Virus record (IMG/VR): IMGVR_UViG_3300012271_000020
Span: 1-43,267 of that record
Strand: one strand, 5' to 3'
DNA: 43,267 bases
Origin: a virus
A program made the translations under genes and the position numbers. The notes below the pieces were generated by a model. The model was not told the DNA's origin. It saw only the letters and a list, made by a program, of their open reading frames with translations, and did not search any database. Positions 1 through 43,267 of the stretch are shown here, piece by piece; positions within the stretch are counted from its first letter, which is position 1, and each line of letters starts with the position of its first letter.

Positions 1-13
1 CCGAATGTCAAAC

Positions 14-736
14 TCAAGATGAAAGAACGGGCGAGCCGAAGATCGAAGCGTACCTAGACACGACATTCCCGCCCGAATTGGACTCCTCGGTGTCTCCCCA
101 GATAAAGTCGCCTTCGGGCGAACGTGTGTAAGGGGTCGTCACGATGCGCTGATAGTTAGGCATCAGCACGTGCGTGATAAGAGCCTCCTGAACCCCCTCG
201 GTCTCTTTGGACAGGTCCACAGAGTTGAGGTCAACGTTAGTGCCCTGGTCAAACACCTTGACCATCGAGTCAAGGCTCAGGATCACGCACATCCCTTCGA
301 GTTCACGAACCATCCGCTTCATCAGCATGACCGGAATGTCTTTAAGGGTGTACTCGGGGAACTTTTCCAGTAGCATGGTCAGCGCGATACGTGCTCCCTC
401 CTCGGGACCCTCCGGGCATCCATCTAGCATGGCCTCAATCGCACCGTCGACGCGCTCGGCAAGCTCTGCGTTCTTATCCAACTGCGCGTCACGAATGCCG
501 TGCATAAGCTCGCGCAACATGGTCTCGGGGCAACCTCCCATGTAATTAGGGAGAGGCATGATGGCTCGTGCGACTTGACCTTGGGGGACCTCGCCATACA
601 CGTCGGGGTTTCCGTCCGACAAAGACAGGATGATTCCTACGGGGATGAGGCTCCCGATCTCTTCAATGAACGATTCGTTCAGGGTCTCCAAAGCCTCAAG
701 GCACTCTTTGATTTCATGGGCTAGGTCTACAAACAT
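14..736 (-). CDS. Hypothetical protein, 240 aa
   Basis: I do not recognise this 240-residue protein. It is acidic and mostly helical in its first two thirds, with no signal peptide, membrane segment or nucleotide-binding motif that I can see. The C-terminal part has short polar segments around YTRSPEGDFIWG, near residues 205-217. The ATG at 736 follows AGAGGTAAGAAGC, giving a GAGG ribosome binding site 8 nt upstream, which supports this start. It is the last gene of the left minus-strand run inside the window. It has its own sigma70-like promoter just upstream (769-798), so it can be transcribed separately from the DUF1653 and IF-1 genes. That it is a real gene is fairly sure; its function is unknown. 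Confidence 0.8.
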   Translation of the reverse strand: MFVDLAHEIKECLEALETLNESFIEEIGSLIPVGIILSLSDGNPDVYGEVPQGQVARAIMPLPNYMGGCPETMLRELMHGIRDAQLDKNAELAERVDGAIEAMLDGCPEGPEEGARIALTMLLEKFPEYTLKDIPVMLMKRMVRELEGMCVILSLDSMVKVFDQGTNVDLNSVDLSKETEGVQEALITHVLMPNYQRIVTTPYTRSPEGDFIWGDTEESNSGGNVVSRYASIFGSPVLSS

Positions 737-768
737 GCTTCTTACCTCTTAAATTTTGATTGGAACGC

Positions 769-798
769 ACAATAGCACGTCCACCTGTCTCATGTCAA
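769..798 (-). promoter_or_regulatory. Sigma70-like promoter for the 14-736 gene
   Basis: On the minus strand a perfect -35 hexamer TTGACA (793-798) is followed after 18 nt by TATTGT (769-774), which matches the -10 consensus in 4 of 6 positions. The -35 box lies against the stop codon of the DUF1653 gene. The predicted start of transcription is near 762, leaving a leader of about 26 nt before the ATG at 736. The position in a short intergenic gap, in the right direction, makes it believable. The 18-nt spacer is one longer than ideal. Confidence 0.5.
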
Positions 799-1011
799 CT
801 GAATACGCTCGAATCGAGGAACGACCTCACCCGTAGGCAGGCTGACGCTCTCTTTGAACATGTCCAGGGGACGCGCCCACGAGGACTCGGGGTTACTCTT
901 CTCGTGGTAGACCACCAGATAATCTTTGCTCTCAGTGTGCCTCACCACATCGGTGACAACATAGAGGTTGCCTTTGTAGTGTCGGTACAGCCCTTCGGAC
1001 AGAATCAGCAT
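790..1011 (-). CDS. DUF1653-like small protein
   Basis: This 73-residue protein matches what I know of the DUF1653 family over nearly its whole length. It has YRHYKGNLYVVTDVVRHTES near residues 9-28, then a short strand with LVVY, a WARPLDMF segment near residues 45-53, and a C-terminal PRFERI. The family is small and has no established biochemical role. It occurs as a stand-alone protein in many bacteria and phages and is probably a compact beta-fold. The ATG at 1011 starts 1 nt after the stop of the 2H phosphoesterase gene, so translation is likely coupled to that gene. The family assignment is fairly sure; any role in infection is unknown. Confidence 0.75.
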   Translation of the reverse strand: MLILSEGLYRHYKGNLYVVTDVVRHTESKDYLVVYHEKSNPESSWARPLDMFKESVSLPTGEVVPRFERIQLT

Positions 1012-1012
1012 A

Positions 1013-1573
1013 TCACTTCAACCTTTCAAGAGAAGGGTTTACGCCCCCCAAGGTCACCTCACCTCCGACCTTGACAGAAGCGATCACCTCGTTAGATCGT
1101 ACTATGTAGACGCTCTCAATGGGGAATTTTGGGTAGGGCTCCAGGGCGCACTTTTCCCAGCCGTCAAAGAGTTCAGTCGTGTCGTGGTACTGGAGTGTGA
1201 GGTGCGCAGAAAACCCATGCTTCTGAGGACCCACAAAGCCACCTTCCCACATCTCTCTCAACACCTTGTACCTGAGCAATTCAAGACCCACAGCGTTCAT
1301 GGTGAGCTTGCGAACGAAACTGTTGTTCTCTGTGTCGAGGAAGCAACCCGGACCGTTCATGTACATGGTCAAGGGCTTTTGGAAAGACCTCATGGCCTTC
1401 TGTAAGCTGGAGATCATGGCCGCATCGTCCTCCGAGGACGTGTCCCCCACATAGTACAACGTCACGTGCAGTCCAGCATTGATGAGGTCTTGAGACGCGT
1501 GTTTATCCGCGTGGACAAGGAACTCTTCAGGCGGGAAGATGGCGATCATTGTCGAGCTTGGTTTCACATCCAT
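1013..1573 (-). CDS. 2H phosphoesterase / 2'-5' RNA ligase-like protein
   Basis: With the start chosen here the protein has 186 residues. It carries the two H-x-T motifs that define the 2H phosphoesterase superfamily: HVT at residues 36-38 and HLT at 124-126, each at the start of a hydrophobic strand (LYYVG and LQY). Family members hydrolyse or join 2'-5' or cyclic phosphate bonds in RNA and cyclic nucleotides. Known phage relatives include tRNA-repair enzymes and the anti-CBASS nuclease Acb1. The start at 1573 is preferred because GAGG lies 9 nt upstream; an earlier in-frame TTG at 1588 overlaps the infA stop codon and would add 5 residues. It is expressed with infA upstream and DUF1653 downstream. 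The fold is fairly certain; the substrate cannot be told from sequence. Confidence 0.75.
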   Translation of the reverse strand: MDVKPSSTMIAIFPPEEFLVHADKHASQDLINAGLHVTLYYVGDTSSEDDAAMISSLQKAMRSFQKPLTMYMNGPGCFLDTENNSFVRKLTMNAVGLELLRYKVLREMWEGGFVGPQKHGFSAHLTLQYHDTTELFDGWEKCALEPYPKFPIESVYIVRSNEVIASVKVGGEVTLGGVNPSLERLK

Positions 1574-1584
1574 AGGGGGTATCC

Positions 1585-1803
1585 TCAAACGTGTCGGTAG
1601 GTGATACGGCCCTTGGTGAGATCGTAGGGGCTCATCTCAACCGTCACCTTGTCGCCCAGTAGGATGCGGATGTTGTGGGTACGCATCTTGCCCGAGATGT
1701 GGGTCAAGATAACCATGCCGCTCTCAAGTTCAACCTTGAACATGGCGTTAGGCAGCGCCTCTAGCACTACACCCGCGACCTCAATGTTTTCTTCCTTAGC
1801 CAT
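1585..1803 (-). CDS. infA: Translation initiation factor IF-1
   Basis: This is a complete bacterial-type IF-1 of 72 residues, the same length as the E. coli protein, starting MAKEENIEV. It keeps the hallmark segments of the S1/OB fold: [14 protein letters not shown] near residues 13-26, HISGKMR near 40-46, [12 protein letters not shown] near 49-60 and PYDLTKGRI near 62-70. From my recollection of E. coli IF-1 about two thirds of the residues are identical. IF-1 binds the A site of the 30S subunit and helps IF-2 and IF-3 select the start codon. The ATG at 1803 has GAAGG 6 nt upstream. The open frame could extend to 1869, but those 22 extra residues do not belong to the family. It shares a transcript with the 2H phosphoesterase. 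An IF-1 gene is unusual in a phage. Confidence 0.95.
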
Positions 1804-1867
1804 TTGTAACCTTCGCTTTTCGCAGTGTTTAGTGTTAACCACACCCTTACTCGGGGTGGCATGTCTC

Positions 1868-1881
1868 ACGGGTAATCCCGT
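1868..1881. repeat. Short inverted repeat in the infA leader
   Basis: The 102-nt gap between the dCTP deaminase-like gene and infA contains ACGGG (1868-1872) and its exact complement CCCGT (1877-1881) around a 4-nt loop. In the infA transcript it would be a small hairpin about 65 nt before the start codon. There is no T-run behind it, so it does not look like a terminator. It could affect infA translation or simply be chance. I saw no convincing promoter in the gap. Confidence 0.3.
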
Positions 1882-1905
1882 ATACGCTCAATCTTATTAG
1901 CAGAT

Positions 1906-2541
1906 TCAGCGCTCAGGGTCAACCTGTTTATTCCGGCCATGCCCCCTGTAGGGCGTTGGACCTCTTTGGTGTTGGTAACGTGAGGCAAACTCCTCACTAC
2001 CATACGGCGAGATATCTCCCTTGACCGCCGAGAATCCGACCTGACCTATTTCCATCCCGGCATACACTCGGGTGGGGTACGTCACACGTATCTCCAGCGT
2101 CCACGTCCCATTCCAGCCCACGTCTCCCCAACCTGCACACACGTGCGATTCGAGTCCGACGCGCGCCATTGACGACCTACCTTCGTAGATAGGTACGTGA
2201 CACGGAGAGTTGGTCCTCTCTACTGTGGACCCAAGGTACAACCTTCCGGGCAATAACACAAGCCCCTTCTCGGGGATTTGCATCTCTCTGCCAGGGGGCG
2301 AATCAAGCCTGGAGGGGTCAAGGTCAATCTCTGAGGGAGGTAACCAACCGCACAGGGCCGCTGGCAATACCTTCCTCATCATGCGTGTGAGTGGGGTAGA
2401 GTTGTCAACGTCGTACACAAAAAGAGTTTTGTCAAGGCGAACGTTGACGGAGTTGGGATTGAACAGCGTGACATCAAGAGGATCGATCTCAATACGGCCC
2501 TCTTCAATCTCGTCCAAAATGCCTTGCTTAGTCAAAATCAT
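1906..2541 (-). CDS. dcd: dCTP deaminase / dUTPase-family enzyme
   Basis: This 211-residue protein has the layout of the dCTP deaminase branch of the dUTPase superfamily. It starts MILTKQGIL, has an NSVNVRL segment near residue 30 (family: SxDLRL), then YEGRSSMARVGL near 118-129, AGWGDVGWNG near 136-145 and TLEI near 148-151. The glutamate of TLE is the expected catalytic residue. The C-terminal YQHQRGPT resembles the flexible family tail. Such enzymes make dUMP or dUTP from dCTP, feeding dTTP synthesis in infected cells. The ATG at 2541 fits family N-termini better than the in-frame TTG at 2562. This start overlaps the upstream gene by 14 nt. It could be a deaminase or a bifunctional deaminase-dUTPase; I cannot separate these. 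Confidence 0.85.
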   Translation of the reverse strand: MILTKQGILDEIEEGRIEIDPLDVTLFNPNSVNVRLDKTLFVYDVDNSTPLTRMMRKVLPAALCGWLPPSEIDLDPSRLDSPPGREMQIPEKGLVLLPGRLYLGSTVERTNSPCHVPIYEGRSSMARVGLESHVCAGWGDVGWNGTWTLEIRVTYPTRVYAGMEIGQVGFSAVKGDISPYGSEEFASRYQHQRGPTPYRGHGRNKQVDPER

Positions 2542-3073
2542 ACTTAATCCAATCAGATACAAGTGTATCCGCCTTGTAGGTGGAGCGGAACACGGCAGAC
2601 GGGTTCCCGAAAGGGTCCGAATTATTGGTCCTCAGATAGCTTTCTTCAAGACAAACGGTGAGGACATCGAGGTTAGTCCCGTGCTCGGGATGAGTGAGGA
2701 ACTGTTCCAGCGTGAACATGGTGGCATGTGTGACGTAATACAAGACCTTACGAAAGGGTAGGTCACGGTGCAACTCCTGGGATCTCAAGCGGCGCTGATT
2801 GGATTTGATGCGAAGGGCCTTGGACCTCAGCAGGATCGTGTACTCGCGTAGCATATCGTGTACGTCGTGCAGGTCCGGGGGCAGGTTCTTTTTGTCCACG
2901 CAATGAATCCTCGTGGCGAACTTATTGAACACCTCGGAGCGGTCAGCGTGCAGCGAGGTCAAACGGTTCTGAACCGCGACGTAAACTGCCAAGGTAGGTT
3001 CCTCCAAGAACAGCTTGAGCATATCCTCGTCCCCCCTTCTCAAGATGTCACATACGGACAGAAAAAGAGTCAT
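2528..3073 (-). CDS. Hypothetical helical protein, 181 aa
   Basis: I do not recognise this 181-residue protein. It looks all-helical, with a basic central stretch near residues 80-105 (LLRSKALRIKSNQRRLRSQE). It has no membrane segment or signal peptide. Two possible starts exist. The ATG at 3073 has an excellent AGGAGG site 7 nt upstream, whereas the GTG at 3079 lies too close to that site, so 3073 is chosen. It overlaps the next gene (dcd) by 14 nt and begins 2 nt after the previous gene ends, so the three genes are surely one transcript. Nothing in it points to an enzyme. Confidence 0.75.
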   Translation of the reverse strand: MTLFLSVCDILRRGDEDMLKLFLEEPTLAVYVAVQNRLTSLHADRSEVFNKFATRIHCVDKKNLPPDLHDVHDMLREYTILLRSKALRIKSNQRRLRSQELHRDLPFRKVLYYVTHATMFTLEQFLTHPEHGTNLDVLTVCLEESYLRTNNSDPFGNPSAVFRSTYKADTLVSDWIKYDFD

Positions 3074-3075
3074 AC

Positions 3076-3774
3076 TCACACCTCCTCACCGCTTTCATAC
3101 GTCACTTCAACGCTGCTTAGGTGCGGGAACCTTGCGATCAAGCCCATCTGGTCAATGTGTGTGCTCTGTACAAGAACACCTTCCCCGTCATGAGTCACGA
3201 CCATAAAGGCACTTGATGTCATGTAGGCCATAACCGCTGCATCCACGCCCTCTTCTGGGGTGACCAGAAACAGTGAGGGAGGATCTGCCTTAAGCTCTTC
3301 AAATATCTGCGTGAACAGGTAATCCATCGAGGCTATCTTCCCCCACTCAAAACGGGGTGACCAGTCGGGCCAGTAAGATGCGGCCCAATGTCTTAGTGCC
3401 TTTGTGACGGCCTCTTCGTCGAAACGGTCGCACTCCCACCTAAATAATCCTTCGGGGAAGGGCGTTTGGGATTCGCCTATCTCGACGACCCCATCGTATT
3501 CTTTTAGCCCCTCGTCACGACTCAACGTCATGAGCCAGGGTTGCACCAGTTCGCCCTGGTCAGTCATTAGCTCAAGGTGTATGTCTGCACATTCCCCCGT
3601 GCTGTCAATCTGCGCCCATAGCTTGACCGTCTCATCGGGGCTCTTGAAAGCCCTTTTCAATCCCGCGATCAGGACCTCTTCAAAAAAAAGAGTGTCCCAG
3701 TTTGACTGATTTTCGAGGGATCTTAGAGCCGATAAGGACTGAAAAGCTATCCTACGGCATACGTTAACCGACAT
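3076..3774 (-). CDS. Hypothetical protein, 232 aa (first gene of the left minus-strand run)
   Basis: This 232-residue protein is unrecognised. It is acidic, mixed alpha/beta, and rich in tryptophan in the middle (HWAASYWPDWSPRFEWG near residues 128-144). I see no transmembrane segment, Cys cluster or P-loop. The ATG at 3774 follows GGGAG with a 7-nt spacer. It is the first gene of the leftward run. It reads away from the divergent control region at 3775-3945, so it is likely expressed early or under control of the palindrome described there. Confidence 0.75.
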   Translation of the reverse strand: MSVNVCRRIAFQSLSALRSLENQSNWDTLFFEEVLIAGLKRAFKSPDETVKLWAQIDSTGECADIHLELMTDQGELVQPWLMTLSRDEGLKEYDGVVEIGESQTPFPEGLFRWECDRFDEEAVTKALRHWAASYWPDWSPRFEWGKIASMDYLFTQIFEELKADPPSLFLVTPEEGVDAAVMAYMTSSAFMVVTHDGEGVLVQSTHIDQMGLIARFPHLSSVEVTYESGEEV

Positions 3775-3945
3775 ATGGGGTCTCCCAAGGGGGGTTAAGT
3801 CTTTTACTACACTATTAACGTATCATAGTGAAGAATCATTGTAGGTTGAAAGGTTCTATTTATGTGCCGGGTTCAATGTAAGTCAAAACGATGGCTTCTA
3901 CGAATGGCATTACCGATACAGTTCCTCTACTAAGCGAGGTTTCCC
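3775..3945. promoter_or_regulatory. Divergent control region with a 21-bp palindrome
   Basis: This 171-bp AT-rich gap separates the leftward run from rightward phoH and must hold promoters for both. The clearest element is an interrupted palindrome, CACTAT (3810-3815) and ATAGTG (3825-3830) around 9 nt. It overlaps a minus-strand TATGAT (3822-3827) that would make a good -10 box. The matching -35 (around 3845-3851) is poor. The overlap suggests a repressor or activator site controlling the leftward promoter. I found no convincing plus-strand promoter for phoH. A 41-codon plus-strand frame from the ATG at 3891 has no ribosome binding site and is not called. Confidence 0.4.
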
Positions 3946-4905
3946 TTGGGTATCTTTCAAGATGCGTCCGAACACAGGTACGGCAAGACGGCTCGACACT
4001 TTCAGGTGTCCGGCTCCTACATCAATGAGCTTTTCTCTTCCGAGAAGTACGTTGACCTACCTGCCGAATACGTCTCCACTAATTATTCACACGTTGATGA
4101 TGACGTGCTCTGGCCTAATCAGCCGGTATCTCTTGAGTCTGTGGATTCAAAGCAGCACGCGTTGGCGATTGTCACCCCTGACGGTAGAGGGCTAACGCCT
4201 GCCCGTCAAAACATCGAATACTACGGGATCAAACCTCGTAACCGTGAGCAAGCGCAACTGTTCAACTTGATGGATGACCCTGAAGTGCGTGTGATCGTGG
4301 TCACGGGTGCGGCGGGCACAGGAAAGTCGACAGCGATCGGTGCTTACGCTCTTGACAGGGTGATGAAAAAGGGGGAGGATTCGTTTGCGAAGATGATCCT
4401 GTCCAAGCCACTGGAGATTGTAACCAAGACAAGGTACTGGGGAACCGTACCGGGAGACGAGAACGATAAGTTCGGACCCTTCCTCAAGTCTTTCTCTATC
4501 ATGTTTGAGAACATGATCGGCAAGTCTGGTGCCCAGTACATCAAGACAGCTATCGAGAAGAAAATCATCGAGTTCATGCCTCTTGAACTCATGCGAGGTG
4601 CCACCCTTCGAGATGCGATCGTCTGGTATGACGAGGCACAGAACCTGAACGCGCACGAGGCGGCTACCCTGGGTACCCGTATCGACGACGTAGGTAACTC
4701 CAAGCTCGTCTTGTCTGGAGACCTTAACCAGAGAGACCGTCAGAACCTCAAAAGGTCCATGACGGGTCTACACAAGCTCTGTACCTCCCCTTACTTTCTC
4801 AGGTCACCTTTGACCGCACACGTTGACCTGAAGGTCATTGAGCGTGGTGAGATCGCGGAGTTGTTCCACAACGTCTTCGAGAAAGACATCGAAGACCGCG
4901 ACTGA
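3946..4905 (+). CDS. phoH: PhoH-like ATPase
   Basis: This 319-residue protein has a PhoH-type P-loop ATPase domain. Walker A is GAAGTGKST near residues 119-127, and an IVWYDEAQN Walker B follows near 225-233. The LSGDLNQRD segment near 253-261 is typical of PhoH proteins. The roughly 95 residues before the ATPase domain are not recognised. PhoH-like proteins are widespread in phages and are thought to be RNA-linked ATPases or helicases; the exact job is not settled. The start is the TTG at 3946. It has GAGG 6 nt upstream, and an in-frame stop at 3931 excludes any earlier start. The gene converges on the AAA+ gene with a single base between the stop codons. It is one of the few plus-strand genes, reading from the divergent control region. 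Confidence 0.85.
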   Translation: MGIFQDASEHRYGKTARHFQVSGSYINELFSSEKYVDLPAEYVSTNYSHVDDDVLWPNQPVSLESVDSKQHALAIVTPDGRGLTPARQNIEYYGIKPRNREQAQLFNLMDDPEVRVIVVTGAAGTGKSTAIGAYALDRVMKKGEDSFAKMILSKPLEIVTKTRYWGTVPGDENDKFGPFLKSFSIMFENMIGKSGAQYIKTAIEKKIIEFMPLELMRGATLRDAIVWYDEAQNLNAHEAATLGTRIDDVGNSKLVLSGDLNQRDRQNLKRSMTGLHKLCTSPYFLRSPLTAHVDLKVIERGEIAELFHNVFEKDIEDRD

Positions 4906-4906
4906 T

Positions 4907-6580
4907 TTAGTTCATATCTATATCTGACAGCGCACGAAGAGTCTGAGAGGTAACACTCTCAGACTCTTCTCGTAGGTGCGTGGGTTCAGAAGCAAACCTC
5001 GCGCGCACCCCCTCATCACGGTCAGGGTCATAAGACACCCACTCGGTGAGCTTGTCGATATCTTCCCTCAAGACCTGAGAGAGAGGCGGCTTGTCTTCAA
5101 TCGCCTGCAAAAAGTGTTCTGTCTCCAGGGACTTTCCACGAACAAACGCGTGACGTAGACCCTCCTTAACCGCTTTCTCAATCTCACGGCCTGTAAGCCC
5201 CTCCGAGGCGTGAGACATAGCTCCATAGTCCAGAACGTCTCTGGAGCCCATTTCGGGCGTCCAGTACCTATCTAACTGCAACTCGAAGCACTCACGGCGT
5301 GCCAAAGCGTCTGGCAGGTTCACGAAGAATATCTCCTCGAATCGGGAGATCATCTCCGGGGGGAGTGCGTCAATGCCGTTGGCGGTTGCGACCATGAACA
5401 CATCTTCGGCGTGCTCTTCATACCAAGACAGGAAGGTTCCGATGACCCTTGCGGTCGTCCCCGAGTCTGTACGAGAAGAAGAGCCCAGACCTGCGAACCC
5501 CTTCTCAATCTCATCAATCCACACCACACAAGGGCTCATGGATTCGATATCTTTGAGCGCTCTGCGCATGTTCGACTCCGAGTCTCCTACTCTGGGTCCG
5601 AACACCTTACCGGGGTCAAACCTCAACACGGGAAGGTCAATCTCGTTCCCCAGGGCCTTGGCGGTGAGGCTCTTACCACATCCCGGTATACCTACCAACA
5701 AAACACCCTTGCACGGGGGCAGCCCCCAGGACTTACCTTCCGGGGTAAACGAGGCACCCGCCTCTTTTAGCCATACCTTGAGCCTGTCCATTCCAGCGAT
5801 GTCTTTGAAGGCAAGGTCTGTGTTGACGACCTCCAAGAAGTCACGCGTAGGCAGGTAGTCACGTCTCTTGCGTACTACATCAGCTACCGTAATGACGAAA
5901 TCCTTGTCGGCCATCAAGTAGTTAAGCATCTCACGTATCTGATACCCTGTCAAGCCCTCGCACGCTCGGATGAACTCATCGGGGATAGGGTCTGCGACGT
6001 CGCGTCCCGCAGGGAGCGTGAAGTTCTCTACCAGTGCCTTTTGAGCCGGGGTAATGCCGGGCTCTTTTGCAGCGAGACGTGTGTTGTCTTCAAAGGCGCC
6101 AAGCTCCGCTCGTAATTCCTGTGCTGGGATAGAGCCGTAATGGTACACCTCTACCAAACCTTGAAGGTAAGTAGGTACGATCCCCGTCTTGGACACGAGG
6201 ATGAGGCTACGTTGAGAGGCAACGTTGCGTTGTGTTGCCAGGGCAAAGTTTTTGAGGGAGCGACGGACCGAGGGGTTTTTTAGGTGGGTGTCTGCGTCCA
6301 GAAGAACGTGGTACAGGTTATCCCTCTTCGAGGACTTCGAGGCACGGTAGGCTTCTTTTATCACGGGCAGAAGCTGAAACGAATTCACGTCCTCGGGGTA
6401 CCTCAAGACTGACCATTCTTCGATGTACTGGTCGGCTTTGAGCAAGCCAAAGCTTTCATTCCACACCAGCACGTCGCAGGTAGGCCGAACCTGTTTGAAG
6501 ATGTCTTCAATCAGACGATCCTCCTCATCGGTGACCACCATAAGAAGGGGTGGTAGCACATCAAGATAGGTCTTCAACAT
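4907..6580 (-). CDS. Ycf46-like AAA+ ATPase
   Basis: This 557-residue protein has a C-terminal AAA+ module. Walker A is GIPGCGKS at residues 297-304. Walker B is VVWIDE around 352-357, and SRFEEIF near 412 carries the expected arginine finger. A small helical lid domain ends near residue 500. The first 250 residues resemble the N-terminal domain of Ycf46-type ATPases, with a LLDADTHL segment near 93-100 followed by an RRSLKNF helix. No HExxH protease motif is present, so it is not an FtsH protease. The ATG at 6580 has AAGGA 8 nt upstream and overlaps the previous gene by 20 nt. It lies in a block with DUF1257-like and DUF2997-like genes. It probably remodels a protein complex, but its substrate is unknown. 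Confidence 0.8.
   Translation of the reverse strand: MLKTYLDVLPPLLMVVTDEEDRLIEDIFKQVRPTCDVLVWNESFGLLKADQYIEEWSVLRYPEDVNSFQLLPVIKEAYRASKSSKRDNLYHVLLDADTHLKNPSVRRSLKNFALATQRNVASQRSLILVSKTGIVPTYLQGLVEVYHYGSIPAQELRAELGAFEDNTRLAAKEPGITPAQKALVENFTLPAGRDVADPIPDEFIRACEGLTGYQIREMLNYLMADKDFVITVADVVRKRRDYLPTRDFLEVVNTDLAFKDIAGMDRLKVWLKEAGASFTPEGKSWGLPPCKGVLLVGIPGCGKSLTAKALGNEIDLPVLRFDPGKVFGPRVGDSESNMRRALKDIESMSPCVVWIDEIEKGFAGLGSSSRTDSGTTARVIGTFLSWYEEHAEDVFMVATANGIDALPPEMISRFEEIFFVNLPDALARRECFELQLDRYWTPEMGSRDVLDYGAMSHASEGLTGREIEKAVKEGLRHAFVRGKSLETEHFLQAIEDKPPLSQVLREDIDKLTEWVSYDPDRDEGVRARFASEPTHLREESESVTSQTLRALSDIDMN
4936..4969. repeat. Perfect 14-bp inverted repeat between convergent phoH and AAA+ genes
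   Basis: GAAGAGTCTGAGAG (4936-4949) is followed after a 6-nt loop by its exact complement (4956-4969). The hairpin starts 31 nt after the phoH stop codon and lies inside the last codons of the AAA+ gene. A stem of 14 perfect pairs in coding DNA is very unlikely by chance. There is no T-run on either side, so it is not a standard intrinsic terminator. It could still stop or protect the phoH transcript 3' end, or act on both converging messages. Confidence 0.65.
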
Positions 6581-6986
6581 GTCGGAGGTCCTTTAGGATA
6601 GAGGCTTTCTCTGGAGGAATTATGACGTAAGCCATGCGCATCGTCCCGACAGGCAACATTCCCCCGTCAAAAGATAGCTGGACATGGGATAGCGCCGCGC
6701 ACTGCGGGCACTTGAACTCCCAGTGGGTTTTTGAAGCTATTCGGACACGGCTGAACAGGTTCAAAATCCCTGGAGTTAGTTTGGGCGGAGTCGTGTTCCA
6801 AGTCAACTCCAGGGGTAGACCTCTCTTGTAACCAAAGGTCTCACTTTCAGGCGTGATCAAAGCGTATACAAGAGGGTTGCCACAAAGACATTCATGCACC
6901 ACACGGCAAGGCTGGCTTCTGCCCGTCTCGGGTGTTTTTTCCGTAACGCCTTTTAGCAGAGACTTTAGCCTTGCGTTCACCGGCAT
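6561..6986 (-). CDS. Zinc-ribbon-like hypothetical protein
   Basis: This 141-residue protein has Cys residues placed like a split zinc-binding site: C33-L-C35-G and C93-P-Q-C96, with one extra Cys at 27. The stretch between them is beta-rich, and the N-terminus is basic (ARLKSLLKG). I do not recognise a family. The pattern suggests a zinc-bound adaptor or nucleic-acid-binding protein, but this is inference from four cysteines. The ATG at 6986 has AGGGG upstream. It lies 4 nt after the DUF1257-like gene and overlaps the AAA+ gene by 20 nt, so it belongs to the same block and may work with the ATPase. Confidence 0.7.
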   Translation of the reverse strand: MPVNARLKSLLKGVTEKTPETGRSQPCRVVHECLCGNPLVYALITPESETFGYKRGLPLELTWNTTPPKLTPGILNLFSRVRIASKTHWEFKCPQCAALSHVQLSFDGGMLPVGTMRMAYVIIPPEKASILKDLRHVEDLS

Positions 6987-6990
6987 TTGG

Positions 6991-7374
6991 TTACCCCTTG
7001 ACTGCTACGATCACTATATCTCCCGGTTCAATAAGAGGATCTTGATCATATCCCGTGGCGACATACTCTTTGACGATCTGATCACCTTGCTGCATCGCTT
7101 CCCACAGGTAATGCTTACGTAGGTAGTGCTGCGTCACGCTGCCTAGCACACCGCGCGCCATGCGGCAATCCTCGTCATAAGTCGCCTCGAAGTTACCCCC
7201 TGCACCTTTTGACAGGGTGATCCCTCTGTACATCAGCGTGTGACCTTGTTCCGTAGAGAGGATACGATATATCCCAGCACCTGCGTCTACGAAGCCAAGG
7301 CCCCTCTCTGTCAGTACGGCTTTGAGCATGTCCTCGTGTTTTATATCACACTGGACGGATATTCTACGGCTCAT
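6991..7374 (-). CDS. DUF1257 (Ycf35)-like protein
   Basis: This 127-residue protein resembles the DUF1257/Ycf35 family. It has an N-terminal strand and helix (MSRRISVQCDI, then LKAVLTERGL), a Y-D-EDC segment near residues 67-71, and a long helix with VTQHYLRKHYLWEAMQQG near 80-97. The family counterpart of the last segment has the same V-T-Q-x-Y start. Family members are found in cyanobacteria, plastids and some phages and have no firm function. The ATG at 7374 overlaps the stop of the DUF2997-like gene as ATGA, with GGGAG upstream, so the two are translationally coupled. The family call comes from memory and needs a profile search. Confidence 0.65.
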   Translation of the reverse strand: MSRRISVQCDIKHEDMLKAVLTERGLGFVDAGAGIYRILSTEQGHTLMYRGITLSKGAGGNFEATYDEDCRMARGVLGSVTQHYLRKHYLWEAMQQGDQIVKEYVATGYDQDPLIEPGDIVIVAVKG

Positions 7375-7571
7375 CAGTCTTCTCCCTGGTCAAGGTCTGA
7401 CTCTTGTAGAGTCCGAGCATCAGGCAAGACCTCATTGGAGGTCACATCACCCAGGGCGTGTGCGACCTCTTCGGCGCGAGCGCAATCCACTACGCCACGG
7501 TCTAGCACCACGATGTGCGTCTTGCCGTCGGGCTTGATCACGACCATATACGTCATTTTATCTTGCATCAT
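7374..7571 (-). CDS. DUF2997-like small protein
   Basis: This 65-residue acidic protein looks like DUF2997. It has a short strand with VVIKPDGK near residues 10-17, a turn with a glycine and a lone cysteine (GVVDC near 26-30), and then a helix ending in ALGDV near 39-43. DUF2997 proteins are about this long and are often found next to DUF1257 genes, as here. No function is established. Two adjacent ATG codons (7571 and 7568) are possible. The first gives an ATGA overlap with the previous stop codon and is used here; the second has better spacing from AAGGA. The choice changes one residue. Confidence 0.6.
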   Translation of the reverse strand: MMQDKMTYMVVIKPDGKTHIVVLDRGVVDCARAEEVAHALGDVTSNEVLPDARTLQESDLDQGED

Positions 7572-8293
7572 TCATCCTTCAAGACCTTGCCATCCGACAC
7601 GCGGACAGTGAGTTTGCCGTTCTTACCTCTCTTGGGAGCCGTATCGGGATTAATCGCCCAAGGGTCCTTCTTGGTAATCAGCGCGCTTGGTCGTGGCTTG
7701 GGCTGCGAGGGTCCCAGAATGATACCTCCCCTTGGTACCTCGGTGTTCTGCGCGCGCTCACGCCGTTTAACGGGCTTGGAAGCCTCTTCCTGCCTCACTG
7801 GCGGGCTTGGAGGCTCGGGGGCGGCCTCGGGTTCGTCTTCAACCTCCTCGACGGTCTCCGGGGCTTCTACTGTCTCATAAGATGCAGCGTCAGGCTTGGG
7901 AGGTGCAGACGTCCCGCCACGGAGTGACTGTAAGGCGTCGTCTAGCTTGGACGAGTCGGTCTCATCGGGCTTGACATCCCCGTGACGCACTACAGTGCCG
8001 TCCTCTTTCATGTCTACCCACCCGCCATAATACTCCAGCGTCTCCACGTCAACTGTCTCAAAATGCTTTGAGGTGATATCCCCGAACTTGGGGTCTTCGG
8101 GGTCACCAAAAACCGGGTTGTATAGGGTTTGCTCTTGCATGATCATCCGGGTCATCCATTTCGAGTCCGTGAACCGGCTGCGCGTGCAGTCCGGGTTGAT
8201 ACACACGTCACAGAATCCCTTCTTGAAGGCGTCCAATGACCCTTGCTGGGGCATGGAATCCATGCACTCCTGTATGTAATCTCTTTTCGACAT
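7568..8293 (-). CDS. Cys-motif protein with disordered Pro/Glu-rich tail
   Basis: This 241-residue protein has a folded N-terminal part of about 110 residues with C28-x2-C31-x4-C36 and a further Cys at 10. A tryptophan/methionine-rich segment follows (KWMTRMIMQEQ near 45-55). The spacing could bind zinc or an iron-sulfur cluster. From about residue 110 the chain is low-complexity, rich in Pro, Glu and Lys (EPEAAPEPPSPP), and is surely disordered. It ends with a short basic part. The ATG at 8293 has AGGAG just upstream, right against the T-run of the 8303-8334 terminator. It is the first gene of the DUF2997/DUF1257/AAA+ block. The family is not recognised. Confidence 0.7.
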   Translation of the reverse strand: MSKRDYIQECMDSMPQQGSLDAFKKGFCDVCINPDCTRSRFTDSKWMTRMIMQEQTLYNPVFGDPEDPKFGDITSKHFETVDVETLEYYGGWVDMKEDGTVVRHGDVKPDETDSSKLDDALQSLRGGTSAPPKPDAASYETVEAPETVEEVEDEPEAAPEPPSPPVRQEEASKPVKRRERAQNTEVPRGGIILGPSQPKPRPSALITKKDPWAINPDTAPKRGKNGKLTVRVSDGKVLKDE

Positions 8294-8302
8294 GACACTC
8301 CT

Positions 8303-8334
8303 AAAAAAAAGGGCCGGAGGGCAAGCCCCCGACC
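8303..8334 (-). terminator. Intrinsic terminator after the polymerase gene
   Basis: On the minus strand a 9-bp GC-rich stem, with two G-U pairs and a 5-nt loop (positions 8334 to 8312), is followed at once by eight T residues (8310-8303). This is a standard rho-independent terminator, placed 40 nt after the DNA polymerase stop codon. Its T-run touches the ribosome binding site of the next gene, so no promoter fits between the two. Confidence 0.85.
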
Positions 8335-8340
8335 GTCTAA

Positions 8341-8357
8341 TGGCTTATATCAAGCCA
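8341..8357. repeat. Second small hairpin before the terminator
   Basis: TGGCTT (8341-8346) and AAGCCA (8352-8357) form a 6-bp stem with a 5-nt AT-rich loop. It sits between the polymerase stop codon and the intrinsic terminator. It may protect the message end or take part in a switch with the terminator stem. The two stems do not overlap, so a classical attenuator exchange is not evident. Confidence 0.4.
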
Positions 8358-8373
8358 AATACTAACACTCTAT

Positions 8374-11319
8374 TTAGATCCCTTCATAGAAGGCCAGTGC
8401 CTTGAAGACTACTGGGTCAATCTCAACCCTCTTGTCGGGGTCAGTCAACTCGTCTCCCTGTACCGTGACGACCTTGAGCACGTGCGTAGGCTTGAAGAGG
8501 TTTGCCTTCTTCATAAGGCGGCAGGCTTCCTCTACACGCCTCAAACGTAGCATATAAGACAGCAACGCCTCACGTGAAGGGATCGCCACAGACACCTTGT
8601 GTTCGTACTCAGGGAAGCGGTCTTGGACCGGGGCCTTGACCTCTGGTGTCTCGGGATCGGGATCGGGATCGCTGGGAGGCTGCGGGCTCAGTAGTGACAT
8701 GGAGGTTCCTTCTTCAGCTTCAGGGTCTAGAGCTAGTTCAATCTTACGTTGGGCCTGGAACTCATCTTCTGTGACGTAGGCTGTGCCATCCCAGACCATG
8801 CGAGTGCCTTCGTCATTACGGTAGTACATACCCTTGGATATCGTGATCTTGTCTAGCAAGTAATGAGGGGTCTCACCACCTTCGTTATCCGTAGGGGCCA
8901 TGCCGGTCTTGGGGTGAAGGGCGTGCATCAAGGTCCAGTTGTAGCCAGGGCTCCAATCCGAGTTGAACTCAACGTCGGTGATAAGAGGGATCGGCCATTT
9001 GACACGATGCGAGAACTCAGTCATGCACTCGTCAATGACGGGCAATACCTCATCGAGCATATCCTGGCGAATCTCAAACACAAGCTCATCGTGAATGGTG
9101 AGGCACAGGCGGCATTGGTCAAGCCACTCCCGATCTTTGATCGCCGCATACACCTTCGCCATCGCGTATTTGATCAGGTCTCCCGTAGCGGTGCCCTGCA
9201 CGATAGAGTTGATGGCGTTTCGCTCCTGCTTCGCCCTTAGCCACGACTCTTGAGAGTTGATGTCCCACAGACGAATCTTGCGCCCGATAGCCGTCTCAAC
9301 CTCAAGGTCTTGGTGCGCTTGATTGATCGTACGTTCCATCCATTTTTTGAAGACAGGTAGGCCGTTCAAGACCTTGTTTCGGATCTCCCAACCTTCTTTT
9401 GAGGTGACTCCTGTTGCGCGCGCAATAGCGCCCCCACCGCCTCCGTAGACGATTGAGAAGTTGGCGCCCTTGCCGTTGTGTCGCTTACGCTTGAACTCCG
9501 ACGCAGGAAGGTTCACTACATCATCGCCATAGATGATCTTCGTGGTGAGCGTGTGGAGGTCTCCGATCGTATCCTCTCCGCAGGTCGGACACAAGGCGGG
9601 AGGGGTCTCCACGATCTTCCATTTGTTCCTGCCAAGCTTCTCGGGTGGGGTGAACTCATGGTCGCACGAAGAGCAACGGTAGAACTCGGCAAGCCAGCGA
9701 GGCTCTTCACAAATGCTCGCGACGGCTCGAAGCTCAAGGCCCGAGTAATCGATCGCGACCAGTACGTAGCCCTCACGCGCCACGATACACGAACGGACTG
9801 CGTTGGGGACCGAGTAGAAGCGCTTCTTGACGGGCTCTTCGCGCTCACACTCGGAGGCGAAGGGGCACCCCTCGCAAGACTCTCTCACGCATAGCTCATC
9901 GCCTGTGCGGTGGTCCTGCATAAAGTGCCCGTCATAGATGCGCCGCAAGAAGCCCGAGTCCATAGCGTCAGTCAAAGCCGGGTCCCAAGACGCATTTACG
10001 TCCCCTTCGCCTTCTGGCCTCGATTTGATGCGTCTGGTGTATATCTTGGCGTAGCTGTTCGTGCCGGGAACCGACTGGACATTGAGACCCGAGTAACCCT
10101 GTCCGGGCATACCCTTGGAAGCTGCGAACCTTCCTGTATCCACGCGGTTGGCCTGAAATGAAAAGCGGATCGTCGAGTCTTCTTTGCGCGTGTTCTCAAT
10201 GATCGGACTGACGTAAGTGCCCAAGACTTTTTGAAGCCCTCTCATCTTCTGCACGAGCGCCAGGAAGGGGAAGCGCGAGCCGTGCTCTTTGGCAAGCTCC
10301 TCAATGGCCGCGCTGTTCGTCTTGACTTGACCCGAATTCTCGGTGACCTCCAGATCAATTTGAGCGAACGCACGGTCTACCAGTTGCAAAGCCTGGATCG
10401 CGCTGCCAAGCTGTTGAGGCGAGTTGATATCGTAGGTGTTGCGGACGTCTTGCTCATGTTTGGTGAGCGCCTTGGATAGAGACGCGTAAATCTCATCCTG
10501 TGTCTCCTCAATCATCAAGGTGATCTCGTTGGCGAGGTTGCGCGTGTAGAGTAGGTCTACTTTCATGCGGTTACGCTCTGTCCAACGCAGGGCAGGTACA
10601 AGCGCCTTCTCCACTGCGTAGGTGCTCTTCTGCTCCTCGCCGTGCTCTTTGAGGTGATCGTAGAGCATGAACGTGCAGATGGCGTCCGCCCCAGCGTACC
10701 TCAATACAGCGGGATCGGTAGGGTCCAACGTCGAGAAGCTGCGGTCACGCACCTTCTTGGGGAAGAACTCTTTGAGGTCGTGCATCTCCAAGCCAAGGTA
10801 CTGCTTGGACAGGTGCTTTAGGCCGTGCATCTTGGCAGTGGAATCCTTGAGGTAGTCGAGGATCAACGTATCCTCAAACTGGGCGACCGAAGGATCGGGC
10901 ACATGAGCAGACGACCCGTAAAGGAACTCCTGATCGAACGATGAGTTGTGATAGATGATACGCGTTGTCTCGCAGAACTCACGGAAGAGCTTGTCTACCT
11001 CCATATAAGGCAAGTTGCACGGCCTCATCTTGCCATCGTCCGTGATGTGTCTCACGGGGACGTAAAAGCCCTCCTCATCGTCATAGCAGAAGCAGTAGCC
11101 GACGATCTGGTGGAACGTCCTGCCATGCTCATCAATCCTGTTGTCAAGACCTTGCGTCTCAAGGTCCAGTGAGCAGAGGCCGCGTGCCGTAGCCTTCTCA
11201 AGCTCCGCTTTGAGGTGGGTCATATCCTCAATGCGCGTGAACTTCTTTGTAGCCATCCAGGGCAAGGGGTCCGGTGAACACGACTGCGACGCGTTAAAAA
11301 ATTGAGTAATATTGTTCAT
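8374..11319 (-). CDS. Family A DNA polymerase with 3'-5' exonuclease
   Basis: This 981-residue replicative polymerase has all three proofreading motifs: D52-x-E54 (Exo I), N125/D129 in YHNSSFDQE (Exo II), and Y208-x3-D212 (Exo III). The polymerase motifs are A (AIDYSGLELR, near 524-533), B (KRKRHNGKGANFSIVYG, near 606-624) and C (TIHDELVFE, near 741-749). No 5' nuclease domain precedes the exonuclease. Two insertions are unusual. One of about 80 residues before motif A carries four cysteines near 476-490; the other after motif A carries a CxxC...CxxC zinc ribbon near 549-580. A C-terminal extension of about 170 residues has an acidic low-complexity linker. The ATG has AGGAG 5 nt upstream. A terminator follows the gene. 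Confidence 0.95.
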   Translation of the reverse strand: MNNITQFFNASQSCSPDPLPWMATKKFTRIEDMTHLKAELEKATARGLCSLDLETQGLDNRIDEHGRTFHQIVGYCFCYDDEEGFYVPVRHITDDGKMRPCNLPYMEVDKLFREFCETTRIIYHNSSFDQEFLYGSSAHVPDPSVAQFEDTLILDYLKDSTAKMHGLKHLSKQYLGLEMHDLKEFFPKKVRDRSFSTLDPTDPAVLRYAGADAICTFMLYDHLKEHGEEQKSTYAVEKALVPALRWTERNRMKVDLLYTRNLANEITLMIEETQDEIYASLSKALTKHEQDVRNTYDINSPQQLGSAIQALQLVDRAFAQIDLEVTENSGQVKTNSAAIEELAKEHGSRFPFLALVQKMRGLQKVLGTYVSPIIENTRKEDSTIRFSFQANRVDTGRFAASKGMPGQGYSGLNVQSVPGTNSYAKIYTRRIKSRPEGEGDVNASWDPALTDAMDSGFLRRIYDGHFMQDHRTGDELCVRESCEGCPFASECEREEPVKKRFYSVPNAVRSCIVAREGYVLVAIDYSGLELRAVASICEEPRWLAEFYRCSSCDHEFTPPEKLGRNKWKIVETPPALCPTCGEDTIGDLHTLTTKIIYGDDVVNLPASEFKRKRHNGKGANFSIVYGGGGGAIARATGVTSKEGWEIRNKVLNGLPVFKKWMERTINQAHQDLEVETAIGRKIRLWDINSQESWLRAKQERNAINSIVQGTATGDLIKYAMAKVYAAIKDREWLDQCRLCLTIHDELVFEIRQDMLDEVLPVIDECMTEFSHRVKWPIPLITDVEFNSDWSPGYNWTLMHALHPKTGMAPTDNEGGETPHYLLDKITISKGMYYRNDEGTRMVWDGTAYVTEDEFQAQRKIELALDPEAEEGTSMSLLSPQPPSDPDPDPETPEVKAPVQDRFPEYEHKVSVAIPSREALLSYMLRLRRVEEACRLMKKANLFKPTHVLKVVTVQGDELTDPDKRVEIDPVVFKALAFYEGI

Positions 11320-11331
11320 TATATCTCCTAT

Positions 11332-11784
11332 CTAATGGTCAGAGGTTGGGACTACGATGATGTAGAACCCCAATCGCCAAAGTTCAAAGACCCTTGACAC
11401 CTGAATTTCTACAGGCACTCCTGCCTCTTCCAGTGCAGCTTGGTAACACACCGGGACCTTGTTATTATCCCCTTGACATGCGCCTTTGTCGTACATCGCG
11501 CAAGACCGCTTGAATGCGCATTGTTTCATCTCAGAGGGTGCCTTTATGAGACACGCCAGGGGTGGTAAGCCCAATTCTTTGATAAGCCTTGTAGGGTAAT
11601 TTCGTAGGGCGTCTTGGTATGCTTCTTGCGTCACCCTTGAAAACAAAGCGCCCAGACGTGACACCTCTGGGTCAGTCTGGAACGCTATCCATTCATCGGG
11701 CCATACGCCCTCATCGTCCTCATGTATGACAAGGATGTCATGCTCTCCCCAGGACGGGTCTTTTAGCTTGAATTGACGAGACAT
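11332..11784 (-). CDS. Four-Cys hypothetical protein in the replication block
   Basis: This 150-residue protein is not recognised. Its central part holds C89-x5-C95-x7-C103-x9-C113, with a fifth Cys at 78, set in the segment QCAFKRSCAMYDKGACQG. Four evenly spaced cysteines followed by VPVCY suggest a metal site, either zinc or a [4Fe-4S] cluster. The N-terminal 70 residues are acidic and the C-terminus is beta-rich. The ATG at 11784 overlaps the primase stop codon as ATGA, and the gene ends 12 nt before the polymerase gene starts. A role in replication is suggested by position only. Confidence 0.7.
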   Translation of the reverse strand: MSRQFKLKDPSWGEHDILVIHEDDEGVWPDEWIAFQTDPEVSRLGALFSRVTQEAYQDALRNYPTRLIKELGLPPLACLIKAPSEMKQCAFKRSCAMYDKGACQGDNNKVPVCYQAALEEAGVPVEIQVSRVFELWRLGFYIIVVPTSDH

Positions 11785-12437
11785 CAGGACCCCAGCGATG
11801 CGATCTTGGCTTCTAGCTTGGTAGCCAGCGCGCGCGCTTTCTCTTCCGAGATACGATCGTGGTCGAGGTCATAGCACATCAAGTCGAAGACGAAATACAG
11901 CCGGGTCACCGCAGCCCTTGACAGGCTTGAGCCCTTCTCCGTGACCAATCGCGCGATCTTACGTTCCAGATACCGTGGGTTAAATGCCTCAGTAGCAGGG
12001 CCGTTCAGGATACCTTCAATCTCCGTGTGTAGCTGAGTCTCCCCGGTCACCTTGTCGACCGCCGTAGGGTCGAAGTAAGCGTGGATAGACGGGATGTTCG
12101 TCACCGCAAACGCATCTTCCAGATACTTCAAGGCTCCCATGAATGACATCCCGTTGTAGTCACGCACCCACTGGATCTGGTCACGAGCTTTCTGACATCC
12201 CCAGCAAAAAGTGTGCCCTCCCAGGTCATTACCGTCACCAGGGTACACGCGAGCCGAGAACCCGTTGTCCTTACCATCCCCGTGCAGAGGACAGGGGTAC
12301 TGAATCTCGACGTTCTCGTTGACGTGTACCCTGATCCCCAAGGTCTCTAGAACCTTGACCATCGGCACCTGTTCACGTATGTTGTCAACGCGCGCCTTGT
12401 AGTATTCCTTACGGGCTCGGTCTAGTGGTTCTGACAT
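11784..12437 (-). CDS. DnaG-type primase zinc-binding domain protein
   Basis: This 217-residue protein has a CHC2-type zinc-binding domain like the N-terminus of DnaG primases: C49-P-L-H52 and C78-W-G-C81, with the usual beta-sheet segments between (GFSARVYP, GGHTFCWG). A short helix with MSFMGALKYLE follows, as in primases. No TOPRIM or RNA polymerase catalytic motif is visible in the rest, so it is either a template-recognition subunit or a shortened primase whose catalytic part is elsewhere. The remaining 100 residues are helical. It lies directly after the replicative helicase gene, a normal place for a primase. The ATG at 12437 has only a weak GTGAG upstream. Confidence 0.85.
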   Translation of the reverse strand: MSEPLDRARKEYYKARVDNIREQVPMVKVLETLGIRVHVNENVEIQYPCPLHGDGKDNGFSARVYPGDGNDLGGHTFCWGCQKARDQIQWVRDYNGMSFMGALKYLEDAFAVTNIPSIHAYFDPTAVDKVTGETQLHTEIEGILNGPATEAFNPRYLERKIARLVTEKGSSLSRAAVTRLYFVFDLMCYDLDHDRISEEKARALATKLEAKIASLGS

Positions 12438-12441
12438 GGGC

Positions 12442-13905
12442 TCACTTGAGGTTCAGGTTAATCGGTCCAGCCTTGCTCGTCTTGGTGAGGTTTTGAATGA
12501 ACCTCGAAGCGAAGTGAATGTCTGCAACGAAGGGGTCGAAGTGCGGGTTGTCTCGGTTCTTGATGCAACCCACCAACGTCTCACCGTTCTCCCTGTATTC
12601 TTTGTTCAGGTACGTGTAGGTGATCACGTCCGCAGTACGCTCCGCCGCTGAGGAATCCGCCAGCGCCTGCGTGTTGTAACGCCCGTCGTTTTTGTCCGCT
12701 TCCTTCTTGCCTTCACGGTTGATCTGGTGTAGGGCTACGATAGGGATGCGCTCACCCCGGTTGAAGGTAAGACACATCTGCTTTGCTTCACGGAAAATGC
12801 TGTTCAACTCCTCACGGTAATCGCCCATATTGCGTGACGCGCCGAGCAATCCGAGGTAGTCAATGAAGACCAGATGGATAGGAGTCGTCTGGTGTACCAG
12901 TTCAATACGGCTCTTGACCATCTGCATGGACGTCTTGGGCTCATCCGGGCACTCCACAAAGAGGGCTCCGTACTCACCTAGCTTCTGGCCTTTCTCAATG
13001 TCGTCAATGATCATCTCGTAGAACTCAATCTCCCTCTTGCTCAGGGGGTTACCGTCGTCGTCTACGCCGTCTCGGATCATACGATAGGAGAGCGGTTCAT
13101 AGCCCATCTTCGCGAACTTGGGGTGGTTCGAGTGCATCACATAGATGATGCGCCTCAACTGCTCTACAGGCATTTCGAGCGAGTAGTAGTAGACGTTATA
13201 TCCGAACATGATGGCCGTCTTGTAGGCCCAGTTGATCGCGAAGGTCGTCTTGAGTTCGCCTGTACTGGCCGCGTGTATCCACAGTTCGCCCGGTTTGATG
13301 CCTCTACACGTCGTGTCAATCTCATTTAGCCCCGAACCCCTGCCCCATGCGTTGCGCGCGTTAGACAGCGTATTTTGGAAGTCTCGACGCACTTCGGGAG
13401 CATCTTTGGTCACGTCGGACCGGAACACGGTACCGCTGTCGCTCATGAGCACCTTGTCGGCTCGTTCCATGAGGTATCGGATCGCGTCTGCGTGGCCCTT
13501 GTAGGTTTGCTTCTTTCGTCCTGTGCCCACATCCATGCCGTTCGCCAGGATGTGTGACGCATCTTTGAGTAGGAAGCTCACCAGACGTTCGTTCTGATCT
13601 TTGAGCGCTGACCTCACCAGATTCTCAAAGTCCGTCTTGAGGTAGGTGGTGCCAAAGTTCGCGATCTCTTCTACACGGTCCAGCACCTCGACTTGCTGCG
13701 CCTTCTCGAAATAATCACGCACCGAGTTGATTGACGGAGCCTGCGTGTAGGTGGTAGCATAGTCTCGGATGTAATCCCAAATCTGTGCGTCCTCGCCATT
13801 GACGAACTCAAGGTTGATGTCGGAAAGCGTGTAGAGGTTCTTGCTCAGGTCTTTGGATGAGATCGTGTCTTGTACGTTGATAACAGATCGTAAAATCTTC
13901 TTCAT
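12442..13905 (-). CDS. DnaB-like replicative helicase
   Basis: This 487-residue protein has the RecA-type core of DnaB-family helicases. The P-loop is ASTGELKTT around residues 213-221, with lysine at 219. Walker B is LVFIDYLG with aspartate at about 349. The HQINREG segment near 391-397 matches the conserved glutamine motif of the family. The P-loop is a variant: GELKTT replaces the usual GxGKT/S. The first 170 residues are helical, as expected for the N-terminal domain and linker. It should form the hexamer that unwinds the fork for the neighbouring polymerase. The ATG has AAGGA 5 nt upstream. Its neighbours are the loader-like protein upstream and the primase zinc protein downstream. Confidence 0.9.
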   Translation of the reverse strand: MKKILRSVINVQDTISSKDLSKNLYTLSDINLEFVNGEDAQIWDYIRDYATTYTQAPSINSVRDYFEKAQQVEVLDRVEEIANFGTTYLKTDFENLVRSALKDQNERLVSFLLKDASHILANGMDVGTGRKKQTYKGHADAIRYLMERADKVLMSDSGTVFRSDVTKDAPEVRRDFQNTLSNARNAWGRGSGLNEIDTTCRGIKPGELWIHAASTGELKTTFAINWAYKTAIMFGYNVYYYSLEMPVEQLRRIIYVMHSNHPKFAKMGYEPLSYRMIRDGVDDDGNPLSKREIEFYEMIIDDIEKGQKLGEYGALFVECPDEPKTSMQMVKSRIELVHQTTPIHLVFIDYLGLLGASRNMGDYREELNSIFREAKQMCLTFNRGERIPIVALHQINREGKKEADKNDGRYNTQALADSSAAERTADVITYTYLNKEYRENGETLVGCIKNRDNPHFDPFVADIHFASRFIQNLTKTSKAGPINLNLK

Positions 13906-13913
13906 ATCTTTCC

Positions 13914-14669
13914 TTAAAAGTCAATGTCTTGGAATGCGGCGGCGCCCTTGCCCTTGTCTTTGCCCGTAGCTGACGTGGTTTGCGCAGCTTTGAACCCGAA
14001 GCCGCTTGGACGTGCGATCACTTGACGCTGCGGCTTCAGGGTCTCTTGCTTGTACTCGGTCTGGAAATACCACTCTAGCTCAGGGCTCCAAGCCAAGTTG
14101 TGACCCTCTTTGAAGGTCAGTTCGTGGGGGTTTACTACCCATGTAGGCTTGTCTTGGAACTGCCGTGATTTCAGGCACTCCATTACAACGCCTGACAGCG
14201 CGACATTCTTGTAACTTTGGTACCCCAGTTGCACGATGAGTAGGTCGGGACCCCTGCCGTAGCTCGACACAGAGGGCCAGCCCTCATTCTTACCCAGGAA
14301 GATATCAATGAGATCCATATCTGTCGTCATGCGCCAGTAATACTCAAGCGGTCGGTTCCACAGGTAGCTTCGTAGGTGTGCGAGGAAGTCTGTTCGATTT
14401 GACTGCAAGAAGAGGTTGCGTTCTGCGTACTCTTCGAGCATGTTATCTTCGATGATGTCAGCCTTGAATACCGCACCTCCTACCTTCTCTGCGAACCTCC
14501 TAAGCTCCAGACACTCACACCTCTTGACCGTGGCGTAAGCGTCCGCGTACTCGCCGTATTGCTTGACGAGTTCTTGATATTCGGGGTCCTCTTCGGACAA
14601 TTGGAGCTTGCCTTTCCCGTGACACTTCTCACAGTTGGGATCACCTTTGGTTTTATGCTTAGTCGTCAT
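13914..14669 (-). CDS. Possible helicase loader (DnaC/DnaI-like), degenerate
   Basis: This 251-residue protein begins with a zinc motif, C13-x2-C16-H-G-x-G and C51-x-C53, which is the pattern seen at the start of DnaI/phage DnaC-type helicase loaders. The middle has PDLLIVQLG near residues 141-149 and KPTWVVNP near 174-181. These resemble the Walker B and sensor strands of that AAA+ group, but I see no Walker A motif, so it may not bind ATP. The tail from 215 is Lys/Gly/Ala-rich and disordered. The gene lies just before the DnaB-like helicase, where a loader belongs. The role is inferred from motif and position. The ATG at 14669 has GGAG upstream and overlaps the SNF2 gene by 11 nt. Confidence 0.6.
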   Translation of the reverse strand: MTTKHKTKGDPNCEKCHGKGKLQLSEEDPEYQELVKQYGEYADAYATVKRCECLELRRFAEKVGGAVFKADIIEDNMLEEYAERNLFLQSNRTDFLAHLRSYLWNRPLEYYWRMTTDMDLIDIFLGKNEGWPSVSSYGRGPDLLIVQLGYQSYKNVALSGVVMECLKSRQFQDKPTWVVNPHELTFKEGHNLAWSPELEWYFQTEYKQETLKPQRQVIARPSGFGFKAAQTTSATGKDKGKGAAAFQDIDF

Positions 14670-17600
14670 TCTTTTTCTCTCCGTTGCGTGCGTCGTCTAT
14701 CATCCTGTCAAACAAACTGGACACAGGTGTTGATTCAATCGAAATGATCTCCTCTTCGTCATGCTCTGTGGCCGTTCGTATAACCTCGCTTCCTTCTTGC
14801 ACAAGACGCTCCCCCAAAGCTTGCTCGATATAGCCCATCTTCTTCTGCAAGGTCTCTCGGACGTGATGGTCAATCGTCTTGTAGCCTTCGGGCGTCTCGG
14901 ACAGAAGGTGCAACGCATACACCCTGTCATGTGGAGACCCGATACGGATCATACGTCCTACCAACTGAATATAATCACCCGCACTCCAGGGAAGGTCGTA
15001 AAACACCATCACGCGTGCAGCCTGGAGGTTAATGGCCTCCGCACCTGCCATTGTAAGGAAGATCAGGTTCGTGTTTTCCGACTCGACGAATGCCTGCCTC
15101 CCTGCATCTCGTTGCTCCGGGCTCTCATCCCCTGTGATCCTCACCAGACCCTTGGGCACCTTGGTCTTGTCTTCTTCGGGCGACCACTCTTTGTTCGCCT
15201 CCGCTTTGATGCCTACCTTGTAACCGTCCTTTTCCAGCAACTCTTGCAGGCGATTCACCATTGACTTGAAACGCGTGAAGACGATAACCTTCTCGTCTGC
15301 AAGCTCTTCCTTCAAGAGTTCAAGGAAATAGGTCTCTTTGCCCGACTTCACGTCATTGCCAATCAACACGGGAGAGTCGACGATCTCCTGGCAGTAAATA
15401 AGCGAGGTGAGCTTGGTGACCTCACGCTCTTCCTCATCCTCGGTCCCCTGGTTCAAGGTCAAGAGCCCTTCAAGAGCTTCCTGATAAAAGATGTACTGCG
15501 ACTTTTCCATAGGCATAGAGATGTCTTTAACGGTCAGCACAGGTAGCTCATCTGCCACGTCTTGCTTCGCCCTCCCCAGGTAGTAAGGGTCAATCGCCGT
15601 CTTGAAGTCTTGAATATGCTTTCGGGAGTGCCCGATGATCACGGGGATCTTTCGCTTGCTGCCGGGGATACGCTGCATCCTCGTGACGCAATAATTGCGG
15701 TAGAAGCCTTGCTTGGTCCTGAACAGGTTAGGCACGACCACCTTGTAGATTCCGAACCCCTCCTCAAGATTGTTCTTGATCAGAGTAGCCGTCAGGCCGT
15801 ATACTCTATCCGCATTGTTGCTTAACTCACGGAATACGTGGTGCGTCTGCGACTCCGGGTTCTTCACGGCGGTAACCTCGTCCAGAATAAGACAGTACCT
15901 GTGCCCCTCCGAAAAGGCTTTGAAGACCCTCTTATCTCGACGCAGCCTGTGATAGTTGACAATAAGCACTTCGGGTTCGTCATTATCCCAGTTAGAGAAG
16001 TAATCCTCGTAAATCTCTGACCGTTTTTCGGGACCTCCCTTGGATATCCTCCACTTGATCCCCTGGGTGAATTTGTTGATCTCGCCTCCCCATTGATTCA
16101 TGACAGAGGTGTTCGTCACGACAATGACCTTGAGGTCAGGGTCTTTCTGCCAGAGCGCAGCGATCGTGGTGATCGCCTCCAAGGTGTTGTGGTTCACAAT
16201 TCCGTTGGACACAAAGCAATGTCGGGGGTCGTCGACTTCGATGTCGAATACTTCCTCTTGACCTTCAACAAGGCTTACAACGGGGTCGTAAAAGTAGCGC
16301 GTTCGTGCTACCTTATCAAGGGCGACGTACTCTGAAGTAGAATTTAGCCCGTTATCTGCACAAACGTTAAGAAGCTTGTCAAGGAAATCATAGGTAGGGT
16401 TTCGACCTGCATTACGAATGTGATTTAACGTGTTCACAAACGAGGTGCCGTACTGCTTGAACCCACTGCCGATACGAAGAGCGTTGTTACCTCCCGCCGA
16501 AAGAACTTCCTTGAGGAGTCCTCGGAGGGATTCTATCAAGGGTTTACAGTTGGGGATAACATCATGGTTGGCGTTGGCAGGCCGGTCTAGGGCCTCTCCC
16601 AAAGCATCTATCTTGCGTGAAGATACGAAGCCGATCTTGTCTCGATACACCCTGGCGTCCTCTCCAAAGAGGGTAAGTCTCCAGTACGTGTTGTGCTCAT
16701 AGCCTTTGACCTTCTTGACGCTACGGTTGCAGACGATCCCAAACCGGGTAAGCATGATCTGGACTTGTCGACCTAACTCTTCAGATGCCGTTGAGAACTC
16801 AATGCCTCCACTAGAAAGGACGTGACCTTCTCCTTCAAACAGGCCCCTCAAAAACTCAATGTTGCTTTCGCGTGTAGACCGAAGGATGAAATCCGGTACC
16901 GATTTATCTTTGGCCACGCCCTGAGATACGCCATTCTCCGTAAGATACGAGATCAAGGTAGTGCTATGTATGAACTTATCCTTGACGTCTGACATAGTAC
17001 GTCCAAACAGATCGGCGGTCAGACCCGCAATATCGGCGTGGGCTTCTGGGTTCACCTCCGGGCCTTGTGAGATAGAAAAGCTCTGGGCATGGTTGAACCA
17101 ACCTTCGGAGACCAAATACCCCGTCCATCTCGCAAACTCGGGAGTAACTTGAGCCGGAAGGGTTACAGCCTTACTGTTGCCCGCTATAGACACGTCTGTG
17201 TTCAAGGCAGGCTCAACCTCGGGGAAGCCCATCTCGCGCCTCTCGACGCAGATGTAGTCGCCTTCCTGAAGGTCTTGCATCTCGACCCACTGGTGTCCAC
17301 AGTCACGCCACACCAAAAGAGGGTGAACGCGCGAGCCTTCAACCTCGAAGTTGTAGCGCGTGCGCATCTTCACGGTAGGCTTCACGCCCCCGTAGTAGAA
17401 GTTCTTGACGGGAAGCTCTTCGCCGTCCACGAGCACATTCCACTCGCGATCGATAGGCTCGAAAGTCTCGGGTTTCATCCCCGACCAGTCGTGCATATCA
17501 CCGATAGGCACGAGTCCGTAATTTGTTGAAATTAAAGAGTTTTTTATCTGACATTTCCCTAAACCGGTGTCGTCCCCAATGATGAAGCGCTTGGACAACA

Positions 17601-17757
17601 GGGTGTGGAAGACCATCTGAATCTGGTAGTTCCTCAACGAGAACGGGATCTTCTTACCTTTGTACTCGATCTCGCTGCGTAAAAACCGTGAGGCTTTGAG
17701 GTTCAGATTCTCGGCGGCGCGAACCTTGAGCATTTTGGCGTAGATATTAGGGTCCAT
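14659..17757 (-). CDS. SNF2/DEAD-type helicase containing an intein
   Basis: The precursor has 1032 residues. After removal of the 456-residue intein a 576-residue SNF2-like helicase remains. Motif I is GDDTGLGK-T (residues 61-68 joined to 525). Motif II is LILDEVTA with D625-E626, LTATL is motif III, and QLVGRMIRIGS near 929-939 is motif VI. Such helicases translocate on double-stranded DNA and in phages often serve recombination or fork restart, as UvsW-like proteins do. The start is the ATG at 17757. It has AGGA 6 nt upstream and gives MDPNIYAKM; the frame is open further upstream to 17967 but that stretch looks non-coding. The ATP site is split by the intein, so activity requires splicing. 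The loader and helicase genes follow. Confidence 0.9.
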   Translation of the reverse strand: MDPNIYAKMLKVRAAENLNLKASRFLRSEIEYKGKKIPFSLRNYQIQMVFHTLLSKRFIIGDDTGLGKCQIKNSLISTNYGLVPIGDMHDWSGMKPETFEPIDREWNVLVDGEELPVKNFYYGGVKPTVKMRTRYNFEVEGSRVHPLLVWRDCGHQWVEMQDLQEGDYICVERREMGFPEVEPALNTDVSIAGNSKAVTLPAQVTPEFARWTGYLVSEGWFNHAQSFSISQGPEVNPEAHADIAGLTADLFGRTMSDVKDKFIHSTTLISYLTENGVSQGVAKDKSVPDFILRSTRESNIEFLRGLFEGEGHVLSSGGIEFSTASEELGRQVQIMLTRFGIVCNRSVKKVKGYEHNTYWRLTLFGEDARVYRDKIGFVSSRKIDALGEALDRPANANHDVIPNCKPLIESLRGLLKEVLSAGGNNALRIGSGFKQYGTSFVNTLNHIRNAGRNPTYDFLDKLLNVCADNGLNSTSEYVALDKVARTRYFYDPVVSLVEGQEEVFDIEVDDPRHCFVSNGIVNHNTLEAITTIAALWQKDPDLKVIVVTNTSVMNQWGGEINKFTQGIKWRISKGGPEKRSEIYEDYFSNWDNDEPEVLIVNYHRLRRDKRVFKAFSEGHRYCLILDEVTAVKNPESQTHHVFRELSNNADRVYGLTATLIKNNLEEGFGIYKVVVPNLFRTKQGFYRNYCVTRMQRIPGSKRKIPVIIGHSRKHIQDFKTAIDPYYLGRAKQDVADELPVLTVKDISMPMEKSQYIFYQEALEGLLTLNQGTEDEEEREVTKLTSLIYCQEIVDSPVLIGNDVKSGKETYFLELLKEELADEKVIVFTRFKSMVNRLQELLEKDGYKVGIKAEANKEWSPEEDKTKVPKGLVRITGDESPEQRDAGRQAFVESENTNLIFLTMAGAEAINLQAARVMVFYDLPWSAGDYIQLVGRMIRIGSPHDRVYALHLLSETPEGYKTIDHHVRETLQKKMGYIEQALGERLVQEGSEVIRTATEHDEEEIISIESTPVSSLFDRMIDDARNGEKKNDD
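16186..17553 (-). other. LAGLIDADG intein inserted in Walker A
   Basis: This in-frame element encodes 456 residues, from Cys1 (TGT at 17551-17553) to the terminal His-Asn (AAC at 16186-16188), followed by threonine as the first residue of the C-extein. Block B is seen as GSRVHPLLV near intein residue 76. Blocks F and G are FDIEV, then HCFVSNGIVNHN at the end. The homing endonuclease has two LAGLIDADG motifs, TGYLVSEG near intein residue 143 and FLRGLFEGEG near 233. The catalytic splicing residues (Cys1, block B His, terminal His and Asn, +1 Thr) are all present. Both splicing and homing are therefore likely functional. Confidence 0.93.
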
Positions 17758-17782
17758 AAGACTTCCTGGGGTTGATGAGGTT

Positions 17783-18025
17783 ATGTTAGAAACGTATCTT
17801 GTAGGTGCGAAAATCCCCTTGACTTCTTCGGAGGACCCGTGCTTTAATGGGGTCCGAAATAAGAACACCGTACATTTTGAGTATGCAATGCACGAGTTAA
17901 TTATTATGTACTGGCAAGAAGAGGGCGCTAAAGCCGGGGAGTACAAAGGGGTCAGTCTACACTCCAATGCAGAGGCGTATGAAGCTTTTCGGTACCTGTT
18001 GCCTCATAGCGCCAGAGGAAGTTGA
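17783..18025 (+). CDS. Uncertain small ORF, 80 aa
   Basis: An open frame of 80 codons lies between the divergent SNF2 and purB genes. Its predicted product is acidic and soluble, with a plausible helical second half (NAEAYEAFRYLL near residues 62-73), and matches no family I know. Two points speak against it: GAGG lies only 2 nt before the ATG at 17783, and a good plus-strand promoter (17819-17848) lies inside its first half. It could be translated from an internal ATG at 17888, but that has no ribosome binding site either. It overlaps a second small frame (17979-18089) by 47 nt. Confidence 0.35.
   Translation: MLETYLVGAKIPLTSSEDPCFNGVRNKNTVHFEYAMHELIIMYWQEEGAKAGEYKGVSLHSNAEAYEAFRYLLPHSARGS
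17819..17848 (+). promoter_or_regulatory. Sigma70-like promoter, probably for purB
   Basis: TTGACT (17819-17824, 5 of 6 matches) is followed after 18 nt by TTTAAT (17843-17848, 5 of 6 matches). The predicted transcript starts near 17855 and reads through about 260 nt into purB. The spacer length is the same as in the 769-798 promoter. It is the best promoter candidate in the 357-bp gap between SNF2 and purB. Confidence 0.5.
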
Positions 18026-18089
18026 AGACCTCCTTATTTACATTACGGCTTGGGCTCTTGCCTGGGATATGGTAGAAAAGGTCCTGTAA
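17979..18089 (+). CDS. Uncertain 36-codon ORF before purB
   Basis: This short frame encodes a mainly helical, acidic peptide containing APEEVEDLLIYITAWALAW, residues 11-29, which looks like real protein sequence. GAGG lies only 3 nt before its ATG. It begins inside the 17783-18025 frame in another phase and ends 25 nt before purB. It may be a small leader gene, or the true C-terminus of the upstream ORF joined by a frameshift. Either reading is tentative. Confidence 0.35.
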   Translation: MKLFGTCCLIAPEEVEDLLIYITAWALAWDMVEKVL

Positions 18090-18114
18090 CACACATTGAA
18101 CCAAGAGGATCAAG

Positions 18115-19410
18115 ATGCTCAAGCGCTATACTCGTCCCGAAATGGAACGCCTCTGGAGCCTGAAGAGTCAGTACCAGAGCTGGCTCAGGGTTGAAATGTC
18201 AGCCGTTCGTGCTTGGCACGAACATGGTCTTCTTCCAGATGAAGATCTTTGGGAGATCGAAGAGCACGCTCATGTGAACCTTCCACGCATTCTGGAGATC
18301 GAAGCGGAAACGCATCACGACCTCGCGGCGTTCGTCAAAAGCTTGGAGGAGCAGGTACCTTCCAAAGCGGGCAGGTGGATACACTACGGGCTCACCTCAT
18401 CCGATGTGGTAGATACGGCCCTGTGCCTTCGGATACGGGAAGCTTTGGTCTTGCTTAGGAGGGGCTTACGACACCTGGGAGGAGCGATCAGCGTCCGCGC
18501 TAGGGAGCACCGTGATACCCCTATGATCGGAAGGTCGCACGGTATCCACGCTGAGCCCACGACCTTTGGTCTGGTCATGGCCGTGTGGTACTCGGAAATC
18601 CAACGTCACCTCGTACGGCTGGAAGCCTCAATCAAGACCATCTCAGTAGGGCAGCTATCAGGGGCCGTGGGCACCTTCTCACATGTGCCTCCAGAGGTCG
18701 AGGAGACGGCTCTAGGTTACCTTGACCTTACCCCCGTTGATATCTCATCTCAGATCATTCAGCGAGATCGTCATGCTGAGGTCATGTCGTGTCTTGGGCT
18801 GATTGCTTCTTCTATCGAGAAGTTCGCGATTCAAATCCGACACTGGCAGCGTACCGAGGTAGGGGAGGTCTCCGAGAAGTTCAAGTCGGGTCAGCAAGGG
18901 TCTTCCGCCATGCCTCATAAGAAGAACCCTATCCTGTCCGAGAACCTTACGGGTCTTGCCCGTATGATCCGAGGGTACGTGTATCCTGCTATGGAGAGCG
19001 TTGCGCTGTGGCACGAGAGGGACATGTCCCACTCTTCTGTAGAGCGAATCGCGATCCCTGATGCGACCTCCCTACTGGACTTCGCTCTTCACAGGCTGGC
19101 CCGTGTAGTGGAAGAAATGGAGGTGCATCCCGAGGTGATGCTGGAGAACCTGAACTCGACCAAGGGTCTGCCCTACTCTCAAGGGGTCTTACTGACCTTG
19201 GTACAGAAGGGTTTGACGAGGCAGGAAGCTTATGGGCTGGTTCAGGGTCTTGCTCTCAAAGCCTATGAAGACGGCCTTGACTTCCAGGCTATCGTTTGTG
19301 ATGATCCCGCAATCTTGAACGTGCTCACCAAAGAAGAAGCCCTGGACTGCTTCTCGCTGTCCAAGGCCCTTCGGTATGTTCCTGAAATCTTCGATCGGGT
19401 TTTCAGTTGA
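18115..19410 (+). CDS. purB: Adenylosuccinate lyase
   Basis: This 431-residue protein is a full-length member of the aspartase/fumarase superfamily, the same length as B. subtilis PurB. It has TSSDVVDTA near residues 94-102 and GRSHGIHAEPT with catalytic-type histidines near 142 and 145. The flexible-loop signature GSSAMPHKKNP is at 262-272. PurB cleaves adenylosuccinate to AMP and fumarate, and SAICAR to AICAR, in purine synthesis. The ATG has GAGGA 5 nt upstream. The gene stands alone on the plus strand, with a promoter about 265 nt upstream, and converges on the secreted-protein gene with an 8-nt stop overlap. No other purine gene is in the window. All key residues are kept, so the enzyme should be active. 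Confidence 0.95.
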   Translation: MLKRYTRPEMERLWSLKSQYQSWLRVEMSAVRAWHEHGLLPDEDLWEIEEHAHVNLPRILEIEAETHHDLAAFVKSLEEQVPSKAGRWIHYGLTSSDVVDTALCLRIREALVLLRRGLRHLGGAISVRAREHRDTPMIGRSHGIHAEPTTFGLVMAVWYSEIQRHLVRLEASIKTISVGQLSGAVGTFSHVPPEVEETALGYLDLTPVDISSQIIQRDRHAEVMSCLGLIASSIEKFAIQIRHWQRTEVGEVSEKFKSGQQGSSAMPHKKNPILSENLTGLARMIRGYVYPAMESVALWHERDMSHSSVERIAIPDATSLLDFALHRLARVVEEMEVHPEVMLENLNSTKGLPYSQGVLLTLVQKGLTRQEAYGLVQGLALKAYEDGLDFQAIVCDDPAILNVLTKEEALDCFSLSKALRYVPEIFDRVFS

Positions 19411-20053
19411 AGCTCAGGCTCACTCCCACCACAGGTCCGACATCGGCATTGGCCCACCTGCCGCCTACACCAAGGTAGACGTTGGCGTTACGTGTGACGT
19501 CAACTCCGGCTCCTACCCCAAAGGTTTGGAAGCCTGCCCAAGTCATGACGTGGAAGTCGTGAACAAAGAACGGCTCCAGACCCAACACGGGCTCTACCAA
19601 AGGGATTGAATCATCAAAGAGGGCCTTGGGCCACACGTTGACTCCAAGACGAACCCTGAGCCTGAATCCCCACACAGGGGTTGGCTTGGGGTCTTCTTTT
19701 TTCATGTTGATCTGGAGTTGAGGCTTGGACTTGAGCTTCACGCTCAAAGAGCACCACTTCAAATGAGCAACCAACTCGTCACGGTCAAATACCTGCCCGT
19801 CTTTGGATACGATCACCGCATACGGTTCGTAGGTGACCGATAGGTCGTCGGTAGCCACCCCGTTCTCCAGTGAGTCGAGAGCTTCGTCCTGACACTGCCT
19901 CTCTTCCAGTATAACTTTCCATCGGGCTGCCACCTCCTCTGGAATACACTTGTACCCCTCCGGGCAGACGGGCTCCTGTCCCTGTGCTGGAAGAGACCCG
20001 CAGGTCACAAGAAATGCGACGAGGACGAAGAATAGACTTGACTTCACTGACAT
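19403..20053 (-). CDS. Secreted, possibly outer-membrane protein
   Basis: This 216-residue protein starts with a clear signal sequence (SLFFVLVAFLVTCGSLPAQG). It may be cleaved after AQG; the Cys in LVTC could also be a poor lipobox. A cysteine-containing helical part follows (CPEGYKCIPEE, then C at about 54). The last 90 residues alternate polar and hydrophobic residues in glycine-rich strands (FGVGAGVDVT, VYLGVGGRWA) and end SLSFN, similar to an outer-membrane barrel. The start at 20053 has GGAG 5 nt upstream; a GTG at 20059 sits inside that site. It is the last gene of the membrane cluster after a one-TM protein, so a role in lysis of the outer membrane is possible but not shown. A Gram-negative host would follow. 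Confidence 0.65.
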   Translation of the reverse strand: MSVKSSLFFVLVAFLVTCGSLPAQGQEPVCPEGYKCIPEEVAARWKVILEERQCQDEALDSLENGVATDDLSVTYEPYAVIVSKDGQVFDRDELVAHLKWCSLSVKLKSKPQLQINMKKEDPKPTPVWGFRLRVRLGVNVWPKALFDDSIPLVEPVLGLEPFFVHDFHVMTWAGFQTFGVGAGVDVTRNANVYLGVGGRWANADVGPVVGVSLSFN

Positions 20054-20055
20054 GT

Positions 20056-20601
20056 TCACTCCAAATAGCTGAGGTCTTCAGATGACACACGACCTTCTGG
20101 ACGTGCCTTGACCTCTATCGTGTAGACCTTCGGTTGAATCTGGAACACCCGGTCAACGTCATTGTCTTCCACTCCAGTAGGTAAGTCAAGTTGAGTTTCA
20201 ACACCTTCGGGAGTTTTGACCTTGATCTTGCTCTTGTCTCGGAAAGGGTTAGCGCTTTGTTCCAAGACCTCCACAGGACGTTGAACGATCCCCTTGTCGT
20301 CAGGCTCACCTACAGGGATAGACTCTCCGGCTTCGTCAACGCGCTGCTCAGGGACTTTGTTAGCGACTATGACCCTGTTGTCGGGATCTGCTTTCTTACC
20401 GAACAGACGGCCAATCAGGCCCCCTATGTTGAAGCGGTCACCCCACCCAAGAGCGAGAGCGACTACAGCGGCAACGAGCAAGAGGAACGTCACGATGAGC
20501 GCGATAGGGTAGCGGCCTACCCAGGTAAAAATATTACCAAAGAAAGCCTTGACCTTATCCCAGAATCCTTCTGTGTGTATGTGTTCGCCTGGAACTTTCA
20601 T
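20056..20601 (-). CDS. Single-TM membrane protein (lysis-cluster candidate)
   Basis: This 181-residue protein has a short N-terminal amphipathic part (FWDKVKAFFGNIFTWVG), one strong membrane helix near residues 31-52 (IALIVTFLLLVAAVVALALG), and a soluble, charged C-terminal domain of about 110 residues. It has no enzymatic motif. The arrangement resembles an inner-membrane spanin subunit, but the C-terminal part is not an obvious coiled coil. The ATG overlaps the stop of the GIY-YIG gene as ATGA and has AAGGA 6 nt upstream. The secreted protein gene follows 2 nt later, which suits a pair acting across the envelope. The function is inferred from context only. Confidence 0.65.
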   Translation of the reverse strand: MKVPGEHIHTEGFWDKVKAFFGNIFTWVGRYPIALIVTFLLLVAAVVALALGWGDRFNIGGLIGRLFGKKADPDNRVIVANKVPEQRVDEAGESIPVGEPDDKGIVQRPVEVLEQSANPFRDKSKIKVKTPEGVETQLDLPTGVEDNDVDRVFQIQPKVYTIEVKARPEGRVSSEDLSYLE

Positions 20602-21350
20602 TTTGTTTCCTTCTCGAAAATTTCTTTCATGTGACGGTAAAACAAGCCTTCGCCTTTAAGTGCCTTCCGAACGAGGTAATCGGGAAGTTCAACTTTTCGG
20701 GCAAGTTCAGCAAACGAGACTTTGCCGTCATAGACTCGGTGTAAAGCTAACACCTCTTCACGAGTAAGAGGGCTACGACTTTCTGCTGCTTTCATCGTGG
20801 TTTCAGGACGTCTTTTTTTGCCCTTCCAGTACGCGTCATGGTTAGCATAATAGAGCAACCTTTTTGCAGACTGAAGTCGTTTCGATTCCTCGCTGTGCTT
20901 TGTGCCAGTTCGTTGGTGAGAGTTGTTCTCCAAATATCTTTCTTGAGCTTTCGACAGGTTCTCACAATGATCATCCTCGAAGCTCATACCAGTTCGACCT
21001 TCAGATATTGCTTTGCAATGTTCTGGAGACTTAGGGTCGCACAAGCCTCGTGCGAAGCACTTTGTATCTTTTGAGATGTTATAATACATCTCCCACCCTA
21101 ATTTCAAAGCTTCGTCAATATAGGTCTGTTCAACCTCAGAAAGTTTCTCTACAGGACATCTATCCATAACTTCAAACGAAAAGCTATCTTCTCCGTACTT
21201 ATCCCAAGCATATTGCAGATGACGATTAGAATGTTTTTTCTTGGAAAGGTCATTCCGATGCTGTTGCCAACGAACCCTAATATTGTTAGAGCTTCCAACA
21301 TACCTTTTTGTGGACTTCAAATTTACGATTTGATAAATACCTGATTTCAT
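20598..21350 (-). CDS. GIY-YIG homing endonuclease
   Basis: This 250-residue protein has a typical N-terminal GIY-YIG nuclease domain: G4-I-Y6, Y17-V-G19, arginine R27 followed by H31, and glutamate E74 in the EQTYI helix. The C-terminal 150 residues contain repeated short DNA-binding (NUMOD-like) motifs (HSEESKR, SPLTREEVLALHR) and a final helix-turn-helix-like unit (FAELARKVELPDYLVRKAL). Free-standing enzymes of this sort cut a target site in related phages and copy themselves there. The gene is visibly richer in A and T than its neighbours. It overlaps both neighbours as ATGA (at 21347-21350 and 20598-20601), so it splits what was probably a contiguous membrane-gene cluster without breaking either gene. 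Confidence 0.9.
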   Translation of the reverse strand: MKSGIYQIVNLKSTKRYVGSSNNIRVRWQQHRNDLSKKKHSNRHLQYAWDKYGEDSFSFEVMDRCPVEKLSEVEQTYIDEALKLGWEMYYNISKDTKCFARGLCDPKSPEHCKAISEGRTGMSFEDDHCENLSKAQERYLENNSHQRTGTKHSEESKRLQSAKRLLYYANHDAYWKGKKRRPETTMKAAESRSPLTREEVLALHRVYDGKVSFAELARKVELPDYLVRKALKGEGLFYRHMKEIFEKETK

Positions 21351-21637
21351 GTCTTATCCTTGGAATCTTCCCCAACTTTACGGGCCTCCTGAAACTTTTG
21401 CCCGATCTTAGGAAGTATAGCGGCTAAAGGAAGAAGCTTCTTCGAGAAGTTATAGGATAAAAGCACGTAGAACGAGGTGATCAACGTCTCTGGCACTGCG
21501 ACGGATGCAAGCCACATGTAAACCAGAATACCGAACATGACCCACGCCATGACACGGCCCATGCTTAGCTGACGCTCTTCCAGTAGGAAGGCGAGCCAGT
21601 TGATTTTTTTGGGAGTTGGTGTGGGTAATTCTGACAT
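21347..21637 (-). CDS. Small two-TM protein, holin-like
   Basis: This 96-residue protein has two predicted membrane helices, near residues 27-48 (VMAWVMFGILVYMWLASVA) and 52-75 (ETLITSFYVLLSYNF...). It has a polar N-terminus and a charged, Lys-rich C-terminal tail. Size and topology suit a class II holin, but the assignment rests only on this and on the neighbouring one-TM and secreted proteins. No endolysin gene was found in the window. The ATG at 21637 has GAGGA 7 nt upstream. It is the first gene of the minus-strand membrane cluster, diverging from the Ntn-hydrolase gene. Confidence 0.6.
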   Translation of the reverse strand: MSELPTPTPKKINWLAFLLEERQLSMGRVMAWVMFGILVYMWLASVAVPETLITSFYVLLSYNFSKKLLPLAAILPKIGQKFQEARKVGEDSKDKT

Positions 21638-21660
21638 AATAGTGTCCTCGGTTAGACGTG

Positions 21661-21690
21661 TTTAGAGCGACCTATATTCCCTGCTATACT
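21661..21690 (+). promoter_or_regulatory. Extended -10 promoter for the Ntn-hydrolase gene
   Basis: TGCTATACT (21682-21690) is an extended -10 element, with TATACT matching 5 of 6. An upstream TTTAGA (21661-21666), 18 nt away, matches the -35 box in 4 of 6. Transcription would start near 21697, giving a leader of about 80 nt before the ATG at 21779. It is the only clear promoter in the 84-bp gap from the divergent holin-like gene. I could not define the minus-strand promoter. Confidence 0.55.
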
Positions 21691-21778
21691 AAAGAATTAC
21701 CTCGACTTCCCTTACCCCCTATTGTTTTATTATGACGCAAAGTATGGAATAACTCCAACAGCCTCCCAAGGATCTTAC

Positions 21779-22558
21779 ATGTGTATCATTGCCTCAGTAC
21801 CAGGGCCTAACGGACCCATCCTGTTGAAGAACAGGGACCGGAATTATGATGTAAATCTGAAGCTGACGACACGCAATGGTACTCTGGTTCTATTGGACAC
21901 GCTGACCTACTGGCTAGAAGGGTGTAACGAGCAAGGCATTTGCATCGTAAATTCCGCTTTGATGGTGGGCAGGGACGAAAAAGAGAAGAAAAAGTCCAAA
22001 GAAGGGGCTAAATCCCGCGATGGCATCAGGATTCTCCGCGCGCTCATGTGTGACGGTATAGAAGCCTGTCTTGACTCCCTCTTGGGATACAATAAAGGGA
22101 TCAAGGGACACACGTTCATAGCAACCAAAGACCGTCTTTGGTGCCTGGAAACAACCTCCAAACACGAGCCTATCCTTAAGGAGCTTGACCCCAACAAGCT
22201 TCACGTCCGCACTAACCACGGTGTGTACCACGCCGACGCAGGATATGAAGAGGGTGAGGACAGGAAATCCTCTCTCATCCGTCTTGAGACCGCGAAGTCC
22301 GTCTTGAAAAATTGCGAGACGCCTGAAGATGTTCTGAACGCTATCAACCGCAGGTTCTTGGAAAAAGAAAGCCCTTACAACATGGTAAGGGCTACGGATA
22401 AAATGCGTACCAGTTCACAACTCGTGATGGAACCTGGGACAAGCAAGGTTTGCATCAACTTGATCGGTCAATTCACTGAGGAGTTCTCGGACACTCGAAA
22501 AGACACGTCGAGCTTCGAGGTCAAGGTCACGAAAGACCTCAAGCCAGAGAAAGAGTAA
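21779..22558 (+). CDS. Ntn-hydrolase, peptidase C45 / choloylglycine hydrolase-like
   Basis: This 259-residue protein begins MCIIASVPG. Removal of Met would expose Cys2 as the catalytic N-terminal nucleophile, the hallmark of this Ntn-hydrolase group. The KNRDRNYD segment near residues 17-24 carries the expected Arg and Asp. EGCNEQGICIVNSAL near 50-64 matches the family's GxNExGL..N segment. Relatives hydrolyse linear amide bonds (bile salts, penicillin V, acyl-homoserine lactones) or transfer acyl groups. The ATG at 21779 has AAGGA 6 nt upstream; the frame could open at a TTG at 21722, but that would bury the nucleophile. It has its own promoter and overlaps the structural gene 22539-23195 by 20 nt tail to tail. 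The substrate is unknown. Confidence 0.8.
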   Translation: MCIIASVPGPNGPILLKNRDRNYDVNLKLTTRNGTLVLLDTLTYWLEGCNEQGICIVNSALMVGRDEKEKKKSKEGAKSRDGIRILRALMCDGIEACLDSLLGYNKGIKGHTFIATKDRLWCLETTSKHEPILKELDPNKLHVRTNHGVYHADAGYEEGEDRKSSLIRLETAKSVLKNCETPEDVLNAINRRFLEKESPYNMVRATDKMRTSSQLVMEPGTSKVCINLIGQFTEEFSDTRKDTSSFEVKVTKDLKPEKE

Positions 22559-23195
22559 GGTCTCCGGCACGAAACGTGAACGTATCTCCCGCCGCTACTG
22601 TCCTCACAGTAGTCAACGCTGCGTGGTAGAGGAGGTTTCCTCCCACAGAAGCGTCAAGGATTGCAGCGTGGGTCACCACCCCAAATCCCCCCGTTGCAGG
22701 CCCAAACACCACATCCGATACATTAGACGAAGCGCCCGCCGCTACAGCCGCAAGAGGTACAACTCGACGGCTGTACGTGGCGTCTGCAACTTCTGTGCCT
22801 GAAAGATCGTCTCCCACCACAGTTGTGAACAGTGCAGCGTACACCTCCTGTGCGGTAGACAGGACACCTGTAGCTGTGGCAGACACGGAAAGCCTCAAAC
22901 CAACGTAGGACGCGTCCTGATCGATTCTAAGGGTTTCCACCCCGTCAACGTCTTGAAGACGCGTAGTCGTCAAATCCGGGGCACCTACAAGCGCGGTAGC
23001 TAAACCATCAAGGATCTCAACGTCCGTGTTGCCTACAACAGCAGGATACGCGTAGTCGACCTCATTGATACGAATCGTGTATGTCGCCGTGTCGTCTACG
23101 GTCGTCACCCGAATCAAGGTGGGAACCTGATAGGAGCCCTGTCCCAGAGCTACCTCCAGTAGACGTGACTCCAAAAAGTCTGATAAGGCTGCCAT
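22539..23195 (-). CDS. Tail fibre/virion protein
   Basis: This 218-residue protein has two parts. Residues 25-90 form a small beta unit (TYTIRINEVDYAYPAVVGNT) of a sort common in phage structural proteins. Residues about 115-218 resemble a widespread phage tail-fibre domain with AALFTT, YSRRVVPL, FGVVTHAAILD, GGNLLYHAAL and FRAGDLTLSL segments. It is probably part of the fibre or baseplate periphery. The ATG at 23195 has AAGGA 7 nt upstream. It is the last gene of the long virion run and overlaps the convergent hydrolase gene by 20 nt. Confidence 0.75.
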   Translation of the reverse strand: MAALSDFLESRLLEVALGQGSYQVPTLIRVTTVDDTATYTIRINEVDYAYPAVVGNTDVEILDGLATALVGAPDLTTTRLQDVDGVETLRIDQDASYVGLRLSVSATATGVLSTAQEVYAALFTTVVGDDLSGTEVADATYSRRVVPLAAVAAGASSNVSDVVFGPATGGFGVVTHAAILDASVGGNLLYHAALTTVRTVAAGDTFTFRAGDLTLSLA

Positions 23196-23198
23196 AGG

Positions 23199-23375
23199 TC
23201 AATCCTTTTCCAAGCGGGTCAGTGTAGATAGGGCCTGCCTGAGTTGCCCGCGTAGCTCTTCCCTCACCTCTTCGGATGAGTTCGTCATGCGGTCTCTTAG
23301 TAAGGCTACCTTGAGCTTCAGACCTTTGACGCGCTGCGTCAAAGGAAGGTCGTCAGTGGTAATGATATGAATCAT
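23199..23375 (-). CDS. Small helical protein, 58 aa
   Basis: This short gene fills the gap between two virion genes. Its 58-residue product is all-helical and charged (VKGLKLKVALLRDRMTNSS near residues 16-34, then a second helix with EEVREELRGQL), possibly a short coiled-coil hairpin. The ATG at 23375 has GAGGA 6 nt upstream, as good as any in the run. Its stop lies 3 nt before the next ATG. The codon phase and fit in the operon make it a real gene. It may be a small chaperone or assembly factor for a neighbouring fibre protein, but that is a guess. Confidence 0.75.
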   Translation of the reverse strand: MIHIITTDDLPLTQRVKGLKLKVALLRDRMTNSSEEVREELRGQLRQALSTLTRLEKD

Positions 23376-23384
23376 GTGTTATCC

Positions 23385-26300
23385 TCAAGGGCAAATGATG
23401 GGGGTGACGTTCTCGGCGGGGACTGACCCACGGTTCACCGCGAAGCCAACAGAAGAGGGCTCCCTGGACTCGCCTCTAAGAGGACGGCCTTGAATCCTGT
23501 ACCTGTCCGCAGCCGAGTAACCTTCGCCGGTACCTGCAACCTGCAACTGAATCACAGGCTGTATGGTCTCACGTGTCTGGTCAGTTGATCCGGTCAAAGG
23601 CTCAAGAGACGCCTCAACGCCGAACGCTGAACCTGTGAGGATGAGCATCTGTAGCTCACCCCCATAGTTGAACTCCAATTCGTTGGAGGTCACGACTTCT
23701 TTTGCAGTGCGTACTAGCATGGCGAGGCCAAACGTGGCGCCCCCGTGAATCTGGTAGCGCTTGCGGAACGTGTCCACCAACTCATTCGTAAGAGTGGTGA
23801 GTTCAAGAGACGTGATCGCACCCTGGCGATTGAGTTCAGTCAACCGCGTGTATTCAGTCGCGAACCCGCGCAAGAAGGGGTAGTCTTTGTAGAGACGATC
23901 AGTCCCCAGCAAGACGGCTCCTCCAGGGTTGGCCCCGCTGGCCGCTGTCACGACACCTCCGCGATACGTACGGTACAGGTCTGGCGTACCCGAGAACGAA
24001 ATGCTCCCCGAGTTTCCTCCCGACGTACCATCCGAAAGCAGTAGAACTCCCTCGCCAAAGGGCTTTGACAGAGCGACGTTATCACGGTAGTCACCTATAT
24101 AGCCTTCATCCGTCATGGGTGCGTGCATCTTGAAGCGCGTCTGCTCGCCATAGAACCCCTCTCCAATGAAGAGGTGGTCCGAGGCAAGGATTCCCGCAGG
24201 AAGACGTTCCGTCATACCGTTGAGCACATCCGAGACAGGGGATTGGGTAGCGGCTCCGGGCTCAAGAGCACGGGTCTTCGCAGAACGAACCTCCGAAGGC
24301 AGGTTGAACGGGAAGCCTTCCTGGGAAACGTAACCCACATCGGTGTATGACCCTGGAACAAAGCTACCCGATACGCGACCCGTACCAATCGAGGTAAGGA
24401 ACGGCAGTGAGGCCAGAACCTCCAGCTTGGCAGGGTTCTCAATACGAGCCTCGCGAGCGTCAAGAGGGACGGCAAGGTTAGCCAACACCGACTGACGGTC
24501 CGCCTGTCCCTTGGGCGTGTAGTCCCCAAAGGAAATCGAAGCAGCATCCGAAGTGGATACGGGCATGGTCCCGTTCACGTTACCCTGGTAGGGAACGCGA
24601 GTAGAGACGTTGAAGAAGGTGTCTACCTGTGCGGCAGGACCGTTCAACAGCATGGGGGTAACCCCATCGTTGGTAGAGGTTCCGGCAATCGTGTGGAACT
24701 GCACCTTGTCTGCAAGCCAATCATTGAACATGAACCCACCGAACTCGAAGACAAGCCCTGCAATGGAGAGGTCCGTGTTGAGGATGTCCAGATCAATGGC
24801 ATCCTCGGGGATCACAAACGTGTTGTTCTCCGTGATGATAAGGGACCTTCTCAAGACATCAAGCCTCAAGAGGTTCTGGCCAGCATAAGCAACCTTCTTG
24901 ACGCGGTAGTTTGAACCCACCGTGTACTCGCTCCCATTGGAATAGTAACTCTCACGGTTGTAGATTCCGAAGAGACGTGCTATACCGAAGTTGGGAGGAA
25001 GCTCAATACCTCTCACACCGCCACGGTCATACAGGCGACACACGAGAGCGTTCTCGGCGGGGCCTCCGATACCGACGGTGGACAGGCTAGTGTACGTGTT
25101 GTAGGCGGCGGGAAGTGCCGTGTTGACGGGATCGAACACGCCAACGATTCTGTTATTCGTCAAGTTGATGTTGACTCGCGAGCTTCCCTGTAGTACAGGC
25201 AGTACAAAGTTGAGGCCCGAGGGTACGATTCCTCCTGTCCCCTGAATCAAAGGCAGATCGATTCGACCCGCTGGAGGCAAGACCTCCGAGGGGATAAAGA
25301 CGCAAGCGTCGCCGTCTCCAAGCTGAAAATCAAGGCCCGTTGAGGTGCCTGGAGAAGCGTAAGAAGATACGCCGTCAATGGCATCGTCAATAATGTCGGC
25401 ATTCAGGTAGAAGTCCGCTTCACGAAGGGGCTGGAAGAGCAAGGTCTTCGAGCCCTTGTCTACGTAGGACTCCGCCCACGTATCCTCAATGCTGGTGCGA
25501 GCGTCATTGCCTCGGAAGCGAGGCGCTGAACGATCGTGAGGGAACGAAGCCATAGGGGCTGTGGGGTAGAGCTTCACAGTCTCCACAACCGACGAAGCCT
25601 TGTTGGCGAAGGTGTTCTCGCGTACATACGCGGTCGACCCGCCCGGCTCAAGGCGTGTGTACAAGGGGATCTCTGGTACGCGTCCAAGACCCTGGTTAGG
25701 GTGGTACAGGACATCGAAGTTCAGGTACAGGGCCTTCTCAAAGAAGGTCTGAGGTCCCAGGACGATGATCACGTCCTCGTCATTCTCCGTACACGCTTCG
25801 AGCCTGATGCGCCATGTGCATGTTCGAGTCGACGCGGCACCAAAAGCGGCCACGGCTCCTGTAGAGTCTTGAAGCTGTAGCCCGGTCCCTCCGTCGTCTC
25901 CAACAATCTTGAACGCGCCCTTGAATGGCAACGAGAACAGATCGTCTTCAATCACGATGTAAGCACCCAGGTCCGTCAAGTATTCAGACAGGGGGGCTCC
26001 TGTAGGACCGGCAGCGCTGAAGTTGACCGTGGCGGCGCCAGCCGTTACGATATCAATCTGGTCACCGCTGAACGTGATGTCCGCTCCGATACCAAGCTGG
26101 TAGAGGCTGCTGATCCCCTCGGGAACTTGCCCCAGGACCACAAGACCTCTCCCAGCACCGGCACCGATACCTCCATCGGAGTACGTAAGCGTGTCACGGG
26201 TTCCGAAAGATACCTCGACAGGGTTATGCGCCATGCCTGCATACTCAAGAGGATGCACAAAGCGTACCTTCTGATCGTCGGCTGTCTTGAATGAATTCTG

Positions 26301-27917
26301 TAGCGGAGACAGGTTCAGACGAAGGTTGTCACCCTCTTCCCAGGCTGCGGGGAGGGAGTTGGTCCTGTAGACGCTTGAACTCGCAGGGTTGAACGCGTAA
26401 CTTGAAGACGTAATCGCCCCGGTGTCTTGAGGGACAATAGCGAGGTTGTTAGGCTGCAAGACGCTCGCATCCGAGAAGACCTTACGGAACCCGTCTGGGC
26501 CATCGCGCTCAATGGCGTAGTTTGCGGGAGGCGCGCTCTGTGAGAAGTAATCCACCTGGAAGTGTCGAGTTCCCTTGACGTCTCCAGTTGATATCTTCCA
26601 TTGAGTGCGCAACTCACCCTTCAAGAGCTTGAGTAGGTTCTGCTCCAGTAGCCCGTCGTGGTCGAATCCGGTCAGGTTGACAGCGTGTCGAAGATCATAG
26701 ACATCCGCCTCGACGATCTGGTCCGAGTAAAGAGAAAGGGGGTGGCCCGTAACGTGCAAGACAGACGTAGCCATTTCATGACGAGAGGCGTGAGTCCCCT
26801 TCGCTCCTCTTCCCGAAGCGCTCACCGTGATCGTGGTGCCGATCCAAGAGTCATACAAGATGACCTCTCTTCCGATTTGAATCTGCCCGCTGGTCTCGGG
26901 GAACGTCGTGTTCGTGCGTGACGCGCTCACTGCAAGAGAAAGGTCCGTAGCGTCCACGTCAGCGGTCAGAGTCACATCTGCGAGCATACTGGCCTGTGAC
27001 CTGTCTGTAACGGCAGGGGCGCGATTTACGGCCCCGCTCTGTTGGGATACGTCCCATGCTTCGGAGCTACGGCGGAACACAAGACACATTGGGATGGCGT
27101 AGACGTACCCATCGACCGTGTTCAAGTCGCTCTGCGTCAAGACATTCGTACCGTCGGGAGAGACGGTGTTTGCCACGCCCGCGCGCCACAACCCAGGGTC
27201 GCCCAGTTCCTCGCCCATGTTGGCGTACTGGTAAGACGCGCTGACGTTGGCAGTCGGGTCACTCAAAGGACCTTGAGCCCTGATCGCAGGGTTGAAGCCG
27301 TAAGGGAACCCCTCGGGATTGACCGCATCTACAACGCGAATTCGGTACTGTAGCTGGTGTCGCTCAGACGTTTCGAGGCCGTATCGAGGGTCAAGGATTT
27401 GATTGACGAGGTTCGTCCCACCAAACTCGACGTTACCAAAGCGGTAAATCTGGTCTTCTGCGGGCTTATTGACCGAGCCGTCAGGCGAAAGCTGGGACGT
27501 CCACACTTCGAGGAAGACGAAGTTGACATCCGTTGAGGAGGTCGACGCCAGGGGTGGAGAGAGCTTGATCGCGTTCCTTAGATCCGTAGACAGGGTACCT
27601 GCAACAGGAACAACCCACCCGTTGACCAGGGCCGTGGGAAGGTCGTTCACCGTCTCAACATCCGAACGTCCAAGCCAAAACAAATTCGACGCCAGGGGGT
27701 TGAATTCGTAATCGCTCATGGGATCGTAAGCATTCATCACCCACCCAGACGGGATATTAGCGCGCAGCAAATCGCGGCGCGCCTCTTCCATTACGTCGTG
27801 GAGAAGGTTGAATTCTTCGGCAATAGGAGGCGTGCGCGCTTGAAAGATGACACTTGTGAAGGCGCGATCTTTGCCGTTGAGGTGGCGTCCAACGCCTGTG
27901 CCAAAAATACTGCTCAT
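23385..27917 (-). CDS. Large virion appendage protein, 1510 aa
   Basis: This is the largest product in the window, beta-rich throughout, with no enzyme motif seen. Its first 330 residues form a module shared with the 871-residue protein (34676-37291): VNGWVVPV near 98-105, FVFLEVW near 133-139, ET-R-Q-QYRIR near 183-193, GLWRAG, and VDGYVYAIP followed by VFRRSS near 285. The rest consists of repeated beta-sandwich-like stretches. The gene lies amid fibre and spike genes, so a baseplate or tail-fibre protein is likely. The ATG at 27917 has GAGGA 7 nt upstream. Function is inferred from composition, size and context. Confidence 0.75.
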   Translation of the reverse strand: MSSIFGTGVGRHLNGKDRAFTSVIFQARTPPIAEEFNLLHDVMEEARRDLLRANIPSGWVMNAYDPMSDYEFNPLASNLFWLGRSDVETVNDLPTALVNGWVVPVAGTLSTDLRNAIKLSPPLASTSSTDVNFVFLEVWTSQLSPDGSVNKPAEDQIYRFGNVEFGGTNLVNQILDPRYGLETSERHQLQYRIRVVDAVNPEGFPYGFNPAIRAQGPLSDPTANVSASYQYANMGEELGDPGLWRAGVANTVSPDGTNVLTQSDLNTVDGYVYAIPMCLVFRRSSEAWDVSQQSGAVNRAPAVTDRSQASMLADVTLTADVDATDLSLAVSASRTNTTFPETSGQIQIGREVILYDSWIGTTITVSASGRGAKGTHASRHEMATSVLHVTGHPLSLYSDQIVEADVYDLRHAVNLTGFDHDGLLEQNLLKLLKGELRTQWKISTGDVKGTRHFQVDYFSQSAPPANYAIERDGPDGFRKVFSDASVLQPNNLAIVPQDTGAITSSSYAFNPASSSVYRTNSLPAAWEEGDNLRLNLSPLQNSFKTADDQKVRFVHPLEYAGMAHNPVEVSFGTRDTLTYSDGGIGAGAGRGLVVLGQVPEGISSLYQLGIGADITFSGDQIDIVTAGAATVNFSAAGPTGAPLSEYLTDLGAYIVIEDDLFSLPFKGAFKIVGDDGGTGLQLQDSTGAVAAFGAASTRTCTWRIRLEACTENDEDVIIVLGPQTFFEKALYLNFDVLYHPNQGLGRVPEIPLYTRLEPGGSTAYVRENTFANKASSVVETVKLYPTAPMASFPHDRSAPRFRGNDARTSIEDTWAESYVDKGSKTLLFQPLREADFYLNADIIDDAIDGVSSYASPGTSTGLDFQLGDGDACVFIPSEVLPPAGRIDLPLIQGTGGIVPSGLNFVLPVLQGSSRVNINLTNNRIVGVFDPVNTALPAAYNTYTSLSTVGIGGPAENALVCRLYDRGGVRGIELPPNFGIARLFGIYNRESYYSNGSEYTVGSNYRVKKVAYAGQNLLRLDVLRRSLIITENNTFVIPEDAIDLDILNTDLSIAGLVFEFGGFMFNDWLADKVQFHTIAGTSTNDGVTPMLLNGPAAQVDTFFNVSTRVPYQGNVNGTMPVSTSDAASISFGDYTPKGQADRQSVLANLAVPLDAREARIENPAKLEVLASLPFLTSIGTGRVSGSFVPGSYTDVGYVSQEGFPFNLPSEVRSAKTRALEPGAATQSPVSDVLNGMTERLPAGILASDHLFIGEGFYGEQTRFKMHAPMTDEGYIGDYRDNVALSKPFGEGVLLLSDGTSGGNSGSISFSGTPDLYRTYRGGVVTAASGANPGGAVLLGTDRLYKDYPFLRGFATEYTRLTELNRQGAITSLELTTLTNELVDTFRKRYQIHGGATFGLAMLVRTAKEVVTSNELEFNYGGELQMLILTGSAFGVEASLEPLTGSTDQTRETIQPVIQLQVAGTGEGYSAADRYRIQGRPLRGESREPSSVGFAVNRGSVPAENVTPIICP

Positions 27918-27938
27918 GTCTACGTCCTCGGATTGGGA

Positions 27939-28556
27939 TCAATAAAGTAACGTGAACCCGCCGATGTAGTATCGGCTCGTGTTCAGGGGAGAGGTAAACT
28001 CAAGTCTAACTGAGTCCCCTGACGGTAAGGTTGTGGGTTCGTCATTAAACACGCTTACGAACGGATTACCCGGATCGGTGGAAATAGAAGCCGTGATCAC
28101 ATCGGGAATCGCTTCTTGATGGTACAGAAGGTTGAAGCCTTCATCACCTGTCCGGGTCACCTGATACACGTCCCACAAAAGCTTGAACCTCGAAGCGGGT
28201 CCAGGCAGAACCAGGGCAACGGTTCTGAGTGAAGCGGCGGCCAAAGCAGACCCTCGCACCCAGTAAATACCGCTACCTACAGCAAAGCCCGCCGAATTGG
28301 CCGTGTCCCATACGGAGGCGTCTGTGAGGTCGTCAAATAAAACCGAACTGAACTCGGGATTGTTCGCGAGAATACCCTGTGACTTCTGCCTCAAGAGGTC
28401 TCCGTATTCAAATACGGGTGGGTTGTCGGTGGCGTCTTTTGGGTCGATATCCACGTCCACGGGGACAGAGACGACTCTAAAACCATTGACAGGGACACCG
28501 GCAAGGTCTGTATAAGCAGCCTTGACTTTATTGGACGAATCAACTAGGTAAAACAC
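27939..28556 (-). CDS. Virion-associated beta-rich protein, 205 aa
   Basis: This 205-residue protein is not recognised. Its central part (SGIYWVRGSALAAASLRTVA) and its end (YYIGGFTLLY) are alternating beta strands, suggesting a small beta-sandwich. It begins with GTG at 28556. AGGAG lies 6 nt upstream and no nearby in-frame ATG is better, so the GTG start is supported. The gene is placed between the 1510-residue protein and the beta-helix protein with gaps of 21 and 12 nt, so it is part of the virion run. It may be a connector or receptor-binding head, but the sequence does not show this. Confidence 0.65.
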   Translation of the reverse strand: MFYLVDSSNKVKAAYTDLAGVPVNGFRVVSVPVDVDIDPKDATDNPPVFEYGDLLRQKSQGILANNPEFSSVLFDDLTDASVWDTANSAGFAVGSGIYWVRGSALAAASLRTVALVLPGPASRFKLLWDVYQVTRTGDEGFNLLYHQEAIPDVITASISTDPGNPFVSVFNDEPTTLPSGDSVRLEFTSPLNTSRYYIGGFTLLY

Positions 28557-28568
28557 TACGGTCTCCTT

Positions 28569-31500
28569 TCACTGGGTGAAGCCATTATTGGTCTCTCTAA
28601 GCGTAATAGATCCCGCCAGATTAAAGAACTCCGTCGCACCGCCCGAGAACCCACGTGCATGGTTGAATGAGATAGTCACATCCCCGAAGTTATCGGCGTC
28701 TACGCTGTTGGTCCCAATAGAACAGTTCTCGGTACCTGAAACGGAATACTTATCGAACACGTTATGGCTAATATATACGTTGGCTACATTGTCAGCGCTC
28801 GCCGTACCGAAATCCGCATTAAGCAGAATACCACGAGTCGTCACGGTGCTATCTGTGGTATTCACGAAGCGGTTGTTGCTGATGACCGTGCTCTTGCCTG
28901 CCTCATTAGCCTTGGACACGTAGATGCCTGAACCACTGCTCACCTCCAAGATTCCATTCTCAATCACAATATCGCTGTCCATTGCGTTCTCGCCGCTAAT
29001 CAAGGCACCATTATCTCCTTGAAGACGGATGCCTATCTTGGTCGTGAGTCCTGAACTTACGCTCGTGTTGACAATCTTGAAGTCTCTCAAGCTGACATCC
29101 GAATCCGTGATGTCTACGGTTACGTTCGCGGCACTCGTCAAAGAGAAATCGCTGACGAATACTTGAGTTACTTGGTCTATCGTAAGGGGGGAGTTGGTCG
29201 TTGCGGTGTCGATATAGAAACCGTCAATCAAGAACACACCTTCGGTAGTCTGAGCTGCCAAGCCCAGTTCAAGACGTACAGCTAAGGTCACTTGAGAAAG
29301 TGATACACGCACGTCTGTTACCGAGGATAGAGCCGGTGGCGAGATAGACAAAGCGAACGCGTCTATTTGACTCACGTTGACGTTGACGTTATTCGCCAAA
29401 AGGAATCCCGTAGAGAATCCAGTTGAAGCGAGCCTGTTAAAGTTCAACCCCTGGACGCTTGCATAGCCTTCGTCATTCAGAATGATAAGGAAGATTCCCG
29501 TGGCGTCTGCGTTGCCCAAGTGAGTACAGTTCTCGACAATCAAACGGTCAATAGACCTGATACGAACGTCCCCATCGAATTGACAGTTACGTATCACAAC
29601 TTGACGCTGCAAAGCATCGTTGTCAAACGTCGCACTGTACAAGTTGAAATTAAAGGTTGCCGTACCGTTCAAGACTACGTTATCAAAGATGGCCACGCCG
29701 TTATTTACGGCGTTACCTGCCATAAGAGACACAGCTACCGTTTCCCCTGCGTCAAGATTAAACGTGATATCAGAGAACTCTACGTTAGAGCTAGACCCTG
29801 CGTCAAGGTTCGACCTGAAGATAGGGTCTCCAAACGGCACCGTTTCGGACGGGACGCCAGAAACCGTGACAGTATGTCCATTACCAAGAAACAGCAAGTT
29901 CGCGGGAAGGGTGATAGGGGCACCATCATAGACGGCGGCCTGTACCGGAGCGTAATCATCGGTGTTGGTCTGGATGAGGTCCAGTGTCACATCCTCCAAG
30001 AGTTCAATGACAGGGCGAGAGGAGGCCGTGTGGCCTATCTTCTTCGCAAGCTCCAGGGCTCCTGCCAAGGTAGCTACTCTACCTTCGGCGCCCACGGTGA
30101 TGTTTGTGAGCACCTCTGTCTTAGCCAGGAAGTCACGAACGTCCACCGTGTAATTTAAGGCTGGGCCTGCGTCGACTTGGGCAATGTAGAGAGGTACATC
30201 GTTAACGGTGATGTTGACAAACGGGGTATCATCCCCCGGTAGCTGTTGGACCGTACCCAACGTACCTGCAATGACGTCAAAGTAAACACCGAGACGACGA
30301 TCTGCCGTCAAAGACAAACGAGACTCATCGGCAATACGTACAACGCCCTGTGGGGTAGAGACCGAGCCGGGAGAAAGCGAGATGAAAGCCTGTCCGCCTT
30401 CAATCGAAGTCTCCAGAAGTTCAAACCCTTCCAAGACATACGAAGATGCTACAGGAGTTCCCAGGCGTGAACCGTTGACGCGGATGCCTGCACCATCAAA
30501 GAACAGTTCACGTTCACGCAGTACATAGCGTAGTACGTTTTGTACCTGACGATCATGCCCAAAGCTAAGCTTCAGGTCGTCCGTCACTCCGTCCGTGATG
30601 GGGAATAGGGCCGCATCATCCGTAGTGATCGTGAGACTGCGAGAGGCTTCAAAGACAAATACGTAGTCCGTACCATCCGAGTAATAGGAGAGGTCGTAAT
30701 CTTCACCTCTCACCAAAGTCCCTGGAAGCTGGTTTACGATATCTGCAATGACCTCGGGCATAGAACGTTGCCCGTCTGTAACGGTAATGCCTGTTGCAGG
30801 TGAGCTTGCAGCTACCGCATCTGCCGCATCATCGATCAAGGTAATGCTGAAGTCAATCCCATTTATAGAGCCTGCCAGGATGTCTGCCGGCGCCACTGAG
30901 AAGAACAGGGAGGCTTGTACACGGGCAAGCTGTCTGACTGTACTGACCCTGAAGTCGGGCTTGTTTGAACTTGTCAAGTCACTCCCCGAGTCATTCGAAA
31001 TGTCGGGGATAAAGGTGATCTGTGCGGCGTCGTCGGGGTCTGACCCGCCTCTTCCGTTGTAGGCAATTGCCCCTACCTGAACAACACCATCCTCTTCGGA
31101 CCTCTTCTGGAAGACCGTGAGAGGGCCGCCCTCGTGAGACAAATTGCTCTCAAGGAAGTACAGCGCCTCGTTACGTCCACCGTATTCAATGGGAGGGTCG
31201 GCAACGGCGGTCTCGTTATTGGGGTAGTAGTAGTATTCCCCGAGCCCCGTATTATCATCACCTAGACTTACTTTCCAGCCTGTTCGCCCCGTGACAGGCG
31301 AGTTCTCTTGAGTCGTGGCAGGGATGCGACCGATGCCCGCGCGTGTCCCCCCTCGAATAAGAGCCGACACGGCTACAGGGGGAACCAATCGGTTGTACGC
31401 TGCGAATACGGCATACAAGCGAGGGTAGCCCTGTGGGTCAAGGTAAGAGTTAGGGTTGAGCGTGCTTCCTGTCGCGATAGGGTGGGAGAGGTGGAAGATA

Positions 31501-32762
31501 CCTTCACGGTAGTCTACCAGAATCTCTTGCCCTTCTAACTCATCTGCGTCCAAGATAACAGTAGAGAACTCCGCCACGCCATTTGTAGGAAGGTCACGAT
31601 CACCCCCCGCTGTAGCAGGGATGAGTGCCGGAGAGAATCCAATGTTCTCGGCTGGAGTCGCATCAATAAACGCACCCAAGATAGAACGGTTGCTATCCGT
31701 AGCACGTGGCGGGTACAAACGCCTGACGCGAATCCAATCAAGGAAAGGTGAGTCGTACAGGGGTGGAACAACAGTACCAAACGCATCAGTTCCCACGGAC
31801 TGAGCCGGATTTGCAAGAAGCTCACCCACTGTGTACAGTGTCTGGATAGTCGCAGCACCCGGAACCATGCTGTCAACCTCAAAGGGATGCAAAGGCGAGG
31901 CAAGGATATTGTCTATGCCAGGGGCAGGGCCTACAAGGTCCACATAAAAGATGCGAGACTGTACCAGAAAGTAATCGCCCACGGCCAACTCACCGGTGGG
32001 AGCGGATACCGCAAGCCTTTCCGAAGCAAAACCCTCAATTGTGGCGCCCACTACCGAGGTTTTCGTCAAGGCAGATCCGAAGGTGACGTCGAAGAACTCT
32101 TCTGTCCAAGAAAACACGGGCCAGTCTTCAGGCAACACAGCGGCATACGCCGTCACAGTGCCGTCCGAGGCGGGTAGAGGTAGCAAGCGTGGCGGATAGA
32201 AGCCGTAGTGACTCCACCTGTACGAAGCTCCCCCGTCTGCTACGTCATACGTAGCCGTGACGAGATCAATCTCATTGGAGCTTGACGCTGTGACGGTCGA
32301 TGTGCGAAGGTTACCCTTAGCCGCAGGGTTTGTAAAGTTTGAGGTGTCGTGCGTGGTCAGAAACGTGTTGGCGAGAACGGTACCGTGTGGCGACAAGACG
32401 AAGTTAGAGTTGAAGTTCAGACCTTGAGGGTCTTCAAACGTACCCGTAGCCGTCAAGTCAAGGTCGTCACCCTCTGAGTACAAGTCAGCGCCGAAAATCA
32501 ACGCAGGCTCCACCCAACGCCTGAACCTGCTAGGACGCGTTAAAAGACTCAACGTAGACACGTTAGAGTACGCGTGAGGCGTGGACGGTACGAACCTCGC
32601 ATCCTTCATAGGAGGCAAGTTCAACGCCTGTGCGAGGGATTGAGGCGCCGCATAGTCCAACGTACTGTTGGACTGATAGGGCTCTTGTTCCGGTCCCAAC
32701 TTGGAGTCCGTTGCGATCTTTCCCTGGAGGCTTTTCTTTACGATTTCGTCAATCTTGGACAT
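28569..32762 (-). CDS. Tailspike-like protein with parallel beta-helix
   Basis: This 1397-residue protein has a long N-terminal part of mixed beta domains and a C-terminal region from about residue 890 with the look of a right-handed parallel beta-helix. That region has many short rungs such as VVIRNCQF, IVIENGIL, VYISHNVFD and VTISFNHA, and the linked Asn residues typical of PbH1 repeats. Such regions occur in tailspikes and depolymerases that bind or cleave surface polysaccharides. I could not identify catalytic acids, so enzyme activity is uncertain. The first 60 residues are likely the particle-anchoring part. The ATG at 32762 has GTGAG 8 nt upstream. The start of the beta-helix is approximate. 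Confidence 0.75.
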   Translation of the reverse strand: MSKIDEIVKKSLQGKIATDSKLGPEQEPYQSNSTLDYAAPQSLAQALNLPPMKDARFVPSTPHAYSNVSTLSLLTRPSRFRRWVEPALIFGADLYSEGDDLDLTATGTFEDPQGLNFNSNFVLSPHGTVLANTFLTTHDTSNFTNPAAKGNLRTSTVTASSSNEIDLVTATYDVADGGASYRWSHYGFYPPRLLPLPASDGTVTAYAAVLPEDWPVFSWTEEFFDVTFGSALTKTSVVGATIEGFASERLAVSAPTGELAVGDYFLVQSRIFYVDLVGPAPGIDNILASPLHPFEVDSMVPGAATIQTLYTVGELLANPAQSVGTDAFGTVVPPLYDSPFLDWIRVRRLYPPRATDSNRSILGAFIDATPAENIGFSPALIPATAGGDRDLPTNGVAEFSTVILDADELEGQEILVDYREGIFHLSHPIATGSTLNPNSYLDPQGYPRLYAVFAAYNRLVPPVAVSALIRGGTRAGIGRIPATTQENSPVTGRTGWKVSLGDDNTGLGEYYYYPNNETAVADPPIEYGGRNEALYFLESNLSHEGGPLTVFQKRSEEDGVVQVGAIAYNGRGGSDPDDAAQITFIPDISNDSGSDLTSSNKPDFRVSTVRQLARVQASLFFSVAPADILAGSINGIDFSITLIDDAADAVAASSPATGITVTDGQRSMPEVIADIVNQLPGTLVRGEDYDLSYYSDGTDYVFVFEASRSLTITTDDAALFPITDGVTDDLKLSFGHDRQVQNVLRYVLRERELFFDGAGIRVNGSRLGTPVASSYVLEGFELLETSIEGGQAFISLSPGSVSTPQGVVRIADESRLSLTADRRLGVYFDVIAGTLGTVQQLPGDDTPFVNITVNDVPLYIAQVDAGPALNYTVDVRDFLAKTEVLTNITVGAEGRVATLAGALELAKKIGHTASSRPVIELLEDVTLDLIQTNTDDYAPVQAAVYDGAPITLPANLLFLGNGHTVTVSGVPSETVPFGDPIFRSNLDAGSSSNVEFSDITFNLDAGETVAVSLMAGNAVNNGVAIFDNVVLNGTATFNFNLYSATFDNDALQRQVVIRNCQFDGDVRIRSIDRLIVENCTHLGNADATGIFLIILNDEGYASVQGLNFNRLASTGFSTGFLLANNVNVNVSQIDAFALSISPPALSSVTDVRVSLSQVTLAVRLELGLAAQTTEGVFLIDGFYIDTATTNSPLTIDQVTQVFVSDFSLTSAANVTVDITDSDVSLRDFKIVNTSVSSGLTTKIGIRLQGDNGALISGENAMDSDIVIENGILEVSSGSGIYVSKANEAGKSTVISNNRFVNTTDSTVTTRGILLNADFGTASADNVANVYISHNVFDKYSVSGTENCSIGTNSVDADNFGDVTISFNHARGFSGGATEFFNLAGSITLRETNNGFTQ

Positions 32763-32775
32763 ATTGGGTTCTCAC

Positions 32776-34668
32776 TTAGGCAGGTAGCAGTTCGACTTTA
32801 TAAAGGACAACGGACGTGCCCGCCAATCCCGTCCACGTAATCCCCATGCGTACGGGGTAATACCCTTCGGGCGACAATTCAGGAGCGTCGTCGAGTAGGA
32901 AGCCCACGATAACGCTGTTAGGGCTCTCAATTTCAAAACCGGTCAGGGCTCCGCCTTGACCGTAAGGTCTACCCAGGTCGAAGTTCGGTGCGGTCAAAGG
33001 ATCTGTGTTGATCTCAATCCTCAAGCCCTCTGGGTGTCCGTAACCGTTGGCGGCGTTATTCAACGTCCCATCCCATCGGAAATCCTCGAAGATGTCTCCC
33101 GAGACGGGGAGCCCCACGATCCTGAACTTACCTTCCCTGTAGGGGCCTCCCATATCAAAGGAGCGGTAGTAGGTCGCAGCACCGGCAAATGCCGAATAGT
33201 CCGAGGTTGACGGGGGTAAGTACCCTGTAGTATAATCAGTTTGAGGATAACCAAGCTCACCACCTTCTGCGAGAGCAAGGTTAGCTCCGACAGATAGGCA
33301 ACGGACTTGGGCTTCCCCTGCACTCAAATCTACGGTAGAGTCGAACGTTGATCCTGTACCATCAGGTTCCATTAAAACATTCCCGGCCTGAAGCCTTACC
33401 GCCTCATCTTTGAACGTCTCTATGGTCAGACGGTCCACAGGAACCGCGCCGCGCGTGTCAAACGTGAGGCCGTTGATCAACAGAATATCTGGGGTGGTGC
33501 TCGCGAAGAGCGTCACGTTCCCGAAGGGGTCTGAGGCTACCAACTGAGGGTCAAACTCTACAGCTTTGATTGCCGTAAGAGCAATAGGTCCTGCAAACGC
33601 TGCGGGCTGTCCGATGGCGGGGTTGCCTCCGTCATAGACCGTGTACAAAATATCCTCTTGATTGTCAGTCTGTCCGGGCTGTTGCCTGATTGAGATACCT
33701 CTCTCCAAGAAAGAGTTGTCAAATAAATCCGAGACGTTAAAGGATGTCTCGAAGATGTCTGCCGAAGGGTCATAGACGTCCACGCCGCTGACAGCTTTGC
33801 TTCCCGCTGTGGGTGAGGATGCTGGGGTAAAGATAAAGCTGTTAATGGTAGCGCCCGTAGCTGAATCCGCATCAACGTAGACAGGTAGAGCGCTCCCTGT
33901 TGGGACGGCAGATGATCCATAACGACGGCCAGTCGTCTTGGCTTCGTAGTCTCTAAGGGTCCTGTAATGAATCACCTCATACGTCTCGACAGTACCGCCG
34001 CCCTGTGTTACAGTGACAGAGAACGTGGCGATCTGTTGGGCGGGGAAGTCCTGTGGGAAATCTTCGTAAGTTCCCCCGTAAGCCGCGCTCACAGGAAGGC
34101 GATCTGAAAGATTTAACTGAGGAAGGGCGCTGAGGGTCGCTACGGGGTTCGCCCCTGCAACGTAGTCCGTCTGCCCCAGGTCCCTGGTAGGGGTCGAAGC
34201 ATCTTCCGGGTCACCTTCGACAAAGATCACACCTACATCAAGGGCTGCTACTTCAACACCGCCTGCCTCCAAGACAAGGATACCGCGATCGGCAGGGAAC
34301 ACCGTCCCTTGAATCGTCACATCTCCTGCCCCCACAAGAGGGTGCAGAAACGCGGGGGTCGCTCCGCCGTCGTCATAGAATCCCTGGACCGCTACAGGAG
34401 TGGTGTCCACAGCGCCTGTATTCAAGGGGTTCGATGTCTCACCAATCTGGTTAGGCAGAGGCGTGGGAGCCTGTAGAGCCGACTGATTGATATGCTCTTG
34501 AACGTTGTCTCCCGACAGCGCAAGAGGCGTCTGGTTGGACACCTCGGAAGCTCGGGTTTCTCCTCCCGACACGCTGCTCTGAAAGGTCACCGAAGTGATG
34601 GCGACGGAACCTCGCCCTGCAAGTCCTGCACCGACGCGGATATCTGTAGGATTTTTCTTGGATGGCAT
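32776..34668 (-). CDS. Virion structural protein, 630 aa
   Basis: This 630-residue protein is beta-rich and low in cysteine and lysine, with many Gly, Ser, Thr and Asp residues, as in other phage appendage proteins. It starts with a basic, flexible segment (MPSKKNPTDIRVG). A LTGFEIESPNSVIVGF segment near residue 585 and the closing SVVLYKVELLPA suggest a C-terminal beta-sandwich. No family was recognised. The ATG at 34668 has GAGGA 4 nt upstream. It lies 7 nt after the stop codon of the 871-residue protein and 13 nt before the beta-helix gene. It is probably a baseplate or fibre component. Confidence 0.7.
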   Translation of the reverse strand: MPSKKNPTDIRVGAGLAGRGSVAITSVTFQSSVSGGETRASEVSNQTPLALSGDNVQEHINQSALQAPTPLPNQIGETSNPLNTGAVDTTPVAVQGFYDDGGATPAFLHPLVGAGDVTIQGTVFPADRGILVLEAGGVEVAALDVGVIFVEGDPEDASTPTRDLGQTDYVAGANPVATLSALPQLNLSDRLPVSAAYGGTYEDFPQDFPAQQIATFSVTVTQGGGTVETYEVIHYRTLRDYEAKTTGRRYGSSAVPTGSALPVYVDADSATGATINSFIFTPASSPTAGSKAVSGVDVYDPSADIFETSFNVSDLFDNSFLERGISIRQQPGQTDNQEDILYTVYDGGNPAIGQPAAFAGPIALTAIKAVEFDPQLVASDPFGNVTLFASTTPDILLINGLTFDTRGAVPVDRLTIETFKDEAVRLQAGNVLMEPDGTGSTFDSTVDLSAGEAQVRCLSVGANLALAEGGELGYPQTDYTTGYLPPSTSDYSAFAGAATYYRSFDMGGPYREGKFRIVGLPVSGDIFEDFRWDGTLNNAANGYGHPEGLRIEINTDPLTAPNFDLGRPYGQGGALTGFEIESPNSVIVGFLLDDAPELSPEGYYPVRMGITWTGLAGTSVVLYKVELLPA

Positions 34669-34675
34669 CAGGTCC

Positions 34676-37291
34676 TCACTTGATCAGGGGATTTGACTTG
34701 AGACGGTAAATCGCAGCCGCGCTCAGGTTCGGCGTAAAGGATACTCGGTTCTCTTCTACCGAGAAGTTCGTCGGTAGTAATGAAGAGTAATCGTAGTATT
34801 GTGAGAGCACTACAAGAACTGCGCTTCCCTCCGGGCCAAAGTCTGTGTCTCTGGTAAGGCGGGCTACAAAAGGAATGAACGCTTTGTGCTCGACGGGACC
34901 CGAGAGTGACTGGGCGATCGCTGTGGGGATGTAAGACCCTTCAGCTACAGCGGTGTAGTGGTCAATGAATTCCAGTGTCTGAGAGCCGATCACGTTCACG
35001 GGGTCTTGTAGCGTGATATTCGTGGCGGCGGCCATAGGCACGAACGTGTGAAGTTCAAGCATACCCACATCAGCGTCGAAGTCGTCTACCGAGATAGGGC
35101 CGGGTGCGTTGAGTTCAGCTTCCTTCTGGAAGGTCGCCCCCGCTGTGGCACACACAGGGATTTGCTGTGAGGCACCTTCATAGGGGAACGGCGTGGTCAC
35201 GGAGCCTGAAGAAGCCGTCACCGTGTACACCTTATCAGAGATGTACAAGGGCTGTAGCTCCAGGCTCAAGTTGACCAGATCCGCTGGGTTGTTTAGAAGC
35301 TCAAAGGGAATCGCTTGAATCGCGGGAGCGAGGTAGTACAAGGTCAACTCTGGCCCAGTCCGAGGAATGGGGAGGTTGGGCGTGTAATCAACCGTCGCGG
35401 CGAAACCGCCCGAGGCTTCTGCGGGGTCAAAGGTCAACGTCTTCCTGTCCGCGCTGATCGCAGTGACCGTCTTGGCGTTCCCGTTCACTACCAGGGTGAA
35501 ATCGGGGGCTGGAGTCGTCGGATCTGCCACGTAAGCCGTCTCAGGCAGTTCCACCGTGTCCGTAGCCGTAGAGAACGTTGAGAGGCTTCTGACGGCATCT
35601 GAACGGTATTTAAGCAGCACTTCACGGTGGGGGCCTTCTTCGTAGACCGCCGTGAGGAAAGGCGCTATGTTATCTCGCCCTGTCTGGTCATCCGTGAAGT
35701 TGGCAGTGAACAGTGCGTTGAATGAAGACGGGTTATGAATCAGGATGTCATAATTAGGAGCGGGCTCGTTTACAAGCGAGGTGAGTCCCGATCCCGAAGG
35801 GTAGGACACCTCATACTCAACCCAAACGTCAGACGAGTTCCCTGCCAAGGGAGGGTCTTCAAGAGTAATCGTGACGGTTCCAGTTCCCAAGCCTTCCACA
35901 GTAAAGTTCGCGAAGGCAGGCAGTCCCACGGTTCCCGAGTTGTCATTGAGGCGGACTGACAGGACATCTTGAATGACGGTCCCCAGGGGCTGTTCGTCTT
36001 CAATGTTCGTGGCTACAAAGTCCAACTCCAACGTATCAGCGGCTACCCAGGTGCCTCCGCCCGAGAACGTTGCTGCGTCATACTCGACTGTAAATCTTTC
36101 GAGGTGTGGTCGGTCCGTGAACACGGTGCAGAAGCCATCGGCGTTTCTGATCGTATTACCCGAGGATTTGTCTGGGGACGCGGAAGGCAGGATATCATCC
36201 GCCTTGAGGTAGCGCGAGCCGAAGCTCTCGTTGTTACCTCCGACGTAGTAGTCCGTGTAAGAAGACTGACCCACAAAGGACCTTAACCTGTTATCGAGCA
36301 ACAAGGCAAAGCTTTGCCTCATGTGTGCCGCCCAATCACGATCGTTAGGCGCTACGCTTGCGCGGAGGTCCTGTACATCATCCAAGACGATTTGATCCGA
36401 ATAGAAGCCATCGGGCCTATCCGAAGGTGTCGCAGTCCCTACCCCCGTGATCCCTCCGTTACCGTTGGTCAGGTGATTGAACGCCGTGGAGTTGCGCCTG
36501 AATACAATCGCTACAGGGATAGAGTAGAGGAATCCGTCTACGGTGCCTGCGATAGCGTTGGGCTGTCCCAATACGTCGCCCGCAACCCAGAGTCCCTGGT
36601 CCGTGGCAGACTTGGCAAACGTGGCCCCTACTACAGGAGCTACGTTAGGACCTTGTCCCAGAATGTTCACGTCGTCATATCCCAGACGGGTAGCGGTGTC
36701 ATTGAGCCTTACAGTACGTAGCGCGTACTGAATCTGCACGCGACGGGTTGTCTCCACGGTCGCTCCAATAGGAGTGTCGCGGAAGTCTTCGTCAATCCAT
36801 GTGGCCGCGTCACTGAGCACGTTACCGTGTCTGTAGACCTGCGTGGCAGAGGGCTTGTTGTCTGTGGCAGGTTCAGCTTCCACCAAAGCTCTCCAGACTT
36901 CAAGGTATACGAAGTCCGTTGCCACAGTTCCCAGGCTAGCCGGTGGTGCATCCAAAGTCAAGAGGTTTGTCTGTACTACTGCCGAACCTGTGTACTCCAC
37001 GGGGATCACCCAGCCGTTGACATGCGCTAGAAGTTCCCCGTCAAACCCGAAGGTGTTCGGGGTCGTGCCGAACTGATAATTCGTCAGACCCTCCTCCAAG
37101 AAGTCTCCCGTGAGAAACCCTGAAGGCATCAGGCTTTTCAAAGCTTGCGCGCGCGCTGAGCCTTGAATCTCTTGGTTCAGGTTAAGTTCGGCATTAGATA
37201 CGGGAGCGTCCTGTCGGTAGACCACTGTTTCGAAAGACGTGCCTTCAGGGTCGAGATAGGTCGAGTTGAGCCCGAGATTTTTATCAGTCAT
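34676..37291 (-). CDS. Virion appendage protein, 871 aa (paralogue of the 1510-aa protein)
   Basis: The first 330 of 871 residues share a module with the 23385-27917 protein, with the same order of segments: VNGWVIPV near 90, FVYLEVW near 125, ET-R-VQIQYALR near 182, GLWVAG near 240, and VDGFLYSIP with VFRRNS near 258. The remaining part differs, with beta segments around GFAATVDYTPNLPIPRTG near 640. This looks like a duplicated anchoring module fitted with different distal domains. The ATG at 37291 has only a weak GGGT upstream. It probably forms part of the same baseplate or fibre assembly. Confidence 0.75.
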   Translation of the reverse strand: MTDKNLGLNSTYLDPEGTSFETVVYRQDAPVSNAELNLNQEIQGSARAQALKSLMPSGFLTGDFLEEGLTNYQFGTTPNTFGFDGELLAHVNGWVIPVEYTGSAVVQTNLLTLDAPPASLGTVATDFVYLEVWRALVEAEPATDNKPSATQVYRHGNVLSDAATWIDEDFRDTPIGATVETTRRVQIQYALRTVRLNDTATRLGYDDVNILGQGPNVAPVVGATFAKSATDQGLWVAGDVLGQPNAIAGTVDGFLYSIPVAIVFRRNSTAFNHLTNGNGGITGVGTATPSDRPDGFYSDQIVLDDVQDLRASVAPNDRDWAAHMRQSFALLLDNRLRSFVGQSSYTDYYVGGNNESFGSRYLKADDILPSASPDKSSGNTIRNADGFCTVFTDRPHLERFTVEYDAATFSGGGTWVAADTLELDFVATNIEDEQPLGTVIQDVLSVRLNDNSGTVGLPAFANFTVEGLGTGTVTITLEDPPLAGNSSDVWVEYEVSYPSGSGLTSLVNEPAPNYDILIHNPSSFNALFTANFTDDQTGRDNIAPFLTAVYEEGPHREVLLKYRSDAVRSLSTFSTATDTVELPETAYVADPTTPAPDFTLVVNGNAKTVTAISADRKTLTFDPAEASGGFAATVDYTPNLPIPRTGPELTLYYLAPAIQAIPFELLNNPADLVNLSLELQPLYISDKVYTVTASSGSVTTPFPYEGASQQIPVCATAGATFQKEAELNAPGPISVDDFDADVGMLELHTFVPMAAATNITLQDPVNVIGSQTLEFIDHYTAVAEGSYIPTAIAQSLSGPVEHKAFIPFVARLTRDTDFGPEGSAVLVVLSQYYDYSSLLPTNFSVEENRVSFTPNLSAAAIYRLKSNPLIK

Positions 37292-37340
37292 AGTTCTACC
37301 CGTAAAGGAAGTGGAAAGCCAAAGGGAACTTGCGCATCAG

Positions 37341-38009
37341 TTAAAAAGTCAGGCGCCACGTTATTGAGAGGGTTGCCGACGCAGGTTTGTTTATGACGGG
37401 GAAGGTGAGGTAGTTACACAGGGTGTCTTGGTCCCTCACATCCTCTGTCTCATCAAAGACGCCGTTCGCAGGAGTGACAGGGCTGGTCGTCAAGAGGTCA
37501 TCCGACACATCGCCTCCTACCAAGCCCATCTCTACCAGAGTACCTACAGCTTCGGAAGCCAGGAACGTGGTCGTGAAGTCCACGATGTTCGTAGGGACAG
37601 CCGAGGCGGCACCACCCGAATCAATGAAGCTTGTCGTCACGAACGTCTTGCGTGCAATCTCTGCGTACAAAGATCTCTGAGTCGCTGTAGCAGCGGGGGG
37701 TGACTGGAGGTCCCAGCCCACATCACCAGTACCCATCGCGAGAGCAAAAATACCGTGAGCGGGCTCAATCGAATCCTTGGCAAGACGCGCCAGGAGGATC
37801 GAAAGGTCTTGCGTGACCACGTTCATGATGTGACCCTCTTCAATGAGCGCGCCTGTGTAGGCGTCGTGCATCTTGTAGAAAATCTCACCCTTGGGGCCGC
37901 TGTAAACCTCGCACTCTTGCTGCGATACGCCTATGAGAAGCTTGTCGCTCAGGTAAGTGCGTAGTCTGTCGACCAGCACTCGGGCTGTCTGTCGAATCTT
38001 TCCGTACAT
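37341..38009 (-). CDS. Virion structural protein, 222 aa
   Basis: This 222-residue protein starts MYGKIRQTARVLVDRL, a helical part. Next come KGEIFYKMHDAYTG and a GHIMNVVTQDLSILLARL helix near residues 60-77, then HGIFALAMGTGDVGW near 84-98, and a C-terminal strand pair (LCNYLTFPVI, ATLSITWRLTF). This layout appears in structural proteins of large tailed phages as I recall, but I cannot name the family. The start at 38009 is preferred because AGGTGA lies just upstream, whereas an earlier TTG at 38039 has no good site. It probably belongs to the baseplate or tail. Confidence 0.7.
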   Translation of the reverse strand: MYGKIRQTARVLVDRLRTYLSDKLLIGVSQQECEVYSGPKGEIFYKMHDAYTGALIEEGHIMNVVTQDLSILLARLAKDSIEPAHGIFALAMGTGDVGWDLQSPPAATATQRSLYAEIARKTFVTTSFIDSGGAASAVPTNIVDFTTTFLASEAVGTLVEMGLVGGDVSDDLLTTSPVTPANGVFDETEDVRDQDTLCNYLTFPVINKPASATLSITWRLTF

Positions 38010-38053
38010 AAGGTCACCTTGTGTTGTGTTCAAGATCAAAGGACACTAAAAGA

Positions 38054-41000
38054 TCATGGGAAATTGACAGACACAGTATAGTCAATGTCAACCGGAGTTT
38101 CTGTCAGGGTGTCAAGCAAACTGGAGGCTTCATCCAAGGTCGAACCCGAGCTATCCAACACGAACCCACCCAGGAACGTAAGGACCGCAAAAGGAGCATT
38201 GACTAGAGCCTCATCTGTGACCGGGCCATAAGCATCTTCGTGGAAATCCACGCACGATACGACGACATCAGCTTCGGAGAAGGGCTCCAGTTGGTCCTCT
38301 GCGGTGTCCAACGTCGAGGTCGCCCGGTCAAGATAGAAGGGCTGGTCATAGGACCCAAACCCGTCAGGAGCCTGATCAGGGACGGTGTAGACGTCGGCGT
38401 AACCGTCCAAGGTAAGATCCCTGAAGCCAAGGTCATCGCACGCAGGTGACAAGTGAGCCTGGAGGGTGCCTCCAAGGTCGACTTGCTCCAAATCAAGCAC
38501 GTTGAAGAAGGCGTCCTGTGCAAACGTATAGGAGATACGTAAGCGTCCATCTTCATAGGTAAAATCGATCTCACTGTCGGCCAAATCCTCAAAATCATTT
38601 GCGTTGGCGACGAGTTCTTCGACTTGCTCCAAGACCTTCTGTTGCGACAACTCGAAAGGAGGTGTACCTTCGTTTAGCCTGAGTACGGTCTCTTGCTTAC
38701 TGAGGTACTGTTTGCTGTACGGAGGCTTAACCAGAAAACGTACCAGCACATCAGAACGAAGGTTGTCTTGAGGATTATCTAGAGTCAGTGTCTGCGTCAA
38801 TTCCGAGAAGGAGAACGTGTAGGGAGTCACCCCATCCGGCGAGGATACACCCAGTACCTTGCGAACATTGTAGCCCTTGGAAGGGAAGATGAGCGTCGTC
38901 GAGGTATCCGTAGACAGCACCACCTCTTCCGAGGTCGTGTCAAACAGGGGCTCTGCGCTCGTGATAGGGAACGCGGCATTGAACACAGAGTGCTCAAGAG
39001 CAAGCTGCAAGTCGCGGTCATTGGCGACGTTGTAACGAACGTAGTCCCAGACGCTTTCGGCCAGTGAGGTAGGATCAAGAGACCCGAACCTGACGTACCC
39101 CAGGTCCGTGTTAAGTTCCAGGGCCGATGTCTTGAACGGTAGCTCACTGTATTGCTTCTCGAAAACAGGGTCTACGGCACCGTTGAGGAACACCTGCGTC
39201 TTGCCTGCCGGGTTCCGAGTCAACCGGATGTCCAAGAATGTTCCCAGGAACTCGGCGTCTACCACTTCATATGAGGTAGGATCGTTGAGGTCTCCGCCCG
39301 TATAGAACCCTAGCTGCCTCGTGGCGTACTGAGTTGAGTGGGAGAGGAAATAATCTACCGCGAAGGTGACCTCCTCTTCCAGCAAGTCCAACCGGACCTC
39401 ATGCTCTGTCGCAACGGAGTCCTGTAAGTCAGCCGTGGTGACCGATCCCAGGAACACCCCGTCCACGAAGAGTGAGACCACATCCAGTGAGCGAACCAAG
39501 CGATAGCCGTGGAACTCCCCGTCGTTCCAGGCAAAGGCAAACCCTAGAGGGTCACCCAACCCGTCGGCAAGAACCACGCCGTTCTTATTGGTGAACACGA
39601 CTCCTGTGAGGGTGACGTCATCCATAAAGGAAACGAACACCTCAAATTCGGTGTCGTCAACACCCATAAGAACCGGAATTCGTCCCATTCCGTCGGTCGC
39701 AAACGTATCAAACCTTAGCCTTGTGGCCAACACGTAATTCGTGTATACATTGGAGGCGCTGACCAAGGGGAAGGTGTCTGTTGCAGAAGCAAAAGGACCG
39801 TCAGGCTTGGACAGGATCTGGTGGTGGTCCACATGAGACGTCACAACGTCATCAAATCCTGTGGTGTCCCAACCTTCAGAAGCGAAGTCTTGTGTGCCCG
39901 AGAACGAGGTCTCGTACTGCACGACCACGCCGGACGAGGCTACTGCCGCGATGATACCTTCGGTGGCAAGTGAGTTGGCGTCCTGATCAATCATCCCTTC
40001 CGTTACCTGAAAGGTTGCATAGTCTGTAGTCGACGTGACGGCAGGATCTGCGAAGAGTCCCAAGGTCACTTCACGCAGGTCATCCGCAAGCGTAATCGTC
40101 GCGGGGATTGAACCTCCCACCCAGGAGTCCACACGAACGCGTGCTTCGAGATCCGCCTTGGCTTTTTGCGTGAGCAGAGGTTCGATGCGTCCATAGCTCA
40201 ATGACCCCTGATCGATCCTCCCAGCCTGTTCAAGATTCAGGAAGTCGCCATCAACGATCTGGAAGCTACCTTGGTCATCAAGAAGCGACCAGGGAGACAC
40301 AGGGTCCTCGTCAGGTAGCACCGCGAAGTCTCCGTTTGTGGAGACGCGAGGTGCTGTTTGAGACGCAGACACGGGCTGTATGCTGTACCTGAAGAAGTCC
40401 CATCCGCTCTTGGAGGTGGCTATTTTGGACGTGCCCCCGAAGAAGACGACGTTCTCTTCCAAGAGGTCATACATCTCTTCTTGTTGGGGTAAGTCCTCAT
40501 CGGTCACCGAAATCAACGGTGCGGGGTTACCTTGCGTGAACACTCGGGTCGTGTTCTCGGACTTGAAGACACGGTAAGACGTGAGGGCCGTGTAATCTAC
40601 CGTCCTGAAGCATTGTACGGCTCCAGGTGGGCTTGTAATCTCTGTCGTGAACACAACATCGAACAGGGTGGGGTCGACCGTCTGAGGCTCAATTGAGGCG
40701 ATCTCGAAGACGGCACCGTTAATGAACACCTCATCGCCTACGAACAGGCCGGGCTCAAACGGGAACACGACACGATCGTTGAATGAGGTAAGACCTTCCA
40801 GCCTGGGAGTCACGATACCTTCCAAGCCAAGGTAAGACCTCCAGTTGGTCTCATCTCCCCCGGCACCCAACATGCCTACGATGCGAACCGAGCCTACCTC
40901 CAAGAATGAAATGTTGTACAGGAGGCTATCGGAGGCCCACCCCGCTGAAATGCCTGTGTAGTCCCCGTCTTTGGTGTACTCGAATACCTTGGTGCGGAAA

Positions 41001-41941
41001 TTCAAGGTGAAGATGTAATCGAACGTGAAGTCACGATCTCTACGGTAGAAAAGAGCTTCCGGGTCGACTACATTGGTTCCCGTAGACAGGTCCTCTACCA
41101 GAAACAATCCCTCTTCAAAAGAAGCCGCTCCAGGGGCGCTGCCTACGACCTCCCATCCCTGGGAAGTCGGCAGGACATCCCCCTCGAAGTTCAAGGTTTC
41201 GGGCGTGAGTTCTCTTCTAAGAGGGGCTATCGTGAGAGAATGAGCGGGCTCGTTGAACAGAAGAGACGTGGGGTCGTTAAAAGCGGCAGAATAAAGGGCA
41301 TCAAACGCCGTGTAGGTATAGCCGTTCCACTGGGGTTGAGGCGTGACAGGTTCCGGTCCAAACACCGAGGTGAGCGGGAAAGGTCCTGCATAAGAACTGG
41401 AAGAGTCTACCTGATTGAAGACGTACCCGAAGTTGTTAAATTCTGCCATAGGTAGGCAGGGATTTGGCGTGTAGAAGTAGTCTACCTCTACAGTTGACCC
41501 AGGCTGAATGCTTTGGGTCAAGATAATGATCCCTAACGTGGGCTCAATGTAACAGACTTGCCTCTCGGCGCCTTCGACCCTCACCGTGACATCTTCTATT
41601 CCGGCAAGCTGCGCGTCTCCGTAACCTTTGGTTATAGGACCGTGCTCAGTCTGTAGGATACCAATCCTACAGTCGGGGTTGATCAACAGCAAGGGGTTAA
41701 AGACGATACCCTTTGTTGCCAGAGAGTTACCGTCGAGGTTCTGCCACACCCCCCTCTTCAAGAGAGGCAGGAACGTGCCCGCCTCTTCGCTCAACTCACA
41801 AACGCCCATCTCACCGACAAGGTACAGATCCTCGATAGGGACGGCCTCACCCAGAGGGGTGATTCCCGAACTGACAACTGAGTTGCCTGTCGGGTTGACT
41901 GCTCTACCTAACGTGATTTTTGAGAGGGCACTGGCGCTCAT
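38054..41941 (-). CDS. Large virion protein with ConA/LamG-like segments, 1295 aa
   Basis: This 1295-residue protein is beta-rich and acidic. Several stretches look like concanavalin A/LamG-type beta-sandwich domains, most clearly around residues 740-845, where FAFAWNDGEFHGYRLVRS is followed by VSLFVDGVFLGSV. Similar patterns occur near 260-355 and 880-950. Such domains bind sugars or proteins, which fits a receptor-binding or adhesion role. A short motif, NSLAT-x-GI, occurs twice (near residues 70 and 660). The ATG at 41941 has only a weak GAG upstream and begins 8 nt after the previous stop. The domain calls are by pattern only and need structure prediction. Confidence 0.7.
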   Translation of the reverse strand: MSASALSKITLGRAVNPTGNSVVSSGITPLGEAVPIEDLYLVGEMGVCELSEEAGTFLPLLKRGVWQNLDGNSLATKGIVFNPLLLINPDCRIGILQTEHGPITKGYGDAQLAGIEDVTVRVEGAERQVCYIEPTLGIIILTQSIQPGSTVEVDYFYTPNPCLPMAEFNNFGYVFNQVDSSSSYAGPFPLTSVFGPEPVTPQPQWNGYTYTAFDALYSAAFNDPTSLLFNEPAHSLTIAPLRRELTPETLNFEGDVLPTSQGWEVVGSAPGAASFEEGLFLVEDLSTGTNVVDPEALFYRRDRDFTFDYIFTLNFRTKVFEYTKDGDYTGISAGWASDSLLYNISFLEVGSVRIVGMLGAGGDETNWRSYLGLEGIVTPRLEGLTSFNDRVVFPFEPGLFVGDEVFINGAVFEIASIEPQTVDPTLFDVVFTTEITSPPGAVQCFRTVDYTALTSYRVFKSENTTRVFTQGNPAPLISVTDEDLPQQEEMYDLLEENVVFFGGTSKIATSKSGWDFFRYSIQPVSASQTAPRVSTNGDFAVLPDEDPVSPWSLLDDQGSFQIVDGDFLNLEQAGRIDQGSLSYGRIEPLLTQKAKADLEARVRVDSWVGGSIPATITLADDLREVTLGLFADPAVTSTTDYATFQVTEGMIDQDANSLATEGIIAAVASSGVVVQYETSFSGTQDFASEGWDTTGFDDVVTSHVDHHQILSKPDGPFASATDTFPLVSASNVYTNYVLATRLRFDTFATDGMGRIPVLMGVDDTEFEVFVSFMDDVTLTGVVFTNKNGVVLADGLGDPLGFAFAWNDGEFHGYRLVRSLDVVSLFVDGVFLGSVTTADLQDSVATEHEVRLDLLEEEVTFAVDYFLSHSTQYATRQLGFYTGGDLNDPTSYEVVDAEFLGTFLDIRLTRNPAGKTQVFLNGAVDPVFEKQYSELPFKTSALELNTDLGYVRFGSLDPTSLAESVWDYVRYNVANDRDLQLALEHSVFNAAFPITSAEPLFDTTSEEVVLSTDTSTTLIFPSKGYNVRKVLGVSSPDGVTPYTFSFSELTQTLTLDNPQDNLRSDVLVRFLVKPPYSKQYLSKQETVLRLNEGTPPFELSQQKVLEQVEELVANANDFEDLADSEIDFTYEDGRLRISYTFAQDAFFNVLDLEQVDLGGTLQAHLSPACDDLGFRDLTLDGYADVYTVPDQAPDGFGSYDQPFYLDRATSTLDTAEDQLEPFSEADVVVSCVDFHEDAYGPVTDEALVNAPFAVLTFLGGFVLDSSGSTLDEASSLLDTLTETPVDIDYTVSVNFP

Positions 41942-41949
41942 AAGTTAGC

Positions 41950-42819
41950 TCATTGCTTGGCGACTTGGTAGGTCACAAGGCGATTGTTTGCGTCATACGT
42001 TGAGGATATGACGTAGGTAGCCAACACGTTCGTATTGGCGTTCAGGTCCACGGCAGAGGGGTAGATAGCAATCACACCTGAGATCAGGTTGTTATTTGCG
42101 TCATACGTCTGCCCAGTGACACGATAATTCTCTTGAGATAGACCAAGGCTCCGCTTCAAATCAACTCCCAGGTCAGAGATCGAAGTTGTCCCGTCTCCGA
42201 GCACATCCCACAAGCCCACATCAACGGGAGGGGTAAGGTTTCCTGCCCCGTTTACGAAGTCTGAACGTCTTGAGACCTCTTCGGGGATGCGTGTATCAAA
42301 GTCGCCTCTAAGAGCCGCCAGTGAGTCCGTACCCGAGACGAAGCCAGCGCCTTGTATATCGTCGACGTTCGTTTCGATGTTACCAAGTGATGTGGCGAAT
42401 CCCCCTACCGTAGCTTGCGTGGCCGTGACCACAGCATCAATAGCCGCCAAGTCTGAAGAATTCGTGGCACTCTGTGACAAGGTATCTGTTGTCGTGGTGT
42501 CAATTTCGTTGAAGGCCACATTAAAGACAGTAGCCCTGATCAGGTAGGTATCAAAAGTCCCGCCTGAGAAATGGGCGATCAGTTCCCCAAGGGTGTTGGT
42601 CACGGCGCTCGAAAAAGAGGCGGAATATACCCCTGGCATGTTAACTGCATCAATCTCGGTGAAGTTAAGCCCTGTCAAAGGGTACGCAACCGCAGGCCCA
42701 CCATTCTTTGAGGTGTAGGCTGTGACGTCTGCAAAAGTCAAGCCAGTCACGGGCGCTCCGCTCGAAGTAAAGAGGAGCGACGCCGAGGCGGGTTGGTCTT
42801 TAACGAATGTCAGGGACAT
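41950..42819 (-). CDS. Virion protein with duplicated C-terminal module, 289 aa
   Basis: This 289-residue protein has an N-terminal beta domain of about 100 residues (LTFVKDQPASASLLF, then a strand-rich part with VYSASFSS). A helical, coiled-coil-like linker rich in Thr and Ala follows. The C-terminal module of about 80 residues is shared with the next gene upstream: LGLSQENYRVTG, YDANNNLISGV and a final TYVISSTYDANNRL. The linker element DIQGAGF is shared too. This suggests a trimeric fibre-like protein with a small beta tip. The ATG at 42819 has GGAG 6 nt upstream. Confidence 0.75.
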   Translation of the reverse strand: MSLTFVKDQPASASLLFTSSGAPVTGLTFADVTAYTSKNGGPAVAYPLTGLNFTEIDAVNMPGVYSASFSSAVTNTLGELIAHFSGGTFDTYLIRATVFNVAFNEIDTTTTDTLSQSATNSSDLAAIDAVVTATQATVGGFATSLGNIETNVDDIQGAGFVSGTDSLAALRGDFDTRIPEEVSRRSDFVNGAGNLTPPVDVGLWDVLGDGTTSISDLGVDLKRSLGLSQENYRVTGQTYDANNNLISGVIAIYPSAVDLNANTNVLATYVISSTYDANNRLVTYQVAKQ

Positions 42820-42837
42820 AGGGATCTCCAGGCGAAA

Positions 42838-43267
42838 TCAAGGGTCAAGGCGTACGCTGTAATTGGTCAACCGAGCAGACCCATCGTAGGACGCCAACAT
42901 GGTGTACGTGGCGATCGCGTTCTGAGTCAAAATCAAATCATCACGACTAGGGTAAAGCGTCACGGTGCTCTGGGTAAGGTTACCGTTGGCATCGTAAACA
43001 TGGCCCGTAATGGTGAAGTTCTCCTGAGACAGCCCCAGAGCCTTCGTCACGTTTGCTGCGATGGCCGTAAGGCTGGCTTCGAGTGTGGTGCGAACCTGAA
43101 CCAGTGAATCCGTAGCCGTGTCAAACCCTGCCCCTTGTATATCAGTCAAGGCAGTCTCGACAGTGGACAGGTCCACAGGAGTGAACACGGGTTCAACCTC
43201 CACACGCACTAACACAGCTTCGGTGTTAGGCCCCACAAGAGCGGGGAAAAGGAACACGATCTCCCCC
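42838..43267 (-). CDS. Partial virion protein, paralogue of the 289-aa protein (runs off the right edge)
   Basis: The frame stays open to the right end of the window, so the gene is incomplete at its 5' end. A GTG at 43257 is the only candidate start inside, but with no upstream sequence it cannot be judged. The visible part has DIQGAGFDTATDSL, LGLSQENFTITG, YDANGNLTQS and YPSRDDL segments. It matches the C-terminal module and linker of the 41950-42819 protein, pointing to tandem duplication. It ends 18 nt before that gene begins. Confidence 0.75.
   Translation of the reverse strand, partial: GEIVFLFPALVGPNTEAVLVRVEVEPVFTPVDLSTVETALTDIQGAGFDTATDSLVQVRTTLEASLTAIAANVTKALGLSQENFTITGHVYDANGNLTQSTVTLYPSRDDLILTQNAIATYTMLASYDGSARLTNYSVRLDP

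Follow-up and report, generated by a model that had tools for sequence, protein, structure and literature searches.

The gene block spanning positions 8293 to 4907 of the viral DNA analyzed here (the window, 43,267 nucleotides; IMG/VR record IMGVR_UViG_3300012271_000020) forms the distal end of a replication operon that is conserved among giant phages. Three of its genes encode a Ycf46-like AAA+ ATPase and homologs of the DUF1257 and DUF2997 families. The most likely role proposed for these three proteins, the trio, is that of an AAA+ remodeler with two dedicated partners that acts on the phage replisome or matures one protein of it. Ycf46, DUF1257 and DUF2997 occur in plastids, cyanobacteria, many other bacteria and archaea, and their joint role is unsettled.

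The gene block and the proteins of the trio

The block consists of five co-directed minus-strand genes linked by overlaps or by one 4-nt gap, just as the first-pass annotation had described it. It is part of a longer operon, with PolA, p150, primase and DnaB upstream. The features of the region are:

12442-13905, minus strand: DnaB-like replicative helicase (Pfam DnaB_C, 2e-25; 34% to its relative in viral record L151, 4e-90)
11784-12437, minus strand: primase-type CHC2 zinc-finger protein (Pfam Zn_ribbon_DnaG, 1e-5)
11332-11784, minus strand: p150, a conserved operon protein of unassigned function (blastp: L151, 4e-10; L040, 2e-9)
8374-11319, minus strand: family A DNA polymerase, PolA (Pfam DNA_pol_A, 9e-60; phrog_17, 4e-93)
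8304-8334, minus strand: terminator-like hairpin between PolA and CysP (9-bp stem with 7 GC pairs, T8)
8293-7568, minus strand: CysP, a Cys-motif protein, first gene of the block
7571-7374, minus strand: DUF2997-like gene (65 aa), overlapping CysP by 4 nt
7374-6991, minus strand: DUF1257-like (Ycf35-like) gene (127 aa), overlapping the DUF2997-like gene by 1 nt
6986-6561, minus strand: zinc-ribbon-like gene (141 aa), 4 nt after the DUF1257-like gene
6580-4907, minus strand: Ycf46-like AAA+ ATPase gene (557 aa), overlapping the zinc-ribbon-like gene by 20 nt

The hairpin, called by consensus match only, lies within the 80-nt spacer between PolA and CysP and could leave the block uncoupled from PolA in the window phage.

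The ATPase matched Pfam AAA (E = 1.4e-25) and, at full length, phrog_8638 (residues 11-551, E = 7.6e-91), and it aligned over its full length to 25 cellular relatives at 30-35% identity. It comprises a degenerate AAA domain (residues ~1-230) and an active one (~250-500). Motif columns showed an intact C-terminal half with Walker A (GIPGCGKS), Walker B (WIDEIEK), sensor 1 and an Arg finger; both Walker motifs, already noticed in the first reading, are kept by all 42 relatives or by nearly all of them. The finger is a single Arg in the window (SRFEE) and RRGRFDE in many relatives, and the usual aromatic residue is absent from the pore-loop-1 position of the window protein. The P-loop of the N-terminal half is lost in 42 of 42 relatives, with a TxEExR-like motif instead. 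In Foldseek searches with the AlphaFold2 model (pLDDT 85.5), both halves aligned to Cdc48, p97, NVL and AFG2 (E = 1e-19 to 3e-21 over 530-590 columns; best listed TM 0.62). The ATPase tree grouped the window protein with those of records L001 and L151 (support 99/98). As judged from sequence and predicted structure, the window ATPase is Ycf46-like, a tandem AAA protein with a Cdc48-like fold that has lost its N-terminal P-loop and kept an intact C-terminal half. The phrog match, the cellular relatives and the linkage to the two partners bear out the name first given to it.

Tandem AAA domains are shared with Cdc48/p97, NVL and AFG2, and the window ATPase may work like Cdc48/p97. It is not a member of that group, however, because its N-terminal half has no P-loop, leaving it without the two ATP-binding domains of Cdc48/p97, and no Cdc48 N domain was seen in it.

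The assignment of the two small partners rests on their giant-phage relatives, since single-sequence searches with the window proteins were insufficient. Direct Pfam and NCBIfam searches with the small block proteins gave nothing significant. Pfam DUF1257 (PF06868) gave no hit to 6991-7374, and Pfam DUF2997 (PF11211) aligned over nearly its whole model to 7374-7571 at E = 0.21, with 11.9 bits against a cut-off of 24.1. We therefore call the proteins DUF1257-like and DUF2997-like rather than scored members. An early DUF2997 HMM, built from 35 cellular and phage members, failed to set the window protein apart (2.9 bits). A held-out DUF1257 HMM ranked 6991-7374 first among 521 window ORFs (E = 9.5e-4). 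Against cellular DUF1257, hhalign gave 94.1% when the window protein was joined by the L001 protein only, 97.9% with that of L151, and 98.6% with 20 phage members (E = 5.8e-16, columns 1-107 against 1-127), with cross-family controls at 0.3-0.4%. The DUF2997-like protein reached 94.1% against cellular DUF2997 (E = 1.3e-7) and 93.7% with 20 members (E = 1.9e-7), with controls at 0.1-0.8%. Among the 20 phage relatives, Pfam DUF1257 matched 7 at E<1 (best 2.9e-4) and Pfam DUF2997 matched 10 (best 5.4e-5). The DUF1257-like protein starts with MSH/MSR, as in its family, and C30 of the DUF2997-like protein is the family's invariant Cys, conserved throughout both alignments examined (A4 and A15). These profile comparisons identify 6991-7374 and 7374-7571 as DUF1257 and DUF2997 homologs, as the first-pass annotation had guessed. 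That the small proteins merely resemble these families, and that the block holds unrelated phage genes beside an AAA protein, would fit their scores under the Pfam cut-offs. This reading is almost certainly wrong, however, and is already contradicted by the held-out HMM, by profile-profile E-values of 6e-16 and 2e-7 against controls of 0.1-0.8%, and by gene position.

The AlphaFold2 model of the DUF1257-like protein (pLDDT 85.4) had no confident match in the PDB (best E = 0.035; KA1-like or BamC-like topologies, TM 0.38-0.47). Its best viral structural match was a 147-residue protein (E = 1.4e-3), the same length as the DUF1257 protein of Rhizobium phage RHph_I4. Separately, the MPCYVTYK proteins of records L002 and L006-L008, which resemble DUF1257 by eye, were rejected as family members (hhalign 1.6%).

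A conserved replication operon in giant phages

Relatives of the operon were collected by an alignment-based ATPase scan of viral contigs; a scan with the window PolA sequence returned no matches. PolA-CysP-DUF2997-DUF1257-AAA occurs in the same order and on one strand in 25 viral loci, the window and 24 others, many of them on contigs of 250-530 kb. DnaB, primase and p150 are also present in 24 of the 25, giving the order DnaB-primase-p150-PolA-CysP-DUF2997-DUF1257-AAA. The loci comprise 19 non-redundant ones at <90% ATPase identity and four groups at 50%. With 24 viral loci besides the window sharing it, the order is not due to chance, and the co-occurrence expected in other phage genomes was indeed found. 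Many of the loci form one clade, so the operon link reflects few events. A second arrangement, found in a separate phage group, ties the ATPase family to replication: here a gene of the same family immediately precedes a gene in loader position, DnaB and primase (L201, L205, L206, L214 and L219; also L169).

Two of the five genes stand apart from this module. Four Cys residues of CysP (C10, C28, C31 and C36; C-x17-C-x2-C-x4-C) are invariant in a 19-sequence alignment of its relatives, and its long, low-complexity tail, by eye presumably disordered as first described, carries conserved NTP, DPW and GA(K/T)V-type motifs. CysP adjoins PolA without a neighboring trio in L040 (LR745208), L152 and L153, and LR745208 has no DUF1257 match anywhere in its record. 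These phages indicate that CysP pairs with PolA and not with the ATPase, and that replication does not require the trio. We accordingly rejected the idea that CysP is a trio member substituting in the phage for ferredoxin or a radical-SAM protein. The zinc-ribbon-like protein has, by eye, CxC and CxxC knuckles; it and CysP are the two products in which Cys clusters had first been noticed. It matched no family at E<0.01 in profile searches, had no relative in the phage records, and is missing from the relatives' operons. The proposed five-gene unit therefore holds for the ATPase, DUF1257-like and DUF2997-like genes, which are linked; CysP goes with PolA and the zinc-ribbon-like gene is private to the window, leaving a conserved module of three genes.

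The trio in other phages and in cells

The trio has lysis and structural genes nearby in Pseudomonas phage SM1, Rhizobium phage RHph_I4 and Rhodobacter phages, indicating that a replication role is not general. In RHph_I4, SM1 and Rhodobacter phage RcKickapoo, AAA, DUF1257 and DUF2997 form one block as in the window, but the ATPase belongs to another branch and PolA-CysP is absent. The RHph_I4 genes adjoining the AAA gene are already annotated as DUF1257 and DUF2997, so the trio is not new to phages, though none of the papers searched treats it as a phage system. Phage AAA-DUF3150 modules, for example in L007 and in Mycobacterium phage Bora (gene 95 with its neighbors), share the AAA family and the N-terminal half without a P-loop, whereas their partners are DUF3150 (L007) and other small proteins.

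Both partners lie within 4 kb of the AAA gene in 18 of 80 cellular AAA loci. The trio thus moves as a unit outside replication contexts, in phages and in cells, so its three proteins probably cooperate. In cells the module is associated with radical-SAM and ferredoxin genes rather than with replication genes. Of the 29 cellular loci that have DUF1257/DUF2997, 16 carry an NrdG-like radical-SAM gene (Fer4_12) near AAA, against 2 of the 51 that lack them (Fisher p = 2.5e-7, uncorrected for kinship), and phage L029 holds AAA, DUF1257, DUF2997 and a radical-SAM gene all together. The window shares its three families with the cellular Ycf46-DUF1257 (Ycf35)-DUF2997 cluster (Ycf46 is slr0374 in Synechocystis), and its ATPase has the same tandem domain plan. 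The phage proteins are far diverged (ATPase ~30-35% identical), and the phage trio sits behind PolA-CysP in a replication operon, without a radical-SAM or ferredoxin partner.

Proposed function and alternatives

The best explanation of the whole, which we hold tentatively and at slightly less than even chance, is a divergent Ycf46 trio whose Cdc48-like ring acts on the replication operon's own products. The ATPase would assemble as a Cdc48-like ring, its N-terminal AAA domain serving as a non-hydrolyzing platform and its C-terminal domain doing the ATP-driven work. The two small proteins, DUF1257-like and DUF2997-like, would be the ring's dedicated adaptors or cofactor proteins. The machine would target protein assemblies of the same operon (PolA with CysP, DnaB and primase), which would be remodeled, recycled or matured during genome replication. 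The earlier label of a remodeling system seems reasonable for the trio.

A role in cofactor maturation is possible but somewhat unlikely. The trio would then insert, repair or activate a metal or radical center of Fe-S type in a client. For the phage, this client would be either a Cys-rich protein, for instance CysP, or some other enzyme of phage or host origin. The radical-SAM association in cells and in phage L029, the invariant Cys of DUF2997, the cyanobacterial duf2997-ycf35-fed7 cluster (PMC4284462) and the response of the Synechocystis ycf46 operon to iron deficiency and oxidative stress (PMC7496141) are all consistent with it. However, the window, L001 and L151 records contain no Fer4_12 gene, the window has no Radical_SAM match, the radical-SAM matches of L001 and L151 lie far from the operon, and CysP-PolA is found without the trio.

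General early proteostasis or host takeover, with the trio unfolding or disassembling host proteins and merely riding on an early replication transcript, appears improbable. Trios outside replication operons would suit it, and further unfoldases (ClpX at L173:17597-18868, for example) as well as takeover genes (IF3 at L201:8308-8814, for example) are present in giant relatives. The strict order beside PolA-CysP in the giant clade and the second arrangement beside DnaB-primase argue against it. DnaB and primase adjoin the ATPase in several arrangements, as they might if it loaded DnaB or the sliding clamp, but we count the helicase-loader idea as rejected and regard any loader role as very improbable: a separate DnaC-like gene lies between AAA and DnaB in L169 (phrog_50, 5e-8), with a weak counterpart in L214 (0.006). 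The window ATPase itself has the fold of a Cdc48-like tandem AAA protein and not that of DnaC or RFC, and its best families are of the AAA/CDC48 type, with a phrog_50 match of just 0.32.

Taken furthest, the remodeling reading would make Ycf46/DUF1257/DUF2997 a Cdc48-like protein-remodeling machine directed by giant phages at their own replisome (PolA-CysP, DnaB). It would be the phage equivalent of replisome disassembly or recycling by Cdc48, and it might retain metal- or radical-dependent chemistry from the cellular form; in this full form we consider the proposal speculative and unlikely. Overall, a very divergent version of a bacterial three-protein module, an ATP-driven motor with two small partners, ends a DNA-replication operon that the window shares with many giant phages. 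This placement gives a module of unsettled function a concrete setting in which to test it. The phage operon's wiring and the cellular radical-SAM tie define two competing, testable ideas: a replisome remodeler and a cofactor-maturation machine.

A tightly coupled gene block behind PolA

The window is a 43,267-base IMG/VR virus record, probably a fragment, and is marked as phage by genes for PolA, DnaB, a primase zinc finger, a head protein, dCTP deaminase, PhoH and an SNF2-type helicase with an intein. The five genes that the first-pass annotation had proposed as one AAA+ remodelling system were confirmed at 4907-8293, as was their tight coupling: there is a single 4-nt gap, and the other neighbours overlap, by 20, 1 and 4 nt. 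These genes and other features of the window are as follows:

8293-7568 (-), CysP
7571-7374 (-), DUF2997-like gene
7374-6991 (-), DUF1257-like gene
6986-6561 (-), zinc-ribbon-like gene
6580-4907 (-), Ycf46-like AAA+ ATPase
3946-4905 (+), PhoH-like ATPase gene; it and the AAA gene are convergent, one base apart
8304-8334 (-), terminator-like hairpin with T8, separating PolA from CysP
14659-17967 (-), SNF2-type helicase gene; intein with LAGLIDADG domain (Pfam Intein_splicing, about 173-594)
18115-19410 (+), adenylosuccinate lyase (PurB-like) gene, strand opposite to the operon (Lyase_1 9e-51, ADSL_C 4e-18)
20598-21350 (-), GIY-YIG homing endonuclease gene (3e-10)

Whereas the hairpin lies between PolA and CysP here, the two genes overlap in contigs L001 and L151. 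The SNF2-helicase intein is similar to an insertion that interrupts PolA in phage LR745208 (L040:2173-7449), where intein/LAGLIDADG matches likewise occur.

Identity of the ATPase and its two small partners

We gathered ATPase relatives from three sources: viral contigs, annotated phages, and bacterial and archaeal genomes. In single-sequence searches, only the ATPase among the five products has a strong family match (Pfam AAA, 1.4e-25; full-length to phrog_8638, a PHROG of unknown function, 7.6e-91). The two small proteins score below the curated Pfam cut-offs for DUF1257 and DUF2997, and we therefore call them DUF1257-like and DUF2997-like homologues. A DUF1257 HMM built from 38 proteins, with the window and L001 held out, ranked 6991-7374 at the top of the 521 ORFs in the window (E 9.5e-4); in L001, the top-ranked ORF was L001:7467-7808 (2.6e-3). 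In a first profile-profile comparison, the DUF1257 pair and the DUF2997 pair both scored 94.1% (E 1.3e-7), with crossed controls at 0.3 and 0.8%. With 20 giant-phage members, the values were 98.6% (E 5.8e-16; crossed control 0.4%) and 93.7% (E 1.9e-7; crossed control 0.1%), respectively, bearing out both family assignments of the earlier annotation. Singly, 7 of the 20 members matched Pfam DUF1257 (best 2.9e-4) and 10 matched DUF2997 (best 5.4e-5) at E<1. The annotation of Rhizobium phage RHph_I4 reads AAA, hypothetical, DUF1257 and DUF2997.

We utilized AlphaFold2, with 42 relatives in the input, to model the ATPase (pLDDT 85.5). Foldseek aligned the predicted structure with Cdc48, p97, NVL and AFG2 across both halves, over 530-590 columns. 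The C-half contains Walker A, Walker B DE, the sensor 1 Asn and the Arg finger. In the N-half, all 42 sequences carry T-x-E-E-x-R or a similar stretch after the strand where the P-loop is expected, so conventional ATP binding is not expected of this AAA domain.

The replication operon of giant phages

Scanning with a three-sequence ATPase alignment yielded 80 loci, whose neighbouring genes we mapped by HMMs. In 25 loci, one of them the window, PolA, CysP, DUF2997, DUF1257 and AAA lie on one strand in fixed order, on contigs of up to 529 kb, confirming the expected co-occurrence of the trio; these collapse to 19 at 90% ATPase identity and to four groups at 50%. DnaB, primase and p150 are also present in 24 of the 25. 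In contig L151 (322,633 bases) the genes run as they do in the window: helicase, p251, DnaB, primase finger, p150, PolA, CysP, DUF2997-like, DUF1257-like, AAA. The window, L001 and L151 ATPases form a single clade (99/98), separate from cellular ATPases and other phage branches, and ATPases of phage trios are scattered over several branches; long branches make deeper placement unsure. A ClpX-like gene lies downstream of the operon at L173:17597-18868 (zf-C4_ClpX 2e-12), with similar weak AAA matches in L166, L171, L178 and others.

CysP, with four invariant Cys in the alignment of relatives, had been taken as a dedicated partner of the ATPase. It instead accompanies PolA without an adjoining trio in L040 (the 485-kb phage LR745208, where no DUF1257 match was found), L152 and L153; CysP is thus a partner of PolA, and the trio an addition behind the pair. 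Nor does the zinc-ribbon gene belong to a conserved block, being found in the window alone among the phage relatives and operons compared.

Other phage modules also carry this ATPase family. It occurs with DUF3150 at L007:7332-10664 (DUF3150 E 1e-16) and L035:4875-8567; in L035 and its kin, the module includes a small protein with an HSHDGGxTWH ending. Directly after DUF2997, several phage trios have a small conserved protein with an SHVEP...MSP-type motif:

L026:10410-10667, SHVEP...MSP-type protein
L031:9474-9803, SHVEP...MSP-type protein
L032:9245-9496, SHVEP...MSP-type protein

Cellular relatives and possible roles of the trio

Among 80 cellular AAA loci, DUF1257 lies within 4 kb of the ATPase in 22, DUF2997 in 23 and both in 18. 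An NrdG-like radical-SAM gene (Fer4_12) occurs in 16 of 29 cellular loci with DUF1257 or DUF2997 vs. 2 of 51 without, counts that include related, non-independent genomes and some short contigs. This gene adjoins AAA-DUF1257-DUF2997 in cellular loci L046, L050, L059, L077, L090, L097, L100 and L104, and a small membrane-protein gene often does so too; in cells, the cluster resembles a system of four or five genes. A carbonic-anhydrase phenotype is reported for cyanobacterial ycf46 (PMC7496141).

The radical-SAM linkage argues for a cofactor-maturation machine, as do one phage, L029, that has AAA, DUF1257, DUF2997 and the radical-SAM gene, the cyanobacterial cluster duf2997-ycf35-fed7 (PMC4284462), and the stress-responsive cyanobacterial ycf46 operon, whose inducers include iron deficiency and oxidative stress (PMC7496141). 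We rate this role as somewhat less likely than a replication-linked one. A replication-linked role is favoured by a second giant-phage arrangement: in L201, L205, L206, L214 and L219, an ATPase of the same family is flanked on one side by an IF3 gene and on the other by DnaB, primase and a gene in the loader position. In L169, AAA is accompanied by a DnaC-like loader, DnaB and primase, with a DUF1257-like gene further on. The separate loader gene led us to reject the ATPase itself as helicase loader. We therefore lean, tentatively, towards a replisome-linked remodeller. The IF3 genes lie directly upstream of the ATPase at L201:8308-8814 (IF3_N 5e-26), L205:8358-8852 and L206:8284-8877 (the latter two identified by eye).

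That Ycf46, DUF1257 and DUF2997 form a conserved cluster is already known, although its function is unsettled. In GenBank, phage trios are labelled only with domain names or as hypothetical proteins, and a limited literature check, with subscription journals mostly outside it, found no paper treating Ycf46, DUF1257 or DUF2997 as a phage system; as far as checked, the form that lies with CysP in the replication operon of giant phages is undescribed. By analogy with AAA+ biology, the ATPase would form a ring with one inactive and one active AAA layer, joined by two small partners, and gene order suggests that its clients may lie within the phage replisome. Since the Cys-rich CysP adjoins PolA, replisome remodelling and cofactor maturation can overlap.
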